NCBI GenBank assembly: GCA_007449985.2
Contig: VIIQ02000664.1
Coordinates: 310,001 to 374,000 of the forward strand
Length of the DNA stretch: 64,000 nt
From: Desmodesmus armatus
Taxonomy: Eukaryota; Chlorophyta; Chlorophyceae; Sphaeropleales; Scenedesmaceae
Direction: 5' to 3'
The position numbers and the translations under genes were made by a program. Shown here piece by piece: positions 1 through 64,000 of this stretch; position 1 is the first letter of the stretch; each line of letters opens with the position of its first letter. A model generated the notes under the pieces. It was not told the DNA's origin. It searched no databases and saw only the letters and a list, made by a program, of their open reading frames with translations.

Positions 1-35
1 GAGCCCTCAGACCTAGCACCACCAAGCTGGCACAC

Positions 36-1736
36 CTTGCTGTCCCTCTCTGTCACCAGCGCGCTGGTCTTGCTGAGCTCCTGCTGTGCGCTCTCCAGCG
101 ACTTCTGCAGCAGCTCCAGCTCAGCAGTCTTGCTGCTGACGCCCGCCTCAGAGGTGGACAGCTGCTGCTGCAGCTGTGCTGCGTGCTCCTCTGCTTTTGC
201 AATGTCAGCCTGCAGCCAACAGTGGGGCATGGGGCATGCATAGTTATCTCAAAATTGCGTGTCTCACACCCACAGTGCAAACACTGGCGCTCACCAGCTA
301 GCTGCTCGTTGCAGACAGAAGCAGTTTCTGAGCAGGCACCCACGCACAGGCTCATGCAGGGGGTCCCACGCAAAGGCGCCATGACTGAACATCATGACCA
401 AAAAAAAAACACAAAAAACATCATGACCAGCATACCTTGAAGCTGCTGATCTGCTGCTCCAGCTCCTGCTGCACTTTCTGCACCTCCTGCTCCAGCTCAG
501 CAACCTTCTGCTGCTTCTCAGTGGCGTCCTGCTCCCACTGCTGAGCGTCCATCTCTGCCTTGCCCTTGCAGGACAGCAGGTGCCAGCCCAGAGCCCTGCG
601 CACACAGCACAACACGCGCTACCACTGTCAACACATGTGCCCACTTATAGAACTACAGTCGGTGCCTGAGTGTATCAGCCTGCCAGCAATCGGTTGGGTG
701 AACATAGCACACCCTGGAGTAGCAGTAGCTGCACTCTCTACGCTCCTGCTGCCAGGCTTCACAGTGCTGACCCTGCGTGTGACTGGTGCTGTGCAACTAC
801 GAGGCACTTTTGAAGCTGATAGAAGGCGGTGTTTAGACACGCGCAGCCTCACTTCAGCTCCTTGATGACTGGCCCCATCTCCTCCAGCTTCTTTGCTGGC
901 AGTGTGCCCTTCTTGAAGGTCAGCTTCCTGCACGACCACAACAGCACAGCACAGCATAGCAGAGCACATGTGCGATGGAAATGAGCAGCCGAGTGTGCTG
1001 CAAGTGTGTTCAGTAGCACATACAGGGCCTTGATTGCATGTGCGCAAATGTGCTGCACTCAAATGATCCTCTGCGCCTGCAGGCATGGTGGCTCTGCAAA
1101 CATGGGCACACACTGGAAGAGTTTATCTGAGCTGCAGAAGGTATGCACACAACTCTGTGCGGAAAATGAGCCCAGATCAGCTGCAAGGTGTGCACACCTG
1201 TTGAGCACGTCGTCTGCGGTCAGGCCAGTGCGCTCTGCAATGTCATCCCATGTCTCCTCAGCCTTCGGCTCAGCAGCAGCTGCTGCTGCGGCTGCAGCTG
1301 CGGCTGCAGCTGCGGCTGCAGCAGCCCCACCCCGTCCTGCAGCTGCTGATGATGTTGTGCCAGCTCCACTGCGACCTGCTGCAGCAGATGAGCTTGCGCT
1401 GCGTCCTGTTGCTGCTGCTGCTGAGCGATCAGACCTGGCTGATGCAGTGCGGGTGGGACGCTTGGCCTCTGGAATGCCCTCCAGTGGCCCTCCACGCCGC
1501 TTCCTGTCCAGCACATTTGACTGCAGGACAAGATAAATGCAGCAGGAACCCGACACAGTCAGGCCGTGCAGTGCTGCTTTATTCGGTGTGCTCCAATCAC
1601 AGGCGCAACTGGCTGTTGATGCGCAACCGTCATGCTGCCACCCATTACTGACCTTCTCAGCAAGCGGCTCTGGACCCCCTCCTGTTGGGGGCACTTTGGG
1701 TATCCTGCTTTCTCTTCTCACTACCGAGCCATCCAT
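36..1736 (-). CDS. Coiled-coil protein, N-terminal part (3' end outside window)
   Basis: Five exons on the minus strand join in phase: 1653-1736, 1198-1520, 853-927, 436-595 and 36-209. A clean donor at 35/34 shows that the gene continues past the left edge. The start ATG at 1736 opens a basic, Ser/Pro-rich tail (MDGSVVRRESRIPKVPPTGG), followed by a basic patch (LDRKRRGGPLEG), an Ala-rich stretch of about 20 residues encoded by GCN repeats, and a helical segment (ETWDDIAERTGLTADDVLNR). The last two exons are heptad-like coiled coil rich in Glu, Gln and Lys. About 272 residues are visible. A basic tail with a RIPKV-type microtubule-binding look followed by coiled coil resembles the tail and stalk of C-terminal-motor (kinesin-14) kinesins, but no motor domain is in the window, so this is only a suggestion. 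Any cytoskeletal or kinetochore coiled-coil protein would fit equally. Confidence 0.72.
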
Positions 1737-4235
1737 GGCTCAGCAGGACGCCCTGCAGGTTGAGCAACAATGGGTGCAGCTGTTGAGCAGCGGTGCAGCA
1801 GTTGACGTTGTGTTGTGCGTGCATTTCATCTTGAGACGTAAGAGGTCAAGGAAAGTTGCACCACACATACATAAGCTGAAACACTCATGTAAGATGAATA
1901 TCATCAACCACAGCTACAATGCTGCTGCATCAACATTCGAACCAGGTGATGGTGGAGCAAGTTGTGCGTCCTGCATGCCCTACCTTGCTTCGCAGCAGAG
2001 CAGGTGCAATCCAAGTGTTATGTCTTCTTCACCAGCACACTTGGCCTGACGCATGCGCCCTCAACAAGGGAGCAACACTGCTGCACACCAACACAAGAGT
2101 GGTTGACGGGCTGAGTTTACGAGAAAACAATTTCAAAAGGGTAACGAAGCATGATCAACGAGTGCAGGCGGGGAATCGGTACACGTAGAAATTCAAACTC
2201 AAACCTGGCCAGGGTGTAGTACCACAAAAGCACAAGAAGCCCAGCCATCAATGCTGCCGACGTTGTTGCATGCGTCCGGCTGCAATAACGAAAGTAGACA
2301 CCAAGCCTCGGGCCAAGTACCCCACAGGGGATCAATTTGACAGCTGCTGTTGTTGATCAGTGCGACTGGTTCATCAATGGCAAGCGCTCTGCAAACACAA
2401 GCACGATACTCAAATGATATGTCACCAAGAGGCTCAGCAAGCACGTGCTTGCCTCTCTGTGGTGTTCAGAGACTGTTCTGGAGATGTGGGCATGGGGAGC
2501 GCCCCCCCCCCCTTCCCCTCCAGCTCTCACTCGTTTTACACCATGTGTCTGTCTTCTGTGGTCACTACGTTGCTACAAGCTGTGTTCAAGGTTGGGTGGG
2601 TCTGATACGTTGGATAGCGAGGCTTTGGGCGTTGTGCAAGAGAAGCAGAAGCTGGCACTGGACAACAAGCAATGCTGCTGCCAATGACAAAAAGCTACAG
2701 AAGCACTGCGAGTTCCAATCTGCTGGGTGAACATCCCAGAGCTGATAAATGAGAGTGAGCTGGCAGTCAGGCACAGCTGCCTGGTGCCCTCTTCAGATAT
2801 GAAGTTGATGGGGGCTGATATTACAAACACCCAGGTGGGGACGAAGCTCGTCCTTCAAGGGAGGGTTGGGGGTGAGTGTGGGTATTGGCCCATGAGTTGC
2901 ATTCAGAGATAGATGTCATGGTGACCAGTCATAGAGATGACACACTAGTCTCATGAGTGCGTTCCGATTCGCACACAGGGGTGCTGTGGTTAATCATGTG
3001 TCAGCAGAGGGAGTGCATGCGGACTCATACATGCTCAATAGGATGTGTATGCATGTGTGGGGCGGGGGCATCCAAGTCTGCAAAAGTGCAAGGTATCATT
3101 GGCAAGTGAGAGGGTTCGCACGTGTTGGGATCATGACACTGGAGAAGGGCACGTGCCTTTGGGAGGCTTAGCCTGTTGAGATGGTAGCCAGTTGGAAGCA
3201 GCTGGATGAGTGTCTCTACCAGTTTGTTGAGAGTCTCCACCCGTTTATTGTCTTTCTGTTGGGGGTTGATGAAGGAGCGGGGGGGGGGGGGGGCATGTGG
3301 CGTGGCAAAGGCATTGGCGCCATGGGGTATCCAAGTGGTGATTTTCCAGGCGGAGGAGACGTCGGAGGACAGCCGGTGTGTCAGTGACGGTACCCCTGTC
3401 CATAAAGAGATTGGCTGCACTCAGTCTCTATTCATAAGGTATCGGGAATAGCAAGAGAGGGAGAGCCCCACGACTTACTGCACACACAAATTGCTGCTTT
3501 GCCACTGGCTACACTGTAGCTGGAGGCTCCAGAAGCAGCAGGCAGCAGAGGAGGCAGCAGCAGTAGCAGATTGACCTAGGTGCAACCAACCCTGACAGAT
3601 ACAGCAGCTCTCAACGTGTGCTCTGTGACTCAACAAGTCCTGGCAGTCAATGCAGCAGCAACAGCCTGAGCAGCATCAACATGGGTGACTGGGTGTTGTG
3701 TTATGGCAAGGATGCCCTGGAACCAGCACAGCACACGCCCAGAACCACAAGTCATCGTGACTAACATGACAAAGCGGTGTATTGCGCTTGCTGCAGATCA
3801 TAACAGGAGCACAGCAGAGGATTGCGCACATGATCTGTCGGCCCAACTTGAGATGCTCTTGAGGATGGGTCACGACGTTCTCGTACCTTGTTCGTTAATG
3901 CGTATCATCTGATCCTACCAACCAGTGGCATGATGACTGCACCATCAGTGCAGTGCATCCCAGTGCCACCACGCATGCCATCTGCCTGCACCAACAGGTG
4001 AGGTCACCTGTCACATGGTCAAACCTCCCACCTTGGCAGGACGGTTTCTACCTGCACACCGTACGTGCAGCCAGCAGGGAGCACCATACTGTTGTATGTG
4101 CTTTTGTACACTTTCTGAGAGCACGAACGCCTGCGGTGTGTTTTCTTTCGGGCACGGAAAGGCAGCACGGATAGGGAGACGACCACGACAGATCGCCTCG
4201 ACGATGCAGCCTGAGCGATAAATCCTTGTTTTGTA
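1737..4235. other. Divergent intergenic region between coiled-coil gene and ZNFX1-like gene
   Basis: About 2.5 kb separates the two divergent start codons, so it should contain both promoters. I see no convincing exon here. Open frames are short and lack matching splice sites. The only notable features are a poly-G run near 3275-3293 and a poly-C run near 2501-2512. No TATA box can be assigned with confidence. Confidence 0.5.
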
Positions 4236-7200
4236 ATGCCTCCAAAGGCCACAGGGCTGGGAGGTGAGCCGCTAGGCACCATCACACTTGTTGCCCTGTT
4301 GCTTCCTTCTTTGAGTGACCCGCCACAACTGATGGCCTTGCAGGTCGCAGTCGAGGGGGAGGCAGGGGAGGTGGCCGCTCCAGGGAACCCAGCACCAACA
4401 GCGGCCATGACCAAGGGACTGCCTCTTCTAGCGGAGGCGCAGTCACCGGCAGCAGCAGTAGTGACAGGGGCCGTGGCAGAGGACCAGGCACCAGAGGCCG
4501 AGGGCGAGACCGCCACAACCCTGGACGCAGTCAGAGTGCAACTGCAGCTGCAACCTCCAACCCTGCTGGCAGTGCAAGTGCCCAACCCCAAGCAGCTGCC
4601 TCTTCCAGCAGTAGCGCAGTCAGCGGCCGCAGCGGCAGCAACAGGGGCCGTGGCAGAGGGCCAGAGGGCACCAGGGGTCGGGGGCGAGGTGGCGCCAACC
4701 CTGGACGCAGTCACAGTTCAGCATCAACAGCAGCGGCAGCTTCCAATAGCAGTGCCAACAGCAGGGCGGGGCATGGCAGCAGCAGCGGCAGTGACGCCCG
4801 GCGCTTGGGTGTTGCAGACATGAGGGAGCTGTTCAAGCGGCTGCTGAGAAAGTGAGCGGGTTTCAGCAGCTAGTGGATTCAGGCACTGACTTTTGTTGGG
4901 AAAGTCGCTTGGGCAGCCGCTTGCACAGGTGCTGAAACCCAGGACAAGAGGCGAAAGCGAAAACCTTGCAGTCTTCCAATAGGGAGACCAGCTGCACATA
5001 CTCAGGGTAACACTGGCATGCTGGCCTGCAGGCAGTGCATGTGTCAAGCTTTCGCGTGTGCCACTGCTTCGTGCGTGCACTGAGGGCTTGACAGTGGGGC
5101 TGGCATCAACACCGCATGCATATGAACCTTGCTTCTTCCTTCAATGGCCTGGCATCCGCTGCAGCAGGATCCACAATGCAGTCCAGCACTGCTTTACCAC
5201 ACATATGTTGAAGTTATGTTATGTTGCTGCTTCTGTGTGCCCTGCAGGCTTACCAGCGGTCCCCGCCGGCCTGAAGACCTGGCCCTCTTCCTTGACACAG
5301 CCTGGCAGCTGCTGCAGCTGGATGGAGAGGAGGACAGGGTGCTGCAGGCACTGGCTGACAGAGGGACTGCCAGCAGCCAAGAGAGTAGCAGCAGCGGTGT
5401 GGGTCCTGGGGGGCTGCGGCTCTTGCAGCACCTGGCACAGTCAACAGCAGCTGGGTCTGACTGCAAGCTGCACAGTTCGGCAAGCATGCAGCAGGTACGC
5501 AGGGTGTGATCTTCATCTTACATGGTTGGGATGCAACAACCCAAGGCTAGCAGCGCTGAGTGAAGAGTGAAGGAACACAAGTGCTCAAGATGCACAATCT
5601 GACTGGCAAGTGAATGCACTGAGACAGTTTCATACTGTCAACACTGGCATGCACCAGCAGTGCATGCTGATGAAACTGCTCTTCATGCAGTGCAGGTGTG
5701 CTGTTACCAGTTCGACTAGGGTGCCAGTCGTCTTCAGTTGGACAATCCCATGTCCATCAAAACCTTGAATTTGCCACCTTCTTTTGCTGCCTTGTAGGCC
5801 TCCAATGCACTCCCCTTCCTGCAGTGCTTCGTGCCACTGCTGCGGCTGCTTGGCGACCAGCAAGTCAAGACCTAAACCCTGCAACAGTACACCAACCCCA
5901 TCTATGCCACGATGTACAACAATGTGGACCATGCAAGGGCGGCTACTGTGCTGAGGGGCCTGGCTGCACAGGCTGCAGGAGACCCGTTTGCTGCTGCAAG
6001 CAGCGCAGGGGTGGGGTTCAGGTGATCATGGCTGTAAATATGTGCCGTATGCACCGCCCAAGGCCTGTTGGTCGCTGCTGTAGTGTGCAAACATGTACAG
6101 CCGTACCGTGTTGACATGCTACTCTTTGACATCCTGGTGGACAGTTGAAGCTTGCTCATGGCTAGCAGAGATGCCCTCACACTATCAATGCTCCAGGCGA
6201 ACTCACTAAGATGTGCGGTCAGCAACGTGCCAGTCCAAGCATCATGAGGCCCGCTAAGCTTGCTGTTTACAGTGTGAGCTTGTTACTGTCTGTTGCGCTG
6301 TTGCTAGGGGCCCCTGGCAACCAACCTGCTGGCTGGAAGTGCTGGAGCCCCTTGTGGGCTACCTGCTGGAGCTGCCTCGCAGGTTCAGACAGCTGGACAC
6401 TTGGGAGCAGCAAAAAGCAGGTAACAGCCTGAGGTGGAGATGCTGCGGCAGCGGGCCATGATGTAAGAAGAGCACGATTGCCTTGCTGAAGGCTGCGACT
6501 GCATTTCTGAACCAGCAATTTTGTGTTGCTGACAAGAGTCACATGGACCTCTGTGCACAGAGTAGGGCATGCCCTGCCGGTACCTGGGCGCACTCCCGGT
6601 ACCTGGGGCTATAGTCAGCTGAGTGTCTGATGATTTCATGTGTGGAAGCCAGCAACATATGGTGCTCCCTACCTTGCAGGCATCCAAAGCCTGTTTGCTG
6701 CTGCTGAAGACGTCTTCAAGACAAGAGTCATGAGTCAGGCTGAAAGCCACCGGGACGCACGAGCCAAGAGGCTGCAAGACAGCATAAGGATGCTTGCACA
6801 GTAAGTGCTGCTGCTGCCGCCGCTGCCAACTGGCTGCTGCCCCTGCAAGGTTTGTGGTTGCTGCTGCAGCTGCAAGCACTGCTGGACGCTGCCAATTGCT
6901 GTTGCTGTTGCTAGCAGAGTGCTGTTGGGCGCATGGCCCATTGGGCCTTGGGCCCTTGGGTGGGCCTCTCCCCCCCCCCCCTGATACATCATGTATCCGC
7001 CTTCAGGCTGCGCAAAGCCCAGAACAACCGACGACATGTCATGTTGGTTGCTTGCAGGCCTCTTGGACACCTGCAGCAGCAGTCCCAGAACCTGACGGAG
7101 CAGCAACGCAGCACCCAGCAGCGTGCGCAGGCGGCTGCCAGGCGAGCTGCTACATCAGTACCACGCTCTGACCCACCAGGTAGGTGATTGTTGCCAGTTT

Positions 7201-10200
7201 CAGTAGTTCACATGTAAAGCTTTCCTGACCGACACTGCGCAACATCCCAAAGCACGAAGGGAAGACTTGCGCAAAGTGTGCACTCTGATGGCATGGCTAC
7301 AAGCACAACGTCGTCAAGCATGTTTTGACGGCATGAGTCATGGCAGATATGAGCAAGGTCAGCTATTCAATAGGCCAAGCTGACTGCCGTGCTTGCAACT
7401 TATGGTCGTGTGCTGCGTGATGTGCAGGCAGCCTGAACCCTGGGGGACGTCCCCGTCACGACAACGACCACGTGGATTTCAAGTGCATCAGCATCACACC
7501 CACGCAGCAGCAGGTGCTGTGCACCAAGGCGCCATTCCTGCCAAGCAACAGGTGAGGCGCCTTGGTTGCGTCATGCACATAACCGATTATGGTTGGTAAA
7601 GGTCCGTAGCTAGTGTGGCATGGAGCTACCAACCAGTATGAAGAGCGACACACTGTGAAGACAGCACAGTACGCACCCACCTCCGGTCTGTGTTGAATTG
7701 CCTGACAGTAGCAGTGTCAGCCTGGCTCAACCCTACTAGGACAGTGTGCCAGCCACCACAAGCATGCCGCAACATCATGCATGTGGCCACACCAGTGGGC
7801 TTGACCAAGCCGTCCCCTCATCTACAACATGTACTGCCCTGCAGGATTGACGGCAGCGGTGTGCTGGTGGCTGAGGGCGTGGGCGCTGTGCAGGCTCACC
7901 TGGACCTGCACTTCAGGCTGATGCACCATGACCTGCTGGCTGAGCTCATTGACGCAACCTGCTGCTTCAAGGCTCTTGGGGGCATCGGCATGTTGAACGC
8001 ACGCCAGAAGCGACAGGTGCGCAGAGGCAGGGGATGGTGACCGTGACTCCTGCATGGGCAATAAATTGCAAGCAAGACATGTGTTACTGTCGCAGTGCGC
8101 ATGCTCCATCAGGCCAATGCAACGCCTTACTGTGGGCAGGTAATCAACCGTCAAGTGCCCACCAGAAGTCGACCGTCCACTTCCTGACAGGATGTGCAGC
8201 AAGCTCATTCACCCCACCCGGGCCCGCTGTGCTTGCAGGGACGAGGGGGCAATACACGCGTCGACCTGCTGGACGGCGCCAGCCTTACCTGCTACAGGCG
8301 TGTCACTGTTGAGAGCCTGATGGCTGATCCACGTCAGGGCGTCTACTTCGAGGTGTCCTTCGACGAGCCGGACTTTGTGCGCAAGATGCGGGTTCGCGAC
8401 AAGGTATCATGCACACGCTGCAGCACGTTGCATCCTGCACACAAGCAGCGACTGGGCGCTGGAAAGGCATCCGTTTTCTCTTTCAACAGCTTGAACTTGT
8501 TTGTGGTGAAGTGCTTGGATGCTCGTGTCATTGGACTGTTATCGTTGGACTTTTATCTTGCACACGCTGAGCCGTTTGCGTTTCACGCAGGTCGACCATT
8601 GGAAGAACTCCAAGCAGTTGGGCCACGGCACCCTTGTCGCTCTGTGGTACGAGCCCCGGTCAGCAGACGACCCGCAGATCATCTTCGCCACGGTATCGGA
8701 CAGGGACGCACGCAAGCTGGCCGGGCAGTTCTCAGAAGCATCGTCAGGCCCAAACAGCAGCAGCAGTGCTGTCAGGAGCAAGCTTGGCATCACCCTGCAA
8801 GACCCTCGAGGCACAGAGCTGCTGGTGCAGGCGTGTGTGGGCGAGGGCCAGCTGGCTTCAGGGAGTGAGGGGCGTGAGGTGGTGCTGCTGCAGGCTTCTG
8901 GCAGCTTCTTTGCAGTGGAACCCATGCTGAGGGCTTTGCAGCGCCTTGTGGTCCTGCCCTTCTCCCAGTACCTTGTCCCTGCGCTAACTCAGCAGGGTGA
9001 GTGGCGGGGTGGTGGCAAGATGGTGGGAAACATGCCATGCGGGGTTTTCACACTGGACTTCTTCCTTTGCATACTGTCCTTGCACATCAAGTCGCCCACA
9101 CGCCCATCGTACTGGTCTGCAGACTCCATGATTGATCACCGGTACCGCCTGACCTTCAGAAAGCATCGTAAGATCACCTGACGTGTGCTGTTGCCGCAGG
9201 GGATGTGCCGCTGCCCACATACCTGGCGGATGCCGCCCTCGACTTCACCAGCATCCTGACAGCGCCCAAGGGGTCATATGAGTGGAACAGGTGAGCTGAC
9301 TGGTGTGGTTGCTGACAATTTGCTTGAAGTCCGAATACGTTTGCGCACATGCACCCCACGTGCCAGCAGCGACAGAGTGGTGCTTTTCAGGTGCATATGT
9401 AATTGTTGTGTAGGCAGCCTGCATGAGTCTGGACTGTGGGTAGGCCGTGCATGGCTGGAGTGCATGTCTTAGTGAGTTGACGGCTAAGCACTTGCGCTGC
9501 TGGTTTGCAATGTACCGTTGTCTGCAGGCTCCAGCGTGTGCAGCTGCAGGGTCTCAACAGGGGTGTGCTGGCACAGCAGCTGGTAGCATCCACCACACTG
9601 GACAAGGCACAGGCAGATGCCCTGGTGGCGGGCCTGACGCGGGAGATGTGCTTGATACAGGGACCACCAGGCACAGGTGTGTGTGCTGGGCAGCACTGGG
9701 CTGGAGTATATCCTGCGAGTGTTTCTGCTAGGCTGCACAGATTGTACCTCCACTTGGTTCTGTCATCCAGAAGTCATGGTTGCGACCACTTCATTCGGAA
9801 TGCAGTGTGAAAGGTCCTGCTTGAAGAAGTCTGTCTTTTTCTCGCAAATGTTTGCCCTGCAGTAACTCTGACACTTTACTGAGGTTTGGCATGTGAATGA
9901 TGCTGATGCATGCTTTGGTTTTGGCTGCTTATGCTGCTCGCAGGCAAGACCTACGTGGGCATCCAGATCCTCAAGCTGCTGATCGGCAACACCACCAACA
10001 GCCACCGTGACGCTGACAGAGGCCTAGGCCGTAGGCAGCAGCGCGGCTTCACCCCACTCCAGCCGGTGGCAGCACAGCCAGCGGCAGCGGCAGCGGCAGC
10101 AGGCAAGGCTGATGCCGGCCCCATCCTGGCTGTGTGCTACACCAACCATGCGATTGACAGTCTCCTAGAGGGTCTGCTAGATGCTGGGGTGGCTACGGGG

Positions 10201-12989
10201 CGTGGTGAGATGGTGCGCGTTGGTGGCGGCAGCAAGAGTGAGCGGCTGGCTGACCTGAACCTCAGAGAGGTAAGTGATACTATCACTCACTAGGCCGACG
10301 GACCCCTAACTTGTGCCAGACCTGGCCATGGCCGATTATTGCTGTCGCCCTAGCCAGTCGTACCCTGAAAGCTAGCCATAGCCACTCCAGCTGGTCAACC
10401 TGGGCTAGGGTCTGGTCAGGGTCTGGCCACCCTAACTGGTGTTCCAATTTTGTTAGGGTAGCCGGCTTAACCTGGTAAATGAAGAAAGGAGTAGCCAGCT
10501 AGGGGGGGTGTCGGCCTAGTGCACTACTAGGATCAGGGTACCATGAGGCGTGTCGGCAAGCTGCTTGCTGTGCCAAGCAGTATGTGTTGGGGATGTTGTA
10601 AACAAAGGCTTGGAAGGAGCTGTTCTTCCTCACTGGGCGCCTTACCTCAACCACTGAGTATGTTCAGGTTGGGCAGGGACCCTGGTATGCGGCAGCCAGT
10701 GTCAACCGAGGCAGTGCTGCTGTGCCTTGTTCCATATACAAATCTCTGCACCAGACAGCAGCAGCAGTCACTGCGGCATATTAGGCTATGCATAAGCTAT
10801 TGCTTGCTGTATCGACTCGCTGAGCTTGCTGACGGTGTCCTGTATGCTTGTGCAGCTTGGAGAGAAGGCGGGCGGGCCGCTGATACGTGAGTGCAAACAG
10901 AAGCAGGAGGACACTGAGCGACAGATGCGGCGCAAGATCCAACAGCTGAAGCGCGCCCAGCAGGACAGGTCAGTTGACTGAAATATCAGGCGCAGCTCAT
11001 TTTGTTTACTTTTTACTTTGCCACAAGCTGGCAAACAATCACACCTTGCTTCGAGCACAGTAGCAGCTCTCAGCTGAGGCTCAGATCAAGGTGGTCGAGC
11101 CTGGGCACATACCCACACTTCCAAAACTGTAGCAGTCAACCAGCTGCAAGGCGCCGCTTGCAACACCAGGCACATCACTGTCTAACCAGAGCCTGTGTTT
11201 TCCCCAAAAACTGTTCAACTCTGCCGCTGTCCATCTCTCTCCGTCCCTCCAGGCTGCAGCTGGATGATGTAAAAGGCCTCCTGCAGCTTGAGGCCCCAAC
11301 TCTTCTTACCGCCCTTCTGCAGCGCCAAGACGATATGAGAGACCTCAATAGCAGCGGCTGGCAGACAGTCACAGCCTCACACAAGTCCGCAGGTGCTGCA
11401 GCAGCTGCAAACGATGCGCTGCAGCACTGGGCTCGAGAAGACCCCGTGTCTGATTGGCACTTCAGGCAGCAGCTGCTGCAGGCGCGGCAGGAGGCAGCCT
11501 TGCTGCAGTGGATGATTGAGCAGGGGCTGGTGGATGAGAACGGCAAGCCGTGGTATTGTGCAGACTTTGCAGGGGCTCCTTCCCAGCCTGGAGGCACAGG
11601 TGATTTCCTAAGTCTACATGGAATGAATGCACGCATGGGCCCAGTGGCGGGGTTTGGTGCAGGACTGCTGCTTTTCCCCCTGGACGGTTGGAACAGACAT
11701 GCATGCCTGTTACATGGCCTCCTTGGCGCTAACATAAGGCAGCTGCAGCTCACCGCTGCATACACATGTTGGACACGGTTCCTGCACATGGTTGCTGCAC
11801 CACTTGTCATACGTGCTTGCAGGCTTTGGTGGCTGGGTACCTCCTGTATGGCAGCAGCCAGCTGTGCAGCTGTCCAACCAGTTTGCCGCTTTGGCCCTCA
11901 GCAGCAACCCACACAGCACACCACAGCACGCCACACAGCAGATGGCACCTGGATTCGCTCCTCCACAGCACCCAGCAGCACATGCCATGATGGCGGGCAG
12001 CCCACTATTCAGCACACATGCCACAGGCATGCAGCAGCAGTACCACAGCCCAACGCTCTTCAACCAGCAGCAGTTTCCGCAGCAGGCAATGCCCATGGTG
12101 CCGCCTGCTGATGTTCAAGCTGCCTGTCAGAGCCGTAGGCAGCTGCAGGAGCTGCTGCAACAGGGTGACCCCTCCATGTTCAGTCAGCACGAGCGCAAGG
12201 CGGTGCTGGCTTACCTCAAGACAGAGCTGCTGAGTGGTTATGCTGGTGGGTGTTGGGCAATTCTGAGTGATAGCTAGGCTTGTAGCATGATTGCTGGGTG
12301 GTTTCAGCTGCATGCTTTGACTGCAACAACTTGAAAGAGAGAGACTGGATGATTGCAGCAGGTAACGTCTGCTGTGGGTCTTTGGAGCGTGGAGTGTGGT
12401 CTGCATCCTGTGAACCAGGCAGGCACGTGTCGCGCCGTGCTGTGCTGTGCTGCAGATGCTATCAAGGACCACCAGGAGGACTTTGAGAGGGCACGCACCA
12501 GGCTGAGGGAGCACTACGACCTGAAAGACCTTGCGGTGAGACCAGCAATAGGTTTGATGGCAGCATGATGATTAGCAACCAACTGTGCTCCTGCCAGCCG
12601 TGTGCTGGGCAGTGATCAGCAGACGCATGTTGAAACATGCAGGTGAAGCGCCCGGGTGGTGCACTAGCGCTGTCAGCAATGTCCCATTGGTCAGGCCTCA
12701 CAGGGCTGTGTCACAGTCCGATTCGACCAGTTTGACTCATGCGCATGTTGTGCTGTGGCTTTTTTCTCTGCCAGCTTCGAGTCCCTAGAGATGTCTAGAC
12801 GTAGTTGCATGTGTAACCCACAGTTTATGCAAAACACCACAATGAGACTCTCGGATGTGTCTGCTGCAGGGTTTAGGGGTTATGGATGCTTGACCCCTAG
12901 GGTGTCTTGTGCACCTGGGGGCATGGTGGGGATGTGGGGCTGCGGCGCAGTCACACACGTTCTCCCCCTGGCCATGCCTGGCACTCCGC

Positions 12990-13071
<82 letters not shown>

Positions 13072-16000
13072 GGATGCTGTAGGGTTTGGGAGTGACACAC
13101 CGTATGTGGGTGCGCTGCATGCAGGTGCTGCGTAAGGCGCGCATTGTCGGCATGACCACCAGCGGTGTGGCCATTATGCAGAAGCTGATCACGGCCCTGC
13201 AGCCCAAGGTGCTGGTGGTGGAGGAGGCCGGGGAGCTCTTTGAGGCCAACCTGCTGGCATGCCTGGGACCGCAGACAGAGCACATAATCCTGATCGGTGA
13301 GCCACTGCGCTGCAGGAGACGAGTGGCGCATGCTGAGCAGCTGTTTTTGTGGATGCATAGTCTTGTTTTGAGTGTAGAGGGTACACAGCCTCAACACTGA
13401 CATTCCAGGAGACACGACATACCATGCTGCACCGGTCGGGCCTGATGTCCTGAAGCATTGATTAGCCGTTGTATGATGTGAACTCACCCGAGAACCAAAT
13501 GATGCAGACCATTTCAACTTATGCAAATTACCGCGGGGCAGCGGTTTGAGCACCAACAGTACCACATGTGAGTCAAGGCAAGGTCTGCGGCTGCATATGT
13601 ACTGCAGGAGACCATGAACAGCTGCGCCCCAAGCCCCAGTACTACCCCTTGGAGGCTGCTTCAGGCAAGGGCTATGACCTGGACATCAGCACGTTTGAAC
13701 GCCTCGCCAGGACGCCAGGGTTTCCCCGTGTCACATTGGAGACGCAGCGCAGGATGCGGCCCGACATTTCACGGTGGGTAAATGGGTGCAGTCGGACTTG
13801 CTGTATGCTAGGCTCATTGTCTTAAGATTGGCATGTGTGGCATCATACTTGGAGGTTGCATGCTAGCAACTGTCTGCTGTCCGGCCGCATACGGATGTGT
13901 CACAGCGCAGTGGGGCTAGCCCACGTCCCGTGACAAGGATCCCTAGCCCAGCGATCCTGAGGCTGCTGCATGCCTGCTTGCACGTTGCTATGTGACAGCG
14001 TCTGTAAGGAGCCTTCTGACGCAGTATACACGGCCGTAGCCAGCCTTTTCATCATGACCGCTACAGCTACCTGCTGATTTTGATCGATTTGATCCCAGAG
14101 CCTTGGGTTTTTGGCCACCCGCCTGCATTGCGCAACTGCGGTACTGCAGGTTGGTGCGGCCCATCTACCCCCGGCTGCTTGACCACCCCTCCGTGCAGCA
14201 GTACCCTGCAGTGAGAGGCATGGCAAAGCCGCTGTTCTTCTGGTCCCACCGGGAGCTTGAGGGAGGGCAGGGCTCTAATGAGGGGCGCTCCAAGTTCAAC
14301 AGCTACGAGGTGCAGGCAGCTGTGGCCCTGGCAAGGTGTGTGTGCCACATTCTTGCCACAGTGACTGTCCAATCAAAATTCTTGAAGTGTAGAGCTGAAA
14401 TGCCATTTTGCATTGAGCAACCACGAAGGCGTGTGAGCTGGAGACTTTGCACTGTGTGGCAGAGCCTATCTGTTGCAATGAACACTGGCCGCCAATTCCT
14501 TTCACCAATGCCACCACCACCACCACCACCTGCGCTAACAGGCTGCCTTCACAGCGCGATCACCGCTAAGGGCGCCATGCTGCTGCTGTCGACACGCAGG
14601 CACCAGCTCAGGCCGCTGTTGCATTTGAAGCAAATTCTCACCACCCCTCCCCCACTTCTCTCGCACATGCCACCAGCAGTCACCGCTTCCCTGCATGACG
14701 TCACTGCCGCTACCACACCTCGCACCACACGAATGCCGTCATGGCGTTCTCAACAGCAGCAAGGGCCTTGAGCTGCTGCTGCTGCTGCTGGTGCCGCTGC
14801 TGCTGCTGCTGCCATTGAGGGTGACCTCGCCATCATCACACCCTGCGAGAGACCTGAGCTGCTGCTGCTGCTGTCGTAACCCAGGTACCTCCTCCAACAG
14901 GGCTACACTGGCGAGGGAGACCTGGCCATCATCACACCCTACGTGGGCCAGCTACAGCGCCTCAAGCGGGCAGTCGCAGACAGCAACCTGCGCGTCATAC
15001 TCAATGACATGGACAGCGAGCAGCTGGCAGAGGTCGAGGAAGCAGCAGCTGCTGCTGCTGCAGATGCAGCTGGTAGTGATGCTGCTGGCAGCACGTCTGT
15101 GTCAGCAGCGTTGCCAGGCAGGGACAGCGACAGCAGCGGCGGCGGTGCCTCCAGCAGCGGCGGGGCAGGCAAAGGCTGGGCAGGAGGTACAGGGCTGGCT
15201 GGGGACGTCAGCGTGGTGGAGATGGGGCAGTGTGTGAGGCTGGCAACCATTGACAACTTCCAGGTGAGCCACTTTTGTGGGAAAGAGTGACTGTCAACTT
15301 GTGTCAAGGTGCAGGTGCAGCGTTACTGGTGGTGGGCAGCTGCCTGCTTGGCATTGCTGTACAGTACAAGAGTCAGACATTGCCTGGTCTGTAGATTGAC
15401 TTTAGTGGGGTTTAGGGCCCTCATTCAAAAGGTGTCTTGCTGATCCAGCAGCTTGACACACAGCGTCTCCAGTCTCTAGCATGCTGCTGAGCAACGTGCT
15501 GTTGGTCTGCATACCAGCTAGTTTGGCTGCGGTGGCAGCGAGACTTCGTCTATCATTTGAGATCCAGTCAAGATCCATACTACTTTCCATGCTGCTTTAC
15601 CTGCAGGGTGAGGAGGCCACCGTGGTGATCCTGAGCCTAGTGCGCAGCAGGGACGATGGCAATATCGGCTTCCTCAGGCTGCAGGTGGGGAGCCTCTGCT
15701 GCCGCTCCTGTAGATACAGTGTATCTACAGGAGCACTGCATGCAAGCCGGGCTTGCATGCAGTGCCACACCCAGAGTGTTGTCCAGTTTGCTGCAACACC
15801 CTCCTGAAGTGCGCCCCACAAAACCCCAGGCTGACAATGCGTGTAGCAGGCCCCTTGAACAGAGTTGAGCATTATCTTGCGGGTGTCCAGCAAATTTGTC
15901 CTGCATGCCAGCCTGGCTGCATGCACGGTGCCGCACAAGAGCCACTAGCTAGTATGGCATTCCGAGGGCGCTGCGCTGCACCGCAATCGCTGGTTGACCT

Positions 16001-19000
16001 GTTGTGCTGGTCTGCCCCTGCAGAACCGCATCAACGTGCTGCTGTCACGTGCCAAGCATGGCATGTACATCATCGGCAACAGTAATACCCTACTCAAGGC
16101 ATCAGAGGGCAGCAGGAGGCCTGCAGCACCCATGTGGGGCAACGTGCTGACCATGCTGCATGAAAGTGGACAGATAGGGCCTGAGCTGCAGGTGTGAACG
16201 CCATGATATGTACGAGGGACCTTGCAGCACGTGGTTCAGCCGGGCTCAGCCCTGTACCGTAGCTGAGTGCTTGTGCTCAAAATGGCCAGCCGGCATGTCT
16301 CCTTGCGCAGCTCAGCAACCACTAGATGGTGGCCACAGCGCACAGTTGCAAGCACTGCAGCACCCAGATTGAAGGCAACTACAGTGCAGTGCAACTGTCA
16401 AACCTGTATGCACATGCATCAGTGCTCTCTCCACCCACCCTTTGTTGTCATTTGCCCTCTCCCCCCATCTCTTCCACTTTCCCAGGTGGTCTGCAAGCAC
16501 CACAGCAACTCCACGACCCTCACCCGCCCAGAAGACTTCGAGCAACTCGTCGGTGACGGCGGCTGCCAGCTGTCCTGCGGAACGCGTCTGCCCTGCGGCC
16601 ACACCTGCCCCCGGCAGTGCCACCCAGACGACCCGACCCATACCATCACCAAGTGCCTCGAGCCCTGTGCCAAGCTATGTGCTGCAGGAGACCACCCATG
16701 CAGCAAGCTGTGCTACCAGGAATGTGGGCAGTGCCGTGTGCTGGTGCAGGGGGTGGTGCTGCCGTGTGGACACACTGCTGCTGTGCCCTGTCACATGTGA
16801 GTGCTGTCAGCAAGGCAAGCTTTCCTGTACAAGTCTGTTACACCTATCAAGTGGAAGCATCACTTTGGATGCTTGTGTGCGGTCGCCTTGTGGCGCTAGG
16901 GATATTTTGCTGCTGTTGACTGCTTGTCATAGGGCAGGCGCCAAAGATGCCATGAGCACAGTAGTGAAATAAACCCATAATCGCAACAGCTCACGAGCAC
17001 ACGGGAGTTGCCTCAAAGCTCAGGAACTGTATCCAACATGGTGCTGCACCACCACAAACTCCCCCCTGCAGGAGGACAGACCTCTCACTGGTTACCTGCA
17101 CAGCGGCCGTCTCAGTCACACTGCCCTGTGGTCACACCCACGACGTCACGTGTGCTGAGGGCAAGCGCCTGCTAGCCTCTCCTGACAGCTGCAGCACCAC
17201 AGTGGAACTCCTACTGCCTGGCTGCGGCCACAAGCACAAGACGCCCTGCAGCAAGGCTGCTGCTGCTGTGCTGGACCCAACCTGCTGCAAGCAAACCTGC
17301 GTGCTGACCCTGCCTGGATGCCTGCACAGCTGCGGCAGCAAGTGTGGGGTCTGCGTCTCACACAACATGCCTGTGCTTGTGGAGAGCTTTTTGGCACAGG
17401 CGGCAGCGGTGCCAGGGCTCGCAGCAGCAGCAGTGGAGGTGCAGACTGCACTAAAGAAAGGATGGCAGGAAGCACTGCAGACCCTGACAGTAGGACCACC
17501 AGCTAAAGCAGACCCTGCTGGGGCGAGCGCAGGCAGTGGCAGCACAGCAGCAGCAGCGTCGGGTTCCAGTAGAAGTAGGAGCAGGCTGGAATGCAGCCAC
17601 GCAGAAGCAGCTGCAGGACATGTGGTTGTCACTGGTGCAACAGCTACGGGTGTCCACCAGGAGCAGTGCTAGCCAGGACAGGTCTTCAGATGCTACTCAG
17701 GATGCTACAGATTCCGCTGCTGCGGGAAGCAGCTCCAGCAGCAGTGGACCACGCAAGGGCTTGTTGAGCGCCCTGCAGCGCCTTACCTCCGGCAGACAGC
17801 AACAAGCACCAACACCAGCTGTTGCAGCAGTTGCAGGCACCAGTGGCAGCAGCCGCAGTGGTGCCACACCAGCAGCTACAAGCGGCAGCAGCAGCGGACC
17901 ACAGCCCCAGCTGCCTGCAGGGTTCACACTGCAGCACAGCAACTGCGCCCAATTGTGCGAGCGCGACTTGGCTTGCGGCCACCGCTGCTCCTCCACATGC
18001 CATGAGGGCAAGCCCTGTCCCCCATGCAAGGCGCAGTGCCCAGTGTCCTGCAGCCACTCCAGCTGTAGGCAGCGCTGCAGTGAGCCATGTGCGCCTTGTG
18101 CTGAGCCCTGCAGGTGGAGGTGCAGCCACAAGGGCAGCTGCAGCCTGCCGTGTGGGGCACCCTGTGACAGGTAAGAGGCTGAGCACGCCCATGTGGTTTG
18201 CACGGCGTTTATGAGCACACCGCGTGTTCCATTCGCTGATCATCACATATGCAGGTGCATCAACAAACACGTTTCCCTCAAGCTGGCTGATTCCGATCTT
18301 TACATCCAAGGCTTGCATACGATGCGAACGCCGTAGGCTTATACAATCTTGTGGGCACTGAAAGGTGGTGTGACTATCACATTCTGCAGGGCCCCCTGCA
18401 ATGAGCGCTGCAGCAAGGTCCTGCGCTGCGGGCACCTGTGCCCCGGGCTGTGTGGAGAGTCCTGCCCAGCAGAGGCCTGCGTGCACCCTGACTGCATGCG
18501 CAAGCTGCCAGCACAGAAGCGCAACCAGGTAAGGCAAGGTGGCCACTACGATCCAATTGTGTGCAAGCAACTTGACAGAACGCATTGCAGTCATGCGCAC
18601 CACGCTTATGTGTAAATAATATCTTGAAGGTTGGACTGACAGCAGACCCATGGTTTCTTCCTGACGCTCGTGCACCCAAGAGCGGCGTGGGAAGCTACTC
18701 ACCCCAGCAGCACAGCTCGAGCATGTCTGCCCCTAACAGTACGGACACTAGTGTGATTACTTGACCACACAGCGGCTCCCAGGTGGTACTGTTTACAAAG
18801 CTTTGCAGTGGCAGCATACAGCCCTACCTGTGCCTCAGCACGTGCACCACTGCGTGACACGTCCACATTCACTCAAGTTGTCACACCCTCCGTCATGATG
18901 ACGCCCTTGCTGCCTGCAGGTGGTTGACGTCATCATGCAGACCACCCTGGCTGAGCTGGATGAGTCAGCGGTGCAGCAGGACCCGCTCATCAAGCTGCCT

Positions 19001-22000
19001 TGTGGCCACTTCTTCTGCACAAGCACACTGGATGGTGGGTGAAGATTTGTTGCGGTCATTGAGTGGCCAACAGCAGCAACTATTGGCATGCAAAGTAAGA
19101 CCTGTGCTTCCACCGACATGCAACTGAGGTATCACAGCGACAATGATTTTGGCAAGCGGGCAACAACACAGCCGTAAGGCAGCACAGTCACTCTAATGTG
19201 GATCAGGCTAGACACGCCTTTACCTCAGGATGGTTGATTGTTACAATGGTGTCTAAATCCTGTGCAGGCTGGCTGAACCTGAGAGATGCATACGAGGAGC
19301 TGCAACCACCAGGTGATCGGCCACTCAAACACTTATGACCATGGTATGCAAAAGCAGAGCATGAGTTTTTGAAGCAGCACGTGATATGACAGTAGGTCAT
19401 GTCTTTTGTGGGTGCATTGGTTTGGCCTTGAGCGCACTTATGTGTGTGCACACCATGTCACCGCCAGTAGATGCCAGTGGGGTCAGAGGTATAGCTTGGT
19501 GCAATCCCGCCCACCACTGCCCTTGCAACCGAGCACGGTGCTGCTTGGTTGGCGTTGCACACACCTGCCTTCCCAAAGCATGGTGTGTTTGAATGTTCTA
19601 GTTCAACTGGCTGCGTGGATCCAACTCTGCATGCCAGTGACTTCCTCTGCTGACACACCGCTATGCCTGTACTGTGCAGGTGCCAGTGATGCGTCCCTGA
19701 GCGTCTGGGGTGCAGCAAAGCAGCTGCCGTCTGCTGTGACACTGCCCAAGCGCTGCCCCGTGGGTGGATGCCTTGGCATGGTTGTGGGTGTCAAGCGCTA
19801 CGGCAGGCCAGCCAACAAGTCCCTGCTGGACCTCATTCAGATGAAGCACCTGGAGCATGGCAGGTGTGTGGTGGACCTCATCAACTCTACTGCCTCACAC
19901 TGCTGGTTGAGCTTCTACCATACAAAGCTGCGCCGGCGGTTGGCAATTTGTTCAGCATGTCTGCAGCTCGACAGGATCAGCCTGGTCTTATGGGCGGTCT
20001 GAAGCAGTTATGTTGGCGTCTCTCATCAGCACTCTTTTTAATCACCTGCACTGCATGCAGCATGTGCTGCTCTGTTGCATATCGACATCCATGCATGCAT
20101 GGCCGTGCATGACATGCATTCATCCCTTATCCGCCCACATGATGGCGTGTCCTTCCAGGCCTAGTTGCTTGTTTTTGCTGTATCCTGTCAGCCATCAACC
20201 TGGGCTCAGATTACCATTGGAGTCCACACTTACCCATGGCTGTGCTGTCTTCCTGCAGGCTTCAGCTGCAGGACATGCAGAGGCAGCTGCAGAGCCTCGC
20301 TGCCGGCATCCCCAGCGGTATCAACCCCACCCTGCCACCGGACACCTGCAGCAGTATGCTGACCTCAGCACAGCGCCTGACACAGCAGCTGTCAAAGCTT
20401 CTGGAGGAGCAGAAGAAGTGAGTGGCAGCACATCCAATGTTGACGCCAGCATTGCTTGAGACGGGCATCACTGTGTGGTGTTGCAGGTCACTTCTCACTT
20501 GCAAACCTTTGGGCTAAAACTAGGCCTCCCGCCCTTGAAGTTGGAAAAATGCTTGCCGCTTCCAATGCCAACAACGCTGGGCCGCCACCAACAGTCACAG
20601 CGCATACATGTTCACAGTTGAGCTGTCCCTGGTCTGGACAAACACCAACCCAAACTGCTTGTCAATTTGGCTTTGCTGTAGTTGGCATGCCTGTGTTGGT
20701 AGGGATGGGCCAAACCGTATGTGGCTGCTTTTCACTTACGTATATATACGTATGTTACATACGTATCCGTATATATACTAGTATGTCAAGCGTATGTTTT
20801 CAGGGGGTTGTCAGGGAAGTCACTGTTAAGACTGCAGGCTGGCGCTATGCCTTTGGTTATCATGTAATATAATCTTATAAAGTGTTATTCCAACTATTGT
20901 ATTGTTTCCGTGGTCAAGCGCGCGCCCACAGCACCACATTTCCACCCTCCCGGTGGGTCGACGGTTGATGCGAATCCCGAAGTTGGGGTTGCGGACTAAT
21001 GCATTCAAACAGCATGGCAAATTAAAGTTGCCTAATCATTTAAACGTATTCCAAAGAAGCATCCCTTACGATATGCAGCTGAATTCTGCATAGTCTGAAA
21101 ACCGTAACTGCCACTGTAACTGTCGGCCATCTGGGAGCACATACGTATAATATACGTATATATACACATAAGGAAAATATACGTACGTACATACGCATAC
21201 GCTTTGGCCCATCCCTATGTGTTGGTGCTGTGGGCCTAAACCCGTCTCCCCCATACGCGATATCCCCTGCCTTCGCAGCCTACATATGTTTTCCTGTGTG
21301 TGTGTGTGTGGGGGGGGGGGATGCTGGCTGAGAGGCTTCAAACCCTAGCATTTCTCTGCATGCAGTCCACAGTATGCACTCACTGCTGCCACGTCCTGCC
21401 TGCGCGACCCACAGGCCTCCAACAGGGAAGGTGCATGAAGGCTGCCTAGTGGCCCTGAAGCGCCTGGAGGCCTCAGGGGACCTCGATGCCGCTGCGATAT
21501 CAGCACGGCAGCAGGTGCTGCTGGTGCCGCAGCCTGACCTCAGCATGTGTGCCCAGGCTGCTGCAGCCTTGTCCCAGTCAGCTGAGCTGATGCTGCGGCT
21601 GTACAGCTTGACAGTACAAGCCAACATGCAGCAGCTGGCAGGCCGTGGGGAGGATGACACTGGGCATGCAGCAGCTGCAGGCGGGGTGCCTGCAGGAGGA
21701 GTAGCAGCCGGACGGGCAGGGCCAGCACGGGGGGGTGTGCCGGGCCGTGGGGCAGGAGGGAGGGGCCAAGGGCGTGGTGGTGGCAGTACCAGCAGCTCTC
21801 CAGCAGTGCTTCGAAACAAGGTGAGGACAGAGTCGCGACGAGCAACACCTGCCAGTTACCAGTGGTCATGAGTACGGCCGCTGCATGATATATGTTTTGA
21901 ATGCCGTATGGCGGTATGCTTGCAGCACAAAGCTGCAGCTGTCAGGCAAGCTGCTGAGGCCCGTGATTGCTGATTGGATATGTCAGCTTTCGAACTACAG

Positions 22001-23090
22001 GCCTGCCGTGTTCAGTTGCCCACACACTTGCGACAATCTGGCTCTCTGGGCCCATCCACTCCATGCTTTGCACAGCCATTGTCAATGGGTGAGTACACCA
22101 ACAATTACTGATGCTGTCATCTTTCCCACGCTGCCGCAGGTCAAACAGGCGCTGTACACAGCCACCGGTGTGTACTGTGGAGCCGCTGGTGTGCTGACTG
22201 AGCAGCTAGCAGCAGCCAGGGCAGTGAGCTGCTTCAGGGGTCTCCTGCAGATGCAGCACGCACACATGCAGCTAGCCCTGCAGCGTGTCCTGCACCTTCA
22301 GACCCTCAAGCCAGCACAGATGCAGCAGATGCTGGGAAGCCTCACGGAGCAGGAGCTTGCTGCTGTGCTGGGGTTGCCTGACTCCCAGCACACCTTCGCT
22401 ATGACGCCACTGGGGACAAGCTTCACCAGCAGTAGTGCCGCTAGCAGCGATGCCAGCATGGTGGGCGCAGCTGCGGCCAGCAGCAGCGGTGCTGGCAATA
22501 GCGACCGCACCAGCAGCGGCGCATGGAGTGCGAGTGCGGCAGGAGCGACAGCAGCGCTCAAGGGGGGCTCAGCACAGTGGGTGAAGTTTGTGCTGAGCAT
22601 ACAGCATGAGCTGCTGTCTGCAATTGAAGCCTTGGCTAGAGATGCCCTGGCCATGCATGCAGAGCACCAGCCCAGCACAGTTGCAGGACAAGCTGTAGCA
22701 TCAAGCAGCGGCGAGTCAAGCAGCATGCAAACTGCAGACGCAGTGCGCACACTGCTGCAGAAGCTGCCGGCAGTGTGGGAGAGCGTGCAGCAGGACACAG
22801 CGGCAGCAGAGATGGCGGGAGTGCTGCAGGCGCTGTTCAATGCTGAGTTCGCACGGGGCTATGGGTCAGTGGCGTCCTTTATGCGGGGTCACCTGCACCA
22901 GTGTCCCAACGGGCACTTCTTTGTCATTGGGGAGTGTGGAGGGGCCATGCAAGAGAGCCGCTGTGTGGAGTGTGGAGCAGTGGTGGGTGGCAGGAGCCAC
23001 CAGCTGGCATCGGGAAACCAACAGGCTGGCGCGGAAGTGCTAGAGCAGCTGCAGGAGCAGTGGGTTGGTGCTGGCAGCAGGCAGGGCTGA
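4236..23090 (+). CDS. ZNFX1-like: ZNFX1/Hrr1-like NFX1-type zinc-finger RNA helicase (SF1)
   Basis: A complete 34-exon gene of about 2774 codons. Exons: 4236-4263, 4344-4851, 5248-5494, 5798-6021, 6308-6420, 6680-6800, 7007-7179, 7428-7551, 7845-8016, 8239-8403, 8591-8996, 9200-9290, 9528-9676, 9944-10269, 10856-10968, 11253-11599, 11823-12245, 12456-12535, 13125-13296, 13608-13773, 14150-14335, 14885-15263, 15607-15684, 16024-16191, 16486-16796, 17072-17489, 17533-18170, 18390-18528, 18920-19034, 19268-19312, 19680-19863, 20259-20417, 21415-21820 (21373 is an alternative start) and 22140-23090. All phases fit. Domains: RGG-rich tail (1-178); helical Arm-like region (179-430); helicase core with Walker A GPPGTGKT (~836), motif II VVEEAGE (~1304), GDHEQLRP (~1328) and motif VI NRINVLLSRA (~1598); Cys/His NFX1-type fingers (~1675-2155); RZ finger CPNGHFFVIGECGG (~2713). 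Family members act in small-RNA or heterochromatin silencing and in antiviral RNA sensing. Oddities are an in-frame TAA in exon 4 and a frame change near 17490. Confidence 0.95.
5864..5887 (+). other. In-frame TAA in ZNFX1-like exon 4, or 24-nt GT-AG mini-intron
   Basis: Exon 4 reads in phase on both sides, but codon 26 of the exon (5873-5875) is TAA. The reading frame continues unbroken afterwards (QQYTNPIYATMYNNVDHARA). The stop lies inside a 24-nt stretch that starts with GT and ends with AG, and removing it would join Q-Q to Y-T-N in frame. A 24-nt intron would be far shorter than the others in this gene. A base error or a real nonsense allele is the simpler reading. Confidence 0.6.
10288..10521. 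mobile_element. CACTA-like miniature inverted-repeat element in ZNFX1-like intron 14
   Basis: A 234-bp segment is bounded by inverted copies of CACTAGGCCGAC. The match is perfect over 12 bp and then imperfect through a CCCCTA run. CACT is repeated directly outside each end (10284-10287 and 10522-10525). CACTA at the termini is the hallmark of the CACTA (En/Spm) superfamily, although that family usually makes a 3-bp rather than a 4-bp target duplication. There is no coding capacity. The element lies 18 nt after the exon 14 donor and contains repeated CTGGCCA/CTAGCC motifs. Confidence 0.7.
12993..13068 (+). repeat. (CT)n microsatellite in ZNFX1-like intron 18
   Basis: About 38 uninterrupted CT units form a polypyrimidine tract on the sense strand, some 57 nt upstream of the exon 19 acceptor (exon starts at 13125). 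On either side are near-identical short motifs around TATGGATGCT (near 12877 and 13070), which suggests that the tract expanded within a small duplication. Confidence 0.95.
14817..14847 (+). repeat. Intronic partial copy of ZNFX1-like exon 22
   Basis: The intron upstream of exon 22 contains a stretch that translates as EGDLAIITP followed by an unrelated C-terminus. It nearly matches exon 22 at 14913-14943, which encodes EGDLAIITPYVGQL. The copy sits among CTG/GCT repeats and is not part of the in-phase model. It looks like a short duplicated fragment of the downstream exon. Confidence 0.75.
15704..15763. repeat. Two adjacent perfect palindromes in ZNFX1-like intron 23
   Basis: Positions 15704-15734 form a perfect inverted repeat with 15-bp arms (GCTCCTGTAGATACA) and a 1-nt centre. 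It is followed without a gap by a second perfect one at 15735-15763 with 14-bp arms (ACTGCATGCAAGCC) and a 1-nt centre. The pair begins 20 nt after the exon 23 donor. An imperfect third palindrome around TGCATGCCAGCC lies at about 15903-15926. Confidence 0.95.
20700..21217. mobile_element. hAT-type non-autonomous element (MITE) in ZNFX1-like intron 32
   Basis: A 518-bp insertion has terminal inverted repeats TAGGGATGGGCCAAA, extending to about 22 bp with one mismatch. It is flanked by an exact 8-bp target duplication, TGTGTTGG, at 20692-20699 and 21218-21225. An 8-bp duplication together with TAGGG-type termini is diagnostic of the hAT superfamily. The interior is AT-rich with ACGTATATATACGT-like palindromes and has no transposase frame, so it must be mobilised in trans or be a fossil. 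Confidence 0.9.
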
Positions 23091-23783
23091 TGCTGCCGCA
23101 GTAGCAGCATTCAGAGCTGTTGTTTTGTGTCCCAGGCAGCTGCTGCCATGTAGCTTGCATGTCCCACTGCATGCCATGTGTTGCACGCTACCAGCGAATG
23201 GGCAGTCAAGTTGAAGTATTGAGTTGTCATGGAGTAGGAAGCGTTGAATCAGTTGTCAAGAAGTAGTTCGCTTGTTGATTATGCCATCATCACAGACACT
23301 TTGAAGTATCACAGTTGTACTGATTGTCCTGGGCATATGCCCACATGTACATGCATGCTGCATGTGAGCACCTCCTAACCCAGGTGTGGTAACCCCCGTC
23401 CAGCTGTCACAGTGTGTACCGGGCAACTGTAAATGAAGGTCAATAGACTCACAACCCCAATTGGTCTCGTTGAATATCTCTGCAGACCATGGGGCGAAGA
23501 AAATGTTGATGAGTTGATGATCATGGATCATTACGGAGATAACTCCTGGAGTTTCCTTGGAGTTTGAAGTCGTTACGACCGTGGAATGCGGTGAGCTTCG
23601 AGTCTTTGAGTACGTTGCTGCTGCACTGTGCCAAGCTGTAACTGCATGCGATCTGGCGCAAACATTCAAATTGAAAAGTTCAAAGTCCATCAAAATCGCA
23701 GTCCTTCAGCACTGACTTGCGGCAACATGAAGAAGCACAAAATCATAAGCATCTACCTGCTGAAGTACGACTGGACCTAGACC
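23091..23783. other. Intergenic region between ZNFX1-like and MYND genes
   Basis: Same-strand spacer of about 690 bp. It includes a TGTAA motif at 23428-23432, about 340 nt after the ZNFX1-like stop, which could be its polyadenylation signal. A 145-codon open frame on the minus strand (23256-23693) has fairly balanced codons but no homology I recognise and no splice context. I treat it as unsupported. Confidence 0.45.
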
Positions 23784-25092
23784 ATGGGGACAAATGTTGT
23801 AGTGTTGTGGGGGCAAGCTGTCCAATTGCTGCGGGATGCGACCAAGGACGCCACCAGCTGTGCAGACATATCCCTGTTCTTTCGTGTCAAGGTCCTGCAT
23901 GACAGACTACACAGCCTGCCACGTCCTCCTAAGGCTACATGGAAGAAGCTGGTGCAGCAAGAGGTATGCCGTGCCGTATGCGCACACGCACGTGCCTGAT
24001 GCTGTTAGACGGGCCTCTGTGACCAACCTACGTCAGCTCATCAACCAGTGGCTTGAACTTGTCACTCAATTTGTGGTGTGGCAAGCTTGCAGTTTTTGGA
24101 CATGCTGTGCAGGATCAACAAATGCATCCACAGCGCTGTGGATGCAGTCACTAAGCGTATCGCTCAGGTGGTGGGCTTACAAGCATAAGTACCCTGGGTA
24201 CTAGTACTGTAGTCTGTAGAAGGGGTCTCTGACTCAACATTTGCCACCCCTCATTTTTTGCCTCTCAGGTGCCGTTGAAGATTGCCACAGCTTTCAACAA
24301 AGCAGCCCAGCACAGCTGGAAGTCGCCAGGCGCAAATGCAGCTCTTCAGCTGCTGGAGTTGCTGCTTGCAGTAGCCACAACCGCAGGGCTCTGCAAGGAG
24401 CGTGCAGCTGTCGGCAGCCTAGGCAGCAGCATGCAGCACCAACTGCAGCGAACGCCCCTGCTGCAGCAGCTCGCAGCAGCCATGGCAGCGATCGCTGCAG
24501 AGACGCGCAGCGAAGCAGCAGCCATAGCAGGCCTCAGCGGCGACCAGCTGTGCTCAGACATCAACCGCTTCCTATTCACAGATGTGGCGCAGTCAGCGTT
24601 TGTGCTTGTGGGCGACGTGTATCCTCGCCTAAGGGAGGCATGGGGCACCCCTGGTCAGACCCTTGCTGCCAACGCCAGCTCCTGGCTGTGTGACCCCAGC
24701 AACCATGCAGAAGCCGCCATGCAGCTGTGCACCGCAGCGCTGCAGCATGCCAGCAGCGTGCTGACGCACGTCCTACCCGTTGTGCAGGAGAGGCTGCCGC
24801 AGCAAGCAGAGGCGCTGCTTGACTGCCAGGTCGAGAGAATGGCAGCCGCGCTCAGCGTCGGCGGCTGTGTGACGGATGCACTGTGCTTCACTCGGCCATA
24901 TGAGCAGTGCAGCGCAGCCACACAGGACAGGCAGGCACAGCAGCAGCAGCTGCAGCAGCTGCAGCAGCTGCTGCTGTCGCCTCACTGCCTGCCCTGCTTT
25001 GCGGCATTGCTGGTGGTCCACACCACTTGGGTCAGCAGGGACCCTACCCTCCAGGCTGCCAGTGACAGCCAGGGGCCTGCAGGAAGGCGCGG

Positions 25093-25126
<34 letters not shown>

Positions 25127-27163
25127 GGGTGCGGCAACAGCAGCAGCGTCTCCACACAGCGGCGACGGCGCCAGAGTGCGGCTGCTCCTGCTGCTGCTGC
25201 AGGTGACAGCAGCACCAGCAGCAGTGGCGGGGTTGTTGGGGGTGAGGCCCTCACACCATGCCAGCTGGAGCTGCTGTCGCTGTTGGGCTTGACCCCGCAG
25301 CTGACAGCTAGGGTGCAGCAGCAGCAACCTCCGCATGATGTTCAAGATACGGCGGGTGACAGTCGCTCTGCAGTCATCAATGCACTGTTATGACGCTGCT
25401 ATGAGGGTTGCCTCAGGGGAGCCCCTGGAGTCAGAGCAGCAGACGCAGCGCTGGCGGTTTGAGCAGCGGCTGTGGCTGCTGCTGCCGTCCGTGCTGCTGT
25501 CTTGTGCCAACCACCTCCTGCCGTCTCTGCAGCCAGCCGATGAAATGGTGGCGTGTGTGGTGGCGCTGCTTGAGCACAGCACCAAGGCGCTGAATGTGTA
25601 CTATGCCTTGCAGGGCTGGCTGTGCTGGTGCGGCGGCATTATCTCAGACTTCACCCCGCCACCCCCTTCTGGGGCGGGGGAAGTGTTGGGAATGGTGCTG
25701 CAGCTGGCAGACCAGCTGCTGCTGCAGCAGCCCCCGCTGCGCTGCAGACCTCGGCAGCTGGTGCAGGAGCTGCTGCTGCCTCAGGCAGCTCCCAGGGAGC
25801 TAGAAGCTCGCAGACAGCACCAGGCAGCAGCAGCAGCAGTGCTGTGCAGGGGGTCATTCCAGCAGCTTGGGCTGAAGGCGCAGCAGCAGTGGTGCAGGTG
25901 CTGTCGGTGCTGGTGTCTGGCAGCTTTACCCACCTACTGTCTGGCAGCAGCACAGCCAGTCCCCTTCACCAGCCCAGCAGTGACAACGCCAACACTGCTG
26001 CGAGTGAGGCCAAAGCAGCTGCAGCGGCAAGTCCCTGCGCACCTCCAGTGGCCAGAAAGTTTGTCGCGGTCTGCAAAGCAATCGAGGCGGGAATGCGCGC
26101 CATCACCATTGCAGCAGAGCACGGCGTGCCATTCCGTAATGACCACTTCCACTCGATTATGCAGCACTGCCTGGGCACCCTGGAAGCTGACGAGAGGTGC
26201 CCGCTCGCACTGCACTTGGGCCTTTGTGGGCCTGAGCAGCGGGTGCAGGAGCAGCGGCAGCTGTACAGCTTACTGAGGTCTGTGCAGAAGCTGAGCCAAC
26301 AGCAGTGCTGGGGACCGCAGCCCGCCAATGACTGCTGCTGGGCAGCTGCGCTGGCTGCATCCGCGCTGTTGCGGCCCCCACCAGCTGCATCAGCAGCTCA
26401 ACCTGCAGATGAGTACCTGCCCAGTTTGGTCATCTTGGGGCACTGCTGCCTGGCTTGGGCAATGCAGCTGCAGCAGCAAGCACCGGGGCTGCTGTTGCTG
26501 CGGTCTGGCACGGCAGTGCGGCAGCAGCAGCAGCAGCAGGGAGAGGTCCCCCCGCCGCACAGCGCAGCACACGCGTGCATCCCAGGTTGGTATGAGGAAG
26601 AGTCAGCTGTTACGGCCCCGTCGTGCAGGTTGGAGATGGTGGTGGCCACAATCCGCTGTAGGGTTGATGGCATCTCATCGCCTGCGCCACAGGCAGCACT
26701 GACAGTCGCAGGTGGGGACTTCAAGCAGCTCCGGCAACAGCTGGAGGCGCTGTCAGCAGCACAGCAGGCGGTGCGGGAGGGGCTCAGCGACACGACCCTG
26801 ACAGCACTGCAAGAGCAGATGCAAGCTACGGGGGTCATGCTGTGCAGCATCTCGGTGCCGCACTTCTGCAACAACCCAGCTTGTGGGAACATCCATGGGC
26901 CTACAGATGTGCAGCTGCATCTGCGCTGGCTGCCGCACTGCCCGCTACTGCGGGAGGGAGTGTCAACGGCAGGCCTGGGCACAGCACAAGCCGGTGTGCA
27001 AGGCCATGGCAGGCGCTACAGCTGCAAAAGCCCAGATGTAAGGGGGTGTGCCAAGAACTGCACGAGCATGCTCCCTTCATTGCAGCAAGGTGTTTGGTCG
27101 TCTTGGCAGCATTCCCCTGGTGGCTGCCGTCTGCTGCGCAAGCAGGTTGTGGCGTGCTATTAA
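23784..27163 (+). CDS. MYND-finger protein with broken finger (possible pseudogene)
   Basis: Exons 23784-23963, 24093-24167, 24269-25312, 25374-25760 and 25850 onward join in phase and give about 900 residues. The two short introns (61 and 89 nt) use GTGCAG donors and are less certain than the first two. The body is Ala/Gln-rich and predicted helical, with a Ser run near 25097-25126. Near the C-terminus FCNNPACGNIHGPTDVQ supplies the first Cys pair of a MYND zinc finger. The remaining ligands (CICAGCRTARYCGRECQ, then AWAQHKPVC) are in a different frame from 26916, ending with TAA at 27041. In the family these parts are joined by a short linker, so a small deletion has apparently removed it. 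Without correction the frame runs on to TAA at 27163 and the finger is lost. MYND proteins of this layout are abundant in green algae, and their usual role is protein-protein binding. Confidence 0.7.
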
Positions 27164-27985
27164 GTGTGTGCTTGCTTATGGTGGACTACTTTCAGAGCCA
27201 CACAGCTCTACATGTATACATTTGGTGAGGCATTGCGTTGGACTGTGGTGGGCACGCCCCAAGGTGCGCATATGAACGTTGTTGGCATCAGCAAAGTTGG
27301 GCGATGTTTCGAGGTTGTGGTTTGTGGCTGATCCGCACTGGCAAGCAGGTGGCAAATAGCCAGCCAGTTGAATGACCAGTTGAATGACTCAGCATTGGGC
27401 GTGCTGGCACAACAGTTGTGTGGGCAGGACTGTGGCCATGAGTGAGTGATGGTTGTGCATCGTGCACAAAGTTTGAAAAACAACACGTCACGTTTCAAGT
27501 GTGGCAAGCCTTCATGGCCAGTTTGGGCAATGACCGGCTGTACACATGTATTTGTAAGTGTTTCGCCTGTGTTGCGGGCAAAGGTTCAACTATGGCACAC
27601 AAAGCAAGTTGCTTTGTGTGCCATACATGGTGGCCACGTTTGAGTACTATCGGCAACCCAGTCTCTGATGGCCCGGTGACCTTTCGTTGCAAAAAAGACC
27701 TATTGACGCCGACACACACGGGTTGTGTCCACAACACAACAGCCAAGCAAACAGGAGTGTATCAACAGCGTGAGTGAGCCAGCATGTAAGCAGGGATCAA
27801 CTTGTACAATGCAGAGAACAACCTGTACAAACACGCAGCCCATTCGGTGCCATGCGCCGCAGCATAGCTGCTCAGCGCAACACAGCCGACCATCAGACAG
27901 CAGCCGCCGTGTTGCGCACCCACCTGCAGCGCTTGAAACACAGCGCAACCAGTAACACCCAGTGGCAACCCTACAGCAATCCACG
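27164..27985. other. Convergent intergenic region with perfect palindrome
   Basis: Spacer between the 3' ends of the MYND gene (plus strand) and the Gln/Ala-rich gene A (minus strand). I found no coding evidence. Its main feature is the palindrome at 27591-27625. Confidence 0.5.
27591..27625. repeat. Perfect 35-nt palindrome (17-bp arms)
   Basis: Arms TATGGCACACAAAGCAA and its exact reverse complement are separated by a single G. It lies between convergent gene ends. A shorter related inverted repeat (GGCACACAA, 9-bp arms) occurs at 51630-51653. It could be a terminator-like hairpin or a folded MITE core. Confidence 0.95.
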
Positions 27986-30532
27986 TCAGCTTTTGTTTCT
28001 GATCTTGCTGCGCTTCCGCTGCTTTTGCGCTGCTGCTGCTGCTTCGGCTTCTGCTGCTTCTGCTGCTTCGTCTGCTGCTGCCTGCCGCGCAAAGTATGTT
28101 GTGGCCTCACCACGCTCAGCTTTGTGCTCCATAGCCTCAACAGCTGTCTCCCTGTCATCCACCGGTACCTTCACCTCAACCAGCGCCTCTTGCAGGCTCA
28201 CGTATGCGCCTTTGGCCCAGAGCTTCTCATCGCGAGCTATGTCGTAAGGCGACCTGCGCGGACCGCGTGCAAGAGGCAAACACGGTCGGTGGCAGACCGC
28301 AAGATCCCCTACCGCGGCAAGCAGCTGGTTGCGAGCGCAACATACAGCAGCTAACCCTGTCTGATGAGGTCATGGCATGAAGAGTATAGCTGAACAGGCA
28401 CAGTGAGAGAGTTTGACTGGCAGGCACTCCCAGCTTTATGCAGTGCTTGCTTGAAAGGGCAGCAACAACCATGCACTGTATGCAACAACACCACACCGCC
28501 CGCAAACACAGAACATGGTAATCTCATTACCTTGGCTGCTGCTTGTCCATGTCCCTGAATAGCTTGGTGTGCACATGAGGCCATAAGCCATCGCCAGCAT
28601 GCTGCCTGCTGCCGCTTGCCACTGCTGCTGCTGCTGGGCTGGTGCCGATTGAGCAGGCAGCAAAGACCCCATTGGGTGGCAGCACATCGCAGCCATCACC
28701 GTCGATGAACTTTGTGCCTGCCAGCTGCTGCTGGTAGGCCTCCCAGCACGCTGTCAGCTTGCCCACCAGCAGCTGCTTGGCCTGTGTTTAAGCAGGATAG
28801 CAGTAACAGCAAACAGCTCACAGATGCGTTGCTGTCCAATGTCAGCTGGCAGCTGTTTGGACTGTGGGACAAACGCCATGGTACCCGTACGAAGCAAGTG
28901 AACAAGGCAAGGCGGCCAGGAGGTGCCATAGGCATCAAAAAGAGGCATGCATGCGAATGAGGTTGTGAGGTTGATAAGAGACTGAACACCAGATTTGATG
29001 ACGAATCCGTACACATGCACACACACCTGCGCATCAAGCACGCACATCACATCAAGCACACATCATATCACATCAAGCATACATCACATCACATCACATC
29101 AAGCACACATCACACCACATCACATCAAGCACACACACCTGCGCATCAAGCACGTCGCTGCGCTGGACAGCAGCTATGAGGAACACCGGCCACAGCGCAG
29201 CCCAAGAGGAAGCCATAAACTGGGCCGGCGCGGTCAAGCTGGCACCCTGGTGAAACTGCCACGCAGCACCGTACGGCGTCACAAACCACTCCCGCCGCTG
29301 CTGCTGTGGGTCGCTGCTGCCTGTGCCTCGACTGCTGCCACCCCTGCAGCCGCCGCTGCCGCTTTTGCTGCTGCCGGCCTTATAGGGACTCCTCTTCTTG
29401 CCTTTGCGGCCCCTGCCGGGGCTGCCTGCTAGTTTAGCCGCCGCTGCAGCCGCCGCAGCCGCCGCTGCTGCTGGGTCGTACTGCCAATTAGTCATCGTCC
29501 CATTGGGCAGGGCGATGACCATCGATAGCTTCTGAAGCGAAGTACCGCCTGCTGCTGCTGCTGCTGGAGGGAAGGCAGTGCTGCCGTTGGCTGCTGCATT
29601 GACCGGCCGCTCGAGTGGCCACGCCATGGTGGCCAGACCGGCCCAGCCACGGGCACCGCGTACCTCCTTCTGCCCTGGATCAGGATTGCGGCATTTGCCG
29701 GGGACTGCGTTGGCTGCTGTTCGTGCTGCTGCTGTCCGCCATTCCAGAATGTAGCAACCCAGCATGTGCTGCTCGATGTACAAAGTGTCCCTGCAGTCAC
29801 ATCAGGGGTGTTGTTGTAGGTGCATGTTACAGGGCTGCATTCACAGCAGGAATCTTGATGGTGCATACATGACACGGCTGCGCAGTATTGCAGGAGCTGT
29901 TGTAGCAGTGTATTGCAAAAGCAGCATAGCTGTGCCAGTTTGGCACCATATCCTGCAACATTCACCTTATGTACTGTGTGACTGGCGCATGCATTGCGTG
30001 GCAAACTGCCGCTAATGCCATGCCCCATACGCTAATCAACCAACACGGTGTGGTGGTGGTGCTGGTGGGTGCCACCAGGAAGCGACCAGTTGCTTGCAGA
30101 TTGGCAGCAATCAAAGCCTCACACAGGCTCACTCTATAAAATAAAATAATAAAATAAAAATAATAATAACAATAGTAAGATAAAATAAATAAAATTTGAA
30201 TATAAAACATCAGGTCACACCTCACAACTTCATCCACACTCACTCTGTGAAGCTGCTTGGCCACGTGCAGCGATCAATCATCTCGGAGACATCTGCGGCA
30301 TAGCAGCAGTTGCGCACGCCCACGTGTCGATCCTCAACGTCCTGCGCAGCGGTGAAGTAGGCGGCTAGGGCCTCAAGCACCACGGCAGCCGGCACCTGCA
30401 GCAGCAGCGGCAGTGGCAGCAGCAGCGGCAGGGACGCATAAATGAGGCAAGGTCAGGAAGACGCAAGGTGAGTCATTATGTTATCCAGTGAGGTTAGTAG
30501 GCGGCCAGGGACTCAAGCACCACGGCACCTGC

Positions 30533-30590
<58 letters not shown>

Positions 30591-32190
30591 ACATGGACGC
30601 ATAGATGAGGCCAGGTCAAGGCATAGTCAAATCGGCGCAAGAGAAGGTGTCTGTTCTACAAGGCAGACTCCTGTTGTTACACACAAACGGTTGTCACACC
30701 AATTATCGGCAGTAGTTGTAAACTGTCTGATTTGCAAGTCTACCCATGCATCTTGTCCTACCACTTATCCTCTCAACAGAGCCCAGACACACCCACCGGC
30801 ACCAAGCTATGCGCACATCCACCCATGCACCACCCATTGTCCAACCTTGTCCAATCCACCCCAACACCACTTGTCCACCCACCGCCCCTATCCAGTGACA
30901 CATCACCCACCAACACAACCCACCCTGCCTCACCCACCCACCTGGATGCCCATCTCCTCTGAGAGGTACCTGCAGGCAACAACGGCACACCAGCAGACTG
31001 TGAGTGCTCACAGTGTTTCCCTTTGCTGTGCAGCTCTGATGCTGATCATCAGTAACTCAGCCCTATCCTGCAGCGTCTGCTGCAACAACACAAACAAAAC
31101 AGGAACAAACCCGTTCAACACCAGCCACACAAACTGGTTGCTTGACACTACTTCAAGTCAAGCCGCACATCTCAACCTGGTCCAGATCAGGGTTCAGGCT
31201 TCTGAGATACTCAAGACACACTCAAGCTACAAGACATACTCAAGCTACAAGATATACTCAAATACATGACATATTATGTACTCAAGCAATTGGTACGCAA
31301 GCATGTGTTTGGTGATCGTGTCCCAATCTACTCACTTGAGTTGGCTGCCTGTCACTGCCAGCCTGAAGTGGCCTATCCCCATGGCAGGGTTGGGGTGCAC
31401 ATGGTCCACCAACCACTCAGCAGCAAAGGGTGACGCCAACCCTGCTGCTGCTGCTGGCGGTGAGTCAATCAGGGCCTCCTCTCCTGCTGCTGCTGCTGCT
31501 GGTGACTTCAGCTGCAGTGGGCTGCAACGCGCATGTGGGAATGCCGCTTCCAGGAATTCAGGTGCTGCCGTCACAGACACCTCTCCTGCCTCTGCTGCTG
31601 CTGCTGCATTTGCTTTCAACCCCTCCCATGCTGCCTCTGCTGCTGCTGTTAACGATGCTGGACTTGCCGCTCCTGCTGACGCCATCACATCTGCTGCAGC
31701 TGCTGTTGCTGCAGCTGGTGCCACTGCAACTGCTGCCAACGCCGCTGATGTAGCAGCAGCAGCAGCAGCAGCAGGAGGAGCGCTGCTGCCAGGGCTGTCA
31801 GCAGCAGCAGCAGCAGCAGCAGCAGGATTGCCTGCGAGGGCAGCAGCCACAGCAGCAAGGAAGGTCCCTTGCTTCGCCTTTGTCTGCCTGCCAGACAGCG
31901 ATCTAGAGGGACCCCCAGCAGCAGCAGCTGCAGCAGCAGCAGGTGCCCTGGACGACAACCGTCCTGCTGCTGCTGCTGCAGCTGCTGTGCTGCCAGCCCC
32001 CATTGCTGCTGCTGCCCCAGGACCATCTGATGCTGGCAGATGGCCGGCAGCAGCAGCAGCTGTAGAACCACCACCACCACCACCACCATCAGCCACCACC
32101 TCCCCAGTATCGCCGTCGTCAGCCTGGTCCCCACCCCCTGGGGAGCTGAGCCAAAACGGTGAGAAAGAGGGGCCTTCCTGCTGCTGGTGC

Positions 32191-32223
<33 letters not shown>

Positions 32224-33641
32224 TGCTGCTGCTCCTGCTGCTGGTGCTCCCGCTGCTGCTGTGCTGCTGCGTCTTCGATCGACTGCTCCAGCTGCTGTTG
32301 TGCTGTTGGCTCCACCATGACCTGCTCAAGCTGCTCAGCAAAGCGAGTTCGCTTTGGCGTCCTGCCCTTTGGCTTGCTGCCGGCAGCAGCTGCTGCTGCT
32401 GCTGCTGCTGCTGGCGGAGGGAATTCCAAGGGCAATTGGGCTGCTGCAGCTGAGCGCTTCCTGCCATGCTGCTGCTGGTGGTGGTGCTGCTGCTGCTGCT
32501 GCTGTAGTAATGCCTGCTGTGGTTCAGAGCCACTCTCTACCCCGGAACCCTCAAGAGCCTCTGCCCCATCTATGTCCACCGCCATGCTGTCACCGCTGGC
32601 TGTATCCAAAACTGCCTCCATACACAACAGACTCTGCTGCTCCTGCTGCTGCTGTTGCTGCTGCTGCTGCAGCTCCTGTTGGCGACCCTCAACCCGCTCC
32701 TGCTGCTGCTGATGGGGCATCAGCTGCTGCTGCTGCTGCTGTTGCTGCTGCATGTAAGTGTCAAATTGCTGCTGCCGTAGTGGGTCCTGAGCTATGAAGG
32801 TCCTGTACTGCTGCAGCTGCACCTCCAACTCATGGTTCTGCTGCTGCAGGACCTGAAGCTGCTGGTGGTGCAGCTGCTGCTGCTGCTGCTGTTGGTGCTG
32901 TGGCTGGTTTGCAGGTGGGCACCGCGTGCTGCCTGGTTGCCAGATTGCAGGGACCTGCGCTAACGTTTGCCACCGGCCGACAAAACGGCGACTGTGCTGC
33001 TGTTGCTGCTCCTGCTGCGGTCGAGGATCACGGCTCTTGTGTTCATGCCTGCTATGAGGACCACCACCAGCAGCAGCAGGCTGCTGCTGCTGCTTTACTG
33101 CAGCCCTCTGCTGTGCTTGAAGCTGGAGTGCGTGCTCATTCAGCACTGTGGGTGCTGCTGAGCGCTGGGGCCTGAAGCTGGAGTTATCCAACGCTGCTGC
33201 TGCTGCTGCTGCTGCTGCCACTGCTGCTGCCGCGTCCTGTGCATCGTCGCCTGGCTGTGCAACTGCCACCCCTGCTGGATCAATGCCTCCTGCACCTGGC
33301 CCCGCACTGGCTGATCCCTGAGCGCCAGCTGCTGCTGCTGTAGCTGCTGCCGCTGTAGCTACCGCTGTTAGGCCCTCTGCTTCAACCGCTAGCTCCTCAG
33401 ATCCAGCAGCCGCTGATGCTACTGCTGATGATGACGATGCTTCAGCCTCAGCTGCAGCTGCTGTTTCCACTTCTGCAGTTGCTGCGGCTGCTCTCGCAGG
33501 GTCTGCTGCCTTTGTAGGTGACACATATGTATCCTGATGTCCGGTTTTGGCAGTAGTAGCAGCTGCATGGCAGCCTGCTGCACCTGCTAGTGCTAGAGGG
33601 ATCAGCACGGGGTCTTGCTGCCTTGGCATGCTTTGAGGCAT
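27986..33641 (-). CDS. Gln/Ala-rich protein A (paralog of neighbouring gene B)
   Basis: Proposed exons on the minus strand: 31356-33641, 31012-31067, 30942-30969, 30244-30395, 29139-29790, 28531-28781 and 27986-28253, about 1230 residues, with all phases consistent. The first exon is low complexity (poly-Ala, poly-Gln, poly-Gly) but has islands shared with gene B: RPQRSAAPTVLNEHALQLQA, QQFDTYMQ, a MEAVLDTA block and GSKPKGRTPKRTRFAEQLEQ. The C-terminal exons are not low complexity: YLSEEMGIQVPAAVVLEALA, a Cys-containing stretch CCYAADVSEMIDRCTWPSSF, YIEQHMLGCYILEW, KFIDGDGCDVLPPNG, and an Ala/Glu/Lys-rich basic tail. I do not recognise the family. A second good donor at 31335/31334 is out of phase with the next exon, so the link between the large exon and the rest is the least certain part. 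The start at 33641 was chosen by alignment with gene B. Confidence 0.6.
29018..29154 (-). repeat. Minisatellite that duplicates a splice donor of gene A
   Basis: The exon ending at 29139 finishes with GCTTGATGCGCAG followed by GTGTGTGTGC. An almost identical block recurs at 29018-29042. Between them lie tandem GATGTG/GCTTGAT units, CATCA-type on the plus strand. The true and decoy donors are therefore about 110 nt apart within one expanding repeat. Confidence 0.85.
30131..30204. repeat. AT-rich (AATAA)n tract in gene A intron
   Basis: An isolated stretch of about 70 nt made almost entirely of A and T (AAATAA and TAATAA units), in a window otherwise rich in GC. It lies in the intron following the exon at 30244-30395. 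Confidence 0.9.
30357..30650 (-). repeat. Tandem duplication of a gene A exon start
   Basis: The first codons and acceptor of the exon at 30244-30395 (block 30357-30477) recur at 30498-30650, including CTCAAGCACCACGG, a CAG/GCN run and a GGACGCATA-type tail. The second copy keeps an acceptor-like CGCAG and reads AVVLESLAAY before a stop. It lies in the intron upstream of the real exon. Confidence 0.85.
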
Positions 33642-33863
33642 GGCAGCGAGACCTGTGACTGTCAAAGGATACTCATTGAGGAATAACAAGTATGATCGGG
33701 CATGCAGCAAGTTATCCAAGGCGCAAGATTGTTGGTATGCTGCAATTGTTTGATGCATGCTCTTGGGTTTCCTGCAGAAAGTTTTGTTGAGCATGCTCCG
33801 TTGTGACTTGTGTGTGGTCGCACAGGAGTCTAACATGGTGAGGGATTCTAGATTGAAATAGAT

Positions 33864-34001
33864 CTATCGGTGTTCACAACAGCAAACGACAGACGAGCAA
33901 GAACACAAGTCCCGCAGATCCAAGACATGCTGTCCCTGCTGCTGCCCCCTTTGCTGTTGCTGCTGCTGCCCCCGTGCCAATGACTGTCGTTGCAGCAGCA
34001 A

Positions 34002-34041
<40 letters not shown>

Positions 34042-35589
34042 ATAAGGGCCTGCTGCATAAGGGCATGCTGCATAAGGGTCTGCTGCATAAGGGCCTGCTG
34101 CACCTTCGCCTTTTTCACTGCGTGCATTCAAGTGGTGGCAAGCATGAGCGTATTGGCCCGAAAGGTGGCATGAATGGGAGACACTCAACACCTTTAGTCC
34201 AGCAGCGGCCCAACCTGCACCAAAACGTCCTTGATGTACGACGCACGCCCTCACCTCCACGTGACGCCACTGCCCACTGCCACTTGTTCATGCCAGGTGG
34301 TGCACCAGCCGCCTTCCTTGCCTCCTCGCTCCAATCAGTGGGACCCCCTGATGCACCTGCGTGCATCAATGAGGTGTTTGTGATCATTCGGCACAATCGT
34401 GGACACTCAAGCCAACAAACGCATGTCATGACAGGAGGGCATGTAGTGGAGCGTTCTTGCCGGTCAGTTTTCACTTCGTACACACTGTTAGAGTAAAATT
34501 TACTGCACACTCCTTGATGTAGGTACGCATGACACCCCAACTTGCATGCATGGCGTCAATTAGCCCACACGTCCTCACCTGCATGCTGCCACTTGGTGGT
34601 GCCCGGTGATGCACCAGCCGCCTGCCTTGCCTCCTCGCTCCAGTCCATGGCACCTCCCTTTGACATGGCGGTCACAATGTTGCCGTGGTCATCGTGAACA
34701 AGTTTGTAGCCTTGGAGAAGGGCATGGACAGAAACATAAGGATTGTTGGTACAGTACTGTCGTTTGTACCCGTCAGAGCCCCATGTCGGTCAGACCGATT
34801 GCCAATTTGGAGAGATAGGGTCGTACGTACAGTGCACTCCGATGGGGAAAGCGAGTAGGGTCTACCCCTGGTCTACCCCTGGCTTCGGCCAGTGTGAGGT
34901 TTGATCAAGGGGATGTCAGATCAGTGAAGTTCAAAACAACCACAGCCACGGCACAAATACCAAAAATATATACACAAAGGCATCCATACCCATGTGAAAG
35001 CGTCATGTGGTCAAAGATGACGTCAAAACTGCTGTGCCCATGGGACCACACCAGATGGGCACCGGTGGTACCACACCTCACAAACATCACACTCTCAATT
35101 GCCGACACCATCTTCCACTTCCTGAAGCCCCTCTTTTCCAGCACCCTAGGCTTGTGAGCATTCTGCGCTGCAGCGCCAGCCACTGGCGACTCCCCAGTAC
35201 CAGTATCCCTTGCAGTCACTGAGTGAGCTACAGTTGGTCGGCAGGCGCCGGCGGGAATATGTCCGTCAGCAGCACAAAAACTGACAGCTGCCAGCTGCCT
35301 GCTGGTCCCTCACTGTGTTCCAAGTCCTCACTGTCTTCTGAGTTCGACTGCGCCTGTCCCCAGTGTTCCCTACAGTCACTGAGTGGGCTGCAGCTACTTG
35401 GCAGGCGACGGCGGGAACGTTGCCGTCAGAAGCTCAAAAACTGACAGCTGCCAGCTGCCTGCTGGCCCCTCAATGTCTTCCGAATCACTGTCTTCTGAGT
35501 CACTGTCTTCCAAATCACTGTCTGCCGAGTCGCTCTGCGCTAGGTCTATGGCATGGTCACGGTCACAACCAAGGGCCGAGCCACTGCTG

Positions 35590-35645
<56 letters not shown>

Positions 35646-36480
35646 TGCGGCCTGGTGCTGCTGGGCAGACTCACGCTGCTGCTGCCGCTGCTGCTGCTGC
35701 TCGCTGAGGTCAACTGCAACATCCGCATCAGCGCCAGCACCTTCTTCGATCTTTACACAGCTGCCGCCACCAGCTGCTGCTGCTGCTGCTGCTGCGGATG
35801 CGGCCCCAGCTGCCGCTGCTGCCGCTGCTGCCTCTGCTATCGCAGCCGCTGCGGAGGCGTCTCCTGCCTCTGCTCCTGCTGCTGGGTCTGTTGCTGCTGC
35901 TGCTGCTGCTGGGTCCGGTGCTGCTGCTGCTGGGTCTGGGGCTGCAGACCCAGTCCCTGCATCTGCTGCCATTGCTGCGGCAGGTGCCTCTGCTGCACCT
36001 GCTCCAGATGCTCCCGCTGCCGCTGCTGCATCTGCTGTTGCCGCAGCTGCTGCTGCTGTGGACTCGCCCCCAGCCGCCGCTGCTGCGTCTGCTACCGCAG
36101 CCGCTGTGGAGGTGTCTCCTGCTCCCGCTCCTGCTCCTGCTGCTGCTGCTGGGTCTGGTGCTGCGGCCCCAGTCCCTGCATCTGCTGCCATTGCTGCGGC
36201 AGCTGCTCCAGACGCTCCCGCTCCCGCTCCTGCATCTGCCGTCGCCGCCGCCGCTGATGCTGCTGTTGTTGCGCCAGGGTTGCTCAGCCGAGACGCCGAA
36301 GACGAGGGACCCTGCTGCTGCTGCTGTTGTTGGTGACGCAGGCCTGCTACGCCGCTGTTGCTAGCTGCTGCACTGAACGTGAGGGCCAGCTGCTGCCGTG
36401 CTGTGGAGTCCGCTATCACTTTTTCTAGCTGTTCAGGGACGGCGAAGCCAACCCGCTTTCGTCTGCGCTTGGCACTGCTG

Positions 36481-36534
<54 letters not shown>

Positions 36535-36917
36535 CACAGTGCAAGCAGCAGCAGCAGAGGCCCAGCCAGCCTCAGCAGCAGCAGCTGCTGCTGCTACAGC
36601 TGGCAGGTCGTCAGAGGAGAGGTCAGCTGCAGCAGCTGAGCGCTTCCTACCTCGCTGCTGCTGCTGCTGCTGCTGTGGTGTCTGTTCCGACTCCGATGCA
36701 GGTTCTGAGGGGCTCTCAGGGGCTTCTGCATCATCATCGTCCGCAGACATGCTGGCACTGCTGGTGGCTGTATCCAACACTGCCTCTAGACAGTTACTTT
36801 GCTGCGGCGGTTGCTGCTGCTGCTGCTGCTGCTGCTTGTACGCGTCAAACTGCTGCATCAGCAGCGGGTTCTCAGCCATGAAGGCCCTCATCTGCTCCAG
36901 CTGTGCCGCCAGGTCTA

Positions 36918-36949
<32 letters not shown>

Positions 36950-38301
36950 GGCTGCTGCTGGGGCTGGGGCGGTTGCTGGGGCAGCTGCTGTTGCTGCTGG
37001 GGCTGGTGAGCAGGTGGCCACTGCATGCTGCCTGGTGCTCTCCAGGGTCCAGCATCTTTCAGCATCTCCGGGGCAGTTGCCCAGCGGCTGGACCGCCGCT
37101 GTTGCTGTTGCTGCTGCTGCTGCTGCTGCTGCTGAGGCCGAGGAGCAGGTTGCTTGCGTGCACCCCTCTTTCTAGAACCCCCACCACAAGCAGCAGCTGC
37201 AGCAGCCGCAGCAGCAGCCTGCTGCTGCTGTTGCTGCTGCTGTTTAGCCCTCTCCTGGGCCTGCAGGTCGAGTAGGCGCTCATTGAACAGTATAGGTGCC
37301 GCTGAGCGGCGGGGCCTGGAGCGGGGGTGATCCCTTCCTGCTGCTGCTGCTGCTGCTGCTGATGCCTCATGCTGTTGTGCAGCTTCCTGTGACTGTGCTG
37401 CTGCAACATTCAAAAGGTTCCCATCACTGCCAGTAGCGCCAGCACCCGCTGACCCCTCAGCACCCCCTGCTGCTGCTGCTGCACCCTCAGCTGCTGCCAC
37501 TGCTAGCTGTTCAGGTGCAGCAGCTGCTGCTGCAACTTCAGCTGCTGCAATATCCAGCTGTCTGGGAACAGCTGCTGCTGCAGCCTTAGCTGCTGCTGCC
37601 AGCTGTTCAACAGGAGCAGCAGCTGCTGCTGCAGCTGCTGCGCCCTCAGCTGCTGCCACTTCCAACTGTTCAGAGGCAGGAGCAGCAGCTCCAGCCGCAG
37701 CATCAGCTGCTACTGCCAGCTCAGGAAGAGGAGTTGCTGCTGCCCCCTCAGCTGCTGCCACTAGCAGCTCATCAGCAGCAGCTGCTTCAGCCTCAGCAGC
37801 CACTGCTTCAGACTCAGTGGCAGTTTCTGACTCTGTAGCAGTTTCTGAATCAGTAGCTGCTTCAGACTCAGCTGCAGTAGCTGCTGAAGCCTCGGCTGCT
37901 GCAGCAGCCCCAGGTGCTGCTGGCATTATGTGGCCACCCGCAGCAGCTGCTGCGTCCTGTACAGTGTCCTTTGGTTGTCCTGCGATGCCCAGACCAGCAC
38001 CACCAGCAGCAGCAACTATGGACCCCTGATCTCCTGCTGCTGCTTCTGCTGCAGGTGCTACTGATGCTTCAGGTGCTGCTTTTAAAACCCCTGCAGCAAC
38101 CACCACCTCCCCAGGGTCGACAGCTACTGCTGCAGCCTCAGGTGCTGCTGCTTCTTCGCGCTCAGGTGCTGCTGCCTCAGCTACTAAGTCTAACAGCTCC
38201 TGATGTCCGTCTGGTGTTGCAGGAGCTGCTGCTTGGAAGTCTGCTGCTGCAGCTTCACTTGCAGCTGCTAGTGCTAGCATGCGCTCCTGCTGCATTGCCA
38301 T
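33864..38301 (-). CDS. Gln/Ala-rich protein B (paralog of gene A; frame broken)
   Basis: The start at 38301 (MAMQQERMLALAAASE) opens a frame to 36433 with islands matching gene A: RPRRSAAPILFNERLLDLQA, QQFDAYKQQ, CLEAVLDTA and GRKRSAAAADL. At a triplet repeat (36483-36540) the frame turns into poly-Cys and soon stops. The family block SSAKRRRKRVGFAVPEQLEK continues in another frame, which runs on (35394-36419) through an Ala-rich region to an acidic DSEDSDSED end. Likely further exons are 34579-~34710 (GYKLVHDDHGNIVTAMSKGG), 34255-34356 (GGPTDWSEEARKAAGAPPGM) and 33864-34117 (KKAKVQQALMQQ, then poly-Gln, stop at 33864). The last two join in phase, and the junctions before them are unresolved. 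A segment at about 35010-35190 (KPRVLEKRGFRKWKMV) also looks coding. I do not recognise a function. Confidence 0.55.
34255..34710 (-). repeat. Tandem exon duplication in gene B
   Basis: Two consecutive exons encode near-identical segments: AMDWSEEARQAAGASPGTTK (in 34579-34710) and PTDWSEEARKAAGAPPGMNK (in 34255-34356). Both end with a GTGAGG donor in phase 1. Both could be included, or they could be alternatives. Confidence 0.8.
35223..35480 (-). repeat. Tandem duplication of a gene B exon end
   Basis: The block 35383-35480, encoding AGSWQLSVFELLTA on the minus strand, recurs at 35223-35320 with the shared core CAGCTGGCAGCTGTCAGTTT. The second copy is interrupted by stops. Confidence 0.85.
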
Positions 38302-38731
38302 GCTTTGAAGCGTGCAGGACAGCTCCTCTGGCGATGATATGGTACTACGTAAGCTTTGTAAATCTTAAAGGGTGATATAACCCGTCCTCCAAGGCACCGA
38401 ACAGTATATTTGAGCTAGTCAGGTACTGTACTGTCGGCCTGATGCAACCACCGACATTGGAGAGCCACTGCAGCTGAAACACCAATCAAAAACAGGATAC
38501 GACTATATGAAAATATTGAGCTAGACTTAGGCTTGCGTTTGTCCGGGTTATTCTTTCCGGATTTCAAATCAAACAGATCGGATCACTGCACATGACATCT
38601 GGCTGTCAAGTGCCAGAAATACCCAAAGCCTTACATATCACCTCACAAAACAGTCACGCTTCAAAATGTCCAACATGACGTCACAGATTGCCAGAGGGGC
38701 TCCAAAGGAACGCTTGTCTCCTGACAACAAG
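38302..38731. other. Short intergenic region upstream of gene B
   Basis: 430 bp between the end of the SET gene and the start of gene B, both on the minus strand. It contains the probable SET-gene polyadenylation signal and presumably the promoter of gene B. Nothing else is recognisable. Confidence 0.5.
38631..38635 (-). terminator. TGTAA polyadenylation signal of the SET gene
   Basis: TTACA on the plus strand reads TGTAA in the transcript, about 97 nt after the stop at 38732-38734. TGTAA is the usual polyadenylation motif of green algae. Confidence 0.65.
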
Positions 38732-40171
38732 TCACTTCCCAAAGCCCTTCTTGGTCGCTGGCCTGGGTTTCTGACCCTTCCTTGCTGCAACAACAGCATC
38801 CTCCCGCAACCCCTTGATCTTTGGCACCTGCACACCACGCAGCACACCACACCACAGTGATATGACAGTCATGATCAGTCTCATGAGACAGTTGGGCGCA
38901 GCATGGCACAGCACACATTATGCCCCTTGAACACACAAATCTCACGTGCGACGTTTCAGCTCATCACTCGTTGTGTAAGCACCATCTTCCATGTTGCAAG
39001 CCATGTGCTGCAGCAGAAACTTCTTGTCTCAGCGAAGCATTGTTTACTTCTTCCACAGCACAACTACCTTCTGCCTGCACAGGCTGCACCTGTAGTCCAA
39101 CTCCGCCCTCAGACCAGTGACAGTCTGACTGCAGCCCCACCCCCTTCCCCCTGCCCAGGCTGCTCAACTGGGCCGTCCCCTGCTGAGGCAAGCCCACTGC
39201 TCCCACAGCTCAACTGCCAGTTTGACTAGTGCCACAACAGTAGTACCTCCTGCCTGCACAGGCTGCCACTTGCCCAACATACTCTGCCCTCAAATTAGAG
39301 CCAGTCTGACAGCAACCAGCAGTAATTCCGCAGCAGCAACCACCTGCTTGAGTTTCTCTGCCAGCGACAGCAGTAGCCGCTCCACCTCCCACCCCCCTAC
39401 CGGGACGCCTACCTTCTGCCTGCACAGGCTGCCACTCACCGCAACACCCCCCCCCCTCGGACCAGAGACAGTCTGACACCGAGCAGCACACATTCTCCAG
39501 CATAGGGATGGCAGCAGCACCCACCTGCTTGAGTTTCTCTGCCAGGCCAGCAATGACATCAACCTCTTGCCGGCATGGGTGCCGCTCGCTAAATCAACTC
39601 CCCCCTCAGATCAGAGACAGTCTGACACCAACCAGCAAAGGTCAACGCAAACCCACCTGCTTGAGCTCTCTGCCAGGCTGACACTGCTGCCCTGAGCATT
39701 GCAGCGCAAGCCCAGGGCATCCAGCACCCCCCCCCTCCCCCCTCTCCCCTCCCCCCTCCCCTCCCCCCACCCCCCCACCCCCGCCCGCCCACCCCCACAC
39801 CCCCCCCCCCACACACACACCGCTTCCCCCCCCCCCCCGCCGCACCTACCTGTTTGAGTTTCTCTGCCAGGCCAGCAATGACGTCCAGCAGCAGCTGCTT
39901 CTTCTGACTGCGGAACAGCACCGCCAGCTGCATGTCACCCGACAACGCCTCAGCAGCTGCTGGCGCCGCTGCCGGTGACACCACGTCACCAGCCGCACTG
40001 CTGCCACCACTGCTGCCGCTGCTGCTGCCGCCGTCGCCATTGCTGCTGCTGGTGTTGCTGCTGCCGGATAGCAGGGCCTTATCATGGTCCAGGCCTGCTT
40101 TGAAAGTTTGTAGGGCCCCTAGAGCCATTCCCAGGAGGATGCGCAAGGTGGCAGTCTGCACACAAGCACGG

Positions 40172-40203
<32 letters not shown>

Positions 40204-43200
40204 TCCAGTCAGGTACAGTGTTAGTGAGGCAGGAGTGATCTGTTCAGAGCATGATTGGCAGAGTTGATCACACTTGCACCCTTAGCCCCACCCTGCGCCA
40301 CTTCCCGGACAAAAGGCCTGCAGGTTTGGTGGCACCACTGTGCACAGAGTGTCTTAGCAACAAAAGCACAGACACTCGGCCGACAGCATCAGGCATACAG
40401 CACAACCATTGGCACTTGCCTGTGCTTGTAGGAGTATTATGATGTATTGCTGTGCATTTCGTTGGGAATGCATACATGCTGCCCATGCACACTCTATGCT
40501 GACACACCTCGTTTCGTTTGTTGAGAAGTCGCTTCCAGCTGACCAGCACCTCGAAACACGCACACACCACCTACATGCACACGTGCGCTGATGCTGAGTT
40601 CCCCCCCCCCCCCACACACACACACACACACCACAGCCCGCACCTCGTTTCGTTTGTTGAGAGGTCGCTCCCAGCTGCCCAGCACCTCCAGTGTGAGGTT
40701 CTCCACCTCACTCTGGTAGGTGGACACCAACCCACGCACAGCAGCAAGCAGACGAGGCTCAACAAGCTGGGGACCACCCAGCAGCACCTGCAGGGGCAAC
40801 AGGGAGGGGGGCGAGCAGTAAGGTTTTGGACAGGTGACATACAGCAGGGATTGCAACAGCCAGCGTTCAATGCAGCAGACGAGGCTCAACAAGGTGAGGA
40901 CCACCCAGCAGCACCTGCAGGGGCAGCGGGGGGGGGGGGGGGGGGGGCAGTAAGGTTTTGGACAGGTGCACAGGCATTGAGCTGCCCCTGCTGACATACA
41001 GCAGGGAGTAACAACAGCCAGCGCTCAAAGCGTAGCATGAAGCATGTGTGCTTGTATGGGGCAGCCACCCAGTGACATGCAAGGCCACCAGACCATGCAC
41101 AGCAGCAAGCAGACGAGGCTCAACAAGCTGAGGACCACCCAGCAGCACCTGCAGAGAACGGGGGGGGGGGGGGGGGGTGCAGAAGGGAGGGCGAGCAGGG
41201 TGTGCAGGCATTGAGCTGCCTTTGCTGACATACAGCAGGGAGTAACAACAGCCAGCACTCAGAGCATAGCATGGGGTGTGTGTGCTTGTATGGGGCCGCC
41301 ACCCAATGACATGCCAGGAGATGGTGTTGTGGCAAATTTTACACATTCAAACCCAAGGGGCCGCCAGTTTACCTGGAGGTTTGACTTTTTGTCATTTGCT
41401 GCCAGTGTCAGCTTCTTGAGCAGTGCCTGCCTCCAAGGAGCATTGGCATTCAGCTCCAGCAGGCGACCATCCGCATCCACTGCACCTCCGATGTCTGCAG
41501 CTCCCTGCAGAATACAGCATACGGGCAACAGGCAGCCAACGGCAGGTCAGCACACGACTGTTTGGCAAAACACGACGGCAAGGGGAAGGGGGCAAGCGTT
41601 TGGTGCGACAAAGCACAGCGTGTGCAGGTGCAGCGGTCAGCTCCAGCAGGCGACCATCCGCATCCACTGCACCTCCAATGTCTGCAGCACCCTGCGTGTG
41701 CGCAACATGTGGGGGAAACAGGCACCCAATGGCAGGTCAGTACATGTTCGTTGGGCAAGGGGGACGACGGCAAGGGGGGGGGGCAAGCGTTTGGTGCAAC
41801 AAGGCAGCCCAAGTGCATGTGCAGCGGTCAGCGCCAGCAGGCAGCCGACCATTCGCATGCACTGCGTTACCAACATCTGCATCCCTCTTCGTACGTACGG
41901 CATGTGGGCAACAGCCAGCCGACCGACGATGCCAGCACATGGCCGCCGGCCGAATTCGACCACGCTCGAACGCCAAAGCATTCCGGCCGCACACGTGCCC
42001 GGCTATCACAAGGCTATCACAAGGCCCGCTGGAAAACCGTGTTACGTTTACCTTACTTACGTTGACCAGGTTCATGTCAAAGCGCAGCGCCACTCGGTCA
42101 TGCGGGTTTTCGGGGATGACGAATCCATAGTCCATCAGCAGGAAGTCGTTGCTGAGGGGCCCGTAACTTAGCAGCAGCGGCTCGCCAGCAGCGATCTGTC
42201 AATGCAGCAGCAGCAGCAGCAGCAGCAGATGCATGAGACACAGTAGGAACTGATCCTTCCCACACAGCTTTGACTGAACCCCTAAGCCACCATTCTCTTG
42301 TCATTCACAACAAGGCATTCTCTTGTCTATCCAACAAGAGTATGATGGCCACTTCTGCCAGTCTCCTTGCACTGCTGTTGGGTTGCAGGCCCTTACGCCA
42401 GTCACCATCCAGTCCCCAATCCCATCTCGGCAATGCCATAAGAATGACGACAAGATGACCTTACCGGCTGCTTTGCCACCATGGCCACTCCCCCAGGCAC
42501 CGGCAGCACCTCGCAGTTTGGTGTGAAGCTGTGGTTGGCCATGTCTATGAGAGGCAGCAGGGCAGCAGGGGCCTGCGGACCAGCAACCCTGAACGCCCGA
42601 CTGGTCACCACAGCCAGCGCCCAACCTGCACGACACAACCCACAACATTGGGCAGTGAGTGAAAGCAACTTGCTAGCGCCATACCACGCAGGAGTCAAGC
42701 AGCCAACCGCAAGCGTTTCTGGTATATTTTGCTTGCGGCAGGCACTTGGCCGCAACAGCCAGCAATCAGGGCTCAAGTGTCAGGGATGCTGCATTGAATA
42801 TGTGACCGCATTGTGGTGTAAGCAACACAAGAATCACTAGTGGGTAATGTCAGTTGATACTGAATAGCTCCGGCAACCCACCTAGGCTGTTGGTATCCAC
42901 GAGCACTCCCTCAAAGGGGTCATCAGCAGTCCCAGGCAGCTTTGACAGCACGTCAAGGCTGAAACGGTGCAACCAGCGGCCACGTCTCTTCACCTGACAG
43001 CAGCAGTAACATGGCGGCAGCAACATGACGGCAGCACTACTAGTTTAGTAAGCCCTAAATCCCAACCCTTGAATTTCCAGGATCGTGTGTCAGGCGGCCC
43101 GTCAAACAAGGGCTGCCAACCAAAAAAATCAAGGGCTGTGCTTTCCTCAGCACCACCTATAGGTGGTCAGTCGATGTACAAATCCAACGACTCATGCCTG

Positions 43201-46013
43201 CTTGCGCTGTGCCCTTGTGTGCCCAGCATGCACTCAGTAACTATTGCTGGCAAAATGCACTGACGCCCCCATGCCTATGGCAACAAGTGGGTGGCGCCAA
43301 CAATTGACACTGCAAGAAACCCAACCCCTACCACCAACGCCACCACCCACCTGTTCCACCACTGGGGGGTACTCTATTGCCTCCAGTGCCTCCCTGGGGA
43401 AGAACATCGGCACACCAGACACCCCCACAGGCAGGTTGGCCACGTAAGCAGCAAAGCGGCTGTCAGAGCCCTGGACGCGTGCCGCAAGCACCTGCACAGG
43501 CAGTCACCATGTGACACATGGATGCCACAACATTTTTCAACAATTGGATAAAAAGATAACAATTGGATGAATAATGAAAAAAAATTCGTGTAACACTTGT
43601 ACAAAACAGTTACACAAATTTAGGCACAGCTATTCACAGTGCTTGGGGCTGTCAGAGCCTTGGATGCGCGCAGCAAGCACCTGCAGAGACAGTTACAACA
43701 TCACAGTACAGTACAGTACAGTTTCAGTACAGGTAAAGGAGACAGGGTCCCAACCTTGGGCAAGGGCTGATGAGAGATATCACACAATGACAAAACCCAC
43801 ATCAACAAAAAAAAACCATCACAAAGTCAGCGGGGCAGCGGCGGGGTTGTCAGGGCCATGGACCGACCAGCACCTGCAAGGGATGCAAAGTCACTCAGTT
43901 GCAACACCAGAATTGACCCCACCAACCGCCAGCCCAACATACAAGGGTGTGACCAGGATGGTGTGACCGCCGATGTGTATCAACCCAGCCTGCGAATGTG
44001 TTCATACACGATGCCCTTTGGGGGTGCATTATCAAACACCCCTGGATAGAAGGCAAGGGCAAGCCTGCCAAGGTAGAGTGGATGCATACTTTGCGATAAC
44101 AACCGACCCCCCCCCTCCCCAGGATAAACACAATCGCACACTCCCCCCCCCCCCCCCGAAAAAACAAAACCGCATACCTGCAGGGCCAGCTTTGCTCCCC
44201 AGAGCTCCTCAGGTACTTGCTGTATGAGCTGCAGCACCCGGGGGTCACTTGACTCATCGTATGTCAGGTGGCAACTGCGGGGCAACTCTATCAGCCGCTG
44301 GCCTGCTGAAGAAATGGCCTGGGGGCAGCACAGCACAGCACAGCACAGCAGGGGGGGGGGGTTGTAGTGAGCAAAAAGCTCTATCAGCGCTGGCCCCCTT
44401 TTCAGATGGCCTGAGAACAGCACAGCAGTAGGGCGGGTGGGTGGTTGGGGTGAGGGGGGGGGCAGTATTGGATGACTCATTATATGTCAGGTGGCTGCTG
44501 CGGGGCAACTCTATCAGCCGCTGGCCACCTGCTGGAATGGCCTGGGGACAGCACGGCAAAGCAGGGGGGGGGCGCAGGACTAAGATGAGAACGATGAGGA
44601 GCGGGGTGCAAGGAGTGCTGGAGATGGAAGGAAGCAGGGAAGGGGGGGAGGAGTGTTGAAAAAAAAGGAGGAATGGGGCGTCACCGCCAAGACCACATAG
44701 AGGCTGTGGGCAAAGGTCAGTGTCTACTCTGTGGGCTCTCAGATATTGCAGGCCAGGGCTTGGGGTCGTGGCATTTTGCAAGCGCAGAGTTGACTAGGCC
44801 CCAGCATATGCCAGTTGACTTTAAAAACATCGATTGAATACAATTCATGCAAGGCCGTGTGTGTGACGCAGCCACTCCCACATCCCCCACCACAGTAGAC
44901 CCTCACCTGTGGCGCCACCAAGCCCCACCCTGGCACCCCCAAACTTTGCAGCCGCCTTCGACCCCCTTCGCCCCCCCCCCCCCCCCGCCGCACCCCACTT
45001 CCACACACTGCACCTCCACCCCACCCGGTGGCACCCCCACCACTGCACTTTCCATCCCTGGGGGTCCACCACAAACCTAAGGCCAAGGGGGGGGGGGGGG
45101 ACGCACGGCCTATTTCTCGCAGGGGGGGAGGGGTCGATCGAGAAATTAGCCTAAATCGTCAAGGGGGAGGGAGGGTTTCAAAGGCCCATCCATAGGGGGA
45201 ACAGCAGTACCTAACAACAGCCTAAAGCCGACACGGGGGGAGGGGTATGTGCGCCAAACAGCCTAAAATGGACACGGGGGAGGGGTAGGAGCAAATTTGG
45301 CGTCCCCACCCCCCGGTCTTGGGTCTGTGGTGGACCCCCTGCACCCCCACCTCCACACTCCGCACCCCCTCTCCACTCCTATCACCACCCTCACCCATGC
45401 ACCCCCACCTCCACACTCCGCACTGCCCCTCCACCCCCACCCCCACCCCTGCACTCTGCACGCCGCCCACCCCACCCCCACCACCACAGTCAACACCACC
45501 TCTCCACCCCCACGCCCACACCGCACCAAGCACCTCGCACCCCCCCACCCCCCACCGCAGCAGCCCCTTACCTGTGTTGCCACCAAAGCCCCCCCCCTGC
45601 ACCCAGGACTCCCTCCCCTGCACCCCCCCCCCCTGTCCCCCCCCTCTCCCCCCCCCCCAGCAGTCCCCCACCTGTGTTGTCACTAAGCCCCAGCCAGAGC
45701 CTCCGTCACTCCCAGCCAGGTTGGCCACACCCACACCAGCTACCGCACCACCGCTGCGCTGAACCCAATCGATCAATGGGTGATGAGTGCTGGAGGGAGA
45801 CGGACTGCTGGGGCCACCGGCTGCTGCTGCTGCTGCTGCCACCACTGAATGCCGGCTGCTGCTGCAGCTGCCCCTGCTGCTGCTGCTGCTGCTGTTGTTG
45901 CTGCAGCAGCAGGCTGCGTGCCAAGGTAAGGTCGGCTGTGCTGGTGTGAAGAGGCTGCTTTGTAGGTGCCGGTGACAGCGTACGAGGTGCACTGCATTGC
46001 TGGTCAACTGCAT
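38732..46013 (-). CDS. SET-domain protein, Rubisco large-subunit methyltransferase family
   Basis: A complete gene with ten exons, all in phase: 45672-46013, 44178-44318, 43351-43491, 42882-42993, 42465-42625, 42061-42195, 41373-41504, 40644-40787, 39850-40155 and 38732-38827, giving 569 residues. The N-terminus (MQLTSNAVHLVRCHRHLQSS, then Ser/Ala-rich) looks like a chloroplast transit peptide. The split SET domain starts near residue 85 (LIDWVQRSGGAVAGVGVANL) and includes GQRLIELPRSCHLTYDESSD, ALLPLIDMANHSFTPNCEV with the NHS motif (~274), and LLLSYGPLSNDFLLMDYGF, which carries the catalytic-type Tyr (~309). The C-terminal half (LVEPRLLAAVRGLVSTYQSE, LRILLGMALGALQTF) corresponds to the Rubisco-LSMT substrate-binding domain. 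The protein ends in a basic tail. Such enzymes trimethylate lysine on Rubisco large subunit or fructose-bisphosphate aldolase, and other substrates are possible. The introns are packed with degenerate exon-edge copies. Confidence 0.93.
39341..39685 (-). repeat. Three decayed copies of the SET exon 9 3' edge in intron 9
   Basis: The exon 9 end (GAGAAACTCAAACAG|GT at 39850) recurs at about 39655-39685, 39523-39563 and 39341-39372. Each copy keeps a GAG..CTCAAGCAG|GT-like donor. The copy at 39523-39563 still reads DVIAGLAEKLKQV. They are embedded in a degenerate tandem array with CAGTCTGAC and CCTGCACAGG motifs. Confidence 0.9.
39722..39840 (-). repeat. G-rich tract next to SET exon 9 donor
   Basis: About 120 nt that are almost pure C/A on the plus strand, hence runs of 4-10 G on the transcript strand, beginning within about 10 nt of the exon 9 donor. 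The pattern is suited to G-quadruplex formation in the pre-mRNA. Confidence 0.9.
40508..40554 (-). repeat. Copy of SET exon 8 3' edge in intron 8
   Basis: The exon 8 end at 40644 (GSWERPLNKRNE|GT) recurs as SWKRLLNKRNE|GT at 40508-40554, with donor-like sequence kept. It lies inside the following intron. Confidence 0.92.
40874..41149 (-). repeat. Two copies of SET exon 8 5' edge in intron 7
   Basis: The exon 8 start (CAG|GTGCTGCTGGGTGG, encoding VLLGGPQLVEPRLLAAV) is repeated at 40874-40915 and 41090-41149. Both copies keep an acceptor-like CTGCAG next to a long poly-G run. The copies read VLLGGPHLVEPRLL and VLLGGPQLVEPRLLAAVHGL. Confidence 0.95.
41636..41885 (-). repeat. Two copies of SET exon 7 5' edge in intron 6
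   Basis: The exon 7 start at 41504 (GAADIGGAVDADGRLLEL) is repeated almost perfectly at 41636-41691 and more decayed at 41829-41885 (DADVGNAVHANGRL). Both copies keep an AG acceptor. The surrounding intron also repeats GCAAGCGTTTGGTGC-type motifs, so the unit is about 200 bp. Confidence 0.95.
43648..43873 (-). repeat. Two copies of SET exon 3 5' edge in intron 2
   Basis: The exon 3 start at 43491 (CAG|GTGCTTGCGGC, encoding VLAARVQGSDS) recurs at 43648-43680 as VLAARIQGSDS and in decayed form at about 43840-43873. Both have CTGCAG or TTGCAG acceptors. Confidence 0.9.
44365..44541 (-). repeat. Two copies of SET exon 2 5' edge in intron 1
   Basis: The exon 2 start at 44318 (AISSAGQRLIELPRSCHLTY) recurs at 44470-44541 as AIPAGGQRLIELPRSSHLTY, still open and with a CCCCAG acceptor. 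It recurs again at about 44365-44410 with stops. The outer copy loses similarity shortly after ESSN and has no matching donor. Confidence 0.95.
44905..45595 (-). repeat. Copies of SET exon 1 3' edge in intron 1
   Basis: The exon 1 end at 45672 (GWGLVTTQ|GT) is echoed at about 45571-45595 (GFGGNTG) and 44905-44935 (GLGGATG), each with a CACAG|GTAAG- or CACAG|GTGAG-like donor. They are separated by C-rich tracts that resemble one another, so a larger unit was probably duplicated. Confidence 0.75.
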
Positions 46014-46852
46014 TTTTGGCCTGCATAGTAAATGGTCGGCAGGGCAAGGTTGTTGTGCTCTGGGACAAGCAACGGCACAGGACTGGGGGGGCACAGTGGC
46101 AGTGCTGTTGCTCTGATATTTGTGTGATGCCAAAACGATGCACCCAGCCATTATATTGCGTAATAATCTGATAAACAAACCTGTGAGTATGGTGAGTGGG
46201 CACTCTGTGCGCTGTGGACATGTCAACAGCAGGACAGCGCTTCTAGGCACGTGGAGCGGTGCTGCCAGGGTGGTTGTTGTTGGGCTGGAGGTTTACACTA
46301 CTGCTATAGACAATGATGACAAAACACAGGATCTAATTCAACGTCAATACATGCCATTCATTGACCTTGACTCCAAGAAAAGTTCAAACCCAACTCCTCA
46401 AACCCCAGCAAAATAACAGTCTTGTCTAGCCAGGCAACGCCAGATACGTTGCCACTGCTGTCCTCAGCGCCTTACCTCAACACAGTCTCGTCACGTCAGC
46501 GCGTGAACGCGTGCTTTGCATCTGTCTTCGTTCTTTCGGCAGATCAGCAGCACTGCTCAAACGCCGTCCTCGTTCCCCCCCTCAGCCTGTACAACGTTGC
46601 AAGGCTGCATCAGCACTGCCCCTGCCACGGCGTTATGACACATATTTGGACTCAACTGTCAGTCCTGAGCTGCTGACAGAAACAATACCCAACAACCACC
46701 TATCAGCAACCCTTCTTAGCCGTTTTCTTCAGCTTCAGGGCGCTGACAGCAGCAGCTTTGGCCAGCCTTAGCTGCCTGAGGGAGGCTGGTAGTGCCTTGG
46801 GTCCCATAGTCCCCACCAGCAGCCCTTGGGAGCTTGAGCAGCAAGCAGCAGC
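46014..46852. other. Divergent promoter region between SET and KANSL3/TEX30-like genes
   Basis: About 840 bp between two divergent start codons. A 98-codon open frame (46120-46416, plus) has no recognisable similarity or splice context. I cannot point to individual promoter elements. Confidence 0.45.
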
Positions 46853-48866
46853 ATGGTGCGATTCCACTGGCACGTAGAAGACGGTTCTGGCGCCAGCATC
46901 CCGCATGGAGCCATGTCCTTTCACAAGGACACAGCAGTCCAGCACATAAACTGCAACATAGAGATCCCAGGGGAGCCCCATGCGCAGGCCTGCATAACAG
47001 TACCCCGCGGCTACCTGACAGAACCAAAGGTCAAGGAGATAGGGATACTGCTGGGGCATGACACACCAGAGAGCTGGGATGGGCCACTTCTCACAGGCAT
47101 CGCAGTGGCGCTAGCAGAAGCAGGTGCGTATGCAGGATGCCCCCGTCATGTCAGCTATGCACCACTCCGCAACAGCTGACAGGCAGCTGCGGTTGCAGCT
47201 GCGGGTCCGTCTGCTAAGGCCCCTGTATGTAGATGGTCATCTTATTGGAAGTGTAGGGTGATTGCCATGCACTTGATGTGTTGACTTGAGTTGTTTATTT
47301 TGGCTGGTTGCCTGGACAAGCACACACAACCCTCACTCGTTGTACGAAGACATGTGTGTGCACCACTACCTCTCCCCACATGCGCAGGCCATGAAGTGGT
47401 GCGCTACCAAGGCAAAAGCAAGGAGTTGTGTTTTTCTTCCCCCTCCCCTCTATCACACCTGTCTGCAACACACACTGGTTCACTCTGGGTCGCCGCTGTT
47501 AGAAAAGCATGCATGTACGCTGACAAGCGTGTTCACACGACTACCTTTTTCTGTACACAATCAGGCCATGTGGTGGTGCGCTACCACAGTGATGGCAAGG
47601 AGTTGCGGCGGCAGCGGCTGTACGAGAAAGCGCTGGACGTGTGCGCCACCAGCCCCTTTGCCCGTTTTGTGCAGCGCTGGGTGCTGGCGGGTGTGGGCCA
47701 CGGGGCGCGCCTCGCAGCGGTTGTGGGCAGCAGGGCGCGCGGCAATGTGTGCGGCTACGTGTTTGTGTCCTACCCTGTGGCGGTGAGTGGCTGGGTAGAT
47801 TTTGGACCCGCGTTGGAACGAGAGTTCAGTTATGGCCCGCATGGCAGCCTGTGGCAGCTGTTGGGACCTCCAAAGTATCTTGGCGTACTGCAGGGTTAGT
47901 GACCCCCACACAGGAATAGGCTGCACAGCTCAGCGGCTGGTGTTGGATCGCATCAGTGGGGCCTCTCTTTCATCCGCTGCCAAGTTTGCTGCTCCAAACC
48001 AAAGCCGTCTGGTGTCAGTGCGGCGCGCGCCCACCCCAGCGCTCCTCCTGTCGTGTGTCATTGATGACGCTCCCTCCTTGCCTGCCTCTGTGGCTCCTCC
48101 TGGTGAGATGGACGCCTGCCTCACCTTAAACCTGTTCTTTCTGCCGCAATCACATGCCCTCCCTGTCTGCCTCCCGTCACCTCACTCGCAGGACTCCCTC
48201 CAGACAGCCAAGGGCCCCGTGCTCCCACACAAAGCCTGTCCTGTCCTATCTGTCACAATATTGTTCCCTACCTGCACGACTTTTCATTCTGGCAGTTCGT
48301 TTGCAGCGTAGCTGCTTGTACCACCATGTGACAGTACTTCAATCTTACTTCCTCCCTGTATGCCTTTGTTGCCTTGATCCCAGGACTCCCTGCAAACGGC
48401 CAAGGGCCCCGTACTTCCAGACAGCAGCATCCTCCTGCTACGTATCCAGGCCCCCTCTTCGTACAAGCAGCAGGCGACACAAAGAACCCCGCAGAGCAGA
48501 TGCGCAAAGTAGCAGCGCAAATGAAACCCGCTGCTGCTCCCCGCTTGGTCGAGGTCCCTGACGCCGCTGCTGACTTCACCACTGGAGACCCTCCGGTTTT
48601 AAACCCCGCCGTTCTGGCGAAGGTTACTGGGCCGATTGTGCAGTTTGTAGAGGCAGTGGGGGACGACAAGCTCGACAGCTGCTCTGTGCCGTTTGCGAAT
48701 CCGGCGGGAACGGCAGCAGCGGAGCTCTCGGACAGTGCTTCTGCTGGGATCAAGGCGCAGCTAGAGATCTTAGATGCAGATGATACAATGGTGTATGATG
48801 TGGAACCGCTTGGGAAGGCTGGGGAGGCGGCAGGAGGTGGGGTTAACGGGGCCTCGCAGCAGCAAA

Positions 48867-48899
<33 letters not shown>

Positions 48900-49365
48900 G
48901 ATCCTACAGCAGCAGATTCAGCTACAGGTGCTGCAGCAGCAGCAGGTGCAGCAGGCGCAGCTGGTGGCAGCAGCAGCTGCTAAGGCGGGGATAAGTGTGC
49001 AGATGCAGCAGGCGGCCGTGCAGCGAGCGGCAGCAGCGGCTGTAGCGGCAGCAGCGGGGGCGGGGAAGCTTCCTGCGAATATTGCAGCGGCGGCGGCTGC
49101 GGCGGCTGCAGCAGCAGCGGCGGGTGGGGGTGCGGGGGGTGGGGCGGCGGTGTCTGGTGCACCTGGGGTGTCACCGATGATGCTGCCTGGGGTTTTTGCA
49201 CAGATCACTCCTCAGATGTTGGCAGCGGCTCAGGCGATGCAGCTAGCAGCGGCGAAGCAGGGCATCCGGCCGGGGGTTCTGTTGCCAGGGGGGCCTGCAG
49301 CAGCTGCGGCGGCGGCTGCAGCAGCAGCAGCGGGGCAGCAGGGCCAGCAGGGTAAGAACTCGTGA
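46853..49365 (+). CDS. KANSL3/TEX30-like alpha/beta-hydrolase-fold protein, probably non-catalytic
   Basis: Exons 46853-47123, 47565-47782 and 48384-49365. The fold is recognised from IGILLGHDTPESWDGPLLT and AVALAEAGHVVVRY (strand, oxyanion-type loop and helix), RWVLAGVGHGARLAAVVG (nucleophile elbow), GYVFVSYPVA, and ILLLRIQAP followed by LFVQAAGDTKNPAEQMRKVA. In TEX30/KANSL3 relatives the elbow is G-x-S-M-G; here it reads GVGHG, so the serine is replaced. The usual His region reads PDAAADF. The protein is therefore likely a scaffold, as KANSL3 is in the NSL histone-acetyltransferase complex. The C-terminus is Gln- then Ala-rich and disordered. Two frame breaks, each repaired by one extra base, occur at the C-run 48451-48455 and at CAGCAGCAAAGC near 48860. 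They are either sequencing errors or a decaying gene. Partial copies of the starts of exons 2 and 3 lie in the introns. Confidence 0.72.
47388..47430 (+). repeat. Intronic copy of KANSL3/TEX30-like exon 2 start
   Basis: GCGCAG|GCCATGAAGTGGTGCG repeats the start of exon 2 (47565: GCCATGTGGTGGTGCGCTAC) through AAGGAGTTG. It encodes HEVVRYQGKSKEL against HVVVRYHSDGKEL. It lies 177 nt upstream of the exon and keeps its acceptor. Confidence 0.92.
48192..48230 (+). repeat. Intronic copy of KANSL3/TEX30-like exon 3 start
   Basis: GACTCCCTCCAGACAGCCAA, preceded by TCGCAG, repeats the exon 3 start at 48384 (GACTCCCTGCAAACGGCCAA). It still encodes DSLQTAKGPVLP, 192 nt upstream of the used exon. Confidence 0.93.
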
Positions 49366-50679
49366 CGGTGTTTGGAGGAGTTGGGTTTTCCTGTATTTGT
49401 GCGATCGTGTTAATCGCCACGTGGTGTGGGGTGTGTCTATCTATGGGTGGCTGCGCACAGCAGGGCAGAGGTGAAAACTCTGTAGGAACTTATGTTGCAG
49501 TAGTGTTTTGGTGCAGCCCAGGCACTGCTGTGGGTGTGCATGCTGTGTGGCTGGCAGTGTGCCGGTGTTGCCCATTGGGTGTGGATAGGAATCGCATGTC
49601 TATGTGGACATGCCGCTGGTTGCCAGGCCATCGTGCTGTGGCCAGCTGGTGGGAATCTGTGCGCCCTGTTGCTCATGGAGAGATTGCATGTTTCGTAGCA
49701 CACTCGGTGGCTGCGCGTGGCACCCTCCTTCCTTCTCGAGCCGCAAGTGCTGTAGGTTTGTTGGGGATGTGATGTCCTGTTTCACTGCTGACTTTGCAAG
49801 TTGGGACTTGTTGTGTAGTCTTCAACAGACTTGAAAGTGTTTGCTGCATAGATACTGCTGTGACTTGTCTGATGGGCTAGCAATGTCTTGTTGAAGTGTA
49901 GCACTTCTTCTGCTGCACCAAATGATACTGCTATGCCTCTAGCTGCGCACCCACAGAGGCCGCAACCCGGGTTGCTGATCAGCCAGGACGTGAAATGTGA
50001 TGTGTTGCACTTCTTTGTACCTCAGTAGGCATGTACATGCTGACAGCAGGTTGTGCATCATGGTGTTGATTGTGGGGTTTGGGGCGCAACAGGTCCTGAA
50101 TTGTCTGGACACGCTGTGTGCTGGTCGATACACTGCAGAGAAGTCCCCCTTGTTGGCTAACATGAATGTTACCTTTGACACGCTGCAGGTATACAAGCAA
50201 CAGCAAAAGGCATGACAACGCATGATAACTGTATTCACAGCAAGGCACGCAAGCAGCCGTGGCTCAAACATCACTGGCCACAGTGCTGCTATAGCAGCTA
50301 GCACTGCCTCAGCAGATGCTGCTGAATCGCATGTTATGCGAAGCAACAAGCACGCCAACTCGTAAGCCTGAAGTACAACACCACTATCTTGCAAACCATA
50401 TACCCCACACCCTGGTTTTGCAGCAGAACAGCAGAAAATACCCGATACTGATGAGCTGGAAACCTCAAACACTCTCTCACAGCCTGCACACACCCACTGC
50501 AGTCCGGGGTGGCGCGGTACACAATACATGTTGTACACACACATGCAGGAAAGGGGTGTGCTGGAAGGCACTGACAGCCTCAAACCACACACCATGCTGC
50601 TTGGGTCACAGCTTCATTGTACAGGGGTCACAAGCTCTTCAAGCAGCCGCAGTATAGCCTGTACTGCCATAGCTACTCA

Positions 50680-51358
50680 TAGATTGGCGCTTGTATGCGG
50701 AGGTGCATGCCGCTGCTTTGCCTGCTGAAACCAGTCAAGGCTGCTGGCATCAAGGCTTCTGAACAGAGCAGTAGTCTGCAGCCGTTCAGACATCGTGCCC
50801 AGAGCCAACCAGTCTAACAAACACCGCACATCCACAAAGTCCCTTCAAGCTTGCTGCCAACCCAGCCTGCTGCCAAACCTGTGGCGACCGTGACGCATGC
50901 AGGCAGTGCATGAGTGTCCTGCACTGAAGGTAGGGGGGCTGGGGCTCACCGCAGGCAGCAATGCACGTACATATGTGGTAGTCTGGCTCAGCTGCAGCAC
51001 AACAGGGATGCGCAGGGCATGGCCAACAATGCCACAGACAGAAGAGATCTGAAGATCTCCAGAAAGCAGCCGAAGAGGTGCCACAGCCATGGTGGGGTGC
51101 CTCACCCCAACGAGATGCAACATACACATGTGGGGTGAATGCGCAGCACAAACACACAAAAGCCCTTGCACAATGTATGGTCGCAAGCAAGCAAGATTCA
51201 TGCCGTGTGGCAGACGCCCAGGCATTGAGTCACACCTGAGGCAAGCTGGTGGAGAGGCACATTGAAGACAAGCATGCGGGGCTGGCCGGGGCCAAGGGCA
51301 ACACATTCCGCACCTACGGTTGAGTTTGCTGCCATCAACACAAGCACCCAACCACTAG
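50680..51358 (-). CDS. Candidate unassigned gene fragment, three exons
   Basis: Minus-strand segments with coding character: about 51250-51358 (MAANSTVGAECVALGPGQPR, then LVFNVPLHQLAS) ends in phase 1. It fits a second exon, about 50947-51172 (MAVAPLRLLSGDLQISSVCG, then LSQTTTYVRALLPA), with a GTGAGC donor. A third segment, about 50680-50840, reads RDFVDVRCLLDWLALGTMSE, then FRSLDASSLDWFQQAKQRHA, and ends in TGA; its acceptor is out of phase with the second. The family is not recognised and the 5' part is missing. Confidence 0.35.
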
Positions 51359-51899
51359 CACAGCACCTGCATGAGACTGCGCCAAAAGCCGCGCATCGCC
51401 ACGCCCTCAAAACACACTCAATGCTGTAGTGTGACCCACACTGCTGTGAATGATCACACACACAAATACTGCGCATGCAAGCTCATGCTCAACCCGGCAG
51501 TTGCCAGCACAGCACGAGCAAGGCGCACATGCACGATTTGCTGCACGGTGGTGTGTGCGCTGCGTAGAAGCGGTCTTGGAGAGGCCCACGATTAACTGAC
51601 ATTGAGATGACATGCTTCAGGGCCACCAAGGCACACAAGCCACTTTGTGTGCCTACAGCGACAAACCGGCAGTGATACAACTAACATGCTGTCCCCAGAT
51701 CACGACACCAGCAGTGCAGCGGCACGTGCATTTTGGCATGATGCAGCAGAGCAGACCACCAGTATGCAGTGTGCAAAGCACCAACGCAAACAACAAAACA
51801 AGACCGGCTGCGCGCCGTCCGTGGACCCAAACCAATGTGGTGATTGTCCTCTGGGACCCACCTTCAAGCACAACAAGAAAAGCCGCACATGGCGCATGC

Positions 51900-53030
51900 T
51901 GCAAGTACCATCTTGGTTGCACACGCCTTGCACAGCAAGCAGCCCTGCAGTCAGCGTTTGCAACAGGAAAGCAGCTGCTGCTGCAGCAACTTCGAGCAGC
52001 CAGAGCTTTGGTGAAAATTTGCAGCCAGTGCAAAGAAAGAAAGAACTTCAAGTGCACCCTGTGCCCAGGGCTAAGGTCGCAAGGGAAAGGCTTTCCCAGC
52101 TGCACACTAACAGCCGGTGGGCTTGTGTAGCAGTCGCTGGGCCAAGCAACCCAGATGCAGTGATGCCTGCTGAAATCCAACAGCCCGCACTAGCAGGCTG
52201 GACTCCCACACAATACAGTCAATTGATGACAACCGCGTCACACACCAGCCCCTGCACAGACATCAGTCCCTTTTCTTCTAACACACCAGACACAGCAGCT
52301 GACAATGGGTAAAGAACCAAACCTGCCACACACACCTGCAGACCATGCAGTGCAATGGTGCTGCATCAAACCCACAAATGCACTCCCGAGGGAGAAGATC
52401 TTGCACACTCGTCCAGAGCACTTTCCGGCATCACCTGCATCGGTGGATGCACGTCAATGCCACGGCAATCGACAGGACCTATCAGTGTGCGTATTGCAGC
52501 ACACACATGTGCCTGTGTCACACTTGTGTCACACATAATCTCACACCGCCTGCTGAAGCAACAAACACACCTGCGTCACGAGCATCAAGCAACCACCCTG
52601 CGAGACATCTTTGCCAAGCATCAGCATGAAATAGTCAAAATACAAGGACACACATGGGTGACACCCCTGCAAGAAGGAACAAGAGGCAGTCACGAATGAC
52701 TAATTTTGAATATCAGTGATAGCTGTGACCCTGCAGGATCCTGCCAAGAGCAGCCTTGCACAAATCGCGCACGCCAAATCAAAGCAGAGCAACATTCTAA
52801 ACACACAACAGCAACAACAAAAGCTCCAGGCTGCTTCACGGCTGCATGCTGTGCAAGGCAATGCAGCTCAGTCACCCCGTGCTTGGTGTGCAAGCAAATT
52901 GGTTGCAAAGATCCCCACACACACTCACACACAAACAGCGCTTCAAGGGGCGCAACCAGGGGTGTAGGAGCTCAGCCGTCATGGTTGCATCGATGCGTGC
53001 GCAACTCCATGCCCTTCAAAGACAACACCA
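51900..53030 (+). other. Cys-rich plus-strand segments, possible exons or element remnants
   Basis: Open stretches include paired cysteines: KICSQCKERKNFKCTLCPGL (near 52010-52075), YQCAYCSTHMCLCHTC (near 52480-52530) and CFTAACCARQCSS...CLVCK (near 52830-52900). They lie in different frames without clear splice sites, opposite other weak signals. I cannot tell exons of a zinc-binding protein from remnants of an element. Confidence 0.25.
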
Positions 53031-53059
53031 CTAGCACAGCTGTATGCCCTGTATGTGGT

Positions 53060-53192
53060 CTAGGGTTAAGGGTTTGGGCAAACCCTGAACCCTTGGGATG
53101 CTGTGACTGCCACAGAGCCTGCACGATACTCGTGCATGGTGTGCACATCTCAAGTCTAGGGTTTAGGTTTAGTTCAAAACCCTAAACCCTAG
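53060..53192. repeat. Two telomere-like hairpins
   Basis: 53060-53092 contains GGGTTAAGGGTTTG facing AAACCCTGAACCC. 53156-53192 contains CTAGGGTTTAGG facing CCTAAACCCTAG (12-bp perfect arms). Both are built from TTTAGGG/CCCTAAA-type units arranged head-to-head. They lie 59-190 nt beyond the stop of the adjacent minus-strand gene. Confidence 0.9.
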
Positions 53193-53250
53193 AGAGAGTG
53201 AATGTGAGACAGAGCGAGAGAGAGAGTGAGGTCATAGGCGTAGCAGGTGA

Positions 53251-55489
53251 TCAGGCAGACAGCATCATGCGCCGGGCGTTGGCCCTCCTGCGGCTGTTGG
53301 CGTCCAGCACGCCATTTGAGCCCTTCTCGCGATGCCCGATGGTGGTGGGGGCAGGCTTGCGGTCACGTGCAGCCCTTGACTGGGAGGCCACCTCATAGCC
53401 TGCAGGCAGACAAGTGTGTGGTGGGAGGGCAGGTGGAACATGAGGTCAGTGCACGGCAGGGGCTGCACCCGTGGGTAGACACAGTTCGTTTGTGGATAGC
53501 ATACACGTGTCATACACTTGAGCAACACACTCAGTGTGCCCGGGAGTCACGGAGCTAGATGCACGCTGGTTTGCTGTGGCTCCATGCGGCATGTGCGCAG
53601 CGCATTTGCGGCCCAGAATAACATTGAGGGTTGCAAAAAGCGCATCAGGCTCCGGCTGTGCAGTGTGCAGAGCTAGGGTGCTGGAAGGCATTGGTAAGCG
53701 GCACCTTTTCCGCTGTAGATAAAAATGATTGCACATGATTGCACAGCTTGGCCCCCTCCTGAACCCTTGTGCAAACCCTCACCTGCCGCCACGGCAGCGG
53801 GGCCGTTACCAGACAGCGACTGGGCAGCCGAGTTGGGCGCGATGTTTGTGAAGGCGACACTGCGGCGGCCGAAGGGGTCATCTCCCTTCCGCACCAGGTT
53901 GGGTGTGCCAGCGGTGGGTGCGTACGTCTCGATGTTGGTAGAGAGGGTAGCACCGCCCCAGCTGTCCTTCTGTGCAAGATTCCACCAGGAGGCGGAACCT
54001 GCTGTTGCGCGTGCGCCCTCGTAGGTGCCTGCGATTGCCATGGGCCCGCGCTGGCTGCTCATCTCCGTGTCAAAGTTGGCTTTGTGAGGTAAGGGAGGGA
54101 AACGGTGGCGCAGCAGCAGAAGGGATCACTTCAGTAAGGTTTTCGGTATCACAGGTTTGCAGGTGTGCAATGATAAGGCTACGTAGTGGAGGTATCTGTA
54201 GAGTGCAACTCTGAGTCACGGCACGATAACCCTCGGTCGGACCAGGCCATGATTTGGGTGGCAGATCTGGGTTGGGGAGTACGTCCAAGATGTGGGGTGT
54301 CGAGCGATTACTAATACTGTCACATCACACTTTACATACAGATCACAGACTGACAGCACAGAGGCAGTGTCATTCAGCGGCAATTCCATCTGCCCTGCCA
54401 ATGCCATTCAAAAAGTACTGGCACTTCACTCCCCGTCAGTAACTTCGTCACAGCCACACTGCCTGGCACTTACTTGCAACTGCTGCAACAATTCCATTGG
54501 GGTAGTTGTTGTCTGGTATGTTCTTCGAGTAGGCTCCTGACCACCCTCCCTTGGCCATGTCACCAGCAAGGGTTGCCTTGCCACCTGGTAAACAGCAACA
54601 GCAGCGCACGCGCGGTGGTCGGCCATGCACTGATAGACTGTGTAGTGCTGATTCTGTGAGGGTGCTGCGTGACTCCATTCGTGTGCAACAGCACTTTATA
54701 AGTCTGCCACTGATATATCTGCCACCCCACCACTGCTGCAAAGGAGCTTGCACATGCATGGACACTGCCTGGCGCCCTGGGGTGAGGGCCCTTTGCAGTG
54801 TGGTCTATCACTGCATCTTCCCCACAAGAGCTGCTGCTGTGCTACACGCTCTATGCTATGCTATGCTACGCTATGCTATGCTATGCTAGCTCACCATCGT
54901 TGTAGTAAACTCCATTGTAGCTTGATGTGCCGGATGCTTCAGAGGAATCCAGAGTGAAGGCGTCTCCTGGGCCCGTTGGGTCAGAGCCCTTCTGGGAAGC
55001 ATATGCATTGGCAATGGTTTCTCTGTCCTTTGTCTTGTCGTAGACCTTGGACGATTCTTGCATCAGCCGAGCAAAGGGAGGCATGACGTAGCCAACCCTT
55101 GGTCCACGGATATGGGCATCCGCTTGTGCTGCTGTGCCTGCGCAAAAACGCATGATGCATGAGTATTGATTGCGAAGATCAATGACACACAGAAGCAGTC
55201 AAACAGAGGTGTGTTACCCTGGATCTGCATGGTCAGCTGCAGACAGTACAGCTGCACTCTGCTCTGCAGTACTGCACTACTGAAACTAGTACCCATACAT
55301 GCACAGGCCTGATGCCTAGGCTGAATGCTTTAAGTACGAGAAGTGAACTCGAGCCAATGCATCTCTACAACAACAATTGTTTAGCGCGCACCGCGCCATC
55401 AATCAATCGCCTTCACCAACGTAAGAAAACCGCCAGGACTCACCCACGACAAGAAGAGCAACAATCACAATCAAATGCGCAGTCATCAT
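53251..55489 (-). CDS. Orphan secreted or membrane-anchored protein, 281 aa
   Basis: A complete gene with five exons, every junction in phase 1: 55444-55489, 54895-55137, 54474-54584, 53783-54079 and 53251-53399. The start is Met-Met at 55489. The first exon encodes a hydrophobic N-terminus (MMTAHLIVIVALLVV) with Ala and Gln following, consistent with a signal peptide or anchor. The mature part is polar, rich in Gly, Ser, Asn and Tyr (SYNGVYYNDG, KGGWSGAYSKNIPDNNYPNG, SASWWNLAQKDSWGGATLST), and ends in a basic tail (SRRRANARRMMLSA). I find no cysteine pattern, glycosidase motif or known domain. The uniform phase-1 junctions would let exons be gained or lost without frame damage. A (CTATG)n array flanks the exon 2 donor. 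Confidence 0.82.
54849..54889 (+). repeat. (CTATG)n pentanucleotide array
   Basis: About eight units of CTATG with one variant (CTACG) lie in intron 2 of the orphan gene, within 10 nt of the exon 2 donor. Confidence 0.92.
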
Positions 55490-56290
55490 TTTCCTTGCGG
55501 GTGTCTGCAAGAGAAGCGCAAGAAGAAAGGTTGTGAGGGTATGTTGCTGTTTCTGCTCAGGCCATGCATCCTTGAAGCTTCGAAGGGACAGCTGGCTCAC
55601 GTGCAGGAGGATGATTGATACAATCTTGATTGTAGTATGACTGAAGCCGCCTGCTGATGCAGATGTAGGGGCCGCTGCCAGCTGTTGTTTGAGCCAAGAA
55701 AGCAAGACAGAGAGACTGTGGCAACCAGTAAGGTTCTGAGGATTAGCAAAGATAAGGCAGACTGACCCACGTGATGCATGTGAGCTCATCTTTTCAAGAA
55801 CTCCCGTTCAGACGCACGCACACTGAATCACGTAACCGCCTGAGCAGGATATGCGGACCTTTGGTGGGCCGTTTCCGTGCATCCTGGTGATGTTTCGGGC
55901 CCCCGCAAGTTAGGGAAAATTGAAGCAGCACTGCAAGTTCTTGACCTGACTGCGAGGTCAAACATCTCCCTTTGACCTTTTGACCAAAAACAGCCAAAAC
56001 GATGGCCCAATCAGCAACCTGCAAGTCGCCAATGGGACAAGCAAGTGTGGAAGGCACACACACGCGATTGGGAGGCACTGCAAGCAAGATGCAGCACCAC
56101 CACAAGCAATGCTGCATGTGCCGCGTGCCACGTGCCACGGTGCACCGGCTTCCTGTCTTACAGCCAACACAGCCTGATGACAGCTGACAGGCTCGCGCAA
56201 CAATCAAGCAAGTTTACACACTATCCTGCACAGCTCCCCCCCCCCCCCCCACACACTGACCACAAAGGTGACCCTGCAGTGCTGCAACAG
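55490..56290. other. Intergenic region upstream of the 281-aa orphan gene
   Basis: About 800 bp between two minus-strand genes. It holds the probable polyadenylation signal of the Gln-rich gene near 56214 and, presumably, the promoter of the orphan gene. A poly-C run lies at about 56237-56250. No coding evidence is seen. Confidence 0.5.
56214..56218 (-). terminator. TGTAA polyadenylation signal of the Gln-rich gene
   Basis: TTACA on the plus strand reads TGTAA in the transcript, about 75 nt after the stop at 56291-56293. Confidence 0.6.
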
Positions 56291-59200
56291 TCAGGTCAGA
56301 AAGATTTTTGTGTGGCCCACAGCAGCAAATGCATTTCCCTGCTGCCCAGCTGCAGTGCTGTTTCCCTCCACTGGGACACCCGCATAAGACCGCTTCCTGC
56401 CCCTACTAGCGCCCTGGGGGCCCCCTCCACCTCCCACCCCCTCACCCCCACCAGGGGTCACCATTCCCACTGACACCCCAGCTGCACTAGTAGCCTCAAC
56501 CCCTGAGGCAGTTGCAGCTGCCAAGTTTGTCTGATGAGCCACATTCAGAAACGCGACAAACAGCCGCTGCTGGGCCACAAGTGCTGCACTGCCGCCCCCT
56601 GCCACCCCACCCCCAGCCTGCACACCATCCACACCCCTCTCAGACCCTGCTGTGCTGGCGCTCCCACTGGTTGCCAACCCCCTTCCTTGCAGCAGCAGCT
56701 GCTGGTGACGCAGCTGTACCTTCATTATCAGACGCATGACGTCCACTGCCCTTCTCCCAGCCTCTTCCTCACCAGCACCGCTGCCCCTCCTCCCCTCTGC
56801 TTCTTCCCCACCACCACCAGACTCCCCTCCAACCCCACTGCCATCAACACCCCTAACACCACTAACACCCCGCCCTGCCTTTGCACCCCTTCCACCAACA
56901 GAAGAGCCAGCCTGTTTCCCTGCCGCTCCCAACCCACATCCTCCACTACCCCCGCCCTGCTTTCCCTGCACCTCCTCCTGAATACACTCCCTAACCAGCG
57001 CCATCAGCTGCTGCAGGCCCATGTGACCCCCCACTGCTGCTGCCTGCTGCCCCTGCAGCGCCAGCTCAATGAAGCGCCCATACAGCTGCTGCTGCCGCTG
57101 CCGTGCAGCAGCAACCCACGCCGCCCTTTCTGCAGGACCCAGTGCTGCTGAGGAAGAGGACCCCGGGGTCCAAGGGTCGCACCCCCTGACACCCCACCAA
57201 ACCTGTACGGCCCTACGGGCCTCCCTAGGCCTGACCCCGGCCCTGGTATGGACCCTGCTGCACCCTGCATGCTGGTGTTGCTGCCTGCTGTAGCAGGGTT
57301 GACTGCAGGGGCAGCACTGGCAGCCGCTTCTGCAGTGTCACCACCACCAGCAGCAGCAGCAGCAGCAGCAGCGGCGGCGGCGGCGGCGGCGGCGGCAGCA
57401 CTACAAAGCCCTTCTGTATGCTGCCCCTGCTGCGTGCTTGAGCAAGAGGTTGGCATCGCCACACCCTCCATGCCTGCTGCTGTAGCTGCTACATCCAGCA
57501 TAAGCCCCTGAGACGCAGACCAATACTGAGTAGCAGCAGCACCACCACTGCAAGCAGCAGCAGCAGCAGGGTCCCCTATACCTGCTGCGTCCCCCGGCAG
57601 CATGCCAGGATCGTCCAGCAGCATGCAGTCATCCCCTAGGTCAGCCCAAGCATCTGCAAAGGATCCACTGGCTGGACCTGCTGCTGCTGCTGCTGCTGTG
57701 TTGGGCCACGGTGCAGTAGGGACCTGTGTGCTGTTCAGCTGCTGCTGCTCAGGCGCTGCAACACCCAACACTCCACCTACTGCTGACGTACACACAGCCT
57801 CAGCTGGTGCACATGCAGCATGCGCTGCTTCCGCAGCAGCAGCAGCACTGCGATCCTCACCCCCTGCTGCTGCTGCTGCTTCTGCTGCTTCCGTCTCATC
57901 CAAAAACACCAGCTGACAAGCCAAATCCTCCAGCTCTGCATGCAGCAGCTGCAGCTGGCTGGGACCAGCCAGCTGGCTTGCTGGGCACCCTGTCTGTGTG
58001 GCGCTAAAACCCCGAGGTGACGCCAGACTAAACCCTGGGTCCCCAGCAGGGCCCCACCACCCTCCTCCTGCAGCTGCTGTTCCTGCTGCTGTTGGTGCGG
58101 CTGGTGCTGCACCTGGCATCTGCAAGCCCGGCTGCATGCCGTCCTGCTGCTCAGTCAAGTTGATCTCGATAAGGTTCAACGCCTCGCCCATATCACCATC
58201 ATCGCCACCCCACCCCTCCATGAGATGACTGAGGAACTGATCAGCAGGAGCGCCTGCTGGAGCTGCCTGCTGCTGCTGCTGCCAGCCAGGCATTTGCTGC
58301 TGTTGCTGCTGCCAGCCAGGCATACACTGCTGCTGCTGCTGCTGCTGCTGTTGCCAGCCTGAGCACATGTCAAATGTCTGTCCGGCGGGAGCAGCAGGAT
58401 ATTGCTGCTGCTGCTGCTGCTGCTGAGGCCAAGGAGGCACAAAGCCTGTTCCCCCAGCCACAGCAGCAGCAGCAGCCCGACTTTCAGGATGTTGCTGTAC
58501 AAGACCGGCAACACCCCCTGCTCGACCCCTGCGCATAGCTACCTGCCACTGCTGCTGCTGCTGCTGTGGGTCTGCACAGTCGTCAAACAAGCCATTGACC
58601 ACCAGCTCATCCCCCTGTGGCAGTGGCCAGACAGCTGATCCCGCAACCGCAGCTACAGATGGCCCTGTAGCATCAGCAGCTTGAACAGCAGCATCAGACG
58701 TTGCTGCTGCTGTTGCTGCTGCTGGCGTATCACATGCTGCTAGTCCTGTGGCCCCTTCATCATCATCATCACTTAGACCCAACAGAGCAGTTGTTATAGG
58801 GTCCTGCTGCTGCTGCCGCTGCCAAAGGCCATGCTGCTGCTGCTGCTGGGGTTGCTGCTGCTGATCTGCCATGTGAGTGGTGTTGCCTGACTGCTGCAGC
58901 TGCTGTTCAGCCATGCAGAGTGGCTCTTGCTGCTGCTGCTGCTGCTGCTGTTGCTGCTGCCACCAAGGCACAGGCTGCTGCTGCTGCTGTTGTGGGCAGC
59001 ACAGTTGGACAGCCTGCTGCTGCTGTTGCCAAACAATGCCCTCCTGCTGCTGCTGCTGCTGCTGCTGCTCCGCAATGCCAGATCTGCGCCGCTGCTTGTG
59101 GCGCAGATCTGCAAGCGCAGTTGTGAGGGTGCCAGCGGGTTGCACACCACCTACCCCAGCAGCAGCAGCACAGGCGGCACCAGCAGCACCAGCTGCTGCT

Positions 59201-61783
59201 GCTGCTGCGGCAATAGGGGCTGGAACCCCATCAGCTACCCCACTGTCACCCAGCCGACTGCCATCTGCCGCCACTGCTGCCAGCAGTGCTGTTGATGAAG
59301 CTGGTGTGGAAATTGGTGCAGCTGCTGTGTGCTGTGCTGTGTGCTGCCCCTCGAGGGCGTCTAGAGCCTCCCAATCATAGTCTTCAGAGTCATCCACATC
59401 AACAGCAGCAGCATCGTCAGGAGTGTGCTGCTCTTCTGCTGCTGCTGCTGCTGGAGCCCCATGGGTACCACCAACACCAACACCAGGGGCAGGAGCAGGT
59501 GGCCACTGCTGCTGCTGCTGCGGCAGCGCAGGCGGCGGCCACTGCTGCTGGTGCTGCTGCGGTGGCCACTGCTGCCATTGCTGTGGGTGTGGTGGCCACT
59601 GCTGCTGCTGCTGGTGGGGTCTCTGAGCGGAGGAGCTGTAGTGCTGTTCAAACTGCTCCTCACCCAGGAGTGCCCTGAGCACTGCTGCTGCTGTGCTGTG
59701 CTCTGACACCTGCGCAGTCACGCAATGACACAACATGCACACAGTCCCAGTGGTGATAAGGTGTTGCAGCATTGCTACCTAGATGGCACAATGATACAGA
59801 GCTGACGGCCTCAGTAGCAACTCACACCGTCAGCTTGCTTGGTCAACCATGCTGCGCAACCCAAAGGACAAAATGCCAGCACAGACCTCCGAGGTAGTAG
59901 TACCCGGCTTCAGTTCAGTTGGGTGAACAAGATTGTGTTGCTACTGTGTTTCAACATGCCGAACAGTCGGCTCTGGCACACACTTTGTACAAGATGAAAG
60001 TGCGCAGAGCACGCCTGCTTGGCCTTACCATGGGTATTTGACTGACTTTGTTCTGTTTCTTGTGTCCACACTGGTATAGTCGCCTGCCCTCATCTCTGCA
60101 CACAATAGGTTCCTAGCATGGCTAGCACTTGCTGCAATTCTGGTGGTTCTGCCTTTTTTGGTCAACCCGGTGTAGGTGGTGCAAACCACCGCAGGGGAGA
60201 CAACTTATGAGGTTCACCTGGCTCGATCCTGGTGGGCAATGCCATTGTTGTTTGGCGAAAATGCCCATGTAACATACTCCCCCCAGTACCAACAGCGCCG
60301 GTTGTGACCCTGCTTCCAAGCCCTTGTCCCCTATCAGATGGTATCACAGAGCAGTCCAGCACACTGTTCAACATAGTATTTACCACCTTGCCCCAGCCAC
60401 ATAGCCCCATGCATCAACCGTTCTTCACCACATGTTCAGGTAAACAGAGAGGCATGTTGCACGGCAGACCGCTACCCACGTCCTGAGGCTCTGTCCCCCC
60501 CTCCCCCATCTCCTCTGCCCCCCCCCCCCCCCCCCCCGAAGACCAGCTAACCGCCCTCTCTCTCCAGCACCAACCAACACTCCCAGCCCACCACACACCC
60601 TCTCTCACTTCTCACCTGCACCTGCCCATTTGAGTGACCATTCTGCAACAAGGTCACACTATGAGCCAGCTGCCTCAGTGTGACCTCAGGTGGCTTCAAC
60701 AGAGCCTCAGGTTTCACAACCGGCTTATACCGCCGCCTGCTAGAGCTGCCACCCAACCTCAGTAAGTTGCTGCTGCTGTACTGCCATGCCTCAGACTGCT
60801 TGAAGCTCGGCTGCAGCAGCAGCAGCGGCAGCTGTCCCTCATCCACCCCAGCAGCAGGAGCTCTCTTGCTGCTGCTGCTGCTGATGCCAGCTGACCTGCT
60901 TTGTCCCCTAGTGACCTTACCAGCAACTACCTTTGACCCCTGCTGCTGCTGCTGCTGCTGCTGTGACTGCAGACGGCGTTGCGATCCGGAGATAATCCCC
61001 GCAGCCCCTGACGGCGTGCGAGGGTTCTGTTGGAAGGCATTTGCAGAGTCTGTGTCACTGCTGTCATCGCTCCCAGCTGCTCTCTCGCTGCTGTCGTCCC
61101 AGCTACTGCTGGAGCTGCCGCTGTCATTCTGCCGGCTGCTGCTGCTGTGGGGGTGGCTGCGGCGGCGGCTGCCAGCAATAGCTAGTGGTTGAGAGGCAGC
61201 GGCCGGCTGGGGGGCTGCCTTGCGCCTGCAGCAGTGGGGACAGGCCAGCATAGCAGGTCGTGCAGCCACAGATGAAGGGTTCATTCACAGGTACAGCAGA
61301 GGACAGCTGACAGTGAAGCACAGCACGGCACAGCAGGCATGATCGGAAGCACTGTGCAGCGTTTTGGGCAAGCAGGTTGAGAGCGGCACCAAAGTGTGCT
61401 GGGAGGCAAACAGTGCAGCACAGTCATCCCCTGCAACTAAACTACAAGCATCACCCTACACTGGGATTATGTTTCAGTCCACTGATAGTACTCAGATATC
61501 GAGTGACCAAGGTCAATCCCCCAGCATCAGCAAACACCACCAGCAGCATGCGATCCACATCACCCACCTGCCCAGGGTTGGTACGGCACCCCTGTAGCCC
61601 GTCCCCTCCGTGGCAGCCTGCTGCTGCTGCTGGTCTTCACCATCTTCACTGCTGCCATCCTCAATAGCCTCCTCACCACTCCATACAGCACCGCCGCTGC
61701 CGCTGCCATCTCCAGCAGCAACAGCAGCAGCAGCAGCACCCTCTTGAAGACCCTGCTGCTGCTGCTGCTGCTGGCTGCAGGCC

Positions 61784-61815
<32 letters not shown>

Positions 61816-64000
61816 ACCACCCCGCTTCCTCAAGAGGGGCAGTATTGGCCTCTTGCCGTGAATGCCTGTGCGGCCAGCAGTCGCGCTAGCATCACCATCA
61901 CACCCCCCCCTGTAAGGGCCCGGGCAGGGCACCTTCACCCTCTGCACCTGAGACTTCAGTGTCTGGTTGCCCAACTGCTGCTGCTGCTGCTGTTGCTGCA
62001 AGGGACGTCGATAGCCGGCGGCGTGACAGTAACGGCACTGCCACGCTGCCCTTGCCTGCTGCTGCTGCTGCTGCTGCTGGGGTCCGTGTGCCCTTCAGGT
62101 CAACATCACTGCCAGCATCGCTGTCCTCAATCATGCATAAGTCTGAGTCGCAGTCAGCTCCCTCCATGGCAGCAGCAGCAGCAGCAGCAGTGGCGGCAAC
62201 ATCTATGGCATCAGCAGCAGTGGTGGCGCCATCCTGCTGCTGCTGCTGCTGCATGCTGTCGACCAGCAAATTGTAGTTCTGCTTGCGCTTGGTGAAACGG
62301 GGCACATAACTGGCAGGGGCCTTGCCAGCAGCCTGCTGCTGTTGCTGTCGGGCTTGCTGCTGGGACTGCTTCTGCGGTGCGGAGCCATCGCTCCTACAGC
62401 CAGGATCAGCAGCAGCAGCAGCTGCTGCTGCTGTCCCCTGCTTGCTGCTGCCTGCCAGCTCTGCTGTGCCAGCAGCGGGATTATCAATCCTCAGCTGCTC
62501 TGCCCTGCTGTTCCCACCCTCTGCCCCTGCATGATCCAGCTGCAAGCCATCGACTTGAATGCCCTCCAAGTCTGCTATATCCCAGAACTCTTGGCTGAGA
62601 CTGCCTGACGTTGCTGCACGTGTTGCTTCACCCGCTGCTGCAGCAGTGACCCCAGCACCAGACCCAGCAGTGGCACCAGCCCCAACACTACCTACCACAG
62701 CCTCTGCCGCTGCTGCCCCTGCGGCTGCTGCACTCTCAACTTCTCCCCCTGCTGCAGCAGCCACAGCCGAACCTCCAGCACCAGCAGTGGTTCCAGCCCC
62801 AGCAGTTGCTGCATCATGGCTGCACCCCTGCTCTTGGCTGCTGTCATCCTGAACCACCAGTTGATCGCCCTGCTGGCTGCCCCCTTGCAACAGCAGACAG
62901 TCTGAGCCCAGCAGCCCCTCTGATTCAACAGGTGCTGCTGCATCCTCGAGGCCATACACCTGCAGCACTGTGCCGCCTGCTTCTCCTGCTGCTCGTGACA
63001 GACCCGCCTGGCCTGACTCAGCGCCCACCCCAACACAGCCCATGAGCTCCTGCAGCTGCTGCAACATGGCGCTGCGCTTGTCAGCAGCAGCAGCAGCAAC
63101 AGCAGCAGCATTTGATACCGTTGGGGTGTGAGACAGGTTCTGCTGGTGCTGCTCTTGAAGCTGGCTGCTTTGCTGAGCTTGCTGCTGTTGGTCTAAAGGC
63201 TCTGGGAGTCTACAGGAGCCAAGCAGGCTTGCATTATGAGCCACTGGCTCCTGTTGACTGCGATGCAGCTGCACTGGCTGCTGGCTGCGGCCTGGTGACT
63301 GGGTAGGGCCACTGCTGCTGATGGCAGCAGCTGCTGCAGGCACTGCTGCTGTAGGGCCTGTTGCACCTTCACTTGCTGAGCTGCCAGCAGCAGCAGCAGC
63401 AGCAGCATCGGCAGCACCCTCCATTGCGGCCTGGGCTAGGGGACTGCCGAGTGTTTCCTGACAAGCAGCCTGGCTGCATGCAGCGGCAGCTGTGGCTGTG
63501 GGGGCAGTGTGGTCCGGCCCCGCACCAGCAGCAGCTGCATCAGAACCAGGATGAGGTTGGCTTGCAGCAGTGCTATCAGCAACAGCAGCAGCAGCAGCAG
63601 CAGCGGCGGCGGCGGCTGTGGCCGCAGGGGGAGGCTTGCAGGAACCTGGTCCCGTTGCCTGCTTCTGGAAGATGAGTTCCTGCATGTAGCTTGGTAGCCC
63701 CACCTCTCCTGCGTCCTGCTGCTGCTGCAAGCCCCGTCCTGCCGCTGCTGTGCTGACATTGCCTGTGCTGACCGGCTCCATGCCTTGAGACATGCTGTTG
63801 TGCTGGGACAGGCCAGCAGCGCCCAGAGGGTCTGCTGCTGCTGTAGCTAGCAGCATGAAGCGGCCAGCGATGAGCCCCACTGCTTCGCCAGGGTTGTCAG
63901 CAGCAGCAGGCTGCGAGGACATGTGACCGCCATGCATGCGGTCAAAGTCCTGCAGGAGGGTGGCAATGCTGAAGGGCTGCTGGGGCTGTGCTGAGCTTGG
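56291..64000 (-). CDS. Very large Gln/Ala-rich protein, 5' end outside window
   Basis: The frame is open at the right edge (PFSIATLLQDFDRMHGGHMS), so the start lies outside. Exons: 64000 to about 61930, about 61925-61568, 61225-60616 and 59709-56291, more than 2100 residues. Long poly-Gln, poly-Ala and poly-Ser runs separate short conserved-looking islands: SYVPRFTKRKQNYNLLVDSM, EFWDIADLEGIQVDGLQLDH, RQLAHSVTLLQNGHSNGQVQ, VSEHSTAAAVLRALLGEEQF, QLYGRFIELALQGQQAAAVG and LRHQQLLLQGRGLATSG. The third and fourth exons join in phase 0. The first junction, at a poly-G run near 61910-61917, is uncertain. A frame change near 57170-57180 separates the last about 290 residues and needs an indel or an unrecognised intron. 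Nothing here is a known domain. A Gln-rich nuclear cofactor or coactivator is a guess from composition only. Confidence 0.62.
57363..57395 (+). repeat. GCG/GCA triplet run encoding poly-Ala on the minus strand
   Basis: About eleven consecutive GCN codons, in a mixture of GCA and GCG on the plus strand (TGC/CGC on the minus), inside the Gln/Ala-rich coding sequence. It is one of dozens of CAG/CTG/GCN runs in the window; other long ones are at about 25097-25126, 30537-30592, 35594-35643 and 36492-36535. Confidence 0.85.

Follow-up and report, generated by a model that had tools for sequence, protein, structure and literature searches.

Why do the introns of a single algal gene contain partial copies of that gene's own exon edges? 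The question is raised by a SETD3-like gene of Desmodesmus armatus, located in the 64,000-nucleotide stretch of contig VIIQ02000664.1 analysed here (the window). Its 10 exons form a single open frame, separated by nine GT-AG introns (Table 1). When the product was aligned with the three nearest proteins, P0002 to P0004, no insertion was found at any of the nine exon junctions; the closest length difference, one residue in P0002 (apparently a transcript-assembly protein, judging by the name of its source), lies about 5 residues before the exon 7/8 junction. The array-bearing introns (1, 2, 6, 7, 8 and 9) measure 488 to 1353 bp, and the array-free ones 256 to 357 bp.

The first-pass annotation had claimed border copies of different ages in six of the nine introns, all keeping their AG or GT, and had proposed self-alignment against shuffled sequence as a check. 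All 14 claimed copies were located, with the splice dinucleotide intact in every one. For each border, the 60-base segment spanning it was scored against the remainder of its intron, with 500 block-wise dinucleotide shuffles as the control. Seven of the 18 exon/intron borders scored above all 500 shuffles (exon 1 3′, exon 2 5′, exon 3 5′, exon 7 5′, both edges of exon 8, and exon 9 3′), although the first of them only just did so, at 47 where the best shuffle reached 44. The 11 others were chance-like, their score being reached by 31 to 434 of the 500 shuffles, and windows taken from exon interiors exceeded the control in 0 of 13 comparisons. With the exon letters alone six borders still stood out, and exon 1 3′ did not (score 24, shuffle mean 22.4). 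The events do differ in age, aligned identities in self-BLAST spreading from 94% down to about 72%. Each copy holds a single border, and homology continues past it into the intron, in long stretches at exon 7, at both edges of exon 8 and in the second exon 3 copy, and over 11 to 23 bases at exons 1, 2, 3 and 9. That the exon-edge copies in these introns are real is confirmed.

Table 1. The SETD3-like gene and the exon-border copies in its introns (positions in the window).
Feature	Position	Strand	Details
SETD3-like gene, SET and Rubisco-LSMT-substrate-binding domains	38732..46013	minus	product 569 aa, 10 exons
Exons 1-5	45672-46013, 44178-44318, 43351-43491, 42882-42993, 42465-42625	minus	
Exons 6-10	42061-42195, 41373-41504, 40644-40787, 39850-40155, 38732-38827	minus	
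Exon 1 3′ edge copy with donor	45538..45604	minus	site 45571, CAG/GTAAGG
Exon 1 3′ edge, second copy with donor	44873..44938	minus	site 44906, CAG/GTGAGG
Exon 2 5′ edge copy with acceptor AG	44473..44563	minus	site 44543; 87% over 91 bp
Exon 2 5′ edge, second copy, decayed	44379..44437	minus	site 44412; in-frame TGA
Exon 3 5′ edge copy	43647..43696	minus	site 43682; 86% over 50 bp
Exon 3 5′ edge, second copy, decayed, intron part included	43837..43909	minus	site 43875
Exon 7 5′ edge copy together with intron 6 sequence, in a tandem unit about 187 bp long	41637..41831	minus	site 41693
Exon 7 5′ edge unit, second copy, older	41828..41950	minus	site 41888
Exon 8 5′ edge copy, intron part and poly-C tract	40874..41007	minus	site 40916
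Exon 8 5′ edge unit, second copy	41072..41318	minus	site 41150
Exon 8 3′ edge copy with donor and following intron	40468..40552	minus	site 40507; 94% over 48 bp
Exon 9 3′ edge copy	39514..39560	minus	site 39524; 91% over 47 bp
Exon 9 3′ edge copy	39333..39372	minus	site 39343
Exon 9 3′ edge copy, one-base deletion	39643..39676	minus	site 39656

Simple-sequence runs are difficult to assemble, which could have led to false duplications. Such an artefact is hardly credible here, as the copies differ by about 6 to 28%, with several levels of divergence inside a single array, and as the pattern recurs on several other contigs.

One alternative is that the outer copies are used. The AG or GT present in all 14, together with the good donor context of several (those of exon 1 in Table 1), would suit alternative or decoy splice sites giving extended or unproductive transcripts that regulate the gene. 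However, use of an outer site would shift the frame at 12 of the 14 sites and bring in in-frame stops at the other two. Substitutions between copies and exons amounted to 33 synonymous (161.5 sites) and 36 non-synonymous (384.5 sites), that is a non-synonymous fraction of 0.52 where 0.54 is expected if the copy decays freely while the exon stays under constraint (P=0.4), in a test that has low power on such short edges and in which copies of one exon share its changes and are hence not independent. The rows labelled nearest in this analysis stand, for the SET gene, for whichever copy of each of six borders is best preserved (exon 1 was left out), and for exons 2 and 9 that copy is not the physically nearest one. 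In the exon 8 3′ copy all three changes are non-synonymous. The copy, rather than the exon, is most likely where these changes arose: two of them affect G and P residues common to the three nearest relatives, while an E of the SET gene (D in the relatives) becomes K in the third. Since the substitutions fit free decay and the outer sites break the frame or add a stop, the outer copies of this gene look inert. The alternative exon segments envisaged in the first-pass annotation are thus not supported, while its statement that the used copy is the one contiguous with the exon holds by selection, no other copy leaving the protein intact. A regulatory role in splicing is also disfavoured by the loss of the dinucleotide in some copies elsewhere in the genome (L033, one L029 exon 3′ copy, L043 3′); apparent protein constraint on the intronic copies of another gene, L029 (see below), speaks for it, and on balance we judge it unlikely. 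Retention of AG or GT in 14 of 14 copies is somewhat above what free decay would give (about 5%, by a rough hand estimate).

The reading that we favour, with a probability of about 0.8, is that frequent local tandem duplications crossing exon borders built short arrays and thereby lengthened existing introns. Local head-to-tail duplications would arise often in genes of D. armatus, presumably through replication slippage or microhomology-mediated repair. When a unit crosses one border, the border copy attached to the exon would keep being spliced, and the other, still carrying its AG or GT, would be left to decay freely inside the intron; repeated events in one intron, with exchange between units, would give short arrays and a longer intron. 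Repeat spacings are mostly about 85 to 310 bp, and larger ones exist, such as the 665 and 765 bp seen at exon 1, which may be multiples. Duplications falling wholly within an exon, or holding an entire one, would mostly be purged by selection, and random duplications are expected to cross borders where introns are short. In a placement model with 250-bp introns (an ancestral length assumed from introns 3-5) and units of 90 to 230 bp, 53 to 93% of the tolerated random duplications cross a border, so that no border-seeking mechanism is needed; with 600-bp introns only 26 to 43% do so.

Tandem duplication across splice borders had been proposed from the start, and the units do span the border and continue into the intron. 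It had been linked, though, to the birth of new introns by duplication of exon sequence containing AGGT. This route is established in print (PMC3443670), and AGGT is present at several of the copied edges. Against it, the border copies include intron sequence, whereas the Rogers model of AGGT gain has an exonic segment giving an exon-derived intron, and the copy-free introns of the SET gene are of ordinary length. Intron birth by this route is therefore very improbable: as homology between copies extends into the adjoining intron, it is old introns that were lengthened. Growth itself is supported; that it is ongoing, as also suggested, would be a plausible reading of how widely the identities range. 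A scan of viral_contigs for orthologous introns gave no match.

The nearest precedent is the potato RdRp gene, where, according to PMC4974935, a single border-crossing tandem duplication made a new intron. The SET units are of the same type, holding the end of an intron and the start of the next exon (or the end of an exon and the start of an intron) beside the original. They differ from that account of one event in forming multi-unit arrays, found at donors as well as acceptors and in several genes, by which introns already present became longer. A 2011 study, as cited in PMC3443670 and PMC4974935, likewise concerns tandem duplication including splice sites with the protein unchanged; the Desmodesmus units are part intron and show no new intron position. 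Gao and Lynch (2009) are cited in these two articles for within-gene duplications being common in eukaryotes, and for segmental duplications containing entire introns. Being single-border copies with a broken frame or a stop at 14 of 14 sites, the SET copies are not mutually exclusive duplicated exons. Introners, which add intron sequence to many genes, are copies of a single element dispersed over the genome. The arrays share with them the addition of intron sequence across many genes of a genome, but near-identical copies dispersed in the introns of many genes were not found for the exons searched: copies of SET exon 8 matched only beside the SET gene in the 115.8-Mb assembly, and those of the L029 and L035 exons only beside their own exon. 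A literature search below full-text depth found no genome-scale report of such arrays in a green alga, and the word "intron" is absent from the main text of the Sphaeropleales genome paper PMC12571836.

The SET gene had been thought exceptional, but similar arrays were recognised elsewhere in the genome, the border assignment resting on a reading of frames and splice signals: in 4 of 8 protein-kinase loci (chosen for short open frames of 86-113 aa, blind to repeats), in 4 of 10 poly-C loci, and in 2 of 20 spaced 10-kb blocks (L021 and L027, the only blocks whose repeats were classified as border or non-border). The blocks were a non-random draw from three contigs (C545, C560, C564). The poly-C loci were clusters among the listed places of contig C1, those at 57.8-61.2 kb being omitted; at L031, where runs about 190 bases apart had already been noticed, 4 kb were taken instead of 2.4. 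Pfam confirmed L021 as VPS11, L029 as SET and one exon of L041 as kinase, whereas peptides of L027, L035, L046 and a second one of L041 had no match; we take L035 to be an oxidosqualene cyclase from its motif. The L042 edge shows 3 synonymous and 3 non-synonymous changes (hand count). Among 141 Pfam kinase matches (120 of 685 candidates scored), reading by eye found no place where the same part of the profile was matched repeatedly side by side. L041, from the same list, has edge arrays, and short edges are invisible to a Pfam-profile search; duplication of Pfam-sized exon pieces was rejected as a genome-wide proxy for missing them. None of 8 SET-family loci picked by Pfam rank had a recognised border array. 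In that set L006 holds one repeat pair, left unclassified, and one L001 pair fails the filters. Array density is very uneven among loci, and because of this and of the 0 of 8, random placement alone is insufficient to account for the clustering.

A process targeting borders, whether through breaks coupled to splicing or transcription or through tracts of poly-G or poly-C next to splice sites, would be compatible with random duplication. A G or C run of at least 7 is found in 6 of 6 copy-bearing SET introns and in 0 of 3 others (chance 1 in 84, by hand), and such runs are dense at L029, L027 and L031, although partly in a circular way, as arrays multiply runs. Yet mostly border-crossing units are already expected from random placement, and repeat coverage showed no significant correlation with run density across 26 blocks of 10 kb (Spearman 0.26, P=0.20). 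The spaced blocks supplied 80 pieces of 2.4 kb: of the 21 containing a run 4 had local repeats, and of the 59 lacking one 12 did; a single G/C run was rejected as a simple predictor on these two results. The comparison of poly-C loci with run-free pieces gave P=0.066, one L027 piece with 2.1 runs per kb is without local repeats, and L042 and L046 have arrays yet no run of at least 8. Such targeting appears to us rather doubtful.

Beside the inert-looking copies of the SET gene, those of L029 look protein-constrained: its three arrays apparently are, with private changes in the intronic copies of 31 synonymous to 13 non-synonymous. Ten arrays of other genes have a mild excess of synonymous substitutions, and L029 an excess too, which counts against the favoured reading. 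DNA searches with the L029 and L035 exons matched the local copies and no others, and beyond those copies a protein search with L029 gave only 46-56% matches; with no near paralogue found, conversion by a paralogue was rejected as the source of the synonymous differences of L029 and L035. In favour of exchange between units, an L035 unit combines the exon variant found in one of its neighbours with the intron found in the other, an arrangement expected from unequal exchange. Frequent border-crossing duplication may have a wider form, which we put forward tentatively as a possibility: exon-edge arrays would still be lengthening introns throughout the genome, and in some genes the intronic edges would be held to the protein sequence by exchange with the working edge, or by standing in for it, through recombination or splicing. 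Introns would then serve as a reserve of exon ends, of which L029 would be the clearest case.

Intron lengthening is usually ascribed to transposons and small insertions. Border duplications of graded age in several unrelated genes would make it possible to measure how often such events occur, how large their units are and what becomes of them, and a genome of this kind would reveal how often the spliceosome must choose among near-identical splice sites. Gene prediction, too, can be misled by intronic copies of exon edges.

The SETD3-like gene of the window (46013 to 38732, minus strand), in an assembly of 115.8 Mb and 831 contigs, comprises 10 exons and nine GT-AG introns in a single frame throughout. 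Its 569-residue product carries SET and Rubisco-LSMT substrate-binding domains, and its closest proteins, by protein search, come from Tetradesmus obliquus and Scenedesmus (70-74%). Aligned with its three nearest relatives, it shows no insertion at any of the nine junctions, which places the intronic copies described below outside the conserved protein.

Self-comparison revealed numerous local direct repeats within this gene. The first-pass annotation had proposed 14 intronic copies of exon edges, each retaining its AG or GT; all 14 were located, with the dinucleotide kept in every one. In self-alignment against shuffled controls, at 7 of the 18 exon borders a copy in the adjoining intron scored above all 500 shuffles, narrowly so at the 3′ border of exon 1. 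No copy exceeded the 500 shuffles at the remaining 11 borders, nor did any of 13 exon-interior controls. With exon letters alone, six borders were highly significant, and the exon 1 3′ edge was not significant in the shuffle test. Introns with arrays measure 488-1353 bp, versus 256-357 bp for those without.

Permissive alignments follow homology across exon edges into intron sequence: 161 of the 187 bases aligned at exon 7 match, two further units align at the exon 8 5′ edge, and at the exon 8 3′ edge the homology carries on beyond a GT and G-run expansion. For exons 1, 2, 3 and 9, self-BLAST alignments extend 11-23 bases beyond the border. The repeat units therefore straddle the border. Read from the sequence, one single junction in the array of exon 7 shows the copy departing from exon sequence at a CTGA also found at the unit start, which fits microhomology. 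Upon random placement of 90-230-bp units in genes with 250-bp introns, 53-93% of tolerated positions crossed a border, and 26-43% did with 600-bp introns; short introns can thus account for the exon-edge character of the copies. The used copy is indeed, as annotated, the one contiguous with the exon, because selection acts on the protein.

A codon-by-codon comparison of all copies with the working edges gave 33 synonymous and 36 non-synonymous differences (S33:N36) over 161.5 and 384.5 sites. If a freely decaying copy is set against an exon under constraint, a non-synonymous fraction of 0.54 is expected, and 0.52 was observed (P=0.4); the best-preserved copy at each of six borders gave S12:N10 (P=0.26). 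Splicing at an outer site would break the frame at 12 of the 14, where the added length is not a multiple of 3, and would bring in-frame stops at the other 2. Given these near-free-decay ratios and frame-breaking sites, the copies are most likely inert; retention of the splice dinucleotide in all 14 is a weak hint of function.

The gene had been presented as exceptional. Local repeats cover 341 bases per kb of it, compared to a mean of 24.6 and a maximum of 74 in 20 spaced 10-kb blocks of the same genome, whole blocks being a poor yardstick for a single gene; 35 sequences, each shuffled once, had 0 bases in repeats. Exon-edge arrays, called by eye in small samples of loci picked on other grounds, were nevertheless found in four of the 8 kinase loci and four of the 10 poly-C loci, as well as in two of the spaced blocks (L021 and L027) and L029, which entered through three neighbouring matches in the first SET search; none was recognised in the 8 top SET loci. 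Arrays are thus an unevenly distributed property of the genome, not of this gene alone. In the kinase loci with arrays, as many as three borders are affected in 3 kb.

Features of the window and array-bearing loci
Feature	Position	Description
TC microsatellite	window 12994-13068	perfect, 37.5 copies
Two long open frames	window 31332-38301	minus strand; 834 and 622 aa; adjoin the SET gene; region rich in CAG/CTG-type repeats
L029	G000:C759:83501-90500, within it 1550-5240	another SET gene; arrays of two exon 5′ edges and one 3′ edge
L031		poly-C locus; arrays at three borders
L033		poly-C locus; exon-edge array
L035	1640-2340	poly-C locus; arrays at two borders; one exon 3′ edge present in three units of 251 bp
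L039		poly-C locus; exon-edge array
L041		protein-kinase locus; arrays at three borders
L042		protein-kinase locus; exon-edge array
L043		protein-kinase locus; arrays at two borders
L046		protein-kinase locus; array of four units

That G or C runs cause the duplications is unproven. Runs of at least 7 occur in all six copy-bearing introns of the SET gene and in none of the three others, but arrays themselves multiply runs, L042 and L046 have arrays and no run of 8, run density did not correlate significantly with repeat coverage over 26 blocks, and runs failed to predict repeats among 80 pieces from the spaced blocks. On the sense strand of the SET gene, G runs lie mostly close to donors and C runs towards acceptors. 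L029 and L031 are rich in runs too, and 12-base C runs are very frequent genome-wide, matching at 79338 overlapping positions on the forward strand and 72591 on the reverse.

In L029, the 5′-edge arrays hold 5 and 3 units, working one counted, and the 3′-edge array 5. Most differences between intronic copies and the working exon are synonymous: in arrays 2 and 3, S14:N1 for the nearest copies (P=4e-5) and S38:N6 for further ones (P=3e-9), with S31:N13 for changes private to intronic copies in the three arrays. This pattern is not produced by free decay, and the copies look as if protein-constrained. A lean in this direction is also seen over ten arrays of other genes (S25:N14, P=0.002); five kinase arrays show no clear lean (S12:N10, P=0.14). 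Near paralogues of L029 were searched for in the assembly, as DNA and protein, and not found. The bias could come from real use of the intronic copies, or from unequal exchange between diverged alleles. Exchange does seem to occur in this genome, since in L035 units 1 and 2 have an identical intron while units 2 and 3 have an exon variant in common, so that the middle unit, with one neighbour's exon variant and the other's intron, resembles a hybrid made by unequal exchange.

That genes can gain introns through tandem genomic duplication is recognised (PMC3443670), and PMC4974935 describes a potato RdRp gene in which a single tandem duplication across a border came with a new intron. Our literature search, with many subscription papers outside its coverage, found no comparable report for a green alga. 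Whereas the potato case is one event in which an intron was born, the SET gene and other D. armatus loci carry multi-unit arrays on both intron sides, and their introns were lengthened. What is added over known cases is scale, the involvement of both intron sides, multi-unit arrays, and the lengthening rather than the birth of introns.
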